Shown here: positions 1 through 64,000 of the stretch, piece by piece
How positions within the stretch are numbered: the first letter of the stretch is position 1
Layout: each line of letters begins with the position of its first letter
NCBI GenBank assembly: GCA_949358305.1
Contig: OX442314.1
Location: 39,998,581 to 40,062,580, forward strand
Length of the DNA: 64,000 bases
Direction: 5' to 3'
From: Strigamia acuminata
Taxonomy: Eukaryota > Arthropoda > Chilopoda > Geophilomorpha > Linotaeniidae
Program-made: the position numbers and the translations under genes
The notes under the pieces: model-generated
Told to the model about the DNA's origin: nothing
Databases searched by the model: none
Seen by the model: only the letters and a program-made list of their open reading frames with translations

Positions 1-1
1 A

Positions 2-2869
2 AAACGACAACGAGGTCGACCAAGCACTCAGAAACGAGCAGCGACGGTTTTGCCGGCTCTCGAGCCTGAAATGCTTATGGAGAAAATTATTTCTGAAGAA
101 ATAACACCAGTTCCAGATCCGAAACAACTTAAGGATGCTGAAAATGAAGTTGCTAGAGCATTAAGCGCTTCAAGTGCGAGTTCTAACGACCAAGAACTCC
201 CGCCACTTCCACTGGAGGAAGTGGAAAATACGTTACGTGAAATGGAAAGTGAATCGTCTCACGAATCACCTCCTCGCATGACCATGTTGGATGCTTTGAG
301 AAATCAAGCACGCCAAGATGGCGCCCAAATAACGGACGACATGACGGTGGAAGAGATTCATCGCGCCATGATACGACTTCACACTGACCGAGCCGTTTCA
401 AATTTACAATTTGAAATGGAACGAAAAGAAGCTGAGCTTCAACAACAAAAAGCGGAGGTTGAGCTTCAACACATGGAACTCAATCGACAAAATGAGGAAT
501 TTCTAGCCCAAAAAGCTAGAGAATACAGATTAAAAGGTGAAGTGGAAGATCTTTCTAAAATGAATACTAGAAATGAACTTTCAATTCGCTCACACCAAGA
601 GGCGCGAAGACAGCTCGAGCTTACCAAAAGTAAGCTGGAGCAGAAAAATAAAGAATTGATTGATTTGGCAGACCACTACCAACGCAATCATAATCAACTA
701 GTGAGATATGCTGCTGAATTAGACACACGTGCTAAAACACAGCGTACTCGCGAAAGCAAAATAGCTAAGCGTGAAGACGAGATTTTCCACTCGCTGGATC
801 AACCCAGTACGAGCGGACAAGTCAAGTCTAGCGGCCCTGCTAAGCGATTACAACCAGAATCGCAAAATCAAATAAACGAGAATGAAATTCTCCGAGCTGA
901 TTTGTTACGCGCTCAAGAAGAGCTTGCAGAAATGAAAGACCGTTTGCAAGCAAGAAATTATACTGACCAATTGGTGCAACCAGAAATGGCTGCGCCAACT
1001 GTCCCTATTTTGACTCCCGAAACAATAACAATTTCTGTTGTTTCAGAGTTAAGTAGCCAATCTGGATTATCGAGTGATGACGACCAACGTTCGCGTCGTC
1101 GCCATCGCTCAAAAAGAAAACGTCCTTCAGATTCTGAGGAACGGAGAGCTGATCGCAATCCGCTCCCTGGTAATCGAAACCCTATTTTTCACAACAGTGA
1201 CCGACTGTTGGGGATAGTAGACGATCGAAATAGACGGCATGAAACTGGTATTCATGTTACTCGAACGATACCACTGACTCAACAGCAAGACTCGTCAAAA
1301 AGAAGTCGACGAGACACCAATCCAACACGCGAACCGCCGGACGGACATGAAAGCCCGCCAGGTGGGGGTCAGTATAGAAGAAATCCACCAGATGGAGGAA
1401 ATCCAGATGGACATGGAGATGGACCACCTGGAGGTGGACGTCGACCGCCCGACGATGACGGCGACCCACCCGACCCACCTGAAACACCACATTTTAACAC
1501 GCCTTCAAATTCACAATCTGATTCAAGGTCGGATTCTGATGTGAATGCGCAACAAGAACGCGATAATCGACATCGATCTCATCGACGTCGACATCGAGGC
1601 CATTCTTCTCGGCGTAATACACATTATTACACTGCTGAAGAAATTGATCGATTATTAGCTGATCGTCGATCTTCCGATCGATCTGACGCTACTGCCGATA
1701 ATGCTGATATTGCATTACGACAAAAAATTGCACAATATACTGCCAACAACTGGACTCACGATCTAGTTGATGAAAGAACTATTAGATGGGATCACATCAA
1801 ACCCGCTTTATTCGATGGAGAATGGGAAGCTGGATCCACTCTTTTAGATGAAGTGTTACGAATTTCAAGGTTGAATGGCATTGCATGTCACACTGCTTTG
1901 AAAAGAGTAGTACCAAAAGCTCTTATAGATCGAGCTGAGAAATGGTTTTATTCTAAACAATTTCAAAACTGGAATCACTTTGTAGAGGAATTCATGACTG
2001 AATATGGGGAGTCAAGTGAAGACTTACTACAAATGTGGGATAATCTTTCTCAAAATAAAGGCGAAAGTCTTCGCTCTTATTTAAGAAGGACTGAGGATTT
2101 ATTGGTCACTCTCCCTTATACAATGGGAGATGCAGCCATTGATCGTCAATTCCGACGTGGATTGACAGATTATTCAAAAAATGTTCTACTTTCAGTACGA
2201 GCACCTTATCCGGGTGGTTTCGCTGAATTAGCCAAATTTATGCGAGCCAATCAAATAAGGATTGACGAAAATTATAAAGCTTATCTACCAGCTGATGAAA
2301 AAGTTGCGTACGCTAAGCGACAGCAACGGAGAAAGGAATTAGCAAAAGACACACGTTTTGCTAACACCCCTCTTTTGCAACCCCCAAAACGAGGAGATTT
2401 TTTGGCAGAGACTGCTAAGGAATCTAAAAAGGGATCGGATGGGAAAAATCCACATCCAACCCCTAAAGCTCACTTAGCCGAAGTGACTGAAATGGAAACT
2501 GCTTCTGAACCAGAGAAATCTGACTCGGAACCAGAAAGCGAGGCTGCAGCTGCTTTATTAGCCCGTAATAACGCAGTAGCTCGAAAATTTGGACCAAAGA
2601 TGGCGCCTAAAAACGTTACTTTTGGTTCACCAAAGACAGACGCGCTCAGTAGATCGAAGTCGCCGACCCCTAAAAAGGACGAAGCCAAACGTTCAAGTTC
2701 GCCTTCGCCAAAAGTCGCGAAATCGCCTGCTACTGACCCGTGTAATATTTGTAAAAAATTGGGACATTGGGCTAAAGAATGTCCTGATAGGAAATCGAGC
2801 AAAGACAAGATCATTGAGGAGTTCGAAAAATCGATGAAATCAATCGGCGAGCTTCTAAAAAACTTGTAA
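2..2869 (+). CDS. gag: Gag polyprotein of gypsy element A (5' partial)
   Basis: Structural protein forming the particle and binding the genomic RNA. The frame is open from base 2, upstream of any ATG. The first residues include an RGRP AT-hook core followed by basic residues, matching the N-terminus of element B Gag, so the true start is outside the window. In order: AT-hook; acidic stretch; a conserved block around 265-390 (MTMLDALRNQA type); a Gln/Glu/Lys-rich coiled coil of roughly 400-960; a Ser/Arg- and Gly/Pro/Asp-rich disordered middle (1075-1620); a retrotransposon capsid-like domain (about 1740-2290); and one CCHC zinc knuckle (C-x2-C-x4-H-x4-C) at 2741-2782. It ends with TAA just after a slippery heptamer, so Pol is made as a Gag-Pol fusion. 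An AT-hook in Gag is unusual. Confidence 0.93.
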   Translation, partial: KRQRGRPSTQKRAATVLPALEPEMLMEKIISEEITPVPDPKQLKDAENEVARALSASSASSNDQELPPLPLEEVENTLREMESESSHESPPRMTMLDALRNQARQDGAQITDDMTVEEIHRAMIRLHTDRAVSNLQFEMERKEAELQQQKAEVELQHMELNRQNEEFLAQKAREYRLKGEVEDLSKMNTRNELSIRSHQEARRQLELTKSKLEQKNKELIDLADHYQRNHNQLVRYAAELDTRAKTQRTRESKIAKREDEIFHSLDQPSTSGQVKSSGPAKRLQPESQNQINENEILRADLLRAQEELAEMKDRLQARNYTDQLVQPEMAAPTVPILTPETITISVVSELSSQSGLSSDDDQRSRRRHRSKRKRPSDSEERRADRNPLPGNRNPIFHNSDRLLGIVDDRNRRHETGIHVTRTIPLTQQQDSSKRSRRDTNPTREPPDGHESPPGGGQYRRNPPDGGNPDGHGDGPPGGGRRPPDDDGDPPDPPETPHFNTPSNSQSDSRSDSDVNAQQERDNRHRSHRRRHRGHSSRRNTHYYTAEEIDRLLADRRSSDRSDATADNADIALRQKIAQYTANNWTHDLVDERTIRWDHIKPALFDGEWEAGSTLLDEVLRISRLNGIACHTALKRVVPKALIDRAEKWFYSKQFQNWNHFVEEFMTEYGESSEDLLQMWDNLSQNKGESLRSYLRRTEDLLVTLPYTMGDAAIDRQFRRGLTDYSKNVLLSVRAPYPGGFAELAKFMRANQIRIDENYKAYLPADEKVAYAKRQQRRKELAKDTRFANTPLLQPPKRGDFLAETAKESKKGSDGKNPHPTPKAHLAEVTEMETASEPEKSDSEPESEAAAALLARNNAVARKFGPKMAPKNVTFGSPKTDALSRSKSPTPKKDEAKRSSSPSPKVAKSPATDPCNICKKLGHWAKECPDRKSSKDKIIEEFEKSMKSIGELLKNL

Positions 2870-2898
2870 GCGCGCATCCAGACGGTCTAGTGGATGCG
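2857..2898 (+). promoter_or_regulatory. -1 ribosomal frameshift signal, element A
   Basis: The slippery heptamer A AAA AAC at 2857-2863 is in the correct phase: gag codons read CTA AAA AAC TTG TAA. A 9-nt spacer is followed by a perfect 8-bp hairpin, CGCATCCA (2873-2880) with TGGATGCG (2891-2898) and a 10-nt loop. Pol is in the -1 frame and is open through this site, with no usable ATG near its start. This is the textbook arrangement for making Gag-Pol. The same heptamer in the same phase occurs in elements B and C. Confidence 0.9.
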
Positions 2899-5800
2899 AC
2901 GCCTACCGCCTCGGAAAATGAACTAACACCATCTCAGATTTTAGATGAATTTTTAAATACCCAGATTAAATTAGAATTAGAAAATAATTTAGTATTTCCA
3001 AAAATTGATGTTTCCAGTTTAAGGCTTGTGCTGCAAAATGAAAACATCACTGAAGAATTTTTTAAAGAAAAAGTTCAACAAATAAAAGTTGATTGGGAAT
3101 CTAAAATAAAAGATGCTGTTACTTTACTAGATGGAAAAGCTAGGCCCACACCTGAAATTGTTGAAAGGTCAGGTAAAATTGATTTACCTGGTCTTGATGA
3201 ATGCATTGAAAAATTAATGGCTACAACGCTAGTCACTAATGATTTATTGGACGAATTACCATTGGATCCGCCAATAGAAATTAAGCCACCGCGACGTTTT
3301 AAATGCAAGTACGCGGACATACCAAACAGCAATGATTTGCCGACGATTCGATTGCAGACGGCAAACGGTATGATAACAGGGATGTTAGACTCTGGAGCTA
3401 ATCGAAGCTTCATGGCCTACTCCGTAGTAATTTCGCTGAAACTGGAAGATGAAATTCGACCAATAGGACCGGATGTGAGAGTTACGACTGCTTCAGAAGA
3501 TGTAGTCCCTGAAGGGACTCTCCTACTTTCTTTTGCATGGACACACGGGATGTTAAGTCATCCATTCATAATTTTAAGAAATAAATATCCTATTATTTTA
3601 TTAGGATGTGATTTCATGAATCGACTCAATATTCAACCAAATCCTAAGACCATGTCTTGGAATTTTGTCAAGTCTTTGAAAGAAGATTTACCTTTTGTTC
3701 CTCAAGCGATTCTTGATCGTTATCAAGAGTTTCTTGATCCACCCGAAGAAATCATGAAACGCGACTTTATTAAAGCAAATCACATGAAAGCTGGTTCCGC
3801 CACTGCATGTCAAGCTAAAGTTGCCGATGAAGAAAATATAGTACAAAGACTTGTTAGCGATGCTAATTTGTCAATGGAAAATAATTTAATGCTTGAAAAA
3901 GTATTAAAGAAACATGAAAAGATTTTATCACGCCGACCAGGTAGAACACACCTCGTTAGGCATGAAATTAAACTGGACACTAAAGTTCCTATTAGAGTTC
4001 CGTTTAAAAGCGTAAATCCACAGAAACGTGAAATTATCCGTCAAATCTGTCAAGATATGTTGGATAATGGGTACGTCGAACAAGCCACTGGAGACTATGG
4101 AATGCGAATAGTTCTAGTGATGCGTCCGGATTGTGATCCAAGACTCTGCATTGATTTTAGACCACTCAATGCACATACATTATACGACCCTCCTCAAATG
4201 CCCAGCATTGAGGAAATCTTGCGAGAACTCGGAAGGTTTGAATGGGTCACAACAATAGATTTGTCAAAAGGCTATTGGCAGATAGAGGTTCATCCGAACG
4301 ACCGTGCTAAAACTGCATTTTGGAGCCCTTTGGGTCGACTACAATTTCGAGTCATGCCCTTTGGTCTCGTAAATGCGCCGTCAACTTTCCAGAAGTTAAT
4401 AGAAAAAATTTTGGGGGACGCCTATCGAAAATTTGCATGGGCATACCTCGATGATATAATCATTATATCTAAAAATTTTGAAGAACACATGATTCATCTG
4501 GAAGAAATTCTGAGTAAACTTGAAAATGCAAATCTTCATGTTCATCCAGAAAAATCGAAATTTGGCAGAAAAGAATTAACTTTTCTTGGTTACAAGTTAA
4601 GTGTTCAAGGAGTTAGTGTCGACCCTAAAAAAGTCGCCGCCATTAAAGAAATGCCAGCTCCTTCAAATTTGAAAGAGTTGCAAAGGTTTTTGGGAATGGT
4701 GAACTTTTTTCACCGATTACTTAAAAATCTGGCAGTAATGACAGAACCTCTACGTCCTTTACTCAAAAAGGATGTGGAATTTATTTGGTCAGAAATTCAT
4801 CAAGAAGCTTTTGATCAAATAAAAGATGCTTTAACGAATGCAGAAACAATGGCCATGCCTGATTTGACAGAACCATTTATTGTGCATACCGACGCCAGCA
4901 GAAAAGGACTAGGCGCCGCGCTTATGCAAATGAGAGAAATCGATGATCAAAATATCGAAGTGCCTTGTGTTTATGCCAGCAGAAGTTTACAACCTGCTGA
5001 GATAAATTACAGCGCCACAGAATTGGAGTGCCTAGCGGTAATCTGGGCATTACGTAAATTTCGACATTATTTGGAATTTACAACATTCATAGTAAGGACT
5101 GACCATCAAGCATTAAAATGGTTGATGCAGTTGGACGAACCTGCTGGAAGGTTAGCGCGTTGGCAAATGGAGCTAATGCGCTACTCTTTCGAAATACAAT
5201 ATATTAAAGGTCCACTAAATGTTTTAGCGGATGCTTTATCCAGATCACCGATTGATAAACCAGAAAATCCTGAAGATGATGGAGATAATGACGAATTATT
5301 ATCTTACTGTCCATCACCACAACGAAAATGGAAAATGGGAAAATTCCATGAGCTTCCTGTCTCCACATTAGAGGAAAAGGAAGATCATGAATTCGTCAAC
5401 TATTGGACTAAAATTTATGACTCCTCTGAGGAATCAGATGACGTCATAAGAGCGCAAATTTCAAGGAAATTCCAAGTTCCTTCGTCAAATGTTTTAATAA
5501 AAGCATTTGTCGCCAAAATTGTAGAACGTCTTGATTGTGAACCTCCCACAAGGGAAGACATAATCAAGGCCCAAAAAGAAGATAAAGTTTGCCAATTGAT
5601 GCGTAATTTTTTAAATTGTAATCAATTTCCGCCTGACGTCACAACGCGACTCCAGAGGAAACAATATAGAAAACACGCAACCACCTTCTTAATTGAAGAT
5701 GACTTATTAATGCAATTTCATCCCACAATGTCTGATGAATTGGGGGAGGATGGGAGAGCACTCAAAGTTTTTGTACCTCAGACATTGAAGTATAAAATTA

Positions 5801-7338
5801 TTTGGCTGATGCATGGCCACCCACTTTCTGGCCACCCAGGAATTGCAAGGACTCTTTATCGAGCACGCCGAATTTATACCTGGAAAGGCATGAAATCGGA
5901 CATTACGAGATTCATTCGACATTGTGAGCGTTGTCAAGCTTGCAAACCTCGAACGAAAGGACAAATTGAAGCAGCGCAAATGGGTCCTTACAGCCCATTT
6001 GACTGTCTAAGTGTTGATTTGACCGGCCCAAAACCTCGGACGCGCAAAAACAACACACATATTTTAGTCATACTTGATGTGGCAACTCATTGGCCAGAAT
6101 TATATCCAATGTGTAACCCCACTGCTGGAAAAGTAGCAAATTGCATTTATCACCTTTCCATGAGCATGGGATTCCCTCGTAAAATTATTTCTGACAACGG
6201 CCCGCAATTTCGTGCCCAAGTCTTTAAAAAATTTTGTGAAAAGTTCAAGATGGTTCCAACACCAACTTCAACGTATCACCCACAAGCTAACCCGGTTGAA
6301 AGGGTTAACCGTGACATCAAATATTTGGTTGCAATTTATTCATCTGTTCATTCCAAATGGGACGAATATTTGCGTGAATTTGCATTTAGTTTGAGAACTA
6401 CGGTGACGAGAGGAAGAGACTTCTCTCCCGCATTTCTTAACTTTTTTCGCGAACTCAGAGTACCTTGGGATCCAAGAATACCTGAAGGAATTTTGGTCGT
6501 AGATCCAAAAAACCCACATTTATACGTGCAAAAATTAGAAGCCGTTATCGCCGAAACATATCAGCACATGATGTCGCACGTGTTAGATTTGCGTAGACGA
6601 GTTAATCTTAAAAAAGAAGGTGAGAAGTTCTCCAATTTTAAATTAAACGATTTAGTTTGGAGAGATTCTCATGTTTTGTCGAGCGCTGCCCGCGGCATTG
6701 CAGCTGGCATCGCTGATAAAAGAACAGAACCTTATGTAATAACCAAAGTATTACAGGGAGGTTCAGTAGAATTGAGAAAGCTAGAAAATAACGAAATATT
6801 TCCAGCTGTCCATTCGTCTGAATTAACTCCGTATTTCCCGAGTTTCGACCAGGAAGTATGGTTAGAAGGCGAAGAAGTCGGTCAAAAGACTGAAAATATA
6901 ATTAATACGTTAGATGACGATGAATTAAAGAAAATACCTGTCGATAATTCATCCAAACCACAAATGGAGTCAGACCTCGTGAATAACGACGTTGAACTTC
7001 GTGACAGTTTCAAAAAGCTTGAAATTGCTAAAAAAATAAATAAAAAGGTGTTTTTAGAAAAGAAACAAAAAACATCTGAAATAAAAGACTCATCTGACTC
7101 AGTCTCCGATGACAATGAAGACGGCGATTTAAATACAATAAATCCCTCGCCGACAAAGAGATATAATCTTCGGACTCGTAAACCGAGAGGAAAAAACAAC
7201 ATGTGTCTTCTCCCCTCGATAACCTCGAGATCCAGGGATCAGCCGTATGACGTAAGGAGCAATTCCTCAAGCCATACTCAAACCAATCAAACAGTAAGAT
7301 TGGATGACGTCACTAACAGCGACGTTACCCAAACGTAA
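2863..7338 (+). CDS. pol: Pol polyprotein of gypsy element A (PR-RT-RNaseH-INT)
   Basis: It copies the element RNA to DNA and inserts it into the genome. Read by -1 frameshift from gag. Counting residues from 2890: aspartic protease with DSGA near residue 167; reverse transcriptase with catalytic YLDD near 519; RNase H with an HTDAS motif and an ELECLA helix (about 4880-5110); integrase zinc domain H-x3-H ... C-x2-C (HGHPLSGH at about 975, then CERCQAC); and the catalytic triad D1043, D1102, E1137. A GPY/F-type module follows (about 6720-6840), then an acidic/Lys-rich tail containing YNLRTR. The D-to-E spacing has one residue fewer than the classic 35, because the usual NGxxER is NPVER. No stops or frameshifts. 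The C-terminal tail extends beyond that of element B and overlaps a CRE palindrome. Confidence 0.95.
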   Translation, partial: LVSAHPDGLVDATPTASENELTPSQILDEFLNTQIKLELENNLVFPKIDVSSLRLVLQNENITEEFFKEKVQQIKVDWESKIKDAVTLLDGKARPTPEIVERSGKIDLPGLDECIEKLMATTLVTNDLLDELPLDPPIEIKPPRRFKCKYADIPNSNDLPTIRLQTANGMITGMLDSGANRSFMAYSVVISLKLEDEIRPIGPDVRVTTASEDVVPEGTLLLSFAWTHGMLSHPFIILRNKYPIILLGCDFMNRLNIQPNPKTMSWNFVKSLKEDLPFVPQAILDRYQEFLDPPEEIMKRDFIKANHMKAGSATACQAKVADEENIVQRLVSDANLSMENNLMLEKVLKKHEKILSRRPGRTHLVRHEIKLDTKVPIRVPFKSVNPQKREIIRQICQDMLDNGYVEQATGDYGMRIVLVMRPDCDPRLCIDFRPLNAHTLYDPPQMPSIEEILRELGRFEWVTTIDLSKGYWQIEVHPNDRAKTAFWSPLGRLQFRVMPFGLVNAPSTFQKLIEKILGDAYRKFAWAYLDDIIIISKNFEEHMIHLEEILSKLENANLHVHPEKSKFGRKELTFLGYKLSVQGVSVDPKKVAAIKEMPAPSNLKELQRFLGMVNFFHRLLKNLAVMTEPLRPLLKKDVEFIWSEIHQEAFDQIKDALTNAETMAMPDLTEPFIVHTDASRKGLGAALMQMREIDDQNIEVPCVYASRSLQPAEINYSATELECLAVIWALRKFRHYLEFTTFIVRTDHQALKWLMQLDEPAGRLARWQMELMRYSFEIQYIKGPLNVLADALSRSPIDKPENPEDDGDNDELLSYCPSPQRKWKMGKFHELPVSTLEEKEDHEFVNYWTKIYDSSEESDDVIRAQISRKFQVPSSNVLIKAFVAKIVERLDCEPPTREDIIKAQKEDKVCQLMRNFLNCNQFPPDVTTRLQRKQYRKHATTFLIEDDLLMQFHPTMSDELGEDGRALKVFVPQTLKYKIIWLMHGHPLSGHPGIARTLYRARRIYTWKGMKSDITRFIRHCERCQACKPRTKGQIEAAQMGPYSPFDCLSVDLTGPKPRTRKNNTHILVILDVATHWPELYPMCNPTAGKVANCIYHLSMSMGFPRKIISDNGPQFRAQVFKKFCEKFKMVPTPTSTYHPQANPVERVNRDIKYLVAIYSSVHSKWDEYLREFAFSLRTTVTRGRDFSPAFLNFFRELRVPWDPRIPEGILVVDPKNPHLYVQKLEAVIAETYQHMMSHVLDLRRRVNLKKEGEKFSNFKLNDLVWRDSHVLSSAARGIAAGIADKRTEPYVITKVLQGGSVELRKLENNEIFPAVHSSELTPYFPSFDQEVWLEGEEVGQKTENIINTLDDDELKKIPVDNSSKPQMESDLVNNDVELRDSFKKLEIAKKINKKVFLEKKQKTSEIKDSSDSVSDDNEDGDLNTINPSPTKRYNLRTRKPRGKNNMCLLPSITSRSRDQPYDVRSNSSSHTQTNQTVRLDDVTNSDVTQT

Positions 7339-7548
7339 CTTCCGGTATTTGAACTGATCACTTCGCGTCTGAGTTCACTTCGATCTCACACGTGTGCTAA
7401 GTGCTCATCCCCAAAAAACCAAAAGCGAAACAACTGGATTATTTCAACGGGATTCTTCAATTGTAAGTAGTTTTTTCTTTGGAATTTTCCAAGGAAAAAC
7501 TAATAAATTAATTTTCGTTTTTCTTTTCCATTTGGATTAGTCGTTCAA
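7249..7548 (+). promoter_or_regulatory. Pol-ORF3 junction: CRE site and 5'UTR intron
   Basis: A full CRE palindrome TGACGTCA lies at 7305-7312 inside the pol tail, and a half-site TGACGTAA at 7253. After the pol stop there is a good splice donor (GTAAGT, 7463) and an acceptor (GGATTAG, 7539-7540) only 8 bp before the ORF3 ATG, giving a 78-bp 5'UTR intron. Element B has the same layout, with two TGACGTCA sites and a 65-bp intron. I infer a separate spliced, perhaps internally promoted, ORF3 transcript. An alternative is splicing from a leader donor outside the window. Confidence 0.55.
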
Positions 7549-10388
7549 ATGGAAGGAGAGGAACCGAAAGAAGGAAGCGAAGCCGGCGCCAACAGCCTCG
7601 AATTAGAAACAAATTCGACGCTGCTTGGTTCCGCAAACACTTCGAATGCATCCGTGGATGTCACCGAAGAGTCCGCCGAAGCGTCCGCTGAAGCTCAAGC
7701 CGCTCTAGCCGACGCTGCTGCCCGTTTGCCAGTCACGCCGTCTCAGCCCCGACTTCGAGGAGGCCTATTCGCCGATCCAAACGGCGAAACTCGTGCACAG
7801 AGACACGACCGGGTAAATAATTTAAAATAAAATTACTTTTCAGTCATGAAAAGTAATTAAAAGTGCATTTTCACTCCGAAAAAGCAAAAAGTTCGTTGGT
7901 AACGCCTTCGCAAGAAGACGCCGCCATTATTATCATCAGATGGCGCTGTGTCTCATTTTTGAGGCGTTGCTACGGTAACGCTCCAAACACTGAAACATAG
8001 CCGTCGGAAACAACGTTTTTTACGATTTTTCAAATATTTTGAAAAAAAATTTAATGAATCTAAACTGTCGAATGAAATCTCACCCGTGATTTTATTCACT
8101 GAAAATTCGGAAATAATTATTTTACACGAAAAAATGGATTTTAATTATTTCTTCGAATATTTTTACAGATTATCCAGCTTCGGGAGACGCATCTCGAACT
8201 ACACCCCGATGTTCCGACCGCTCCTGGTGTCTGGCGACACGCATTGCCGCCAGAAATCATAAAGTCGAAAGGACGACTGACGTTTTGGGCGGCCCGACAC
8301 AAATTCTCCAAGGCCTTAAACAAGCGATGGGGAACGAAGTTTCGGATCGCCTATTTAATCGATGGATTCGGTCATCGCGACGCCCTCGAGTGGGCAATGA
8401 AGCGCGACACCTTCGGACCACTGCGAAACGTGTTGCTCGACTTCGCCTTCACAGTGATCGCACAAGAAACGCGAGACCATCGCCGTTACTTCAACGCTCC
8501 TGCGTGGGAGCGTCGACAGATTTTGGAGGACATTTTCCAACGCTTGGATCAAACCAAGGCCGAGGTTGTACGCCTCTACAACGAATCTTTCCGTGTAACA
8601 ACGGACGGAAAGAAACGTTGGGTGCCGACATGCCAGTCGGAGATGCATCAACTAGCCATGGGCGGATGTTTCCATGCAGATTTCGTGCCGAACCCGTATC
8701 CAGAGCCTGAGCCCCGGGTACAGGTCGCTTCCACCATCCACGTGGTGCCACCGCGCTCCACGTCGAGGTCACGATCATCGAGGTCGCCCTACAGTGGCCG
8801 TCGCTCCTCCCCAACACAGTCGTCGGGGGAAGGCGCCATTGGAGGGTTACCTCCACTCCAGAAGGCTCGTCATCGCTCACATCACCGACGCGAGCCGACG
8901 CCGCCGAAAAGACATTCGAAGTCCGTATCGAGACCCACATCCCGAAGCCGACCTCGAGTGCAATCGCATCAATCTTCCACGAGGAGTTCACTCTCGTCGC
9001 GTGAAGAACGATCCAACGCTTCACAGCTTACCGCTTCCTCCTCCGGCCGGATTGACTGGTCGGACGAGATAGCGAAGGAAGATCAACGCATCGCCGCATT
9101 GCAAGCCGGTCAGGGAGACGTTAACACCTCTTTGCCGTTCGCTTGCCGTCCAGTCACCAGCGACATGCGACCAGATCCATCGGTGCCCGTGCCACAAGTG
9201 ACATCGGTCATCCGTTTTGAGGGATACGTCTCTCACGAACCATTTCCCGCACAGGAGTGCGCTGATCTCTGGAGGCGATTCTCATCGTTTCCCGAGACAG
9301 CCCAAACGATGTACCTCGCGCATCTGGACGAATACCAACTCGCTCAGATCCGCGAAGGTGAGAAGGAATGGCAATGGCTTGCGCGAGAGCTTACGTCGTG
9401 CAAGTCCGACAAGCAACTGCAACGGACGCTGCAGAAGATGAACAGGAAGTTGTCGGAGGGACTTCTTCGAATCCTGTTCCAAGGAGTCTTTCCCGACCCA
9501 CAGATTGCTCTGGCCGCCGCCACTCGATTGTGGACCGTGCCGCTAGGGCTTCCACGAGCCTTGCTGGACGATTGGGAGTCAGTTCGCCCCGATCCTCCAA
9601 CGATGCTCGCCGAATTGACGCAACAAGCCGAGGCGACTGGCGAAACTCCGGCTGGATCCGCCATTCGACTACGGCAGGAATGGGCTGCGCTGAAGCAGCG
9701 ACGCACAGCAGAACGAGCCACCGCCCGTCCCGCTGGCGCACCACCGTCATCCGCAGCTCCACTCCACGCTGCCATCACGGCAACGTCGAGTGTTTCCCGT
9801 GCGACCGAGGCACCGAGTTGCAACATCTCGTCTCCGATGGAATGGCTCGACAGCGACGATCGCGAGTTCGTCGTGCCTGTGGCCTGCGGTGCCAGACCAA
9901 AGACGCGCACCCCGGCTTTACGCAGATCCAGATCCCTCTCGATCTGCAAGAAGTCGCCGCCACCGCCGCCTCCTCCAAAGGATTCGCCGCCAAGAGATAG
10001 GGGATCGAGTATGGCCACCCACCTCACCGCCTATCAACGTTTGCGCTCATTATACGCCTTTTGCTACATAACGAGCGCAACGAAAACGATTCTCCAGAAC
10101 AGCGAGGATTTATGCAACCGAGTCCTCGCGTGGCTGGAAAACCACATCAAGGAACAGCAGCCGTGGATCCTACATCAACGCCTGGTGTTCGCTCGAATTA
10201 CGCCTCAGGACCCGCAGGAGTACTTCGAGATGGGTTTTGGACGAAGGGATGGTGTGGACCGCATCAAGCAAGTGTGGCTCCACATCAACCCTGGCTTCCG
10301 GTCAGGACCAAACGCCGGCCGACCTTTGTGCACCGTCACCGAGCACAAAGATCCAAACGATCATTCGACGGACATGTTGCCGAAATAA
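7549..10388 (+). CDS. Spliced third ORF of element A, novel protein (827 aa)
   Basis: Two coding exons: 7549-7812 (ATG start, 88 codons, ends CGG before donor GTAAAT) and 8169-10388 (acceptor TTTTTACAG), joined in phase 0 across a 356-bp intron. It sits where env would be, but I see no signal peptide and no transmembrane stretch. Layout: acidic Ala/Glu-rich N exon; a domain with EVVRLYNES and HQLAMGGCF; a long Ser/Arg-rich linker with SR dipeptides (8745-9060); a helical middle domain (LFQGVFPDP, then ALAA-TRLWT); a polyproline run at about 9955-9980; and a C-terminal domain ending in GPNAGRPLCTV. Element B encodes a clear homologue with the same order of parts. No enzymatic motif is visible and the function is unknown. 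The SR-rich, disordered character suggests RNA or splicing-factor contact, but that is a guess. Confidence 0.8.
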
Positions 10389-10562
10389 TTAGGGAACACG
10401 CCCGTTTATTAAAAATGATTCCTTTTTTATTTTTATATTGTAATAAAAAAGAATAAATATATATCCTGTTCCATTTTACTTTGAAACCTTGTGTATTTAT
10501 TCCTATACTTACCTGTCTCTTTTTGGAAAAGAATAAGATTCTTTCTTAAAAGGGGGGGGAAG
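10389..10562 (+). promoter_or_regulatory. ORF3 3'UTR and polypurine tract, element A
   Basis: An AT-rich tail after ORF3 with AATAAA-like sequence (about 10450-10460), then a purine run AAAA-GGGGGGGG-AAG at 10548-10562 directly abutting the LTR start TGTGGTGACC. This is the plus-strand primer for reverse transcription and fixes the 5' edge of the LTR. Confidence 0.85.
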
Positions 10563-11640
10563 TGTGGTGACCTCAAATATTCCTATTTGAGTGCGCACCA
10601 TATTTCCAAATTGTCTTATAAACATATTCAACAAACTTATATGTTTTGTTTCAATGTAAATTGAAATAAAACATACATTAATAAAATATAAAACAAGACA
10701 CAATATTACCCAAATAATATTGTGTTTTGCAGCAAGTTTTGGCCCAGCAACAGCGTCAACCAATCGCGCTGCAGCGTGCATTGCTTTGATGATGCTGCTA
10801 GGCGTGTGCCTGGGCGGAGCATCCCTTCCCCTCGCGCGTGCCCGGCTCGATTGTTGCACACGACCCGAAGGCGGCCGTGTGTGATCTTCATGCAACTCGT
10901 CATCTGCGCAGCTTTTCTGAGCAGATTTAGAAGTGAGCCAAACGGTTTTGGCCCACTCTTCCCGCACTCTTGATTCCACCTCCAAACTGTTCACAACCGT
11001 GTCAAACTTCTGCCAAAACTGCAAAGTGTGATCTGTGATTCTTGGACGAATTGAGTTTCATCGCTGGTCTGTACCCACTGTACGGAATAGCAACTTTCTA
11101 GCTTGAATTACTACGAGTAATTTAAGCCATTTCTGTGTGTGAAACTAACATCGAGTTTACTCTGTTAGTTTGAAGGCTTTGTGTCGAGTTTAACTCCACA
11201 AGGCGAATTGTGTTAAGACGGATTGTTACGTCGAGCTTGCTCCGTAATAATCAAATCGCTGTGTGCAAGACGTATTCTCGTGTTGAGCTTGCTCCGCGAG
11301 GATTTTTAGTATATTTTAGCAAAGTATTTTAGCGTCGAGTTTACTCCGCTAAAATCCCGCGCTCACACGACGCCATCGACGCCATTTTGGAGCCAACGGT
11401 CAACTGTGAGTGTCCAAGTACGAAGAGAAACCAGATCGACCCAGTCATTACACTTATTATTTCGCATTATATTCGGGTGTATTTAAAACGATTAAAACAA
11501 TCTAATTTTTCCTTTACTCTGTGTAAAATCATTCCCCTAGACAACCATTTGGCCACAGAGTAGAAGTCCTGTACGGCATCTCACCGACGATTGCTTATTA
11601 AATTTATATAATTTAATAAGTAAAAACCCGGATCGCCGCA
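10563..11640 (+). repeat. 3' LTR of element A (1078 bp)
   Basis: It starts TGTGGTGACCTC and ends CCCGGATCGCCGCA, the canonical TG...CA. Both ends resemble the LTR of element B (TGTGGTGATCTC ... CCCGGATCGCAGCA) although the bodies differ. The 3' edge is set by this similarity, because the partner LTR is outside the window. The second half carries the hairpin array annotated separately. Confidence 0.85.
11101..11355 (+). repeat. Array of hairpins with a constant loop in LTR A
   Basis: Five hairpins share a loop of consensus TCGAGYTTRCTC but have unrelated stems. (1) 11142-11171, 9 bp perfect. (2) 11176-11204, 8 bp with one U-G and one extra loop base. (3) 11221-11252, 10 bp with one G-U. (4) 11274-11303, 9 bp with two U-G. 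(5) 11326-11355, 9 bp perfect. The loop itself can fold as a UC bulge, a GAG/CUC mini-stem and a UUUA or CUUG tetraloop. A sixth hairpin with a different loop (TACGA) lies at 11101-11127. All imperfect pairs are G-U when read on the + strand, which is the element's sense strand. Confidence 0.85.
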
Positions 11641-12147
11641 ATGTGTGTTGTTAAAGTACAGAAAATACCTGCTAATACTAGGAAACATTGAACTATGAAC
11701 AGATAAGAATTATCTATTGTGGTCAAGAAGAGTAACTTCAATGTTAAAAAGCCAAAAATTGTGGAAAACTGATCACAGATGATAAGCTACCACGTGGAGT
11801 ACAAGGTCAAGCCAATTTTGATGCAGTTGAGAAAACATGGGACACTTGGGATGACTCAAATAATGTTGCATTGGACATAATTGTGAATTCCATGTCTTCA
11901 CCCCAAGTGATGAAGTACAGTGCTGAAGCCAATGCTAGGGCCTTGTCTGTAGCTGTCTTTAACTTATTTCGAGCAGTAAGTTATTTCTAAGTAATTTGGA
12001 TATTTCCCAATGCTGAACCTGCAAGTTCAGTAGAAGGCTCTACCACTTTAGAAATAATATTCAATGTCTGTTTTGCTTTTCTCATAGCTATTTCCAGGGT
12101 CCATCCATTTGGAACTTCACAAATTAAGTGGGACCTAACAACAGTCT
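11641..12147. other. Flank of element A, no confident gene
   Basis: The sequence directly after the LTR (ATGTGTGTTGTTAAAGTACA and about 20 more bases) recurs almost exactly at 42955, so element A inserted in, or abuts, a repeated sequence. At about 11835-11985 the + strand reads a short stretch with W-W and IIVNSM spacing that vaguely resembles a copia Gag N-terminus, but it is too short to call. No intact ORF. Confidence 0.5.
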
Positions 12148-12490
12148 TTACAAGAATGACGAGGATGATTTGGTTGGATACACGGATTCATCGTGGAACT
12201 CTTGTAGCCTTGACGCCAAATCATTCGCCGGCTTTGTGACTATGATGGGCGGCACTGCCATCACTTGGCAAACCAAGAAATTGAAGCTCGTGTGTATGTC
12301 GACCTGCGAAGCTGAGTTTTCAGCTATGGTTGAACTTGGAAAAGAGGTTAGGTGGATAAAGAATTTCATGGAAGATTTAAACATCCGAGAACCTCAACGA
12401 CAAGCCTGCTATTGCGTTGACAAAAGATCCCATCTACCACGGAAGAATCAAACATTTTAATCGACGTGTGTCTTTCATCCGACAAGAAAG
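12148..12490 (+). pseudogene. Ty1/copia RNase H fragment
   Basis: The translation carries copia RNase H motifs (VGYTDSSWNS, CMSTCEAEFS, KEVRWIKNF) and closely resembles the RNase H of element D (58000-58480, minus strand). The copy has lost the segment with the CDNQLA motif and continues out of frame through the HFNRRVSFIRQ end. No LTR or other copia domain is attached. It is a dead fragment of an element related to D. Confidence 0.9.
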
Positions 12491-12628
12491 CCAAGAAGTA
12501 ACTTGAGGCAGCTCATGTGTCCATCGTAAAGCTAAAATCAAGACAGACCCACAGGAAGAGAAGACCGGAAACTTCACACGTGCAGAATATGAGCAACATT
12601 CTGTAGATTAAATAAAATGGTGAATTTA

Positions 12629-12704
12629 ATGCTGCAACCATTGTGAAATGCTGCAACCATTGTAAAATGCTGCAACCATTGTGAAATGCTGCAACCATTG
12701 TGAA
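12629..12704 (+). repeat. 19-bp tandem repeat, four units
   Basis: ATGCTGCAACCATTGTGAA is repeated at 12629, 12648, 12667 and 12686. The equivalent place in copy 2 (from 43747) has only two units, so this is a variable-number repeat. Confidence 0.9.
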
Positions 12705-13326
12705 ATGTGTGTTAAACTAGGCAAGTCTATGCTCGATAATGCAACTGAAGAGTTTCGTATAAAGTTCAGTTCTTGATAGAAAGGTCCCCACATTTTCTTC
12801 AGTGTTTACGATAAATGCCAAAGAATTTGAAACAAAGGATAAATGTCAAAATGAAGTCAAAGTTAACCGCCATAGAATATGTGGCAAAAGAAACAGCTGA
12901 AAAATTAGAATTCCCCCCTGACTCGTGAACAACGATTACAAATACAAAACACCTTCAAGTGTCAATATGCTTGGGTAAGTAACTTTTTTAAATTATTCTT
13001 TTGAATTATGCATAATTTTTTTTTGGAAAGCAAAATGCAACGTCCCGTTTATCGTACCTGCTGTTCCTCACTTGTGACTTGTGAGGAATCCCTAAACAAC
13101 TGCATAAATACCCGGGATGAGGACAGCGTCTTCAGAGTATTTCAATGCCACAAAAACAACGAATAGTTAAAAGTTTTAAACTATTTTTAACAGAAAATTC
13201 AAAGATTCATTATTTGAAGAAGCCTTTTCACAAAACGTAGTTTGTTTTTGTTTGTTTTGGTTTACGTGTTTTAAATGTTACATCAAAGTAGGATGTCACA
13301 TTAAAGTGAACACCCAATGAAAAAAA

Positions 13327-13975
13327 ATGTCAAAGAAAAGCAGGAAGAGAAAACAGTCAAGAGCCAAAAATCAACAACTGTATTTTTCAAATTCAATTCA
13401 ATCAAAAGAAAACATGGCAAACAGAGCACACAGAAATGTTTTTGATGAAATGCAGGCTATTTTCAACAGAACAGAGCACAGAGGACACCACCACCACCAC
13501 AGAATCACCTGCCGCCACTTGCACCACACCAGTGGATGCACCGACAGCCAAGTGACAGGGAAATCCAGTTTGTGTATGGCCATGTGCTAGAACGACTTGC
13601 CCAACAAACTGCACAGATAACATCATTAGAGAGACTTGGAATTCTCTCAAAACCATTTAGCCATGGTGCAGGAGCGACTCCGGATTGCAGAAACAGCATT
13701 AGCAAATCAACAACAGCAACAGTTTGTGCAACCGGAAGAAGTTATTTACACATCAGAAGATGAAGAGGAAGACCATCAGCTGCCGGTACATCAGGTACCA
13801 CCTCCACTTCCACATCAACCTCAAGAGTTAGACCCAAAAACACTAGAGGTCGATTCTACTGAAGATTGTGTCATCTGCCAGTATAACATGAAAAAAAAAT
13901 GAAGTTGTAGTGAAACTAAACTGTAGAGACTCCTTCCACTATCAGTGTTTTTTGCAATGGGGTTGTGAGAACGGA
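13327..13975 (+). pseudogene. RING-H2 gene, copy 1, frameshifted and truncated
   Basis: The start at 13327 (MSKKSRKRKQSR) is Lys/Arg-rich and includes a His run. The frame must then change near 13520 to continue as a helical region (QFVYGHVLERL), change again near 13640 to FSQNHLAMVQERL with a Gln run and an acidic TSEDEEED stretch, and finally enter a RING finger beginning CVICQYNMKK. An A9 run (13891-13899) shifts the frame inside the RING; the other frame continues with LNCRDSFHYQCFLQWGC. The final C-x2-C pair is missing because foreign sequence starts after the Trp-Gly-Cys. Copy 3 (47175-48454) supplies the missing end. The usual His of C-x-H is Asp. A RING-H2 is normally a ubiquitin E3 module; this copy cannot make one. 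Confidence 0.7.
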
Positions 13976-14127
13976 TCTCGTACCGTACGAGACTCGTTCG
14001 TGACCCATAATTCTCCGCGCCGACCAGTTCCGTTTCCGATTGTTTTCTCGAGACGAAGCACGCGTTTTTACTTTCTCCTTGAAAGCCAAAAACCTCTTCT
14101 TTTTGTTACGAACAATCTGAGTTTTCT

Positions 14128-14244
14128 ATGGCTGATCGACGCAATCCGAAGATAGATCCCGACGCGTCGTCCTCCAAAGACGAGAGCGAAGGGCTAGTGA
14201 TTGAAGCGGAGGACGAGAATTGGGACAAACCGGAGCAACCTCAG
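14128..14244 (+). CDS. Candidate first coding exon (39 codons), copy 1
   Basis: ATG followed by an open, acidic, Ser/Asp-rich stretch (MADRRNPKIDPDASSSKDES), ending CCTCAG before a consensus donor GTAACT. The short acidic first exon with a GTAA donor resembles the first exons of the gypsy third ORFs. The downstream exon is in the gap. The identical copy is at 45207-45323. Assignment is tentative. Confidence 0.4.
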
Positions 14245-14318
14245 GTAACTGTTTAGATCTCTCCACGACATCGGAATTTACAATCCGTTGACATCAGACA
14301 TCTTGTTGGAGTGTGACT

Positions 14319-14518
14319 NNNNNNNNNNNNNNNNNNNNNNNNNNNNNNNNNNNNNNNNNNNNNNNNNNNNNNNNNNNNNNNNNNNNNNNNNNNNNNNNNN
14401 NNNNNNNNNNNNNNNNNNNNNNNNNNNNNNNNNNNNNNNNNNNNNNNNNNNNNNNNNNNNNNNNNNNNNNNNNNNNNNNNNNNNNNNNNNNNNNNNNNNN
14501 NNNNNNNNNNNNNNNNNN
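14319..14518. other. Assembly gap of 200 N
   Basis: Exactly 200 unknown bases. Sequence on the two sides is not contiguous with the intact copy at 45398, so the gap hides the end of the duplicated segment and probably the 5' end of element C. Confidence 0.99.
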
Positions 14519-15135
14519 GGCAAGGGGGAAATTCCTATTTCCCTCCCCACCACGAAGGAGGGTGAAACCACAGGAGATCTTCCAAGAAAGTGAATGTCCA
14601 GTTAGGAATGCACAGGTGACTAACGTCAACTGTGTCACTCCTTATCCATCCAACCCATTCGCGGAAAAAGACAATAGGCCTGGATTAGGACGATTATCGA
14701 GTTTGACGCGAGAAGTGACCATTGCTTCCTTGCAACCCGACTGACCAAGACGTCTCCAGACCGTTCCTGTGTGCCACCATCCTTTGTGACCATTTGACCA
14801 GTTTTCGAGCCGTTTTAGCTGTAAAGTTAAGTAGTATTTCGGTTATTATTAGTTTAAGCGTGTTTCTTATAAACGCCAGTATAAAAATTTAAAAGTGTAA
14901 ATTTTTCATTTGATTGTAAGTTAAGTGTGTTCTTTTTACACACCAGTTTAACGTAAAGCTTTACATTCAGTGTAACGTTAGTATCAGAATCAGTTAGACG
15001 AATATATTACGATATATTCTTTCTTCCGCTAGTTGAGTTCTTTTGTAATTACATTTTTCTTAGAAAAACGTGATTACGTTCGTGTATTTAGACAGATTAG
15101 TTAAGTCAAGGATTACAGCGCTAGAAACGTTAGTT
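14519..15135 (+). other. Leader or 5' LTR remnant of element C with hairpins
   Basis: No ORF of substance. Two related hairpins stand out. One is at about 14853-14885: inner stem GCGT...ACGC, loop rich in TTCTT, 3' bulge CAGT. The other is at 14920-14952: GTTAA and GTGTGT pairing with ACACAC and TTAAC, loop TCTTTTT, 3' bulge CAGT. A perfect 12-nt palindrome GTAAAGCTTTAC lies at 14953-14964, and an 8-bp hairpin GAATATAT-TACG-ATATATTC at 15000-15019. No convincing tRNA primer binding site was recognised. Confidence 0.5.
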
Positions 15136-17187
15136 ATGTCTCGTAGTCACCCCGAAATGTTTGCTTCCATGAACCAAGGCGCTGAAGACAATACTCACCA
15201 TTTATCGGACGATTCTGGCGACGAGGGAGATTCTCGAAACGTGGCATACGGCCTGAAAACGTACTGCCGCCATTTTAAATTAGATGCTATACGCTTCGCC
15301 ACGCTGGCAGAAGCCAAGCACTACGTAGCTTTGAATCAACCAGCTGAAAGTTCGCTGAATCACTCAGCCACTTCGCCCGATGAATTGATCTTGAATAGGG
15401 GGAAATCAAGTGGAAATGCGCCTATTACTTATGCGCAACCACGGGACTTACCCTTATCTCGAGAAAATTTGTCACCTCAAGACAATAACCCGCTTCCGCC
15501 ACGTGTTTCTACACCAATTAGGCTCGTTTCACAGGCCGTTGGAGGGAACACAGACGGCGATGCAGGGTTAGATTTATCGATAAGGGGGAGTCCGACGGAA
15601 CCCCCATCGATCCTACGGGCAGATAACCAAAAAACGCAAGGTAGGCGCCACTCAGTGTCGCCTACTCGATATAGGTTAACTGGTCCCCCAGTCACTGAAA
15701 GAGTGGTTTTCAATTCAGATCAAGACTTTTCCCGTTCAAACCCTCGTCACAGAGAGGAGCAGCTCCAACTGACTTGTCGCCAAATAACCAATGGTGGACA
15801 AGATCGCAGGGAGCGAGCTGAGGACGCTCAGCAACAGCCAACTCGTCGGGAACCGCTTGGTCAGAGACCACGACAGTTCACGGCGAACGCTACTCATCAA
15901 TCTAACGGCGAAGATTTTTATAATCATGGTAACGGTTCTCAAACCAATCATGGTTATAATTCTCCGAGCCAAGGGGGACGAAGGAGTTCGACAACTCCTC
16001 CTCCCTTTGTTCGCCCTCGCCCAAATTTTCGACCTATCTCGCCACACGGAATGAGAGGTGATAGACGTAACGACTCGGACCAAAATTCGAATTTTGTGCC
16101 AAGTCTTTCGCGGGAAAATTTGACCGCCATTATTCAGGGGTTGACGGGTCAACCCCCGAGGAATGAGTCCAATTATCGGCGCAACATCTGTAAGGGATTA
16201 GACATCCCTGCATTTGAAGGCCGGCAGGAGGATGTAGCGAGATTTTTAGAGATTACTAAATCTGTCGCTAGTTTAAAAAGAGTTCCACTTGACGAGATGA
16301 TCCATGACGTAGTACCCGGCTACCTACTTGGACATGCTCAAACGTGGTACAAAAAAGAATCGCATCGCTTCTTGAGTTGGAATATTTTCGAGGATGCGTT
16401 CTTAGAACGCTTCGATCTAGTCCCTCTCACCAGAGCGCGACGGTTACGTAACGTAATCCAACGAGCCGACGAAAGCCTTTATGACTTTCTCTTGCGGTTT
16501 TCACAAGCTCAAGGGAAAGTACCTGAAGGCAGTCAAGAGGGAGTGACCCATCTGTACGACAACATCACCCCCGAAAGTTTCGCTCTTTTAGTTAACAAGG
16601 GGCTTTATGGAAAGAAGACGGTCGATGAAATTATTCATTTCGTCGGTCGTCATCGTTGTATGTTCGAGACGAGAGCGCAACACTCCGCGCGTCTCAAATA
16701 CGACAATAGCGACAAGACTTCGGCAAATACTCCCGTAAATGCCAAAGACAGTCGTTTTCCAAATAAAGCCGCTCTTCGCGCTTCTAAGGTTGATTATCCG
16801 TCTAAGACGAGTAATGAACCTAAAAGCGAAGACGAGCCGGAGAGCGAAGACGAAATGGAGAGACTATTCACCACTTATACGGAAAATAAAACGGGCAAGT
16901 GTTTTTATTGCCATGAAACTGGGCATTTCAAACGTGAGTGTCCTAAGTGGTTAAATAAGAACAATATGGGTGATGGCGCTAAGCGCCCAAACCCTTCCAA
17001 CACCTTGTCGGAAGAGAATAAACGGCCTAAACCGAATTGGGTCACCATCGATTTACTAGACAACAAACTAGGAGCTTTTCAGTCAAATATACAAAGCACA
17101 ATGACTGAGTTGTTGTCTAAGTACTTGCACCCACCCACAGCCACCCCAGCTCCAACTATTGAGAAAAAGGAAACGTCAAAAAACTAG
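15136..17187 (+). CDS. gag: Gag polyprotein of gypsy element C (683 aa)
   Basis: Structural protein of the particle. ATG at 15136 is the first in-frame ATG; the frame is open further upstream to about 15070 with no ATG. N-terminal half is hydrophilic and Ser/Arg/Pro/Gln-rich, probably disordered (15180-16160). A capsid-like retrotransposon Gag domain follows (about 16190-16700; VPGYLLGHAQTWYKKES, then FLLRFSQAQGK). A CCHC zinc knuckle (C-x2-C-x4-H-x4-C) is at residues 589-602 from this ATG. It terminates with TAG immediately after the slippery heptamer. It shares domain order with Gag of A and B but little visible sequence, and lacks their coiled coil and AT-hook. Confidence 0.92.
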   Translation: MSRSHPEMFASMNQGAEDNTHHLSDDSGDEGDSRNVAYGLKTYCRHFKLDAIRFATLAEAKHYVALNQPAESSLNHSATSPDELILNRGKSSGNAPITYAQPRDLPLSRENLSPQDNNPLPPRVSTPIRLVSQAVGGNTDGDAGLDLSIRGSPTEPPSILRADNQKTQGRRHSVSPTRYRLTGPPVTERVVFNSDQDFSRSNPRHREEQLQLTCRQITNGGQDRRERAEDAQQQPTRREPLGQRPRQFTANATHQSNGEDFYNHGNGSQTNHGYNSPSQGGRRSSTTPPPFVRPRPNFRPISPHGMRGDRRNDSDQNSNFVPSLSRENLTAIIQGLTGQPPRNESNYRRNICKGLDIPAFEGRQEDVARFLEITKSVASLKRVPLDEMIHDVVPGYLLGHAQTWYKKESHRFLSWNIFEDAFLERFDLVPLTRARRLRNVIQRADESLYDFLLRFSQAQGKVPEGSQEGVTHLYDNITPESFALLVNKGLYGKKTVDEIIHFVGRHRCMFETRAQHSARLKYDNSDKTSANTPVNAKDSRFPNKAALRASKVDYPSKTSNEPKSEDEPESEDEMERLFTTYTENKTGKCFYCHETGHFKRECPKWLNKNNMGDGAKRPNPSNTLSEENKRPKPNWVTIDLLDNKLGAFQSNIQSTMTELLSKYLHPPTATPAPTIEKKETSKN

Positions 17188-17218
17188 TACAGGGGGTTGT
17201 GACTTTATCCCAACCCCC
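17178..17218 (+). promoter_or_regulatory. -1 ribosomal frameshift signal, element C
   Basis: Heptamer A AAA AAC at 17178-17184 in gag phase (TCA AAA AAC TAG). A 7-nt spacer is followed by a perfect 8-bp hairpin, GGGGGTTG (17192-17199) with CAACCCCC (17211-17218) and an 11-nt loop. Pol is in the -1 frame and open through the site. This is the same solution as in A and B despite unrelated flanking sequence. Confidence 0.92.
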
Positions 17219-20200
17219 CACTAATAATTGCCTCCTTCCTTTCTCTGAGTTCACCGATGATTTGTTTTCACCTCGAAGAGTTGAAATTCCAATTATGGAC
17301 GAACTGGCCGAGGTGTTAGGCCAACTTGAACTTTCCGATGAATTAATTCCGATCCGAGATCGCGCAACTAGTTCCTCCGGGGGAGTTCAGGAAGGTATTG
17401 ACTCTATGACGAAACAAATGGAGCGTATGACTATCTTTAAAGGTCCGTGGAATCGTAAAAAATTCTGCAACCTCAAAAGATTACATCATGGATACTCTGT
17501 CGAATTTGTAAATGCAGTAAATGGTCGGACTTCCGATACACCTAGGATGCGAATCGAAATCGGAGGGCTCACCTATAACGCATTAATGGACTCTGGAGCT
17601 ACTCAATGTTTCATTGGGGCACAGCTTTTGTCTCAGACAAGAGCCCCCAGTGATTATATACAGGAGTGCCCCCGAGGAATGCGAGTCTGTGCAGTGGGAG
17701 TGGATCATCGACCCATTGGACAAATCACTCTGTGTGTCAAATGGGGAGACGAGAAACAGTTTACACCCATTAACTTTGTCGTACTGAAAGAAAATGTGTG
17801 CGATCTCATAATCGGCCATAATTTCATGCGGCGAACGGGCATCAACTTAAACCCCATGCGGGCAGTATTCACCTGCGACAGGCTGCCTGGCTGGACCGCA
17901 CCCTACGAAATCGGAGATTTCGAGAGTGCACTAGCCGGGTTACATACACTCGCCGTTGGCAAGGCAGAGACACATACACCAGAAAACTGGGCCGATTTAT
18001 TAGTCCTAGACTGTGACGGCTCAGACGAGCAAAAAGAACAACTTCGGGCTGTAATTTTAGAGGCAAAAAATGCACTTCGCGACGAAGTCGGTTGTACGCA
18101 TTTAGCCACACATAGCATTACTTTTAAAAAGGATGCTAAGTGGAAAATTCAACCCTATCGGATGTACAATCCACAGAAGAAGGCGATCATGACTCGTTTG
18201 GTAGAGGAACTAGAGGCGGACAACCTGATTGAACCCGTGATAGGCTCCTGTCCATACGTTAGTCATCCCGTCATCGTTGCAAAACCTGGCGGAAAATACC
18301 GCCTGTGTATTGACTATCGTTGGCTGAATGCCATAACGGAGGTAGATGCAATTCAGATGCCTAGCATCGACTTGCTCATCCACCATACCAATCATGCGAA
18401 GTATTTCTCCTCTCTGGATTTAACCAAAGGATACTACCAAATGGCGATGAATGAAGCTGACAAAAAGAAAACCACTTTTTACACCCCTAAGGGGAAGTTT
18501 CAATTCAAGCGCATGCCGTTTGGTCTATGCAACGCTCCAAGCTCCTTTCAGCACTTGATGACTCAAGTGATGGGAGAAGCTCTACACGAACACGTTTTAG
18601 TTTACCTGGATGACCTGATAATTTTCTCAGAAAATTGGGAGGACCATGTTAAACCTGTAAAAGACGTATTGGAGAGATTAGATAAAGCCAATCTGACAGT
18701 TAATAAATCCAAAACCAAGTTGGGACGAACGTCACTAAAGTTTTTGGGTCACCTCATTACACCCGAAGGGTTAATGGCGGACCCAGATAAGTTAGTGTCA
18801 GTAAGGAAGTTTCCTACACCAACGTGCTCTAAAGATATCCAGCGCTTCCATGGTTTGGCAAACTTTTTTCGTAAATTTATACCAAATCATGCGGAGATTG
18901 CGTTACCTTTAACACGTATGATGCACACTAATGCTGTCTTCGACTGGGGCGAAGAGCAAGAAACTGCTTTCAATCAAATAAAAGATATTCTGTGTGATGA
19001 GCACCAAGTGCTCCACATGCCGGATATGCTGAAGCCTTTTGTAGTCATGACAGACGCGTCACATACGGGACTCGGTGCCGTGTTGTGCCAAGACGTCAAT
19101 GTATTTAACGAAAAGACGCAGAAGTGAGTTCCTTCGCCAAAACCTGTTGCTTACGCAAGTAGAGTTTTGCGAGGAGCGGAAGTTCGCTATTCAACACCAG
19201 AGTTAGAATGCCTAGCTGTAGTGTGGGCCATAGATCGCTTCAGGCCTTACCTAGAGTATACTACGTTTACTCTAGAGTCAGACGCACAAGCACTTGGCTG
19301 GCTCATGTCAACGCCTGAACCATCGGGACGTTTTGGCCGTTGGGCGGTCAAAATTCAGTGCGGCGCCTTTAAAATAGTGTTCCGAAAGGGTGCTATGAAT
19401 CAAGTTGCGGACGCACTGTCTAGAGCACCGCTCTCAGCCTTAGACACACCTGTTACTGACTACCTGGAACCGGAGGAAATTCATCAATTTTTCCCGACTT
19501 GGGTAGGCAACAGGAACACGAGTGTTGTCCTGGACGAGCTCCCACATCCCTTTCTCGCCAACGTTAATGTTCGTTTTGATGATTTCTCCGAGTTCAATGA
19601 AGTCGAAGATTTAATTGATCTTGGAGAAAAGGGGGAAGGAGTAGATAGAAAAGAAACTCTTTTTAGCGCCCTAACCGACGTGCTGAACGAAGTCCCGCCA
19701 ACGCGTGCAGAAATCATAGCAGAACAGCTAAAAGATGCTTTTTGTAATAGAATTTTAATTTATTTAAAATCTAACGAAAAGAAACGAAAAGAATACACTG
19801 ACCAAGAATGGATTATGTCCATTCAAAGTTACTGTCTCGACGAGAGCGGAGAAGATGGCAGCAGGATGCTCATCTGTTTCCAACCAACTTTTGAGGAGGA
19901 ACTCAATGACTCGGGAAACGGGTTCAAGGCGGTAGTTCCTCGATCTCTCGTGAGACGAGTACTATTTGCATGCCACGGACATCCACTCAGTGGACACGCG
20001 GGCATGAGCAAAACATTGGACAGAGCGAAACAAACATATTTTTGGCCTAAGATGAGCAAAGACACGAGACATTATGTCCGGGGCTGTGCTCATTGCCAAC
20101 AATATAAACCAGGGCAACATCGCAAGCGAAGGGCACCTTACACGCCTCATAATATGACGACACCCTGGGAGACAATTTGCATTGACTTGATGGGCCCGAA

Positions 20201-21275
20201 ACCCGCAGGTCGATCGCAGTTACAGTGGATCTTTGTAGTGATAGATCAATGCACTAAGTGGATTGAGCTATTTGCACTAACAAAAGCTACCAGCGAGTCA
20301 ATCGTAAACAGACTCAGTGAAGTGATTCATCGTTGGGGTTACCCCAAGAAAATCCTTTCTGATAACGGCAAACAGTTCGTCAGCACTATTTATAATGATT
20401 TTTGCAAAAAACATCATATAAATATTTCACACGTGAGCCCCTATCATGCAGCTGCTAATCCAACCGAAAGGGCCAATAGAAATATCAAAATGATGCTGGC
20501 TCTTTATTCTGATATTCATTCTAAATGGCCAAGGTTCCTAAACGAATTTGCGTTCGCTTCGCGAACGGCAAAATCGGAATCATTAGGATTCTCACCAATG
20601 ATGTTGAATACAGGAAGATCGGTTCCCTTGCCGTTTGATCCACGTGTTTTACAACACGCTATCAAATTCGATAAACATAATCCTGAGGAATATGTTTACA
20701 GTATTCTTGATGTGCTCCGACGAGCGCATCAAGAAATGCACCGGAGAATCCAACTTAATTACGAGCGTCATGATAGAATACACAGGAATAAGTTTTACAT
20801 TTGTGAATTCAACATAGGCGATCTAGTTTGGAAGGCAACCCATATCCTGTCCAATAAAGAGAAAGGAATCACGGCTGGCTTTGCCGAGAAACGCGACGGT
20901 CCTTGGGAGATCACGGCGGTATTAGGAGGTGGCGCCTATACTCTTCGAAAATTGGCGGATGATTCTATCGAAGCATCCATTAATATTCAAGATTTGTGTC
21001 CCTATATCCCGTCTTATCCTGTAGAGACTTGGTCGGCAGATCAAATTGAAGGTACGGACGATGTACACCCCACCCCGAGTTGGATGGAGGAACATTTCCC
21101 TAATTCTCTCGAAAAAGGAGATGTCCCTCCGATAACTACGGAAGAGCGTACTCTCGCACCCAACAAATCAGAAAAAAGAAAGAATTCGTCGCCTGTCAAA
21201 AGGTCGAAACGCGTTGCTAAACCCAACAAGAAATATGATGATTTTGTATCAAAAATCCAGATCGGTAAATTATAA
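17184..21275 (+). pseudogene. pol: Pol of gypsy element C with one in-frame TGA
   Basis: Read by -1 frameshift from gag. Protease with MDSGATQC (about 17587); reverse transcriptase with LTKGYYQ and catalytic YLDD (about 18600-18620); RNase H with MTDASHTGLG (19048) and ELECLAVVWA (19202); integrase H-x3-H ... C-x2-C (about 19970-20110); catalytic Asp in IDLMGPK (about 20185), Asp in SDNGKQF (about 20360) and Glu in NPTER (about 20465); then a GPW module (about 20895). One TGA at 19125-19127 sits between the first RNase H motif and the rest. The frame is unchanged after it, so it is a single nonsense codon, not a frameshift. The copy would need readthrough to make integrase and is most simply dead. 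As in A and B, the DD-E spacing is one short. Confidence 0.93.
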
Positions 21276-21810
21276 GTTTCTAAGAAATATATAATTTTAT
21301 CGAGTTGAGCATGCAAAATAATTTACATAGATGCACTTACCCCCTATTATTTCTTTGAAATAATTGGAGTTAAAATTAACAACCAATCAGAGTAGTCGTC
21401 GATTATCAAGACACCTGTTTGGAGAGTTATGTCCAGTCACTCTCGTTTTACGAAACGGCTGAACAAACATCTTCTTGAGCGACTTCTCGTAGATTATCAT
21501 CGTCAATCTTATCAAACTCAACGTAAAGGATTTTAGTCAAGTTTTCACTGGCCACGACCTTCGACCTAGTTACTGTCAGCTGACTATCGGCACTTCGCTC
21601 GTTAGTCATCCACTTGGAATTTTGCCGTAAGAATAACATTGTTTTATATATATATTTCGTATTATATTCGACAATTATGCTCAAACTGTTGCTCTGAAAA
21701 ATACGTAGTATTTTCCGGCAAATACGACGAGACCGCTTCTTACGAAACCAACACGTGTTCAAAAGCCTCAACGCACTTTGAACTGAATTCTTTTTGCTAT
21801 CAACGGAATC
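21276..21810 (+). other. Pol-ORF3 spacer of element C
   Basis: 535 bp without a coding ORF, analogous to the spacers in A and B. No full TGACGTCA is present here, unlike A and B. A GTAAGAA donor-like site at about 21627 could start a 5'UTR intron, but no strong acceptor was seen. Confidence 0.4.
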
Positions 21811-23666
21811 ATGAGTGGTAAATATTGTTTAAATCTCAGAGTTAAATAATACATGCAAAAAATTGAATAAGGTTATGAATTCACGAACGGGAATATTTTA
21901 AATTACGTGTCTCAGTTATTAGTGTCAAAAATCCTCACTAGAGGACGCTGACAGATAAATGAACATCTAAGATCGAGATAACCCGATTTGTTTTCTGCCA
22001 CTTATTTTTCCTTTTTTCGGAATAAGTTGATTATGTTGTTTTAGTCTTGGACTTATACAAAATAATCAATACACTTGCTTAGTATTTCTTTTATCTCTCG
22101 AAATTGTATTATGCATCCTTTTAAAGAATTCATAAGGCAATTTACGACTGTCTGAATTTAATTAATAATTCTGAGAATTATTAATATTTCTTTAGGTAGA
22201 GATAAAGATTATCGCCAAGACGGGAGTAAGCGCAGGCGAGAGCCTTACGATCACTCACCTTCCTCAACTGACTCAAGCGAACGAAGGCGAAACGAGAGTA
22301 AAAATCCACGAGCATCGGATTCTTCCACGGAAAGGAATCGTGCCATTATAGATTGGGCACAGAGTAATGTGCCGAAACTACCGTTGCACCTTCAGTACAT
22401 AGTCAAGAAACAGGAGGAACCCAAGCCGGCTAAAGCGTCGTCATCCCACGTCTCGAAACACGAAAAACCTCCGCGAGATAAGTTTTACTGGGCGCATCAA
22501 TATCGATCAACTTCACGCGGGTACAACACTAAGCGGTATTACGACCAAGACAATAAGGCATCGTCATCAAGAAAGGAGAACAGGCCCAAGACTCCACCCA
22601 AGGCAGAATCTTCGCGAGCAACCACCCGTCAGCGATCCCCTGCTCGTTACGTGACTTACACAACGGACACTGTCACCGAGCCGGCTGCTGTAACTAGCAA
22701 GAGAGCGGTCCACCATCATGGCGGATTTCAGGGACCAGACGCCACGGTGAAGGTGACCATCCCTAATCCCGATTTCATCACCTTGGAGGCACCTAAAGTC
22801 GAGAATCCTCAACACATTATTGATGTATTGACCAACGCCGCCAAGGGATTAAAGCTGGAAACGGGAAGAAAGCGGAAACCATCGCGTTGAAAAAGAAACA
22901 AGTCCAACAGCAGCAGGTTCAACCCGCCACGAAGGAAGACCCGAGCGTAAATTTGGGAGCATCGTGCAGTCACGTCGCGACACCAGAGATGATCGACGTC
23001 ACGACACTCGAAGCGTCATTCGCCGCCCAGGCTGCATTGCCAAAGGAAAATTCAACGAAGTTGATTTTCCCCCCGACACCTGTGAAGGTCAAACGACGTC
23101 CACGGACCCCCGTCGTCATTTTGGCTCCTTTCGTCAAGCCCGAAGGACTGACCAACGAGGAGGCAGCGAAATTGGAGATTCGTCACTATGTACCAACACT
23201 GTGGGAAACAGCTACCGAGATCTCCTTCGACCTGTCCAAAGGACGACAACCGAGCTTCCAAAATGCAGTGCTAATTATGCAATGGATTTTAAATCGTGAG
23301 CGTGAGGAATCCTTCGACGTCCTATCCAATATATGGATCAGCTTAGCTAACCATATCTCGGAGAATAGAGATGAGGACATCAGAGCCGATTGGTACCAAG
23401 GTTTGCCAGATCCCAGAACCATTTACGACCGTTTTCCCAGGGCAGACAGAATTCCCCTGGCCAGTCTTCGCGTGGCACCGCCGCCAATCACCGAGCCTTT
23501 TTTAGTCGATCCACCACGACTAACCGAAGAAGAACTGAGGGCTGTATCTCCGAATTCAGTCGCATCCACCGACTTAGTCATGGATTTGACTGCCCCAACG
23601 TCAGCACCTCTGGCGGAAAGTGAGGACTCAGACGTATCGGCGAAAGCGGAACCCGAATTACCGTAG
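21811..23666 (+). pseudogene. Spliced third ORF of element C, probably frameshifted
   Basis: Exon 1 is only ATGAGTG (21811-21817) before donor GTAAAT. A 378-bp intron ends TTTCTTTAG (22195). Exon 2 continues in frame (phase 1) as a basic, Arg/Ser/Lys-rich region with PKLPLHLQYIVKK, to a TGA at 22888. A second frame (-1) is open from about 22863 through 23666 and reads KKAETIALKKKQVQQQQ, then a compact domain with VLIMQWILNRE and WISLANHI, then an acidic tail ending TAG. The two halves join naturally if one base is lost or gained near 22855-22870; I see no slippery heptamer there. No signal peptide or membrane segment. Sequence similarity to the A and B third ORFs is not evident by eye; position and splicing are shared. 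Confidence 0.65.
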
Positions 23667-26600
23667 ATAGGGATTCGAGTTCACCGCCAACCTCGATGAT
23701 AGACGGACCGACTTGGAATCACCCTTGCTATTTTGTTTAGCGGTCCTTTTTTTTCATTTGAAGTTAACATTTAATCAGTTCTTGTCTAACCTGATGTTTT
23801 ATAATAATTTTAGTCTAACCAATTATTGTTGTCTTTTTGATTTAAGATTTATTTTGTTTGATGTAACCTTTGGAACTTCTGTTCAATTTTCTAACCTTAA
23901 ACTATTTTGTTTTTTGATGTGGATCCGCCGCTGAATTTCAGAGAAAAACAAGACGGCCACACAAAATATTTAATTGTGTTAACAGTTTGCTAATTTCTAG
24001 AATTATGTGTTTGTTTCTTGAGAAAGAATAAAGAGTTTTAGTTTTTGTTTGAACATCCCAAAAGTGATGGCTATACTTTTTTCGTAGAAAAAATTAAAGC
24101 AGCATCTATTAAGATAATTCTTACAAATAATTAAAGAAGGATTTAACACTCGCAGTTGAAAGCCGCGCCGGAACCCCAACAACTTATAAAGCGATTAAAC
24201 CGACATTTAGTCATTTATAAAGATTGTATCAATCAGGAATTACGGAGTAGTTCCATTGATAAAGGGGACGTATGACGGTTACGTCATAATGACTAAATTC
24301 ACCGATAGATGGCGTTTTCTACTTTTAGCGGCATATTTAACCAGAATAGAAGATTTAGTGCTAAAACTACATAAAACTGAGTTTTATGTGGAGCTAACAT
24401 TATATCCTTGTATATTTATTAATTTAGAGGCTTATTGGACCGTTTATGATATTATTCAGAGAATATATCATAAACCCAAGTTGAAAGGTTACTCACCTTT
24501 GCGCACCTGCACCAATTATGGACACCCTGTGGATTTGAGTCAAAGACTTAATCCAAATTGTGTCCCCGCTATCCAGTTCCTGTCCTGACCTAGGAGAAAG
24601 CTAAGTCCTGGGTATCCAGTTCCTGTTTAGCATCTGGAAGTCATCTAATTGAGCAAGTGGCTTCAGAATCCGACCTCTCACTCAGTGATTGGAGGGATTC
24701 CGAGGACTCATGTCCCCATTGGAGCATTGGAAGTTCCATTGTGCTCTAAGAGCATATATTCCCTTGCAACCGGATATACAACGCTCTTGTCATGATATTT
24801 GTTGAACACTTACTTACTTGAGCCCGCATATATATTTATATGCATTCCCCGCCTTAAATGGTGCTGCTTACCATGACCTGTGGTGAAATGCGGATTGTTG
24901 CAAGACAATCTTTGGGTGCTATCGAAACGATGGCGCATCACCAGCCTTTGACTGAGGTTGACGCTACGGATAATGTTGTGTTCCGTGAGTACGACCCTGG
25001 ATGAGGAAACCTCCATCCTTGTCTGTGGTCATGACCATCCGGACTGGCGAGGAATCAGGCCTGGACGGGCATTTAGTACTCGCTAGGCTAGGTGACGCCG
25101 CGGGATTGGGCGATGGATGATGTTTGCCGCCAAATCCTGTGAGGCAGACGGCGACTGTGTGATCGCGAGGATACCGGGCTGAGCGATGGATGATGTTTAC
25201 CGTTCGGACCCGGTAGGATTTCATATTTGTACTTTTACAGTTTGGATTTAGTCAACTCAGTTGTATAAATCATTTCATCGTATCATGATGTAAAACGAAG
25301 TTTTACTCACGATAAAGAACTCGATTGACACAGAACCGGAAGTAAACATTGCAGCAAAACAAATGATAACCAAATTTGCTTGTTGTAATCCAGATGACAA
25401 CATAATGACATTTGACTCACGACATATACTCATCGAGTTATGTGTGACGCCTGATTGTCATTAATCCCGCATGATGAGTTACTTACGTCATACTTGATAA
25501 CAAAAGTATGCGTAATCAAAACAGCATAACAGCAATACTCTATGCAAATATCTTAGATATTTACATGAGATTGTGACAATGTGGAATAAGTCAACCGCAC
25601 AGCCTCGGATACCGCCATTACAGAACCGAACCAGAGACCAGTCAACCCGACGATAGATGACATCTTTTCTCCATGCGAATACGATGTATTGACCCATCTA
25701 TTTCGGAGCCAAGGACACCAATCGTATTATCACTGGCCATCTTTGTAGGCCATTTTATTTATATAACGGAGTTATACTAAATAAATGTCATATGATTTGA
25801 GAAAACCTTCGACTCCATTTTATTTACACTGTTGCAATAATTCACTTTCATTAATTGTTAAACTTGTTCTCGTGAGCTTTTAGTAGTTTGACATAGCTTT
25901 TCTCGACCAGATATTGTAAAATATTTGCGCCGAAAGAACATTGTCACAAGAGAAAAGCAGCTAGGTTTCATCTTGCTACTCAGGATTTGGTAGCTAGATC
26001 TTTTTCTTGCTCAAACAGCCAGTTTGAGTTGAGATTATTTGTGTGTTTGGACGCCATCTTGATTGTATCAATTTGGAAGTTTCAGCCTTGTACTTAACAA
26101 GCGGGCGCTTATCCTTGAGCGTAGAATCAAGAAGAGAATTTTCCTTAGGACGCTGTGTTTCACAGAACCTTTGGAGTAATTCTACTGTGTGAGACGAGGA
26201 CGAGAAGCGACATCGCCGCAGCATACGGAATCATTACGAGACCCGAATTGCGAGACGTCGCCGGAACGTGACAACGACGACCAGCCGCCTACGGAATTTC
26301 CCGTGAGAGGAGAAATTACCTGAATAGCCAGCCGTCGCGGAGAGGATTTTGTAGGGGCGTAAGTAAAGTTGAACCAAGTGCGAAAGTACTTGCTCGCCAA
26401 ATATCTCGGGCTCTTTCTCGCCTTTTGCGAGTTGTTTATCGCCATTTGCGACAATCACGAGAAGTAAACGAAGTCACGACGTTGCCAAGCCAGCCACGTC
26501 GCGAGAGAGGATTGTCATATCATTTCGATTATTTCCATTATTAATAACATTTCCTATTATTTAAAAGTAGTATTATATAACGTGACATTTATTTGTATTA

Positions 26601-26975
26601 TTAACCCATTTCACCCAGAATAAATAGCAATTAGTCATTTTAGTAAACAAAGTGTAGTTTATTGAGTGAGTTGGATTTAATATTCAAGTTTAGCCTTGAG
26701 AAGGGATATTAATGTAAATATTAATATTCCTCCTCATTTATTTGTTACTAGTAGAGAAAGTTGTGTTGATAAGACCCGTCGTGGCAACCGTTGTGATTTA
26801 TCATTTATTTGTTGTGATAAATTCGAGGTCACAACAGACGTTTTGGAACAAATGCGAAGAAGTCCGGTTTGGACGCGGAATTATCGACGTGCGTCAAAGC
26901 GGGAGACATCTCGCGTTTTCCCTAGTACCAATCTGAGTACCGCAAATTCACGGTGCCGGTACTACAGGGCGCCGA
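23667..26975. other. Long non-coding stretch, possible 3' LTR of element C
   Basis: AATAAA at 24027-24032 suits the 3' end of the ORF3 message. After the purine run at 24261-24269 there is a palindrome TATGACG-GTTA-CGTCATA (24271-24288). Several long hairpins follow. Three have triloops closed by AAC...GTT: 24367-24391 (loop TGA), 25290-25306 (GAA) and 25751-25787 (GGA, with bulges). Another with a 10-bp stem GTTTATGATA/TATCATAAAC lies at 24442-24475. Short ORFs such as 24256-24588 have no recognisable domain. No tRNA or other gene is evident. Confidence 0.45.
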
Positions 26976-27130
26976 AAGTAACGCGGTACAAGTACGCGGT
27001 ACTGCTGTAGACTACAAAAAGTACCGCGGTAAAAGTACGCGGTACTACCGTAGACTACGAAAAATACCGCGGTAAAAGTACGCGGTACTACCGTAGACTA
27101 CGAAAAGTACCGCGGTACAGTACCGGTACT
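26976..27130 (+). repeat. 43-bp tandem repeat rich in TACCGCGGTA palindromes
   Basis: Three full units of about 42-43 bp start near 26976, 27019 and 27062 (core AAAGTACCGCGGTAAAAGTA then CGCGGTACTACCGTAGACTA), with a partial fourth. Each unit contains the self-complementary TACCGCGGTA or a variant. The block is bracketed by GGTACT/GTACCGG motifs that form imperfect inverted repeats. Confidence 0.85.
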
Positions 27131-27153
27131 GGGACTGTACCGTGCCCAACACT

Positions 27154-27550
27154 GCTCAATTCTTGCACAACTGTTGATACGGTGCATAACACTTCTCGAA
27201 AAGTCTGGTGCTATGATAAATGCCGTAGTTTGTGATGGTGCATCCACAAACAAATCAATGCTGAATCAATTAGGAATTAATGGGAAAATAGGAAAATGCA
27301 AAATAACTTTTCAAAATCCTAGTGACTGTAAGAGAAAAATTCATGCAATTATTGATGTTCCACACATTTTTAAATGCATTCGAAATAACTTGCTTGCTTC
27401 TGGCACTTTTGAGGTAAGCTTTGTAATTTATTCTAATCGTATCAATATTAATTAATACACATTATATAGTTTCCTACTGGTAAAGTACTTCTTGGCCACT
27501 ATTGTGTACTGCTAACAAATGAAGAAAAGTTAGCAGCTGGTTTAAGAATT
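27154..27550 (+). pseudogene. P-element / THAP9-like transposase fragment
   Basis: Exon 27154-27413 translates with motifs typical of the P-element/THAP9 transposase core: VCDGASTNKSMLNQLGI, FQNP and DVPHIFKCIRNNLL. A 56-bp intron (GTAAGC ... ATATAG, 27414-27469) is followed by an in-frame exon (FPTGKVLLGHYC). Coding similarity ends near 27550 in a short tandem repeat. There is no THAP domain, no start, no C-terminal half and no terminal repeats, so it is a remnant. Confidence 0.85.
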
Positions 27551-27553
27551 GTA

Positions 27554-27654
27554 CATTTTTGCACAAATTCTGCATTTTTGCACACAAATTCTCCATTTTT
27601 GCACAGAAATTCTGCATTTTTACACAGAAATTCTGCATTTGCACAGAAATCCTG
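27554..27654 (+). repeat. 20-bp tandem repeat, five units
   Basis: Five imperfect units of CATTTTTGCACAGAAATTCTG (19-21 bp) start at 27554, 27573, 27594, 27615 and 27636. They replace the continuation of the P-element-like reading frame. Confidence 0.85.
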
Positions 27655-27721
27655 CTATTTTGTGGTAGTTTTACATCCAACTTTATTCAGATTTCAAATT
27701 AAACATTTTTTTCAATTTTAG

Positions 27722-28595
27722 GCTACAAGAGTACAAACCAACAAATTTCGGATTATTTCAACTGTAGTGTTAGAACAATCCAAAGGATTCGGAAACAGTG
27801 GAATGAAACAAATTCAGTGACCAGGAAAGAGGGCAGTGGAAGACCAATTGTTACATCCAATGTTGACAATGAAAGAATTTTTGCCCATTCTTTGCTCAAT
27901 CCATTTCATCCGTCCAATAAGATAAGTCGACTTTTGGGACTAAGAGTGTCAGCCAGGACCATTAGGCGGCGTCTTGCCAGTATGGGACTTGGTGGACACA
28001 TTGCTGCTGTTAAAGAACGCATTACGCAGCACCACAGAGATGCAAGATTGGAATTTGCAAATAATCATGCAAACTGGACAGAGTTGCAATGGCACTCTGT
28101 TCTATTTACTGATGAATCATCAGTCCCAGTTAGAAGAAATAAAAAAATATGGGTTCGGCGTCCAGCAGGGGATCGTTTTGATCCTGCATTCATTGCTCCC
28201 AAAGTATAAAGTATAAGCAATAATTTAAAATTATTTTTAATTTGTGCAAAACTTTTATAGATTTCAAGTGGTCGCTTTGCAGTGAACATTTGGAGTTGCA
28301 TTTCCAGAACAGGACTTGGGCCTTTACATCGCATTGATGGAAGGTTTAATTCCGAAAAATATATAGAATTTCTGGAAACAGTCATGACTCCGTATGCCAC
28401 GGAAATATTTGAGGGGACCAACTGGTTTTTCCAGCACGACAAATCTCCCATACACACATCACGTATGGCCTCAGAGTGACAAAATGATAACTTAGACGAA
28501 ATTGGTGCAGAAAACTTGATTTGGCCAGCAAAAGGAGCGGACATGAATCCCATGGAAAATGTTAGGGCCGTCCTGAAACGGAAACTGCGGTTTCA
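27722..28595 (+). pseudogene. Tc1/mariner-like transposase with an intron and a stop
   Basis: A helix-turn-helix region (NCSVRTIQRIRKQWNE), a GRP linker (GSGRP) and a second HTH (VSARTIRRRLASMGL) precede the DDE catalytic core: LFTDES (first Asp), QHDKSPIHTS (second Asp) and WPAKGADMNPMENV. A 57-bp GT-AG intron (28204-28260) splits the core and is needed to keep the frame. An in-frame TGA (28477-28479) interrupts the protein near a position where the family has Trp. The conserved ENVW is ENVR. Terminal inverted repeats were not found. Dead copy. Confidence 0.88.
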
Positions 28596-29776
28596 GGTAT
28601 TGAAAGATTATTAAATTAAATATTTTAAATGCACACTGTGAATGTCAAGCGGGGTGAGTACATGAATACAATTATTTAAGTATACTTTAAGTGTAATTAA
28701 ATTCATATTTTTTTTAAAATTCAAGGTGGTTGTTCACACCTTCCAGCTCTTTTTTATGCTCTCTCTTCTTTACTCAATCATGGGTTTAAGAATGTACCTG
28801 ATGAGGTATCCTGCAGAAGCTTGCCTCAACAGTGGGGAAAACCAAGAGGTAAAAAACTTTACTTAACAAATTAAGTTTCATTTTTAATGTGACACTTTTT
28901 TCCTAAATGTAGGTGTGACAATTAAACCAGGTGGCATTATGGATCACGTGCTTTGCCCCTCAGGATTAAAAACAAAGAAGAAGAAGAGGTCACTCCAGTG
29001 TACCTTATATTGTATAAAGCAAGAAAGAAAAAAGTATTAATCTAGAATTTTAAAATTGAATTAATTTAATTTAAAAAAAATTTTATAGGTTAAAACTGTG
29101 ACTGTTAATGACCTTTCAAGACTCAAGAAAACACTGAATTCTTCAAAGGCTACCATTAGCATACCTTCTGTCAACAGCAACAGAAGTTAATACAAGCATA
29201 GGACCTGTTCACAAATTCTCACCATTACATTATCAACTAGCAAGGTTTACACCGCCAGTAGTTGAATTTAATGGTGGGAATGGGAATATAAATACTTCAT
29301 GTTTTTTTTCTTCTGTACCGATTAATTCATGTGACTGCAGCTTTCCCCATGTTACCAGCAATTACTTCCAAAATAAAGTTGCAATCACATTGAAAAAGGC
29401 TGACAAAATTGCTAATTTAACTGAAAAACAGTCTGAATGTGAAATGTGATTCAATAAAAGAAAAATTCGTTTATGTTCTTCAATTCATAAAAAAATTTGT
29501 AATAGGAAAGCTGCAGTAACTGAAAATTTTTTACAGAGTTTATACAGCCCCTCAAATTTAAACAGTGTAAAAGCTATCCAACATGGTTCCAAAAATGAAA
29601 AAGTTGCAAAGCAAAGGTTTTTACGGGATAATACTAATGTATATTTGCATTCAGTTGGTTTAGTTATTAACGCAAAGTATCCATTCCTTGGTGCTAGTCC
29701 TGATGGAATTTTATGTAATAATAATGGTACCGAATTAATAGAGGTAAAATTCACGTATAAATATAAAGATAAAAAA
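28596..29776 (+). pseudogene. SWIM zinc finger / YqaJ exonuclease gene, 5' part
   Basis: Exon pieces separated by small introns. A split SWIM finger reads CECQAG (ending about 28652), then after an intron GGCSHLPALFYALSS and SLPQQWGKPRG (28726-28850), then VTIKPGG (28914 on). From about 29186 a long frame runs to the LTR of element B, with a single TGA at about 29447 (ECEM-stop-FNKRK). It contains VAKQRF, FLGASPDGIL and ELIEVKFTYKYK, the substrate-binding and catalytic Asp/Glu-x-Lys motifs of YqaJ/lambda-type exonucleases. YqaJ+SWIM proteins in animals are usually linked to mobile DNA. The SWIM splice junction is off by one base, another sign of decay. The gene resumes at 42142. Confidence 0.75.
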
Positions 29777-30756
29777 TGCTGCGATCCGGGTTATTATCCA
29801 CTTAATTTCTAATAAATTAAGCAGAAACCGCAGGTGAATGCTTAACAAGACTTATATCGCGGCCGAAACTTGTCTAGGGTTAAGTTTACGGAAATAGGAA
29901 TAAAAAGACAGTTTATTATGGTAATAAAAATCACACAATTATTTATTCGGTTTAAATTACAATATATATTAATAATGATTATGAATATCACAAAATGCGA
30001 CAAGTCGCAAGAATAAAATGAGCGGGAAACAATGAAACAAAGGAAGGGCTTGCAACGACCGTTGCAAGCTACAAAGCGTCAGAAATGGCGCTTAAACAAC
30101 GCGATGTTGTTGAGCGAAGGCAAATGTCTTCGTTTTCGGCAAACTCACGAACGATGGTCGAAGACGATGGTTCTCGTGGGTTTCTTCTACGGCTCGTGCG
30201 ACGGCTCGGCGGCGGTGGTTGACGGCTGTAGGCGTCCGGCTCTCGTACGATGGCGGTGGCTGTCGTTCGCGCGGCAGCGACGGCGATGGTTCACGATCGT
30301 CGGGAAACTTCTCTTCTCGATTGCTGGAATTAGCTACGGCTAATTCAAGCAGAATTGCTGGCTTTGTGCTTTGGGTGGCACAAAGATAGCAGGTGAAACT
30401 GAGTTACAACGGTCCTCTATCAATACTTTTCTTTCAGGAGCAAAAGCAGTGATGTTGAGGTTGTTGTTGTATTTTTCAGAGTCCCGATTTGAGCCAAGAC
30501 GCGAGCCCAGCACGCTTCAATATTGCGCAGGAAACCTGCGCACTTAGCTCAAATGGGTGCAACTAGTGGTTATTACACCATATTGCACCATAACGGCTAA
30601 TAACCGTTTTCACCCCGGACAACCTGGGGTGATATGTGCCTAGAGAGGATTTCTCCCCTCGGTCACATGATCTGACTTGGCGTGTGCCACAGTCAAATTA
30701 ATTAGAAGACAATTAATTTTATCTTCTAAGTTGGTGAATATTTTGAGATCACCACA
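29777..30756 (-). repeat. 3' LTR of element B (980 bp)
   Basis: TG...CA termini; in sense orientation it starts TGTGGTGATCTC. It differs from the 5' LTR by an extra 20 bp near 30240-30262 (flanked by GGCT, so probably deleted from the other copy by slippage) and by C versus T in the first hairpin. Four consecutive hairpins occupy 30048-30132 (stems GCTTGCAACG, AAGCG, AACAAC, CGAAG). Confidence 0.97.
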
Positions 30757-30769
30757 CATCCCCCCATTT
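30757..30769 (-). promoter_or_regulatory. Polypurine tract of element B
   Basis: In the sense strand AAATGGGGGGATG directly abuts the 3' LTR start TGTGGTGATC. It is the plus-strand primer site. Confidence 0.85.
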
Positions 30770-30808
30770 AAGACGAATCTTACATGGAGAGAAAATGAAC
30801 GAACCAAT

Positions 30809-33457
30809 TTATGATTCGTCCATGTTCTGAGTTCGCTCAGGCGTCAACGGGCGCATCATGTCCGTGGCGTCGTCCCTCGGATTTGACCGCTCGTTAACCG
30901 TACACAGGTCGCGACCTGCGTTTGGTCCGGAGACCATTCCAGGGTTGACATGAAGCCAAACCTGGATGATTCTTGCCGAGTTCGCTCGGTTGAAAAATCC
31001 CAGCGCCGCAAACTCTATCGGATCCTCTGGCGCTAATCGTGCTCTCAGGAGTCGATCATGGAGCACCGATGGTGGGCTTAACACCCGAATGTGGTCTTCG
31101 AGCCACATAAACACCTGCCTCGACAACTTGTGATTGTTGCTCAGCAGTGTTCTTGTATCCGGCGTCAAATAGAAGTGCGGATACAGGCGCATCAGGGTCT
31201 TGAAAGCCGACTCCTTCTTCAGCGGCTTGACCTTCGTCTCCGGCTTGGCTGGCGGCGGCGGCGGCGGTGGACGTGAGTCTTCCGCCGTGGCATCGTCGAA
31301 ATGGCTCGGCGAGCCCAAGAAAACCAACGCGGGTGCGGAGGTTGACGAGGGTGTGACGCCTCGTCCCTGCGCTCGACCAACTCCGGTGAGCTTACGGGGT
31401 TCGACTGCCCGTTGAACTCCGGCTGGAGTTTGAGAACTTCCGGCGTTCTCTGGCCAAAACGAACATCCAGCGCCCTCTTGGGCCGACTGGAAAACAGCTA
31501 GTGACGCAGCTGCTGTGGCGCTCGTAACTGGAAGCGGTGTTCTTCCGGCCATTTGCGCCGTGGCCTTCGCAAAGGACCACTCGGTTCGCAACCGAACGGC
31601 GGCCTCTTCTTCGGTCTCGCCGTTTGCTACGACTTGCTTAATTAGCTCGGCCAAGATCGTAGGCGGGTCGAGCCGGAGGTGGTACCACAGCTCGACTTTC
31701 TTCTCCGACAGGCCCATCGGCGCGGTCCAAAGGTACGTAATGGCCGCTAACGCCTGTCCTGGCGAAGGAAGAACACCAGGGTACAACACCCTAGTCATCC
31801 CCGGAATTAGCTGACGCTGAAAATCCATCAGGCGGGGATCATCAATGGTATTGATGTCGGAGACTTCTAGCCTTTCAGCTAGTCTCTGCCAGTCCTTCTG
31901 CGACTCGGCGATCTGGGCGCTTTGGTATGCGTCCAGCTTCTGGAGCACTTCTTGCTGCGCTCTAATGGGTTGCTGCTCGTAGCAGGTCCATTGTGGGCCG
32001 AATGACTCACTAAAAAATGGCCGGAGTTGCAGGTTGCTAACTCCAGCCGGCAAGCGGGAAACATATCCATGTTCGGGCAAGCGGCTAGCGTGTCCAGGTA
32101 CTGGCACGCTACAGTCGGGAGAGATATCACCGACAACACGTCTCATGGCGTATGGAGTAGCCGGGTTGTCCACTTTGAACGTGGAGGCGGTTCGGCTACT
32201 TCGGGCGGACTGGATTGTGGAGTCCGATTCGAAACTCAGCGAGGACGACGAGCCAAACGTCTCTGGTGTCCGTCCTCGTCGCGACTGCGGGCGTAGTGGC
32301 TGTGCTTCAGTCGAATATGGGCGCGATCGCCTCTGTCGCTCTTCTCGATCGCGGCTCGATTCGCGGAACATTGGTCGGATTGGAACCGGCGGAGGGAGTT
32401 GCCCCACCCTCAAATCCTCGTCTTGCGGCGGAGGATTGATGGCCTCTGGGGCCGGAATTTCATCTTCTCGATAAAAAGGGAGAGCGCAGCGCGCTTGCTC
32501 CTCTGCCTCCTGTTCTTGAGCCAGTTGTCGATTTTCGTCGACGCGAAGCTGCACTGCGGCAGCTCGGAGTGCTTTCGACGGGAAGAATCCCGGAAAATCA
32601 TTGAAGCACCCTGCGAGCGCCAACTGATGGAGCTCGGTTTGTGTGACGGGAAATTGGGGGTTCCCATCACGAACGGACTTGCGGTACCGTCGCACGACTT
32701 CGCGTTGTGTCGTTTTGAGGTTCTTCCTCAATTGGGTGAGAGCACCGTAATTAATTCCGGTACTCTTTAGCGCTCTTCTGCGCTCGTGACGCTCTCGTGG
32801 CGTCACTGGCCACTGGTTGTGCAGCAACTCGGCAGCTAGTGGTCCTGGGGGGCTCTCGTCGAGCGTCCACTCGATTTCGTCGACACCGTCTACGTGAAGG
32901 CGCTCGATGAATCGACCTCTTGCTCCAAATCCTTGCAGAGCCGATCTGCTGAAGTCGTGGCGCAGCTTCCACCACGTGTTGTTCGCCGTCTTCAGTCTTC
33001 TGATTTTTTCGGGCAACGCCGCTCGAAAAATCAGCGGGTGTTGGGTCGGCACATGATCGGGGAGCGCAAACGGCGTCTCTCGATCCCTCTCGATCTATAT
33101 TCGAAAAAATAAATAAATAAATTAGTTTATTTAAAAATAAACAAATAATTTCTTATTTGAAATATTTTTTTAAGCTTAGCGCTTGTGGCAGTGAGCCACT
33201 AAGGGATGTTGGTTGTCATAGCAACTCCCTTCGCACATGCTTGAAGCACGTGACTTTTATAGCCGCCATTTTTATTTTTTAGCGGCTTGTGTTTGAAGTC
33301 AGGAAAAGTGAAATTACTCAATTTTTCTGACTGAAACACCAAGTGAAAATTATTTTAATAATTTACCCTCTGTTGTAACGATAATTGGACATCGTTACCG
33401 GCTCCTTCCATCGGCGTTTCCTCGTCCGCATGGAGGTTGACTTCGTCGTCTGCCATT
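30809..33457 (-). CDS. Spliced third ORF of element B, novel protein (791 aa)
   Basis: Minus-strand exons 33368-33457 (ATG, 30 codons, acidic, ends AGG before donor GTAAAT) and 30809-33094 (acceptor CGAATATAG), phase 0, with a 273-bp intron. It is homologous to the A third ORF: EVVRRYRKS with HQLALAGCF in the N-domain; a Ser/Arg-rich linker (SRDREERQRRSR region); a middle domain (VLYPGVLP, then YLWTAPMGL, then LDPPTILAELI); a polyproline run; and a C-domain with QVWLHVNPGM and GPNAGRDLCTV. Both exons are intact in this young element, which argues that the protein is functional. No signal peptide, membrane segment or enzyme motif was seen, so it is not a normal Env. Role unknown. Confidence 0.82.
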
Positions 33458-33798
33458 CGTTTCCTTTTTCGTGTCGAAAAAGAAATTCTTTCGGCTAGAA
33501 AGAATTAATAAATTATATTAAATATATTTATCGAATTTTTCATTCAGAAAAATAACTTACAGTTCGCTGAATCAAGAAAAACTGTCGTGTGGTATCGGAG
33601 TCGATGCATCCACTTCAAAACTTATCGGAAAAGTGGCTAAGTTCGTTGATTGGAGCAACGAACTTGTTTCGGTGACACCGAATGACGTCACAAGTTATAA
33701 CGCATTGTGAACGTTGTCATTCGAGTATTTACTACGAATGACGTCACGAGATTGCTCTCTCGGATCTTTTGGGTAAACCCAAAAGGTGAAAGTCAACG
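33458..33798 (-). promoter_or_regulatory. Pol-ORF3 junction of B: two CRE sites and a 5'UTR intron
   Basis: Two full TGACGTCA palindromes lie at 33683-33690 and 33739-33746, between the pol stop and ORF3. A 5'UTR intron with donor GTAAGTT (from 33560) and acceptor TTTCTAG (33496) is 65 bp long. CRE palindromes bind CREB/ATF factors. Their presence in both A and B at this position suggests an internal promoter for ORF3. This is inference; no start site can be seen. Confidence 0.5.
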
Positions 33799-36700
33799 CT
33801 ATGTCTTGACTCGCGGAACGCGAGATCTCAAGTTGTACTTTGACTTTCGCGAAGTACAATCCAACTTGTTTAGATTGTCATCAGCATCGTCTCCAATGTC
33901 AGATGAGTTATCTTCTTCATTGTTTGAAATTTTCTCTTTTTCTAAAAACATTTCCTTTTCTAGATTTTCATCAAGAGAAACATTTTCAAGTCGCTGGTTT
34001 ATTTCATCGACTTCGTTATTTTTGAGTTTCGATTTTTCACTCGATTCCGTGTTTTCGACAGGAATTTTGGATAATTTAGCATCATCCAAGGTATTAACAA
34101 TATTTTTTGTTTTTTGACCCACTTCCTCCCCTTCCAGCCAAATTTCTTGGTTGAAAACGGGAAAGTACGGCATTAATTCAGTGCCGTGAACAGCTGGATA
34201 AATTTTATTATCACTCAGCCGTCGAAGTTGAAAGGCGCCTCCTTGTAACCTTTTGACAATTACATAAGGCCCATTCCTTTTCGGTGAAATGCCTGCTGCT
34301 ATTCCTTTAGCGGCATTTGAGAGAATATGCGACTCTCGCCAGACTAAATCATTTTGTCTGAAGTTGTCGAATTTCTTATCTGATTTTTCAGCTTCGACAC
34401 GGCGTCTCAAATCTAAGACGTGAGACATCATATGCTGATACGTCTCTGCAATTATTGTTTCTAATTTCTGAACATATAAATGCGGATTTTTTGGATCAAT
34501 GACCAAAATTCCTTCCGGAATTCTTGGATCCCAAGGAATTCTTAATTCTCGGAAAAAATTTAAGAAAGCTGGAGAATAATCTCTGCCTCTTGTTACAGTT
34601 GTTCTCAAACTGAATGCAAATTCGCGTAGATACTCGTCCCATTGGTCGTGAATATCTAAATAAATCGAAACTAAATATTTAATATCTCGATTGGTTCTCT
34701 CCACAGGATTGCTTTGTGGATGATAAATCGATGTCGGTGTTCGCGACATGTCGAATTTTTTGCAAAATTCTTTATAGACCTGTGATCGAAATTGTGGTCC
34801 ATTATCACTTATGATTTGTCTCGGAAATCCGAAAGTCATTGATAAGTGATAAATTGTGTTGGCAACTTTTATTGCCGTTGGATTACACATTGGAAATAAT
34901 TCGGGCCAATGTGTAGCGACATCTACGATGACGCAAATGTGGGTATTGTTTTTTCTGGTTCTTGGTTTGGGACCAGACAAATCCACACTGAGGCAGTCAA
35001 ATGGTCCAAATGGTCCAATCTGAGCGCCTTCTATTTCGGTCTTCGATCTTGGCTTACAGGCCTGACATCCTTGACAATGCTGAATAAAACGTGTAATATC
35101 ACGTTTCATACCTTTCCAGGTATAAACTCTTCGAGTTCGGTACATTGTCCTCGCAATGCCTGGGTGGCCGGACAGTGGATGTCCGTGCATCAACCAAATG
35201 ATTTTATAAATCAATTTTCTTGGCACAACAACTTTAAGTGCCCTACCATCCTCTCCTAGTTCATCTGTGGAGGTAGGATGATAATGGAGTAACATATCTT
35301 CTTCAATGAGATAAGTACTCGCGTGTCTTTCAAAATTTCTTCTTTGAAGACGAGTTACTATGTAACTTGGATATTGCTTGTTTAGCAAGTAATTGCGAAT
35401 ATGTTGGCAAAATTCGTCTGCTTTTTGCGCCGCAATAATGTCATCTCTCGTTGGAGGATCACATTCTAACTGCTTCGCAATTTTAGCTGCAAATGCTTTA
35501 ATTAAAACATTTGTTGTTGGCAGCTCGAATTTTTTAGCCATCATAGCTCTTAATTCGATGTCAGGGGTTCCTGACGGATCATGCATATTAATACAAAAAT
35601 TAATTAATGCTTGATCGTCTTCATTAACTATTATCGACTTGGGTAATTCGTTCAATTTTCCCATTTGCCAACTTCGGCAAGGAGATGGACAATATGATAA
35701 TAAATCATCATTATCGCCATCGTCTTCTGGTTCGTCAGGTGCGCTGACAGGTGCACGAGACAATGCGTCTGCTATTACATTCAGCGGACCTTTGACGTAC
35801 TGTATTTCGAACGAATACGCCATTAGCTCCATTTGCCAACGAGCTAATCTGCCCGACGGGTCAGATAACGACATCAACCACTTAAGTGCTTGGTGATCCG
35901 TTTGTACAGTGAATGTAGTGTACTCTAAGTATGGGCGAAATTTGCGCAATCCCCATACTACTGCGAGACATTCTAATTCTGTCACAGTATAATTCTTTTC
36001 AGCGGGTTGCAAGCTTCTGCTTGCATACACGCATGGCATTTCGACTTCTTGGCCATCCACAATTTTCTTTTGTGTAAGGGCTGCACCCAACCCTTGTTTA
36101 CTGGCGTCAGTATGAACAATAAATGGCATGTACAAGTCAGGCATCTTCATTGTTTCAGCATTCGTAAGCAGGTCTTTTATTGCGTCAAATGCTGCTTGAT
36201 GATGCAGTTCCCAATCGAACTCCGCATCTTTCTTCAAGAGAGGCCTTAGTGGTTCTGCCACTGTGGCCAAATTCTTGATTAGGCGGTGAAAGAAATTCAC
36301 CATGCCTAGAAATCTTTGTAATTCCTTAAGATTGGTAGGGGCTGGAAATTGCGTAATTGCAGCGACTTTTTTAGGGTCTACTGCAAGTCCTTCTACTCCT
36401 ACTTTGTAGCCTAGAAAAATTAATTCCTTTCTACAGAGATGCGTCTTGCCAGGATGCGCATGTAAATTAGCTTCTGCCAATTTTTTAAACACTATATCTA
36501 AATGTTTAATGTGTTCTTCGAACGATTTGGATACAACAATTATGTCATCCAAATATGCCCATGCAAATTTTCTGTAAACGTCACCCAAAACTTTTTCCAT
36601 CAATTCTTGGAAGGTAGTTGGTGCGTTTACTAATCCGAAAGGCATGACTAAAAACATTAGTCTTCCCATTGGGCTCCAGAAGGCAGTTTTTTCTCTGTCT

Positions 36701-38052
36701 TCAGGTCGCAATTCTATCTGCCAATATCCCTTGGTCAGATCTATAGTACTGACCCATTCGAATTCTCCGATTTCTCGCAGAATTTCCTCAATTGTTGGCA
36801 TTTGAGGTGGGTTGTACTTAGTATGTGTATTGATGGGGCGAAAATCAATGCACAAGCGTGGGTCGTTTCCTGGTCGCATGACTAGGACTGGCCGCATTCC
36901 GTAATCGCCTTCAGCTTTGACGACTACGCCTTTGTCAATCATGTCTTGACAAAGTTGTCTGATTATTTCCCTTTTTTGAGGGTTTATGCTCTTAAAGGGG
37001 ACACGGATGGGTTTCTCCGTGTCAAGCTCAATTTTGTGCTTAACCAGGTGTGTTTTACCTGGATCTTTAGAAATAATCCTTTTATGTTTGGATAACATCT
37101 TTTCTAATAATTTGGATTGCTCCAAATTTAAGTTAGCTTCTTCGACTAACTTTTGGATGAAATTCTCTTCATCAATTTTGCTTTGAGTTACACTTGCAGC
37201 GTAAGCTTTTGCAAAGGTCATAAATGAGGAATCGGGTTCCTCTATTTTCTCCAAATAACGTTCCAGCAACGCTTGCGGAATGTAGGGTAAATCTGCATCC
37301 ACAGGTTGCGTGAAATTCCAAGACATCGTCTGTGGATTAGGTTGGATTTTTAACTTATTCATAAAATCGCAACCCAATAGTACCATTGGATACTTATTTG
37401 GTATTACGATGAACGGATGACGTAACGTGCCATGTGTCCATCGAAATGAAAGATGAATGGTTCCATCTGGAGTGACTTCTTCACTTGCCGTCGTAACTCT
37501 GACACCAGGTCCGATAGGTCGTAGATATTTTTCTAGACCTAATTGATTAATAACTGAAGTGGCTAGGAAGCTTTTATTTGCTCCTGAGTCCAACATTCCA
37601 GTTATTACACCTTTTAACGTTTCTAACTTTAACGTCGGAAGGTCTTGGCTGTTTGGTATTCCAGCCACTTTGCACTCAAACTTGCGCAATTTATGAGGAA
37701 CTGTAATTGGAGGCTCCAAAGGCAATTCATCTAATAACTCATTGGTATCAAGAGTTGTAGCTGCAAATAACTTAATGCACTCCTCAATTCCAGGTGTCTC
37801 TGGAACTGAGCTTGGTCTATCGTCTTTAATTTCGACTTTATCTTTAATATTGGAAGTGTCTTCTTCAGTCGGAGTTTCGCCGACAATCTCCTTTGTTAAC
37901 TCAAGAGATTCTTTTTCTTTTAGTTCTGTTTGACGAATTAATTCATCAATAACTTCTTCAACATCTTCCATTATCTTCAGATTTTCATTCTCTGATTCCG
38001 ATTTCGGAGGTGACGCAGCGTCCACTAGACCTGATGGATCTGCGTCTACAAG
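33799..38052 (-). CDS. pol: Pol polyprotein of gypsy element B (PR-RT-RNaseH-INT)
   Basis: Intact. Protease DSGAN at about residue 148; RT with TIDLTKGYWQIEL and catalytic YLDD; RNase H with HTDASKQGLGAAL and ELECLAVVWGLRKF; integrase HGHPLSGHPG with CQGCQAC; catalytic Asp in SVDLSGPK, SDNGPQF and Glu in NPVER; a GPY/F module (NGPYVIVKRLQGG); then an acidic tail with YNLRSR and a stop at 33799. It is colinear with pol of element A throughout but ends earlier, without the extra Ser/Thr tail. Expressed by -1 frameshift from gag; the first codons after the slip read LVDADPSGLVDA. Confidence 0.96.
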   Translation of the reverse strand, partial: LVDADPSGLVDAASPPKSESENENLKIMEDVEEVIDELIRQTELKEKESLELTKEIVGETPTEEDTSNIKDKVEIKDDRPSSVPETPGIEECIKLFAATTLDTNELLDELPLEPPITVPHKLRKFECKVAGIPNSQDLPTLKLETLKGVITGMLDSGANKSFLATSVINQLGLEKYLRPIGPGVRVTTASEEVTPDGTIHLSFRWTHGTLRHPFIVIPNKYPMVLLGCDFMNKLKIQPNPQTMSWNFTQPVDADLPYIPQALLERYLEKIEEPDSSFMTFAKAYAASVTQSKIDEENFIQKLVEEANLNLEQSKLLEKMLSKHKRIISKDPGKTHLVKHKIELDTEKPIRVPFKSINPQKREIIRQLCQDMIDKGVVVKAEGDYGMRPVLVMRPGNDPRLCIDFRPINTHTKYNPPQMPTIEEILREIGEFEWVSTIDLTKGYWQIELRPEDREKTAFWSPMGRLMFLVMPFGLVNAPTTFQELMEKVLGDVYRKFAWAYLDDIIVVSKSFEEHIKHLDIVFKKLAEANLHAHPGKTHLCRKELIFLGYKVGVEGLAVDPKKVAAITQFPAPTNLKELQRFLGMVNFFHRLIKNLATVAEPLRPLLKKDAEFDWELHHQAAFDAIKDLLTNAETMKMPDLYMPFIVHTDASKQGLGAALTQKKIVDGQEVEMPCVYASRSLQPAEKNYTVTELECLAVVWGLRKFRPYLEYTTFTVQTDHQALKWLMSLSDPSGRLARWQMELMAYSFEIQYVKGPLNVIADALSRAPVSAPDEPEDDGDNDDLLSYCPSPCRSWQMGKLNELPKSIIVNEDDQALINFCINMHDPSGTPDIELRAMMAKKFELPTTNVLIKAFAAKIAKQLECDPPTRDDIIAAQKADEFCQHIRNYLLNKQYPSYIVTRLQRRNFERHASTYLIEEDMLLHYHPTSTDELGEDGRALKVVVPRKLIYKIIWLMHGHPLSGHPGIARTMYRTRRVYTWKGMKRDITRFIQHCQGCQACKPRSKTEIEGAQIGPFGPFDCLSVDLSGPKPRTRKNNTHICVIVDVATHWPELFPMCNPTAIKVANTIYHLSMTFGFPRQIISDNGPQFRSQVYKEFCKKFDMSRTPTSIYHPQSNPVERTNRDIKYLVSIYLDIHDQWDEYLREFAFSLRTTVTRGRDYSPAFLNFFRELRIPWDPRIPEGILVIDPKNPHLYVQKLETIIAETYQHMMSHVLDLRRRVEAEKSDKKFDNFRQNDLVWRESHILSNAAKGIAAGISPKRNGPYVIVKRLQGGAFQLRRLSDNKIYPAVHGTELMPYFPVFNQEIWLEGEEVGQKTKNIVNTLDDAKLSKIPVENTESSEKSKLKNNEVDEINQRLENVSLDENLEKEMFLEKEKISNNEEDNSSDIGDDADDNLNKLDCTSRKSKYNLRSRVPRVKT

Positions 38053-38058
38053 TTTTTT
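38012..38058 (-). promoter_or_regulatory. -1 ribosomal frameshift signal, element B
   Basis: In the sense strand the gag end reads CGA AAA AAC TTG TAG, placing the heptamer A AAA AAC at 38058-38052. A 5-nt spacer is followed by a hairpin with outer stem GACGCAG/CTGCGTC (38046-38040 with 38018-38012), an inner TCCA/TGGA pair and a loop containing GGTCTAG, as in element A. The stem sequence differs from A while the pairing is kept. Confidence 0.9.
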
Positions 38059-41000
38059 CGAAACATGTCAGTTATGATCTTGACTGCTTTTTCAAACTCA
38101 GCTGTTGACACTGGTTTGTCCCTCTTAGAGGAAGGGCAGTCTTTTTGCCAATGCCCTAATTTTTTGCATAAATTGCATGGATCAGTGGCAGGCGATTTCT
38201 TTCTTGTTGCTGCTGGTGAGGCAGAACGAGAACGAGCGTCAGACCGGCGCTCTGGCGACACCGCAGGTGATTTTGAATTCCTTTCGGTATTCACCTTTGA
38301 TGCGTCAAATGAAACATTTTTTGGTTTCATTTTTGGCTTCCATTTGCCTGCAACGGGGTTATTTTTTGCTAACAACGCTGCTGCTTTGGCCAATAAAGCC
38401 AACGTCTCATCTCCTGCTTCCTCCTCCTCTTCAGCTTCTTCAGCTTCAGACGACGGAGTTTCAGCTCCAGTTATATTTGCATGTAACTTAGGAACTGAAT
38501 GAGGATTTTTGACGTCCTTTTTGGAAGATTCTTTTTTCGAACTCTTCCCTTCCACTTCGTCTAGAAAGTCTTCGTAACTAGGTGGCTGCAACAATTTCAA
38601 ACCATTGAAGGTTTCATTGTTTTGCTCAGCGAGTCTTTTCTCTCGCTTTAAGTACGCTGACCTTTCGCTATCTGTAAGGTAAGCTTTGTACTTTTCGTCA
38701 ATGCGCAATTGATTGACCTCCATGAACTCGTTTAACTCGGAGAATTTCCCCGGGTCGGGAGCGTCCGACATCATCAGAATATTTTTACTATATTCTGTGA
38801 GGCCAGCTCTAAACTGATCATCAGCTGTTGCATCAGTAACAGCATGTGGCATTCTGCCAAGCAGATTCTCTGCTCTTAGCATGTACGAATGTAAGCTTTC
38901 GCCTTTTCGTTGCTTAAGACATCTCCAGAGCGTCTTGATGTCTTCGCTTGATTCACCAAATTTAAACATAAATTGTTTAACGAAGTCATCCCACTTCGTG
39001 AAGTCTTTCCTGCGAAACCACTCCTTGACATCGCCAACCAGTATTCTTGGTACTAGATGGGCCAATGCACCTTCACAGCCAAAACTGTGAACTTTGCCTA
39101 GTTCGAATATTTCCAGCAAGAGGTTTGACCCTGCTTGCCAATTTCCATTATAGGCATGTGGGATAACTCGATCCCATCTAATGAACTTTTCATCTGTTGT
39201 TTGATGAGTCCATTTATCAGAAGTGAATTCACTTATTTTTTGCAAAATAATTTTATCCCTTCTGTTTTTTCGCTGTTGTTGAGCATTTTGCCTCAACAAC
39301 TGGTCAATCTCATCTTTCGTGTAGAAATCGGGTCTTTGAGTTCTACTACGCGTTCTATGACGAGATCGCCCTCTCACACTGGGGCGTGAGGAATCTGTAT
39401 CAGACGCAGATTCATGATTCGGATTTGGCGGCGGATCAGGGTCCGGAGGATCGTCGCCATCTGGCGGACGACGGTCTCCATTTGGTGGTCCCCTTCCATT
39501 TCGATTGCCATTCGAATTGTGGTCACGTGAGTGGCCACCTCCATGTCCATCTGAACTGTCTCCACCTGGTGGGTCACCACCTGGCGGATTTCCACGGTAT
39601 CTCGGCCCATCACGGATGTCGTTATGACAATCGCGTTTTGGTGAGCCTTCTCGCGGATTATCGTGTGACCGTCCACGATCGTGTGGTTTCTCACGTTCTT
39701 TATTCTTTTTCGCCAGCAATCCAATTAATTGGTCACTATTGCTAAAGAATCTATCCGAATTTTGCGGAACTTTTGGGGAATGATATTCGGTCGGGTCTGG
39801 TTGTCGCTTTCTCTTTTTGCGACTGTGATGACTATTACGGCTTCCACGACTACTGCGTGAGTCATCACTGTCAGTCCAGCTTGATTGTCGACTGACTTTT
39901 GGTTTAGCTGATGTTAAATCAATCAACTCAGGTGATTTGGAAGCACCTTTTTGCAAAACTGGGGCTGGCTTTGCAAAATTATCTTCGCCACAAACGTCTT
40001 GTACTTTTTGTACGACTACTGCAAAGTTTTCTTGTACCGTCAATAGATCTGCGCGAAGAATTTCGTTTTCACGAGCTTGCGCAGCTAAGTCGGCACGTAA
40101 TAACTGCTCTGCAGTACTTTGACTTTTGGCGGCTTGACCAGCATCGATTACAGACTGCTGTCGAGCGAGAAATACTTCGTTTTCTCGTTGTGCTAATCTC
40201 TTAGCTCTTGCTGCTTGCTCTGCAGCATAATTCTCGTAATTTCGAGACGTGGAGGGAATTACTTCCCTCGCTCGAACTGGGGCGGTTAGTTCGGCTGTCA
40301 TTAAATTTGTGTTGGCTTCTCGCAAATTTGCGTTGGCCAATCTCAAATTTTCATTAGCAATTTCTAAATCTTTTTGAGCTTGATTTAGTTGCTCGAGCCT
40401 TTGTTGTTGCTCTTCGTCAGTAATTAGCCAGGAAGCTTTTTCCTGCTCTAATTGTAACAACTTAACATGGTCATTCGCACGTTGTTGTTTTAGTTCGGCA
40501 TTTTGCTGCTGCATTTCTGCATGCATTCGCTCGAACTCTGCTTGCAAGCTTGTTCTGACGATTTCAACGTCTTTTTGGCTTTGTTTGCGAACCATAGCTT
40601 TGTGGATTTGTTCCACAGTCATTTCGCTAGTGACTTTTACTCCCTCGAGCCTAGCTTGCTCACGGAGTGCGTCCATCATGGTAACACGCGCGGGAGAATG
40701 AGAAACTTCCATATTGGAGTTCTCAGAATCTTGCTGTGCTGCACCTTGAGCCGGTGATGAATTCAGCGAGTGCTCCGCACTTGATGATTGAATTCGTAAA
40801 TTCAAATCATCGTTTTGCGTCTTGGAACGGCCACTTCCAGTTGGATTGTTTAAGTCCAACTGGCCGCTTGGCGGGGATGGCTGTTGTCGCTCCAACGCTT
40901 GCGTGAATTCATTCACGATTAACTGTGCCGAGTTACAGTTAGCTGTTTGATCCATGGCTTCAAACAGTTCTTGTGACTCAGTCACTTCTTGATCCACGAC

Positions 41001-41069
41001 TGGTAGATCGATCGCCACTCGTCTCTTCGCCGGCCTTCCTCTCGGTCTCTTCTCTGAAGGAGTCGCCAT
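38046..41069 (-). CDS. gag: Gag polyprotein of gypsy element B (1007 aa)
   Basis: Complete, with ATG at 41069. Residues 7-17 form an AT-hook (RPRGRP flanked by Lys/Arg). Then: an acidic/Gln region; the conserved MMDALREQARLEG block (about 130); a long Gln/Glu/Asn/Leu coiled coil (about 160-370); a Ser/Arg, Gly/Pro/Asp-rich disordered region (about 400-590); a capsid-like domain (about 610-790); and a CCHC knuckle at 965-978. It ends TAG right after the frameshift heptamer. About 1000 residues is long for a gypsy Gag. The AT-hook could bind AT-rich DNA and tether the complex to chromatin; that role is inferred. Confidence 0.95.
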   Translation of the reverse strand: MATPSEKRPRGRPAKRRVAIDLPVVDQEVTESQELFEAMDQTANCNSAQLIVNEFTQALERQQPSPPSGQLDLNNPTGSGRSKTQNDDLNLRIQSSSAEHSLNSSPAQGAAQQDSENSNMEVSHSPARVTMMDALREQARLEGVKVTSEMTVEQIHKAMVRKQSQKDVEIVRTSLQAEFERMHAEMQQQNAELKQQRANDHVKLLQLEQEKASWLITDEEQQQRLEQLNQAQKDLEIANENLRLANANLREANTNLMTAELTAPVRAREVIPSTSRNYENYAAEQAARAKRLAQRENEVFLARQQSVIDAGQAAKSQSTAEQLLRADLAAQARENEILRADLLTVQENFAVVVQKVQDVCGEDNFAKPAPVLQKGASKSPELIDLTSAKPKVSRQSSWTDSDDSRSSRGSRNSHHSRKKRKRQPDPTEYHSPKVPQNSDRFFSNSDQLIGLLAKKNKEREKPHDRGRSHDNPREGSPKRDCHNDIRDGPRYRGNPPGGDPPGGDSSDGHGGGHSRDHNSNGNRNGRGPPNGDRRPPDGDDPPDPDPPPNPNHESASDTDSSRPSVRGRSRHRTRSRTQRPDFYTKDEIDQLLRQNAQQQRKNRRDKIILQKISEFTSDKWTHQTTDEKFIRWDRVIPHAYNGNWQAGSNLLLEIFELGKVHSFGCEGALAHLVPRILVGDVKEWFRRKDFTKWDDFVKQFMFKFGESSEDIKTLWRCLKQRKGESLHSYMLRAENLLGRMPHAVTDATADDQFRAGLTEYSKNILMMSDAPDPGKFSELNEFMEVNQLRIDEKYKAYLTDSERSAYLKREKRLAEQNNETFNGLKLLQPPSYEDFLDEVEGKSSKKESSKKDVKNPHSVPKLHANITGAETPSSEAEEAEEEEEAGDETLALLAKAAALLAKNNPVAGKWKPKMKPKNVSFDASKVNTERNSKSPAVSPERRSDARSRSASPAATRKKSPATDPCNLCKKLGHWQKDCPSSKRDKPVSTAEFEKAVKIITDMFRKNL

Positions 41070-41161
41070 TTTTCAATGAGGATAAAGAAAGGATAGAGAA
41101 GAAAGATAAGCAAGATAAAAATGGCGGGTAAATTTTAAACTATCAAAGTTATACAATGACT

Positions 41162-41179
41162 ATCCCGGACGGGCCCCCA
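41162..41179 (-). promoter_or_regulatory. tRNA-Pro-type primer binding site, element B
   Basis: Two bases after the 5' LTR the sense strand reads TGGGGGCCCGTCCGGGAT. This is complementary to the 3' end of animal tRNA-Pro except for one base (family form TGGGGGCTCGTCCGGGAT). It primes minus-strand synthesis. Confidence 0.8.
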
Positions 41180-41181
41180 CG

Positions 41182-42141
41182 TGCTGCGATCCGGGTTATT
41201 ATCCACTTAATTTCTAATAAATTAAGCAGAAACCGCAGGTGAATGCTTAACAAGACTTATATCGCGGCCGAAACTTGTCTAGGGTTAAGTTTACGGAAAT
41301 AGGAATAAAAAGACAGTTTATTATGGTAATAAAAATCACACAATTATTTATTCGGTTTAAATTACAATATATATTAATAATGATTATGAATATCACAAAA
41401 TGCGACAAGTCGCAAGAATAAAATGAGCGGGAAACAATGAAACAAAGGAAGGGCTTGCAACGACTGTTGCAAGCTACAAAGCGTCAGAAATGGCGCTTAA
41501 ACAACGCGATGTTGTTGAGCGAAGGCAAATGTCTTCGTTTTCGGCAAACTCACGAACGATGGTCGAAGACGATGGTTCTCGTGGGTTTCTTCTACGGCTC
41601 GTGCGACGGCTCGGCGGCGGTGGTTGACGGCTGTAGGCGTCCGGCTGTCGTTCGCGCGGCAGCGACGGCGATGGTTCACGATCGTCGGGAAACTTCTCTT
41701 CTCGATTGCTGGAATTAGCTACGGCTAATTCAAGCAGAATTGCTGGCTTTGTGCTTTGGGTGGCACAAAGATAGCAGGTGAAACTGAGTTACAACGGTCC
41801 TCTATCAATACTTTTCTTTCAGGAGCAAAAGCAGTGATGTTGAGGTTGTTGTTGTATTTTTCAGAGTCCCGATTTGAGCCAAGACGCGAGCCCAGCACGC
41901 TTCAATATTGCGCAGGAAACCTGCGCACTTAGCTCAAATGGGTGCAACTAGTGGTTATTACACCATATTGCACCATAACGGCTAATAACCGTTTTCACCC
42001 CGGACAACCTGGGGTGATATGTGCCTAGAGAGGATTTCTCCCCTCGGTCACATGATCTGACTTGGCGTGTGCCACAGTCAAATTAATTAGAAGACAATTA
42101 ATTTTATCTTCTAAGTTGGTGAATATTTTGAGATCACCACA
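41182..42141 (-). repeat. 5' LTR of element B (960 bp)
   Basis: Direct repeat of 29777-30756, with TG...CA ends. It lacks 20 bp present in the other LTR. One T-for-C change at about 41464 alters the tip of the first hairpin of the four-hairpin cluster. Confidence 0.97.
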
Positions 42142-42240
42142 AAAAGTATTTGATATAAATGACAAACAAATTTTGTTTAAAAAAAGATGGTGAAAACTTT
42201 ATCTTAGATTCTACACACGAATATTATTTTCAAGTGCAAG
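42142..42240 (+). pseudogene. YqaJ exonuclease gene, 3' part beyond element B
   Basis: It continues the frame interrupted at 29776: VFDINDKQILFKK, then HEYYFQVQ, the conserved Tyr/Gln motif of YqaJ nucleases. Coding similarity stops after about 42240, where a 41-bp sequence (TTTTCAAGTGCAAGACAATT and on) is duplicated in tandem. Confidence 0.75.
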
Positions 42241-42474
42241 ACAATTTTTCATCAATTTTATTATTTTCAAGTGCAAGACAATTTTTCATCAATTTTATTA
42301 TTTTAAGCATATATATTTATTTCACATGTCTGTTTAGGTCAGGGACAGAGGAGGAGTATGCAGAAAAAGAGCAGCTTCTGCAGGAACTACAGTAAGTGAT
42401 CTCAAAAATGATGCCATGACATCAAAGGAGGCACAAAGTTCAAAAAGAAAGCAGAATGATGCAGGAGAGCGGCT

Positions 42475-42834
42475 ATGGAATCTCTGGCCAACAGAAATTC
42501 CCCATCACCAACTTCTAGCGGTTCACCCACATGGTCTGGTAAAAATCACATAAAATACATGTATGTACTTATGAGGCTAATTTTATGTATTATTTAAATA
42601 GGATATGGAATAAAAAGACGGAACAATGACAATAATGAAGTCTTAGAGTATATCATTAAAAAGCATGAAAGGGAACACGAACTCAGAAAACAAGAGTTGG
42701 AACTGCAGGAACGACTGAGGCAACGGGAATTAGATCTCCAAGAACGTAGACTACAACTGGAAGAAAAAAAACATGAGACAGACCGAGCAGAAAGGGCCAA
42801 GCTCATGGAGTTATTGATGCAAAGGAATAAATAA
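42475..42834 (+). CDS. Small spliced coiled-coil protein (98 aa)
   Basis: Exons 42475-42538 (ATG; MESLANRNSPSPTSSGSP) and 42602-42834, with a 63-bp GT-AG intron and phase-1 join. The second exon encodes a highly charged helix (EYIIKKHEREHELRKQELEL then QERLRQREL heptads) ending MELLMQRNK. This resembles the C-terminal coiled coil of Myb/SANT-like DNA-binding proteins associated with PIF/Harbinger-type elements. No Myb domain is present here, so it may be the last part of a larger decayed gene. An upstream exon-like piece (EEEYAEKEQLLQELQ, about 42338-42391) could belong to it. Confidence 0.45.
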
Positions 42835-43647
42835 TAAATAATAAATAAATAAATATTTCAATTTTTTCAAATATTTTATTATTATTTTAATTATTATTAT
42901 TAATATCAATACAAAAATGGAGCTCATCGAGCAAGGAATTGTCAAAGTTGATGATGTGTGTTGTTAAAGTACAAAAAATACCTGCCAATACTTCAGAAAA
43001 ATTTACCACAACTATAAAAGTTAACGCTGCTGAAGTAAAAGATAAATAGAAGTAAAAAAAATTTTCAAGATTTAATGTTTTTTTTTGCTCAGGTAGGGGT
43101 GTTGCCCACCGTGATAGCGTCATTCCGAGGCGACACAGTCACAACTCACTTTTTGGTTGAAATTTGTTGATATGTAACGATTTTTATCACTTTTTGATTA
43201 AAAATTAGTTTAAATGTTACAAAATTTATCTTGTTTATGCTGATGGAAGATCTATTTATGAAAATCGAAAATGCGCTTTATCCACAACTGAATACCCCCG
43301 AACCACAGCTGGTTGATGAAGAAAACATACTTTATGATGTCCCGTGGGTTTATGAACATTCTTCCATTAACACTCAACTGGTATCTTGCAACAATGAGCC
43401 ACTACCACTTCCAGCAGAATCATCTCAAAAAATGTTTTTCATCACCACCATGCGAGTTTTCTGCACAACATGATGATTATTTTTGTTCAAATTTAATCCA
43501 ACCACATCAAAGTGAAATGATCATACAACCTTTTTGATCGAAATTGTATAATTAGTTAGTTGCTGTTTGCGCTTGGCAAATAAAGGTTCAAAAATACAAT
43601 TGTGCCCACAAGACTCCAAATTCATTTTTGACTTGGCTTTCATTAAC
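42835..43647. other. Intergenic, one weak ORF
   Basis: 42955-42994 repeats the sequence flanking element A at 11641. An ORF at 43231-43473 on the + strand (80 aa, MEDLFMKIENALYPQL) has no recognised domain and is followed by AATAAA at about 43580; it could be a last exon. Nothing else seen. Confidence 0.35.
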
Positions 43648-45397
43648 CAAGACAGACCCACAGGAAGAGAAGACCGGAAACTTCACACGTGCAGAATATG
43701 AGCAACATTCTGTAGCCTACAAGATTAAATAAAATGGTGAATTTAATGCTGCAACCATTATGAAATGCTGCAACCATTGTGAAATGTGTGTTAAACTAGG
43801 CAAGTCTATGCTCGATAATGCAACTGAAGAGTTTCATATAAATTTCAGTTCTTGATAGAAAGGTCCCAACATTTTCTTCAGTGTTTACGATAAATGCCAA
43901 AGAATTTAAAACAAAGGATAAATGCCAAAATGAAGTCAAAGTTAACCGCCATAGAAGATGTGGCAAAAGAAACAGCTGAAAAATTAGAATTCCCCCCTGA
44001 CTCGTGAACAACGATTACAAATACGAAACACCTTCAGGTGTCAATATGCTTGGGTAAGTAACTTTTTTAAATTATTCTTTTGAATTATGCATAATTTTTT
44101 TTTGGAAAGCAAAATGCAACGTCCCGTTTATCGTACCTACTGTTCCTCACTTGTGACTTGTGAGGAATCCCTAAACAACTGCATAAATACCCGGGATGAG
44201 GACAGCGTCTTCAGAGTATTTCAATGCCACAAAAACAACGAATAGTTAAAAGTTTTAAACTATTTTTAACAGAAAATTCAAAGATTCATTATTTGAAGAA
44301 GCCTTTTCACAAAACGTAGTTTGTTTTTGTTTGTTTTGGTTTACGTGTTTTAAATGTTACATCAAAGTAGGATGTCACATTAAAGTGAACACCCAATGAA
44401 AAAAAATGTCAAAGAAAAGCAGGAAGAGAAAACAGTCAAGAGCCAAAAATCAACAACTGTATTTTTCAAATTCAATTCAATCAAAAGAAAACATGGCAAA
44501 CAGAGCACACAGAAATGTTTTTGATGAAATGCAGGCTATTTTCAACAGAACAGAGCACAGAGGACACCACCACCACCACAGAATCACCTGCCGCCACTTG
44601 CACCACACCAGTGGATGCACCGACAGCCAAGTGACAGGGAAATCCAGTTTGTGTATGGCCATGTGCTAGAACGACTTGCCCAACAAACTGCACAGATAAC
44701 ATCATTAGAGAGACTTGGAATTCTCTCAAAACCATTTAGCCATGGTGCAGGAGCGACTCCGGATTGCAGAAACAGCATTAGCAAATCAACAACAGCAACA
44801 GTTTGTGCAACCGGAAGAAGTTATTTACACATCAGAAGATGAAGAGGAAGACCATCAGCTGCCGGTACATCAGGTACCACCTCCACTTCCACATCAACCT
44901 CAAGAGTTAGACCCAAAAACACTAGAGGTCGATTCTACTGAAGATTGTGTCATCTGCCAGTATAACATGAAAAAAAAATGAAGTTGTAGTGAAACTAAAC
45001 TGTAGAGACTCCTTCCACTATCAGTGTTTTTTGCAATGGGGTTGTGAGAACGGATCTCGTACCGTACGAGACTCGTTCGTGACCCATAATTCTCCGCGCC
45101 GACCAGTTCCGTTTCCGATTGTTTTCTCGAGACGAAGCACGCGTTTTTACTTTCTCCTTGAAAGCCAAAAACCTCTTCTTTTTGTTACGAACAATCTGAG
45201 TTTTCTATGGCTGATCGACGCAATCCGAAGATAGATCCCGACGCGTCGTCCTCCAAAGACGAGAGCGAAGGGCTAGTGATTGAAGCGGAGGACGAGAATT
45301 GGGACAAACCGGAGCAACCTCAGGTAACTGTTTAGATCTCTCCACGACATCGGAATTTACAATCCGTTGACATCAGACATCTTGTTGGAGTGTGACT
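43648..45397 (+). repeat. Duplicated segment, copy 2
   Basis: Near-identical to 12539-14318 in direct orientation. It carries the same broken RING-H2 gene (44406-45054) with the same A9 frameshift, so the gene was already dead before duplication. It also carries the same candidate exon (45207-45323). Sequence continues beyond the point where copy 1 meets the gap. Confidence 0.95.
44406..45054 (+). pseudogene. RING-H2 gene, copy 2, frameshifted and truncated
   Basis: Base for base the same as the copy at 13327-13975: basic N-terminus, Gln run, acidic stretch, CVICQYNMKK, frameshift in A9, CRDSFHYQC with Asp in place of the first His, and loss of the last C-x2-C pair at the junction with unrelated sequence. 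Confidence 0.7.
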
Positions 45398-45907
45398 TGT
45401 GATAATTTGACTGACGAATTTTTGTGTTCTGGTGGACGCAGTGTATCAGATGTCTTTGGTTTCAACTTCACCAGAGGAACTCGCCCAAAGAACTTCGGGA
45501 AATGGCTGGGCCGCGAGGCAATGACTGTGGCCTGCAGGTGGCGAGCGCACACAGTGCGGCCACTAATCGACGAGAAGCGGATCATTGCCCTAGTGGCAGT
45601 GCGCTTCGGTGAAACAGCGGGACAAGAAAACAAGGTGAGACTCGTCAAAATCCCAGCATTGCCCGAAAATCTACCACGTACGGATTGGAGGGACGAAGAC
45701 TTTGAAAGGGAGGCGATTGCTTTCGCCCAGCGTTACGACGACCAGCCAGGACTGACACCACAGGACACCGTAATTATTGGCTACCCCTACCAAAGCAATC
45801 TTTCCGTTGAGACAGTGAAAAACAGCTCATATATGCTGGGACCCCTGCACCACCCAGTGGGTAGAGCCCATGAAGGCGGCCAGACGGTAGAACATTTCAG
45901 TTCATAG
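45207..45907 (+). CDS. Hypothetical gene fragment of the duplicated segment
   Basis: The candidate first exon 45207-45323 (acidic, donor GTAACT) is followed, after a possible intron ending GGACGCAG (45441), by an ORF open to 45907. That ORF contains FGKWLGREAMTV, WRAHTVRPLIDEKRI, DDQPGLTPQDTVIIGYPY and a TAG stop inside a tandem repeat. The phases of these two pieces do not match with this acceptor, so the exon structure is unresolved. I do not recognise a family. The amino-acid composition is protein-like, unlike the overlapping frames. Confidence 0.35.
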
Positions 45908-46497
45908 CAGATTTAGTGTTTCCTGAATTTGTGCCCGAATTTGTCGATGTTGGTTGTTGTGTACCATGTGTTTTGCTCACTGTAATGGCCCATGTAAGTT
46001 TAGAGTAGCAAATTTATAACCCAGAATTAAAGGATATAATCTTAAAATAGTTTTACAACACTCCAGCGACAGACGGTAGAACATTTCAGTTCATGGCAGA
46101 TTTAGTGTTTCCTGAATTTGTGCCCGAATTTGTCGATGTTGGTTGTTGTGTACCATGTGTTTTGCTCACTGTAATGGCCCATGTAAGTTTAGAGTAGCAA
46201 ATTTATAACCCAGAATTAAAGGATATAATCTTAAAATAGTTTTACAACACTCCAGCGACAGACGGTAGAACATTTCAGTTCATGGCAGATTTAGTGTTTC
46301 CTGAATTTGTGCCCGAATTTGTCGATGTTGGTTGTTGTGTACCATGTGTTTTGCTCACTGTAATGGCCCATGTAAGTTTAGAGTAGCAAATTTATAACCC
46401 AGAATTAAAGGATATAATCTTAAAATAGTTTTACAACACTCCAGCGACAGACGATAGAACATTTCAGTTCATGACAGATTTAGTGTTTCCTGAATTT
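45882..46497 (+). repeat. 189-bp tandem repeat, three copies plus partial
   Basis: Units start at 45882, 46071, 46260 and 46449 (AGACGGTAGAACATTTCAGT), exactly 189 bp apart and almost identical. The fourth copy breaks off at about 46497. There are no spacers, so it is a minisatellite/satellite-like array, not CRISPR. Confidence 0.95.
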
Positions 46498-47093
46498 GTG
46501 TGTTTGGTGTGTTGTTACTTACAATTTCAGGGTGCTACAGTTCAAGAGATTTGGTGTTATGATGACAGAAAAATGGAACATTTTCAATAAGGAAAAGACC
46601 CCTGTTAGTCTGTGGGTTTGTGCATAGAGTGGTAATAGCTTCATTGGCCCTATTTGACTGCATTTGAGTGGGAATCCAGTGAGGGTGCCGCTCTCCAAGG
46701 TTGACCTCAGGCAAATTTATGAACATGCATGAATAAAGAAATTTGGCTGTAACGAGGTAAAGTGGGAAACCAAGGGTTAAGGAAGTGACACTCGTTAGCA
46801 GGAGAGCAGGGAGTGAAGAAGTGTTGATCATCAAGTGAACTAAGGAACATTTTCTCTCTCAGTGGCTAGAAAAAACCCTGGCCTTCGTAACGCACTGCAC
46901 GGAGTCCAGTGACTTCACCAGCTGACACCTCCACTTCCCAGGCATCCGCATTCCGTCAAGCAGAGAGTGACGATAAATAGTGTTGAGGGGAAGAACTCAT
47001 CTCAACCCGTTTACAGCAATCAGGTTGTACCCACATTGTTTTCTGATTGATTATAATTTAATTCCACGTGTAGTTATTTGGTAGTGGGCTATT
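46498..47093. other. Non-coding stretch
   Basis: No ORF or repeat with support. A TATAATTTAATT stretch at about 47050 precedes RING copy 3. Confidence 0.4.
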
Positions 47094-47375
47094 TTGGGGA
47101 TTGTGTTGATAGGGTTATTGGTATTACTTGGGATATTCGCCTTTAAGGTTTTTTCTTTTGGATTGGAGCAAGTGATGGGAACCGGACAACAAAATGTGTA
47201 CATCACAACATTAGAGAGAAACCTGGAAATGTCTCAAAACCAGTTGGCAATGGTGCAAGAGCGTCTACGCGTTACTGAAACAGACGTACACCAACCGCCG
47301 TGGAACGTACAACAGTTGCGGTGGAATGTACAACAATTGCCGTAGAATGTACAACAGTTGCCGTGGAACGTACAA

Positions 47376-47573
47376 CCACAACCGTTGTGGAACGTACAAC
47401 ACGTACAACCACAACCGTTGTGGAACGTACAACACGTACAACCACAACCGTTGTGGAACGTACAACACGTACAACCACAACCGTTGTGGAACGTACAACA
47501 CGTACAACCACAACCGTTGTGGAACGTACAACACGTACAACCACAACCGTTGTGGAACGTACAACACGTACAA
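47376..47573 (+). repeat. 33-bp minisatellite inside RING copy 3, six units
   Basis: Six units begin at 47376, 47409, 47442, 47475, 47508 and 47541 (CCACAACCGTTGTGGAACGT and on). Each contains the perfect inverted repeat CACAAC-C-GTTGTG. Being 33 bp, it keeps frame and encodes an 11-residue repeat (HNRCGTYNTYN). Related, more diverged units extend left to about 47290. Confidence 0.95.
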
Positions 47574-47902
47574 CACGTCGTGGCCGAACGTACAACCCCC
47601 TCCGCCGTGCCACCTGCCTCCGCCGAACGTAAGCTTACAACCAAACGTACAACCGCGAAACGACACCAGCGAGAAAGCAACGAGAAATCAACAGCAGCAG
47701 CAGTTTGTGCAACGTGAAGAACTTATTTATATATCAGATGATGAAGAGGAAGTCCATCAGCTGCCAGCCCATCAGGTAGCACCTCCACTTCCACATCAAC
47801 CACAATAATTGGAGCCAAAAACACTAAGAGGTAAACTCAAGTGAAGATTGTGTTATCTGTCAGTTTAATATGAAGAAAGATGAAGTAGTAGAATTAAACT
47901 CC

Positions 47903-48322
47903 AACCAATACCTGCGCGCGCGACCGGGTCGGTCGAGTTCGCCGCCCAAGTGGAGGACCCGGCGTTGTCCTTGATCATGGTGGCCACGGCGGCTGCCGCA
48001 GCGGCCATGACTCTGTCGCAGTCGATTAGAGCGACACGGGAGTCGGTGGCGGCGGTGGCAGGGGTCGTCGCGTCGGCCAACGGCACTGACCCCAACGTCG
48101 TGGCCGCCATTGAAGAGGCTGTCGATGCCGCCGTAGCCTCATCTGAAGCAGCCGAGGAGGTGCGACGGGCAACTCTGTTCGCGGCCGCGATGGCAACTCG
48201 TCACTTCAATTTTATTTAATTAATTTAAAAAAAAAAAAAAAAAAAAAATTGTCTCAATTTTTAAATTTTAAATTTTCCATGTTCACTCATTTGTAATTTT
48301 CCATTTTCCATGTTAATTTTTT
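47903..48322 (+). mobile_element. Poly(A)-tailed retro-insertion in RING copy 3
   Basis: Compared with copies 1 and 2, about 420 bp is inserted in the RING coding sequence. The insert is GC-rich, unlike its surroundings. It carries an Ala-rich ORF (47950-48219; MVATAAAAAAMTLSQSI) open to a stop after MATRHFNFI, followed by a pure A run (about 48228-48249) and an AT-rich tail. This looks like the 3' end of a reverse-transcribed mRNA or LINE-mobilised transcript. Target-site duplications were not resolved. Confidence 0.6.
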
Positions 48323-48454
48323 ACAATGGGGATGTGAAAGTGAAACTTGCCCCATCTGTAGAATTAGAATGATACAACGAGTGATCGTCGAGGTTGCATG
48401 GAATATGATTAAGTACTTTCGTATCCCCCGTCATCGCCGCATTCTTGAGGAGTA

Positions 48455-49500
48455 AATATTCCCGAACGTGAAATCTACAACAGCAGCCTACGATATGGAT
48501 TCCCGTCTGCAAGTTAGTTTTAGAACCGTGTGTCCTGTCAAACATCTCCGCGATAGCGAGAGTTGGGATTCGTGTTCCATTTCTGACGAGTTTTTGCGAT
48601 CTGTGTCCATGGTTGCGCTGCTTGCGCGACTCTATTTAGTTTTTGTGTTAATAAATATGGAATCATCCCCGAAATTGTGTTTGGACATCTCTAATCAAGA
48701 GGACCAACCGAGCAGTGCGCCCTGTAAAACACCTCCGCGAAAGCGAGTGCTAAGGCTGTCGGTTTCTCCTAAGGAATGTCTACAAATTCATCATTTTTGT
48801 GTGTAAAAATTCATCTTTGCTACTTACAAACTGCTAACATTCATCATAAGTGTTTTGTGTTTTGTGCGCAAGTTTTTCATCACCAGTGATAAGTACTCAT
48901 AAGTGTATGCTTAAATTTAATTTAGTTCCTGTTCCAAATGATTTTTTTTTTATTTCTAATGAACTAGTCCCCGGTTTGTAGCTAATTTAGGTGAAATACC
49001 CTCCCAAACCGGGGCAACAGTCCAATCTGGGCCATTGAGTGGGTAGAGTCCGACTAAACGTTGGAGAATGTACTTGAGTTGAATAATGTTCCTATGGATT
49101 TCCACAGCTATTTAGTTATGTAGCATAGCGTTCAATCAAGACTGGTCGGAGCTTGTGAGTTTATGTACCCAGGCCACTCTTGGCCAAGAGCAGGTGAGAC
49201 CAGGTTTCACTAACTAATGTGAACTTTATGTAGAGCCAGTGATCATGCACTGGACCAGTATGCTTTTGTATTTTCGTATATTTTCGGTCACGATATTTCT
49301 GTTTTTATGACAGATATTGGGAGTTTTTGCAGAGAAGTCTTAACCTACATTGTTATCTCAATAAAGTCTTTTCTCCCCTTTCATTACTTTCTTTCTTGAC
49401 TCATATTCACCAATCACATCGTTAATGCGTACGCTGTGCGCACGCACATTCCTCCGAGTAACGTGTAACGGTATAAAAATACCGTAAGGTAAAGTATAAA
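48455..49500. other. Mostly non-coding, one unassigned ORF
   Basis: 48468-48806 (+) is open for 112 codons (NMESSPKLCLDISNQEDQ, CKTPPRKRVLRLSVS) with a TAA end but no known domain. An inverted repeat CCCCGGTTT ... AAACCGGGG spans 48970-49013. AATAAA-type sequence is at about 49361. Confidence 0.35.
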
Positions 49501-50599
49501 ATGTGCACCAATTGCCACCTGCTGATGGATCCAGCTGGGAACGCTCACGAGGTGTCGCCATCCATTCTGGCCAGTCAAGTGCCCGAACTAGCCACCGTCA
49601 TCACGGCCAATTTAATGGCAGCAAAGCTACAGTTCCAGGCAGATTTACACGAAGACGCGCGTGTTACTCCCGGACCTTAGAGGAACGATGGGAAAGGTCG
49701 AGGACGATAGTGGAGAATATGCAGCAACATATGAGGGAGAGAGTGGGGCCGCGGATCCAACCCGATTTGGATCCGAAAAGCCCCATCTATACCTCCTTGC
49801 TCGAAGTCCAGTACCCGGGTACCGCGGCGGAAAAACACACTTTCTAATGTGATCAACGTGCCGTTGGCCCCCCCATTCACCGGAATTTCGGCCACCAGTA
49901 GCGAATGTAGCGCCGACCGTCGCTAACTCGTCAACTGCAGCGACAGCTTCGGGAGAATCGACGTCTGTCATTCGTCTTCCGGCAGGCGCTGAATCTTCAG
50001 CGTCCGAGTCTGGTTGGACGGAGCCCCCAGCCGGAGCATTGCGTTTTTCTGAGGCGACATCTCGCAACTGCGAGTACCGTGCTGCCTATAAAGCAAAGAA
50101 AAAAGACCAAGTGGCCCGCCTGCGCCGAGAACAATGCGCGAAAGATATCGCGATGGGGAACCCACATGACAACATCGTTACGGATCAAGCAACGCAAACC
50201 ATTTGTCCGTTTTGCGTCGGCAGCGGTTGGTGTTGCGGAGCGTCAGCAGGATCGTCTCTGATGAGATGTCCTAACTGCCGAGGCTGCAAAACTCGTCCAC
50301 GCTCCGAACCGTGGCGTAAGGAGGTCGAGACCCACGTCGTTAAAGGCTTAAAGCCTAACGAGAAGCGCTGTTGGGCTCACTGCCCAAGATGTCGCGTATT
50401 CCTGAACAGTCGCGGCGAGGCTGTCTACATCGATCCGCGATTTCTGACTTGGGCCCCCCAACACCGGAAGCTCGGCAACAAGTGGTCGATGGCGAGATCG
50501 CTCCTGCACCCATCTCTCAAACAACGGATTCGGGCTTACTTTCATGATTTTCTTCACTCATGTGTACTTTTTCTGAGTTGCCATGTCGATGTGAAATAA
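49501..50599 (+). pseudogene. Cys-rich protein gene, frameshifted, unknown family
   Basis: ATG at 49501 gives MCTNCHLLMDPAGN and stays open to TAG at 49680. A second frame continues ERWERSRTIVENMQQHM to 49847. A third frame from about 49890 (PPVANVAPTVANSS, then PAGAESSASESGW) runs to TAA at 50599. The last part has CPFCVGSGWCCG, RCPNCRGCK and HCPRCR: a C-x2-C-x-G-x-G element as in DnaJ-type zinc centres, plus further C-x2-C pairs. The three frames read as one protein only if two frameshifts or introns are assumed; no clean splice sites were seen. Function unknown, probably zinc-binding. Confidence 0.45.
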
Positions 50600-51853
50600 A
50601 ATGATACCAAAATCGCCTAAGAAATAAAATAACCGCCTCTTTGGTTAACCGAGTTTTAGTAAAACCTCAGAACTGTACTAACATCGTCATCACTGGTATT
50701 CGAATTCATTTTATTTAGTTTTTTTGTGACGTCATATTTAAAGTAAAAAAAATCGTCTTTTGGAAAACAAAACATTAATTTTTTTAATCTTTACTTAAAT
50801 TTAAACTTTTAAACTTAACAATAATAATTTTATATACCAACCCAACAATTTATTAATTTCCTGCGGATTAAGAACTGACAAAGCGGTTTTATTTTTTTTG
50901 GAAAAAAGACTTTTTTTTTAATAACAAATAAGTTTTATTTTTCAAATTAATTAGGCGCGGATTAGGGACTTCTTAAAAACAACCTATCGTCTAAAGAAAG
51001 CGGTGAATAATTCAAATCGGGACGTAAAAATGGCGGAAAACGAATGGACCAATTCACAAATTGTTCAAACCAACTGGATGACAGTAAAAAGTCAATTGTG
51101 TATTACATATGTGGGTACATACCTCCAGTAAAAATGGAGGATGTCGTGAATTAAAACAGAGGGCAAGAAAGAGCAAAAGTAAAAGTAGGAACAAATCTCA
51201 CTCACCACAAAGTGGAGACTTGCAATACCAGAGGAATAAAATAGTATATTTCAAACAACCGACTTTGCTGACATACAGTACAACAGTGTGGGTCATTCAA
51301 TACAGAATTCCCAAAAGAAAAAATATATATTTCTCAAAATAATTTGTTTTGTGCAAGAGTGATTTGCTTGTGTAAATATTAACTAATTGCTACGTGTCGC
51401 GCCACGTAATTGCCTAGGCGCGAATCACACTGTCGCGCCGAGTACACATCAGCGGTAAAACGTCGTAGAAATTATCAACGATTAAAAAATCCAGAGAAAA
51501 GGAAGGAAAATCGTGTCAAAAGCAACCACGACCGCGCGATGTGGATGTCGTAGCAATTCCCGCTGACGACTCAATCGCTGCTCGATGAATAAACCAAAAT
51601 GAATCAACACCAAGTGGAAAAAAGATGATGCGAATGAATGAAATCATTGACGAAGTTGAGAGAACAGACGATCCGAACATTGAAAATAGAAAACACCGAA
51701 TTCGCAAGTTTGGATCCGGGGGAGTGGGTCAGTTCTTTTGTCATCGTTGAATTTTCAAAATTGCAACAATTAATTTGAAAAAATGATGAACAAAAAATGA
51801 TGAAAAAGTGCAAATGTAACATTCACGTAGGAATGCAGTCTTGCAATACAGTC
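50600..51853. other. Gene-poor AT-rich stretch
   Basis: No ORF with recognisable content. A CRE palindrome TGACGTCA at about 50727 shows the motif is not restricted to the retroelements. Confidence 0.5.
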
Positions 51854-52060
51854 ATGTAAATGCCACATTCATGAAATAAAGAGATGCAGGCTTACAATAC
51901 ATGAACATGTAAATGCCACATTCATTAAAGAAAGGGGTGTGCAGGCTTACAATACATTGAAAAATGTAAATGCCACACTCAGGAAGGAAAGGGATGTGCA
52001 GGCTTACAATACATTGGAAAATGTAAATGCCACACTCAGGAAGGAATGTTACAATGCAAC
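51854..52060 (+). repeat. 57-bp tandem repeat, four units
   Basis: Units begin ATGTAAATGCCACA at 51854, 51907, 51964 and 52021 (53-57 bp). The fourth is cut short. Confidence 0.9.
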
Positions 52061-52159
52061 TAGAAAATGTGAAAGAACTTTTCAAATGACCAGAGCTCTC
52101 TTCTGGTTTCACTGAGACGTGTCAAGTCATCAGTTTATCCAGGGGTGACCACGTGGAGG

Positions 52160-52900
52160 TAGAGAGTTGGGTTTTACACCCCCGAGAACAAATCAACAAT
52201 TTACCACTTTTGTGATGCAGGAACGAACGGGCATGTTTACAACATTAATTTTGCAGAAAATTCACATTTTTACTTATCTGGAAAACTGTGAACATATAAA
52301 CCTAGTAAATGTGACTTCTGAATGCTGATTGGTTTCAAGCAGATTTTTCCCCTCATGAGCGCAAACAGGATACACTGAGCAAACAGGATACACTGACGTC
52401 ACTCAACTCAAGGATAAAAGTTGTTGTTCTTGCTGCAGATGGCTTTGATCACATTTCATGCCAAATGGCCGGAAATACTGAAATAAATAGAAAATAAAAT
52501 ACAATAAACATGAATTTGTAATACAAGAGTTACATTTAGGGTAGAGAGTTGGATTTTACATCACCGAGAACAAATCAACAATTTACCGCTTTTGTTTTGT
52601 TGGAACGAACGGGCATGTTTACAACATCAATTTATCAGAAAATTCGCATTTTAACTCACCTAGAAAACGGCGACCATACAAACTTAAAAAATGCTGACTT
52701 GTGAATGGCGTCAAACAGGTTTCTCCCCTAATGAGCGCGAACACAATACAACGAGGTCACTGGAGCCGAGGACAAAGGTGCAGATGGCTGTGATCTAAAA
52801 GAAAAATTTAAACATATAACGCCAAATGGCTCAAAACATTGAAATAAATGGATAAATAAATAAAATAAACGTGAAATGATGATAGAATAATTAGTTTAGG
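52160..52900 (+). repeat. 382-bp tandem duplication
   Basis: TAGAGAGTTGGRTTTTACA starts at 52160 and 52542. The two units are similar over most of their length (GAACGAACGGGCATGTTTACA in both) but diverged. The first contains an internal 21-bp duplication around AAACAGGATACACTGA. No ORF. Confidence 0.85.
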
Positions 52901-53100
52901 CTTACGGGTGATATGTACAAAAACTTACCTCGGTTTGTTGGAGAAAAAAATAAGCAGTTTGTGCGAAATTACAAGAGAATAAAAACACTGAAATTTCGAG
53001 TAAATCTTTGATGGAAAAGGCCAAAATTTAAAGTAACATTCAAGCTAAAACAATTACAATACCACGACAAACCCAACCCGTGCATCAACGTCTCAGTGTG

Positions 53101-53290
53101 CTCGCAGAACTGACGTGGCTACGGGGCTCACATACGTAAATCACGCGGTACCGTTCTCTACAGAACGAATCTTTCATCCCCCATCGTATGTATGGGCTCG
53201 CAGAACTGACGTGGCTACGGGGCTCGGGTACGTAAATCACGGTGAACCATTCTCTACAGAACGAATCTTTCATCCCCCATCGTGTGTATG
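53101..53290 (+). repeat. 96-bp tandem repeat, two units
   Basis: Units start at 53101 and 53197 (CTCGCAGAACTGACGTGGCT) and share CTACAGAACGAATCTTTCAT with a few changes. Short ORFs across it on both strands follow the repeat and are not genes. Confidence 0.9.
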
Positions 53291-54918
53291 GTATCCTAGA
53301 AGGACCGTTGAAACTGACTGAAAAGAAAATATCAAGGAGTAAACTTGAAAAAAAGGAAAATAAATAAATGGAATGAATAAATAAATGAAATATATGGAAA
53401 TGATTTAATAAAAATAAATTATTTGTGGAAAGATATTTTAACGTTATTGTACATGAACAGAAAAAAAAAAGTTATAGGCAAAAAGTGTTTCATCAGTAAA
53501 GCAAACTTAATTTAACAAAATCACTTAGAATTCAGAGAACAACCACTCTAATAAGCCATCGCCAGATCTACTGTAGTCCTTATATTTACAACAGCAAGGC
53601 CTTAAACTAGTACGTATTAACTTTTATTTATTTTTTAACATTTATAAAAAAAAATTTTATTTTTAATTTAATTTTTTTTTAAATGTGTAGAAAATGTAAA
53701 AATTAAAAAATTAAAAAATTAAACATTGTTAATAAATAGATAATATTTCAGCTAATTTGAACACAATTTGGGTAAATAACCCGTGATTATTTTTATTTAA
53801 CCCTGTACTTAGTATTAAATAAAATCATTCTTTGTTTGTTTTTGGTAAAATAACAAGTTTGAGTCTTTATTCGAGAATCTTACCCTAGACATTTGTTTAA
53901 CGACTAAAAAACCGATAGAAGTCCTAACCACCGCATTGTGAGAGTGGACGGACATTGTTCGGGCACGGGAATGCCTAAACAGCGCCGGACGCTCGACACG
54001 TATAGATAGGAGACTACAAGAGACTGTGTTTGAGGTTTTAGGCCTTTATTCAGTTGTCTAGGGGTCAATATCTTGTGTCTCTCCCATGCTCCTGCTGCAT
54101 TGCTGCAGCAGACCTGTGACCACACGCGGCACACACGTGGTTAGGGTTAACCTGGTTGTGCGGCGTGGTCATGTCGATGTTCATTTGGCCCATGGTAATC
54201 GCTCACGGTACTGGGACTGGCGAACCGGCCAAGTCCCTAAGTGACACCATGGTGAACAAGAGTGTGGACCGGTCTGATGTTGGTCAGGACCGTTCCTGTG
54301 GAACTCTGGCCAGAAACACAAGCCAATCGTGATAGCAAAACAAAAGCAACGACTCTACTATGTTAAAACACTTAAAAACGAGAAAGAGCGAGTCGCTAAT
54401 CAAGCTGGAGGTGAAAATAAGAAGGAAAACTCGGTGAGAGGAAATCGGCGATGTTTTGGTTGGAAATTTTGCAGATTTTAATTTTTTGATCAGGTGGTGA
54501 TGAATTTACAAAAGTAATATTAGAATAATCCGATTTTAACTGTAATTTGGTTGAGTTATTTACAAAATAACTATTTTATAGTGAAACTACTGTAGAACTA
54601 TAAAGAATCAACATTGAAAATATTTAATTTCTTAATGTAAATGAACTTTTCAAACAAGTGTTTAACCGATTAAACTACTCCAAGCGTTATAATTTGACAT
54701 TAAATGTAATTAATATTAAAATTGTTTTCCGTCACTAAAATTTGTTAAGTCATTAAAAATATCAAATCAATAAATGAAAATAAAAATTTATTGAGCTAAC
54801 ACAAAAATAAAATCCAAACATCGTGCTCATTTCAGTAAAGCAAACATTTGTTTGTTCAACGTTTGATGAACGTTCACAGTTCTAACCAATGCCCGTCTTC
54901 CGTATGAATTACATTTCC
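53291..54918. other. Gene-poor stretch upstream of the cullin gene
   Basis: Very AT-rich to about 53880, then a more GC-balanced block (53900-54420) with no ORF of note that could be an unrecognised repeat. 54766-54803 recurs downstream of the cullin gene. Confidence 0.4.
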
Positions 54919-55006
54919 GGTATATAAGCTGCAGATGTCAGCGTTACAATCATCAATCATCTTAGCAGCTTCGAGTCGTAAACTACACCCAGTTTATTCG
55001 TTTACA
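54919..55006 (+). promoter_or_regulatory. TATA-type promoter of the cullin gene
   Basis: TATATAAG at 54921-54928, the consensus TATA box. Transcription would start about 30 bp downstream (around 54950), after the first in-frame ATG (54935). The ATG at 55007 is therefore the likelier translation start. Confidence 0.6.
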
Positions 55007-57268
55007 ATGTATAGATCGCAAACTCCAGCCGCAATTAAAAAGGATTTCGAATTCACTTACCGAACAAGTTCAAAGCTTCTTCTAGGAGAATCAGTTACTG
55101 TTACCGAATGGAACCATCTATTTTCCGCCGTGCACAGCCTCACGATATGGGAACAAAGTCGCAAAGGAGAAATCTACCTCGAGTTACAAAAACAAATTTT
55201 ATCGACCATCCAGGACTTGCAAGCAAAATTACCGACGGAATGTGAACCGGTCGTCTTCATAAAAGCTTACACCGAAGAATGGAAATCATTTTTCGAACGT
55301 TGCCAAATCATTCCCTTACCGTTCGTAAAATTGGAATCGACACCACTTGACAATTGTGTCGGTTACAACGTTCGTAATCTCATGCTGCAGAGTTGGAATG
55401 AAAGTATTTTCTCGGACAAGAAGAATCACATCCACAAAAGCGTTATGAAGTTAATCGAAGCGGAGAGAAACGGCCAAACGTGCGATCCGCAGCTAATAAT
55501 TGGAATTCGTGAGTCTTATGTGAGTTTGTGCACTACTCCCGACGACAATTTATCCCTTTATCGGGAGTTTTTTGAGAAAGCATACTTCGAAGACACTCGG
55601 GCGTTTTATGGGACAAATGCGCAAGAGTATCTGAGGGTCAACGGAGTCGAGAATTACATGAAATACGCCGATCTACGACTCAGCGAAGAGAATAAGCGGG
55701 CGGAGAAATATTTAGAAGCGTGTTCGCGTCAAGAATTGACTAAAATCTGCGGCGATGTTTTGGTGTTTCCGTTTAAGGAAGTCGTTTTAGCGGAGTGTGG
55801 GGCGATGATCAAGCGCAACGATATTGACAATCTTCTACGGATGTTTCATCTGTTGAATCTCGTGCCCGAATGTATTCCACCGATGCTCGTCGAGTTGGAA
55901 GAATGCATCGTCAAAGCTGGTTTGGCGGACATGGTTGCGGCGGCCGAAACGATCGTTCAGGATTCCGAGAAATACGTGCAACAACTACTCGATCTCTTCA
56001 ATCGGTCTAGCGAATTAGTCGAGAAAGCTTTTGAGAATGATCCGAGATTTCTTTCGGCGAGAGATAAAGCGTTCAAGAAAATTGTCAACGACACGGCGAT
56101 TTTTAAGTTGGAACTTGCGTCGAGGACGAAAACTCAGCCGGAATCGAAATGTCCCGAGTTGTTGGCGAATTTCTGCGACATGTTGTTGAGGAAGACGAAT
56201 ATGAGTAAGAAATTAGCCTCGGAGATCGTCGAAAGCAGGTTAAAAGGAGTGCTCATATTGCTGAAGTATGTACACAACAAAGATGTGTTCATGATTTTCT
56301 TCAAATCGCATCTGACGAGACGTTTGATTTTGGAAACTTCGGCGGACAACGACATGGAGGAGAATATGGTCGGGTGGTTGAGAGATGTGGGAATGCCGGC
56401 CGAATACGTGAACAGAGTGTCGAAGATGTTTCAAGACCTTACGATTAGCCGAGACTTGAATCAAGCTTTCCAAGACCGACATGGGGGTGTTAGAGATTCG
56501 ATTAATGTAAAAATTCTCAATTCCGCCGCGTGGTCGCGAAGTAACGACAGGATTCCCGTTTCGATCCCCGTGGAGTTGGAAGATTATGTTTGCGAGATGG
56601 AAACTTTTTACCACAAACAACACAGCGGACGCAAACTAGTTTGGGATCATCAAATGTCGAATGGGACCATCACGTTTGTAAATGCTGTGGGAAAGTTTGA
56701 TCTGGACGTGACGACATTCCAAATGGCCGTGCTGTTCGCGTGGAACGAGCGCCCGAACGAGCGCATTTCCTTCGAGAATTTACAGTTGGCGACCGAGTTG
56801 CCAGAGTCCGAACTGAAGAAAACGCTTTGGTCAGTCGTGTCGATGCCAATGGCAAAGCGAAACATTGTAAAGTGTCATCCGGAAGTAAAATCGCCGTTAG
56901 AGTTCACGAATGGGACGGAGTATTGGATAAACGACGATTTTGCGGTGATTAGAAACGGTAAAGTTCAGAAACGAGGCAAGATCAACCTTATCGGGAGATT
57001 GCAGCTGTCGACGGAGAAGCATAAACAAGGGGACAACGAAGCCATCGTCAAACTCAGGGAATATCGTTTACAAGAAGCGATTGTTCGTGTTGCGAAAGCC
57101 AGGAAGTCTGTGCCAAATTCTCAACTACAGATCGAATTAATTGGAATTTTGAAAAATATGTTCTTGCCGACGACCCGAATGATCAAAGAGCAAGTAGAAT
57201 GGTTGATCGAAAAGAATTATCTGTGCCGAGACGAGAAAGATTTCAATAACTTGATCTACGTTGCCTAG
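54935..57268 (+). CDS. Cul5-like: Cullin-5-like scaffold protein, intronless (777 aa max)
   Basis: Cullin-5 is the scaffold of CRL5 ubiquitin ligases: the N-terminal helical repeats bind Elongin/SOCS-box adaptors and the C-terminus binds the Rbx2 RING protein. The match to animal CUL5 is strong over the full length: WNESIFS, IGIRESYVSLC, YMKYADLRL, GLADMVAAAETI, TQPESKCPELLANFCDMLLR, AHLTRRLIL-type loop, VQKRGKINLIGRLQL, and the C-terminus ILKNMFLP ... MIKEQVEWLIE ... IYVA. The neddylation-site Lys is present at residue 721 (VAKARKS). Length fits CUL5 (about 780). If translation starts at 55007, the protein is 753 aa. The whole gene is one open exon, unlike typical multi-exon CUL5 genes, so it is most likely a retrocopy that stayed intact; no poly(A) tract or flanking repeat from retroposition remains. 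Ends TAG, with AATAAA downstream. Confidence 0.93.
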   Translation: MSALQSSIILAASSRKLHPVYSFTMYRSQTPAAIKKDFEFTYRTSSKLLLGESVTVTEWNHLFSAVHSLTIWEQSRKGEIYLELQKQILSTIQDLQAKLPTECEPVVFIKAYTEEWKSFFERCQIIPLPFVKLESTPLDNCVGYNVRNLMLQSWNESIFSDKKNHIHKSVMKLIEAERNGQTCDPQLIIGIRESYVSLCTTPDDNLSLYREFFEKAYFEDTRAFYGTNAQEYLRVNGVENYMKYADLRLSEENKRAEKYLEACSRQELTKICGDVLVFPFKEVVLAECGAMIKRNDIDNLLRMFHLLNLVPECIPPMLVELEECIVKAGLADMVAAAETIVQDSEKYVQQLLDLFNRSSELVEKAFENDPRFLSARDKAFKKIVNDTAIFKLELASRTKTQPESKCPELLANFCDMLLRKTNMSKKLASEIVESRLKGVLILLKYVHNKDVFMIFFKSHLTRRLILETSADNDMEENMVGWLRDVGMPAEYVNRVSKMFQDLTISRDLNQAFQDRHGGVRDSINVKILNSAAWSRSNDRIPVSIPVELEDYVCEMETFYHKQHSGRKLVWDHQMSNGTITFVNAVGKFDLDVTTFQMAVLFAWNERPNERISFENLQLATELPESELKKTLWSVVSMPMAKRNIVKCHPEVKSPLEFTNGTEYWINDDFAVIRNGKVQKRGKINLIGRLQLSTEKHKQGDNEAIVKLREYRLQEAIVRVAKARKSVPNSQLQIELIGILKNMFLPTTRMIKEQVEWLIEKNYLCRDEKDFNNLIYVA

Positions 57269-57767
57269 GATTTCAATTTGCTGTCGATTAATCTTTTTCA
57301 AACGTATAATAAATAAATTTTGCCATTATTTTACAAGTGTGTACAAGTGTATAAATTTCTAAACGACAAGATTCAACATGGTTGTTGTCGTAGCGCGAAA
57401 CAATTACTCGATCTCTTCAATCTACCAAATTAGTCGAGAAAGTTTTTGAAAATGATCCAAGATTTCTTTCAGCGAGAGAATACAAAGAAATGGTTGCACA
57501 GCTGTTGATTTCAAATGTAATTAAAAAAATATAAAAGTTGCTGAGAAAGAAAAGAACGATTATTGCAGCGTCGTATATAAAATTCATTACCAAAGCAATA
57601 AATAAAAATAAAAATTCATTAATCTAACACAGGGTTTCGCCTCACTGGCGGGGCGCGAGCTGATTATTTTGCAAACTTTTGTAAATTTTTAAGCAAAATT
57701 ATATAAAATTGTATAAAAATTTCTTTTTTTCTTTTTAGTAGTATATTTTTTAGATGAAGTGCGGCTC
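57269..57767. other. Cullin 3' flank with duplicated sequence
   Basis: Contains the polyadenylation signal region (AATAAATAAA at about 57307), the gene fragment above, and at 57595-57632 a diverged copy of the upstream sequence 54766-54803 (CAATAAATAAAAATAAAAAT, then CTAACACA). Nothing else recognised. Confidence 0.6.
57374..57480 (+). pseudogene. Cullin-5 gene fragment
   Basis: About 105 bp matching the cullin gene internally: ACATGGTTG (as at 55928) joined by a deletion to CAATTACTCGATCTCTTCAA and on (as at 55980-56070), with several substitutions. It lies 105 bp after the intact gene in the same orientation, so it is the remnant of a second tandem copy. Confidence 0.85.
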
Positions 57768-57932
57768 TGTTAGGGAAATTGAGCAGAGCTCCCAAACTGG
57801 GAAAGAATCTACACACGTTTACATATTTAGTTGCAACCAAACAAGAACATCTGATTTAATGTAACAATAGATTTAGGTATACAATATGCTCAACACTATA
57901 CATTATTGTGTAAAGTGAATATATCTCTAACA
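57768..57932 (-). repeat. 3' LTR of copia element D (165 bp)
   Basis: It matches 63836-63965 but has 35 extra bp near its middle (around 57872-57910). TG...CA ends with inverted TGTTAG/CTAACA. A short purine stretch (GGGCGG) next to it in the sense strand serves as a weak polypurine tract. Confidence 0.95.
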
Positions 57933-57974
57933 TAGCCGCCCATATTCATTTCCGAAAAAATTAATAAACTTATT

Positions 57975-59158
57975 TTACAAATCTTCTGAATAATCAATCA
58001 ATCCCAACTTCCTACAGTCTTGCTTCAATTTCGTATCCGGTAACGCTTTCGTCATCACGTCTGCGTACATCTCATCCGTTGGGACAAACTCGACTCGATA
58101 GATGCCATCCCAGATATCCTGTCTAATGAACGAGACTCGACGGTTGAAATGTTTCGTTCTGCCATGGTAACCCTGATCCTTGGTCAATGCAATGGCTAGT
58201 TGGTTGTCACAATAGATGGTAACCGGTCGTTGGGCTTCTCGTATGTTCAGGTCCTCAATGAAGTTCTTGATCCACCTGACCTCCTTGCCCAACTCGACCA
58301 TGGCTGAAAACTCAGCCTCACAAGTCGACATACATACTAACTTTAGTTTCTTAGCCTGCCAGGTGATAGCCGTCCCGTTCAACATCGTAACGAAACCTGC
58401 AAAAGACTTTGCATCCACATCACAAGAGTTCCAGGATGCATCAGTGTATCCAGTCAAATCCGCAACACTGCCCGTATACTTCAACCGATAATTTGCCGTC
58501 CCCATCAGGTACCTCAGGATCCTTTTTGCTGCCAACCAGTGAGCTTGCTTCGGGTCGTTTAGCCACTGCGAAAGGAAGGAAACTGCAAACGCAATGTCCG
58601 GCCGCGTGCCCTGTGCCAAATAAAGTAGAACACCAACGAGCTCCCTATATGGCTTGTCTGCAGCTGAGGGTCCCAACGGGTAACCTGGGGCGTCCAACTT
58701 CTGTGACACATCTAACGGAGTTTTGACCGGCTTAGCCTGTAAAAGACCAAACCTCGTGATTAATTCCGTAATATATTTCGTTTGGTCCATGGTAATCTCG
58801 TTCTTCTCATCGTTTTGACTTATTCGAATCCCTAATAGGGACTTAATCTCTCCCAAGTCAATAACTTTTATCTCTTTCCTAATTTGCTTCATTAACTGGT
58901 CTAATAAGCGATCATCATTATCCAAAGTAATTAAATCGTCCACATACGTGGCCACAAAAATTATGGATTGTCCCCTCGTGTATTTATAAACACACTGTTC
59001 TGTCGGGTGTTTCGTAAATCCCACGGCAAGCAACACTTGCTCCAACTTCTCGTGCCAAGCACGTCCCGCTTGGGGCAAACCATATACCGCCTTCTCAAGT
59101 AAACATACTTGAGTTGTCCGATCGCCGAGTCCTTCGGGTAGCTCCATATAGACTGTCT
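57975..59158 (-). pseudogene. pol: Copia pol: RT C-half and RNase H
   Basis: Continuation of RT after the nested insertion: KAVYGLPQAGRAWHEKL, catalytic YVDD (ATYVDDLITL), GYPLGPSAADKPYRELVG, then RNase H with GYTDASWNSC, CMSTCEAEF and YCDNQLAIALT, ending TAA at 57975. This part has no stops. The 5' half of RT is at 60677-61489; the insertion lies just after the codons for AYLHARLK. Confidence 0.93.
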
Positions 59159-59167
59159 CCTTCAGGC

Positions 59168-60676
59168 GGGATGGGATACTTGGGTCGAAATGAATAAGGT
59201 CGAAACGGGATTTCGATCTTATTCATTTCGACCTTATTCATATAAAAATTTAGAGTTTCGACCTTATTCACGAATAAGATCGAAACAGGATTTCGACCTT
59301 AGTCATTTCGACCTTATTCATGAATAAGATCGAAATAGGATTTCGACCTTAGTCATTTCGACCCTAGTCATTTCAGAAAATGTAATTTCGACCTTATTCA
59401 TATAATTTCGACCTTATTCATGAATAAGGTCGAAACTCTAAATTTTTATATGAATAAGGTCGAAAGTCAAAAATTCAAAAACATGAGAATTTCCCATGAG
59501 AATCTCGTGTCTTCTCTCTTTCTCTAATCACAATCTAAGAAATGTTTTTTATCACATGTTTTATATAAGTTTTATATTGTCAGGAAACCAGAGCTTCTAG
59601 AAGAAACTATTTTTTATTTTTCTTATTTATTTTGTAAATAAGGAATAAAAAAACTTAATTTTAGCCTAAATAAAGTTGTTTTTATTTTGATATTAATTTA
59701 ATTTTTTTTTTGAATGTTAATTGGCATTATAAAGTGTGTACACACTGACCTGATCCGAAAATGCAAAAAACACCGCCTAAAACACCGCATCTATTACAAA
59801 ATGCGCCGCAGCAGGCTGATTAGCGCATTTACCCGGTGCTTCACTGCAGCACGTCAACGCCATTTTTTTTCGGTTTTTTATGTTTTTCACCTCGTTTTAA
59901 CTCGTTTTTATCATTTTTTTTATGATTTCTTAACGTTTTTTCCATTTTTAAACCGTTTTTTAATGTTTTTTATGTTTTTTTCCCATTTTTTTCCGGTTTT
60001 TTTGCTGATTTTTCAGGTTTTTTTCAAGTTTTAATCAGGTTTTTATGGTTTTTATTATTTTTTTCGGTTTTAACCGGTCTTTTATCATCTTTTACGTGTT
60101 TTTCCAGTGTGTACACACTTTAAAATGCCAATTAACATTCAAAAAAAATTAAATCAATATCAAAATAAAAACAACTTTATTTAGGCTAAAATTAAGTTTT
60201 TTTATTCCTTATTTACAAAATAAATGGGAAAAAATGGGAGAAAGTTTCTTCTAGAAGCTCTGGTTTCCTGAAATATAAAACATGTAATAAAAAACATTTC
60301 TTAGATTGTGATTAGAGAAAGAGAGAAGACACGAGATTCTCATGGAAAATTCTCATGTTTTTGAGTTTTTGAATTTTTGAGTTTCGACCTTATTCATATA
60401 AAAATTTAGAGTTTCGACCTTATTCATATAAAAATTTAGAGTTTCGACCTTATTCATGAATAAGATCAAAACAGGATTTCGACCTTAGTCATTTCGACCT
60501 TATTCATGAATAAGGTAGAAACAGCATTTCGACCTTAGTCATTTCGACCCTAGTCATTTCGGTATACGTAAATTCGACGTTAATCATTTCGCCCAAAGAT
60601 GGGATACTTGGGTAGAAATGAATAAGGTCGAAATCCCGTTTCGACCTTATTCATTTCGACCTTAGTATGAAATCCC
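59168..60676. mobile_element. Foldback (long inverted repeat) element nested in copia D
   Basis: Inserted in copia RT with a target duplication. Parsing the ends as GGGAT...ATCCC gives an 8-bp duplication CTTCAGGC (59160-59167 and 60677-60684), which suits the hAT type; CCTTCAGGCGGG (12 bp) is shared if longer. The element is nearly all inverted repeat: outer arms packed with TTTCGACCTTATTCAT in both orientations (59190-59470, 60380-60670), inner arms of roughly 290 bp (about 59460-59750 against 60105-60400), and a T-rich loop of about 355 bp. There is no transposase; the 106-codon ORF in the loop is T-run artefact. Non-autonomous. Confidence 0.88.
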
Positions 60677-61489
60677 CTTCAGGCGGGCATGCAAATATGC
60701 CGTTTCGACATCGTGGTGCTTGACGCGAAGTCGGCGTTTCGCTGCTAATGCCATCAGTATTCTCACCGTGGCTAATCGTACTACGGGGGAATAAGACTCA
60801 TCATAATCAACCCCCTGTATGACGTTAAATCCCTGCGCAACTAATCTTGCTTTGTATCGCGTTATACGTCCTTGCTGGTCAGTCTTTAATGAATAGACCC
60901 AACGGGATCCTACAACTTTAGCATCCGGGGGTCTGTCAACTATTTTCCATGTCTGTTGCTCTCGATGCGATTTAAGTTCGGCTTCCATTGTCAATTTCCA
61001 CGATGCTGATTGGGTAGATGCCAAAGCTTGTTTGTAGTTCTTCGGAACTATGACCGGACCTAAGGTCTTCGTGTCCTTAACTTGGGCCACATTGGCATCA
61101 TCCGAAACAGGCGGTCGGTTCCGAGTTGTCCGGTGTCTCCGCCAATCTATCGTCTCGTAAGGCACAGGTGGCCGCCTAATTATTTGTGGGTACCTCCGAA
61201 CTGGGCCACATTGCGGCAATTGGCCCGCAGGATACATTGGAACCTGGCATCTCGAGTCCAGCGGGAATGAATGTATTACCGGAACCTCCTCAGGTAAATC
61301 CGGCACCACAGGTTCATCCAACTGGTTATCCTCTTGAGCCAGGGGTGGGGCATCGGACAACAAACTCGAACCTAAAGTATCTTCATCAAATTTCACATCC
61401 CGTGAAACAAAATATTTACGGGCTATTGGATCATAAAAACTCCAACCGGGAGCACTGAATGGGTATCCAGTAAATATTGCTCTCTTGGC
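60677..61489 (-). pseudogene. pol: Copia pol: integrase tail to RT N-half
   Basis: From the TGA at 61490-61492 the frame continues unchanged with AKRAIFTGYPFSAPG (the linker usual after integrase), then an RT start: SWKLTMEAELKSHREQQTW, VVGSRWVYSLK, ARLVAQGF, VDYDESYSPVVR and DVETAYLHA. It stops at the nested foldback element. Confidence 0.92.
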
Positions 61490-62315
61490 TCAGGGTTCTA
61501 ATTTCGAGCGGTCCTGTGTTGGTATCCATGTGTAAGCAAGACTGCCAAAAATTCTCATGTTTGCTACATTAGGTTTACGGCCCGTCAACCTCTCAATTGG
61601 GGTCTCAGCATCGAAACGTTGCATTTTGGACCTGTTGGAGGCATATGCGGCAGTTTCAACCGCATCCTGCCAAAATTGAGTGGGCAGCTTAGCGTCCAAT
61701 AATAAGGTCCTTGCAGCATCCAACAGCTTCCGGTTTGCACGTTCCGCGACGCCATTTTGGGAGGGGCTGTATGGAATGGTCAACTGATGATGGACACCAC
61801 GGCTGGTCAATAAATCTTTAAATGCAGTATTGACGAACTCAGTACCGTTGTCGGATCTCAATCGTTTTAATTTCGCCCCAAATCTCTTCTCGTAAAGTAA
61901 TAAAAATTTCTTAAATTCCTCCACCGTGTCCGACTTCTTCTCCAAAAAACGAGTGAATATCACTCGGGAGAAATCATCAACTATCGTAAAAATGTACCTG
62001 TTCCCTTTTATCGATTCGCGCCTAAATGGCCCACATAAATCGACATGAAGCATTTCCATGGGGCCAGATGCCGTGATGTAATTGGTAGACACAAAAGGAG
62101 ATCGCGTCTTCTTTGCCATGATGCACTTGTCGCACAATTTCGGATCCCGGTCCATAGTTAATTCCATGCCTCCTACTAAATTTTTATACACCATCTCTCT
62201 TAAAGACTTAAATCCCAGATGTGCCAATCTGCGGTGCCATAAAATCACTGGCAATTTAGTAATTTTAGTTCCAGGTTTGTCTTTACCCCCGGTCAATGAC
62301 AATCCAATATTAATC
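61490..62315 (-). pseudogene. pol: Copia pol: integrase
   Basis: Zinc-binding WHRRLAHLG with CDKCIMAKK; catalytic residues in HVDLCGPF, RSDNGTEF and PSQNGVAERANR; then a C-terminal region with KPNVANMRIFGSLAYTW. It ends in a TGA after SKLEP, where relatives continue. Its frame differs from that of gag-protease because of the G12/C12 run at 62316-62327, which may be a true slippage mutation or an assembly error. Confidence 0.93.
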
Positions 62316-63709
62316 GGGGGGGGGGGGTGGGGACAATTGACTGTTCAACTCTTCTATTCAAACAAAACAATCCAGCAGTTTGAATTGCTTCAAATATTTT
62401 GGTGCCAGTCATTGTCGACACAACACACTTATTGTCCGAAAATGACACAACATAACCTTGTTGCACAATTCGTGCAACCGACAATAAATTTGTTTTCAAT
62501 GACGGGACATATTTAACATCAGTCAGTCTAATTATTTTCCTCTGGTCATCTAACCATAAAACTAAGAGCACAGTCCCGGTTCCCACTGAGGGCACCTTGC
62601 GTCCATCCGCCAACACGACCTGTTTCCCAGGCGATAAGTCTAATTGTTCAAAGCACGATGCGTCATTGGACATGTGGGATGACGCCCCGGAATCCATGTA
62701 CCATATCGGGTCCTCCCTAGTGGCTGTTGTGGTCGGGGAGTGAAGTAAACACGTGGTCTGGTGATAAGCGTGCATCGCATAATCAACCACATACTGCAGT
62801 TCGTCCGCCTTCGCAGATGTTGAAGGTTGCTGGACAACTGCAACACTTGCGTTCTGCTTTCGGCCTCTAAAATTTCCTCGAGTGCGGGTCTGAGAGCGGG
62901 CACGAATCTCAGCAGCAGCCTTGGGGTCAACGAGTTGTCGGCATTCCGCATATCGATGGCCCAAACGCCCACAATTCCAACATTTCGTGGGCTGCCTGCC
63001 GGCCCGGTTGGTCGCTCCGCCACGCCAAGATCCAGGGTTTCCTCGTCCACCGCTTCCATTTGGGCCACGCGCCCATGCTGCACTTTCCAACTTGAAATCG
63101 GTGGGAGCAGGCAACGCCGTACGCCTCATCTCCTCCGCTTGCAATGCGCGTCGAAAAGTTTGCATTTTCAGTGTGCTGCGTCCGACCACGTTGCAACTTG
63201 TTACGACGCCTCTGTAGTCAGATGTCAGCCCCCTCAAGACGTGTGCGCACAGCTCGGCCTCGTCAATCGGTGCCCCGATTGAATTCAGCTCCTCGGCAAC
63301 CGATATCATCCGGTCCAAATATACCGCCACGGTTTCAGTCGGTTTCATGCGAATGTGTGCGAGTTCTACTCGCTTTTGAACTTTTAATTCTGCAACCTCG
63401 CCTTGATTTTCGGTCTTGAGTGCAGTCCAAGCCGACTTTGCCGTATCGTGGTTCAGCACATGGCGTAATTGAGCGGTATCAATAGTTTGCAGAATTATGT
63501 TAAGCGTTTCGACATCTTTTGTCGTCCATTCTTTAACTCGGGTCTTGAATGCATCATCAGTCTCGCCCAGAGTTTTGATCGGCGCATCATCGATTATAAC
63601 TGACCAAGCTTCCCTTGACTTGAGCAGCGTCGCGGTACTCCCACGTCGAATAATTGCGCCCGTTCAGCTTCTCTACGTATGTAATGGCAGATTCGACTTT
63701 GGCCGCCAT
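62316..63709 (-). pseudogene. gag: Copia gag and protease
   Basis: ATG at 63709 (MAAKVESAITYVEKLNGRNY) leads into a frame that stops near 63590. The rest of gag is in another frame from about 63640 (SREAWSVIIDDAPIK and on), so one frameshift has occurred. Then: the gag helical domain (VAVYLDRMISVAEEL), a Gly/Arg-rich basic region, a CCHC knuckle (C-x2-C-x4-H-x4-C, near 62950-62990) and the protease active site WYMDSGASSHM (near 62680-62700). Ends in the 12-C run. Confidence 0.92.
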
Positions 63710-63820
63710 TTTATTCAAAAATTTCTAAATTCGTACCGCTCAACTTGTAAATACTTCATAAATTTCTGCACCGACTTCTGATTTCGATTTTCACAAATGT
63801 TCCTTTCTTTTAGATCATGT

Positions 63821-63835
63821 TGGGCCCATAACCCA
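63821..63835 (-). promoter_or_regulatory. Initiator tRNA-Met half-molecule primer site, copia D
   Basis: Directly after the 5' LTR the sense strand reads TGGGTTATGGGCCCA. This is complementary to the anticodon stem-loop of animal initiator tRNA-Met (TGGGCCCATAACCCA), not to its 3' end. Drosophila copia uses the same unusual primer, a 5' half of initiator tRNA-Met. Confidence 0.88.
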
Positions 63836-63965
63836 TGTTAGGGAAATTGAGCAGAGCTCCCAAACTGGGAAAGAATCTACACACGTTTACATATTTAGTT
63901 GCAACCAAACAAGAACATCTGATTTAATGTAACAATTATTGTGTAAAGTGAATATATCTCTAACA
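63836..63965 (-). repeat. 5' LTR of copia element D (130 bp)
   Basis: Partner of 57768-57932; identical by eye apart from the 35-bp length difference. Followed by GGCTC, the target duplication. Confidence 0.95.
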
Positions 63966-64000
63966 GGCTCAGAAGATTGCCTTGCTTAAAAAGTGGGGCG

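Follow-up and report, generated by a model that had tools for sequence, protein, structure and literature searches.

HIV-1 TAR, which lies in the LTR and occurs in one copy, has a pyrimidine bulge topped by a short upper stem. The Su(Hw) insulator of Drosophila gypsy is an array of a constant short DNA-binding motif, which is not known to us to include compensated stems. How animal Ty3/gypsy elements single out their own RNA is, to our knowledge, poorly understood. Hairpins with a GACG tetraloop in alpha- and gammaretroviruses are involved in viral RNA packaging (PMC516450), coronavirus SL5 carries repeated UUYCGU loops on neighbouring leader stems (PMC7507811), and the zinc-knuckle region of Ty3 Gag3 is required for packaging of the genomic RNA (PMC4974528). 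Here, we describe an array of hairpins that share one apex on unlike stems within the LTR of a Ty3/gypsy element. The first-pass annotation of this DNA knew of no gypsy LTR described in this way; no matching description of a same-apex hairpin array was found among the open-access full-text matches listed, and an earlier account may exist elsewhere.

The array is located in a 64-kb stretch of DNA that was analysed as a whole and is referred to as the window. The element carrying it comprises, all on the plus strand, a gag-like open reading frame at 50-2869 (Retrotrans_gag, with a zinc knuckle), a pol frame at 2890-7338 (RT, RNase H and integrase), a third frame of 714 aa at 8244-10388 (ORF3) and, preceded by a G-rich polypurine tract, a 3' LTR of 1,078 bp with TG...CA ends at 10563-11640 (LTR A). 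The sequence of gag followed by a pol with RT and RNase H ahead of integrase, together with paired TG...CA LTRs, is that of Ty3/gypsy (Metaviridae) elements. The 5' LTR partner lies outside the 64-kb window (G000:C1:39997388-39998465) and has 0 mismatches to LTR A over 1,078 bases; thus, the insertion is young. For ORF3, at whose place errantiviruses encode an envelope protein, sequence searches of Pfam and PDB returned no match, and its predicted model is poor (mean pLDDT 39.8).

Further mobile and repeated DNA is present in the same window. A related element on the minus strand, element B, is bounded by LTRs at 29777-30756 and 41182-42141 (LTR B; 97.9% identical to each other), has a pol 66% identical to that of the LTR A element and carries an ORF3 at 30809-33052, stretches of which are 40% and 49% identical to the ORF3 at 8244-10388. 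A third gypsy-type element occupies 15070-21275, with gag and pol matches across three open frames. A 1,653-bp repeat is found at 12666-14318 and 43745-45397; its two copies are 99.4% identical, and AATGCTGCAACCATTGTGA-like units form a short tandem array at the repeat's edge. The sequence TCGACCTTATTC, with close variants, is present many times and in either orientation between copia-type reading frames at 59190-60660. At 54935-57268, one uninterrupted frame codes for 777 aa, of which residues 38-777 match Cullin-5; it may be an intronless gene or a retrocopy. This Cullin-5-like frame, together with TTAGG repeats at 4 of 12 contig ends examined (one of the ends reads N), indicates that the genome is probably that of an arthropod.

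On the sense (plus) strand of LTR A, five hairpins occupy 11142-11355, where the first-pass annotation had placed them: HP1 at 11142-11171 (9-bp stem, TCGAGTTTACTC, apex UC-GAG-UUUA-CUC), HP2 at 11176-11204 (8-bp stem, TCGAGTTTAACTC, apex with one extra base), HP3 at 11221-11252 (10-bp stem with one G-U pair, TCGAGCTTGCTC, apex UC-GAG-CUUG-CUC), HP4 at 11274-11303 (9-bp stem with two G-U pairs, TTGAGCTTGCTC, apex UU-GAG-CUUG-CUC) and HP5 at 11326-11355 (9-bp stem, TCGAGTTTACTC). The non-Watson-Crick stem pairs of this array are four G-U and zero A-C, as had been counted before. A scan of the whole window on both strands, which allowed a bulge of 1-3 nt and demanded a stem of at least 6 pairs, returned hairpins of this form at the five array sites and at one weak site. 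Rfam 15 covariance models gave 0 matches in the window at the gathering threshold; under relaxed conditions (E up to 1), the only matches in LTR A were two weak ones to miRNA models at 10638-10678, outside the array. Precursors of the microRNA type were set aside, the stems being 8-11 bp long.

Upstream of the array, at 11101-11127 on the plus strand, lies a further hairpin with a 12-bp stem, HP0. A counterpart with another stem sequence, a predicted GCU...AGC hairpin, is present in LTR B and in the LTRs of loci L040, L061 and L049, which suggests that HP0 and its counterparts form a structured leader. The candidate poly(A) signal of LTR A, an ATTAAA at 11491-11496 (plus strand) that was read by eye, begins 136 nt past the array; by eye, too, an AATAAA was recognised late in the sequence of LTR B and of the L061 and L049 LTRs. 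Since the array precedes this candidate signal, it is probably transcribed: U3 or R sequence ahead of the poly(A) site is copied into the 3' end of the RNA, so that, if the ATTAAA is the signal in use, the array should be contained in the RNA irrespective of where transcription starts. Should the start lie upstream of about 11100, it would possibly fall within R and, thus, be present at the 5' as well as the 3' end of the genomic RNA.

The constant 'loop' of 12 nt had been suggested to fold further into a bulge, a GAG/CUC mini-stem and a tetraloop. This is borne out with more regularity than claimed: two of the 12 nt are bulged, in most cases as UC or UU, and above them a GAG/CUC helix carries a four-base cap whose own ends are paired. 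Among 71 distinct stem-plus-apex sequences, picked from the loci fetched with any four cap bases allowed, the cap ends are C-G in 47, U-A in 23 and U-G in 1 (L142). Genome-wide, the motif TCGAGYTTRCTC has 657 matches (324 + 333), compared with 37 (21 + 16) for the reversed pattern. UUUA or CUUG caps account for 620 of the 657, whereas UUUG (32; reversed-pattern control 14) and CUUA (5; control 5) are rare.

These motif matches bear on the reading that a protein binds the constant 12-mer as double-stranded DNA, as in an enhancer or insulator array, with stems that are incidental or count only as palindromes in the DNA. A constant motif repeated within an LTR is what such a site would look like, and its conservation would then be indifferent to flanking complementarity. 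The flanks were examined at loci L001-L008 and L039-L078, drawn from 100 of the 657 sites and chosen by the 12-mer alone with stems ignored. Where the cap is UUUA or CUUG, 7 or all of the 8 flanking positions pair in 53 of 63 matches, or of 62 sites, L008 and L039 being the same unstemmed site; in terms of distinct flanks the figure is 15 of 22, with a chance expectation of 0.6% per flank. None of the six UUUG-cap matches is flanked by such a stem, which argues against a DNA site. A natural negative exists in a short dispersed repeat, where the exact 12-mer occurs without array-type flanking stems (L008 = L039, L047 and L077). An aligned set of chosen hairpins was biased, as its rows had been selected for 8 or more of 9 pairs, with one further row added; we relied instead on the homology-chosen and the motif-only sets.

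Folding of the stretch 11090-11360 with RNAfold gave all five hairpins in the sense strand, at -81.9 kcal/mol (z -4.35), which none of 200 shuffles equalled; the antisense strand reached -66.8 kcal/mol (z -3.17), again unequalled by any of 200 shuffles. When the longer stretch 10950-11420 is folded, the structure of lowest energy keeps HP3, HP4 and HP5, shortens HP1 and lacks HP2. Fold energy as proof of the hairpins was rejected, given that other parts of the element fold about equally well (mean z over 150-nt windows of -2.56 for LTR A sense and -2.23 for the internal sense strand).

Arrays homologous to that of the window number 77, of which 48 are distinct (family A). All 77 were kept; the genome DNA searches scored the best 40 candidates each, so that the families are sampled. 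The number of recognisable hairpins per array is five in 65, four in 7, three in 2, two in 1 and seven in 2. Over 45 pairs in the 48 distinct arrays, the stem cells comprise 1907 Watson-Crick, 158 G-U, 7 A-C and 17 other combinations; HP0 was excluded from these pair statistics, many loci being cut short there. Stem changes without compensation in other copies would, according to the first-pass annotation, have refuted its reading; these copies show compensation, both as pairs in two Watson-Crick forms and as two-sided replacements. Two Watson-Crick forms occur in 6 of the 45 pairs, including 11142/11171, 11145/11168 and 11147/11166 in HP1. HP5 is found as TAGCG/CGCTA, TGGCG/CGCCA and TGGCA/TGCCA; at 11331/11350 an A-U pair has become G-C, at 11334/11347 a G-C pair has become A-U, and the intermediate form is present.

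The constancy of the apex on unlike stems thus stands, but the statement that the stems share no sequence was too strong, as HP3, HP4 and HP5 are alike. Their outer pairs are similar (ATT/AAT, one of them a G-U in the case of HP4), and 30 nt, made up partly of spacer and 5' stem and partly of apex, are repeated every 52 nt with 80% and 67% identity to the reference copy. From this like sequence at 52-nt spacing, the HP3-HP5 part of the array probably grew by duplication, the stems diverging with compensation. It might, then, be argued that the array is nothing but a foldback unit duplicated in tandem, spread by gene conversion and hitchhiking and without present function, which would also fit a copy number ranging from two to seven. 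The rates of change speak against this. In family A, the changes per column are 1.12 in stems, 1.00 in apices and 2.59 in spacers, and in family C, a second LTR family with the same apex, 0.80 in stems and 1.58 in spacers; stems and apices, hence, change at about half the spacer rate. Since, in addition, two-sided replacements recur on the trees, we judge an array without function to be quite improbable.

Two-sided Watson-Crick replacements were counted by parsimony on ML trees, for which the aligned arrays were used with their stem columns left in. They fall on 22 branches (10 in family A, 12 in family C), and the same count with slid partners gave 0, 1, 1, 0, 0 and 0, a lenient control in that slid pairs seldom start as Watson-Crick pairs, while a two-sided change on a branch may represent two single steps. 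This co-change of stem bases is difficult to reconcile with a DNA site whose stems are incidental. Stem covariation had also been proposed for scrutiny with R-scape. A test of that kind, which used 60 alignments per family simulated on the tree and was underpowered because the sequences have diverged too little, had the following outcome: in family A, one stem pair is significant, 11331/11350 of HP5 (E = 0.017), the only significant pair there, and in family C no stem pair is, the two significant pairs lying off the stems in what we read as an alternative apex. The RNAalifold consensus of family A reaches -153 in the sense direction compared with -83 +/- 3.8 for 20 column shuffles, and -144 in the antisense direction; this nearly equal antisense value is a point in favour of a DNA site.

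The remaining escape for a DNA site is selection on palindromes, which could mimic compensation, and here the strand asymmetry of mismatches matters. G-U pairs in place of A-C had been put forward as the mark of selection on sense RNA. Single changes away from Watson-Crick pairs led to G-U 41 times, to A-C 10 times and to other mismatches 12 times. As stand-alone proof, this G-U excess was rejected, as a slid-pair control showed an excess at four of six slides. Because that control reuses the stem columns, the mutation spectrum of the spacers was used instead, and the excess shrank. In the spacers, A>G plus C>T changes stand to the reverse changes as 130:90 in both families together and as 63:32 in family A. 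Corrected for this mutational bias, the G-U excess holds for both families together (p = 0.006) and for family C (p = 0.024), but in family A alone, with its spacer bias of 63:32, p is only 0.29; the mark is, therefore, upheld for the combined families and not for family A by itself. The data favour the sense strand, if less strongly than first claimed. Taken with the compensated stems and the bare UUUG-cap sites, this makes the DNA-site reading improbable, and the array very probably consists of sense-strand RNA hairpins.

The same apex recurs on unrelated stems in family C (L040, L041, L044, L057, L061 and L151-L186). An LTR of this family holds up to three hairpins, Ci with the 12-mer apex, and Cii and Ciii with a longer constant apex and different basal stems; the longer apex has 70 matches genome-wide (37 + 33) and its reversed pattern 0. 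All 41 loci were kept, and L111-L130, which overlap the same LTRs, were not recounted. Over 33 pairs in these 41 LTRs, 1075 cells are Watson-Crick, 122 G-U, 29 A-C and 4 other, with one fixed C-A mismatch in Ci making up 27 of the 29 A-C cells; eight of the 33 pairs occur in two Watson-Crick forms. The upper stem of Ci is gapped in the alignment in 14 of the 41 LTRs, among which L185 and L186 are perhaps only truncated loci. In the six gapped loci inspected (L163, L165, L168, L176, L178 and L181), the GAG/CUC apex is replaced, and the outer stem is still possible in most.

A third group (L049, L135, L136, L142 and L146) bears the apex on GAGTCCCG/CGGAACTC-like stems that keep one mismatch; the hairpin of L142 has a UUUG cap. 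The genome, thus, has three or more LTR groups that share the apex hairpin. A different hairpin is found near 1020 in L061, near 1211 in L049 and near 10-25 in L147, with a GGGTAACGCCC core that is kept and outer pairs that differ between L049 and the others. In LTR B of element B, which shares the window and possesses an ORF3, the constant-apex hairpin is absent; LTR B has many other hairpins, and its whole-LTR fold reaches z -10.1 (20 shuffles).

Other copies thus support the view that an RNA hairpin is repeated here whose apex is constant and whose stems evolve freely but stay paired. In a mechanism compatible with these data, each hairpin would present one apical module made up of the 2-nt bulge, the GAG/CUC helix and the cap with paired ends, and the stems would merely hold it up, their sequence being free provided that pairing is kept. 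The repeated apex would constitute a multivalent protein-binding site, through which the element's own Gag, by means of its zinc-knuckle region, might select the genomic RNA for packaging into particles. Gag is favoured because the Gag of this element has a zinc knuckle, because Ty3 Gag3 packages RNA by this region, and because hairpins with GACG loops take part in the packaging of retroviral RNA; the array also offers what is expected of a packaging signal, namely structured hairpins in several copies that have their apex in common. By this analogy, we tentatively prefer a multivalent array read by Gag for packaging, with a likelihood that we place just short of even.

The main rival to Gag is a host RNA-binding protein which would bind the hairpins and control export, stability or translation of the element RNA, the sharing across families reflecting a common host partner. 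One apex across LTR groups that are otherwise widely diverged would be well explained in this way, and the stemmed occurrences examined are all in repeats of the A, C and L049 types. Conversely, no host gene with a stemmed hairpin was encountered among the sites fetched, which are part of the 657, and element B does without the hairpin; we regard a host partner as rather unlikely. ORF3 had also been named as a possible partner, for which no direct support was obtained: element B has an ORF3 and lacks the hairpin, even though a relative of ORF3 adjoins one family C LTR (L040). The same observations weigh on a TAR-like function, i.e., a trans-activation site near the RNA start that a protein of the element, for instance ORF3, would recognise to boost transcription. 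The array hairpins, which lie in an LTR, do combine a pyrimidine bulge with a short stem above it, and the ORF3 relative beside L040 would be in place, but the presence of several copies per LTR, the lack of a recognisable domain and the poor model of ORF3, and again element B make such a role very improbable.

Returning to the preferred reading of an array recognised by an element protein, its occurrence in several LTR families allows for a wider, doubtful proposition: these families may carry a common RNA 'address tag', defined by the constant apex on compensated stems in two to seven copies per LTR, and a single element-encoded protein, Gag or ORF3, could read, package or regulate RNAs across families, including those of non-autonomous copies. 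The apex marks related LTR families that otherwise share little LTR sequence. For Ty3/gypsy elements, the array provides a ready candidate for a protein-binding site, as the apex is constant, the dependence on pairing is shown by comparison, and hundreds of copies are at hand; it suggests that an LTR is able to carry a multivalent RNA array.

In comparison with known systems, the array resembles the GACG packaging and dimerisation hairpins in that one loop sequence is shared, and differs from them in its other loop sequence, in the bulge plus mini-stem, in its up to seven copies and in its location inside the LTR. With coronavirus SL5, it has in common the same loop on adjacent stems, whereas virus group, sequence and context are unrelated. 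In the main text of the Ty3 Gag3 article (PMC4974528), 'hairpin' and 'packaging signal' occur 0 times and 'stem-loop' once, and no hairpin array was encountered there. The Su(Hw) array shares the constant repeated motif in a gypsy-group element; its motifs are DNA sites, in contrast to the compensated stems found here. Finally, the bulge and the short upper stem are shared with HIV-1 TAR, which is a single copy, whereas the array displays several.
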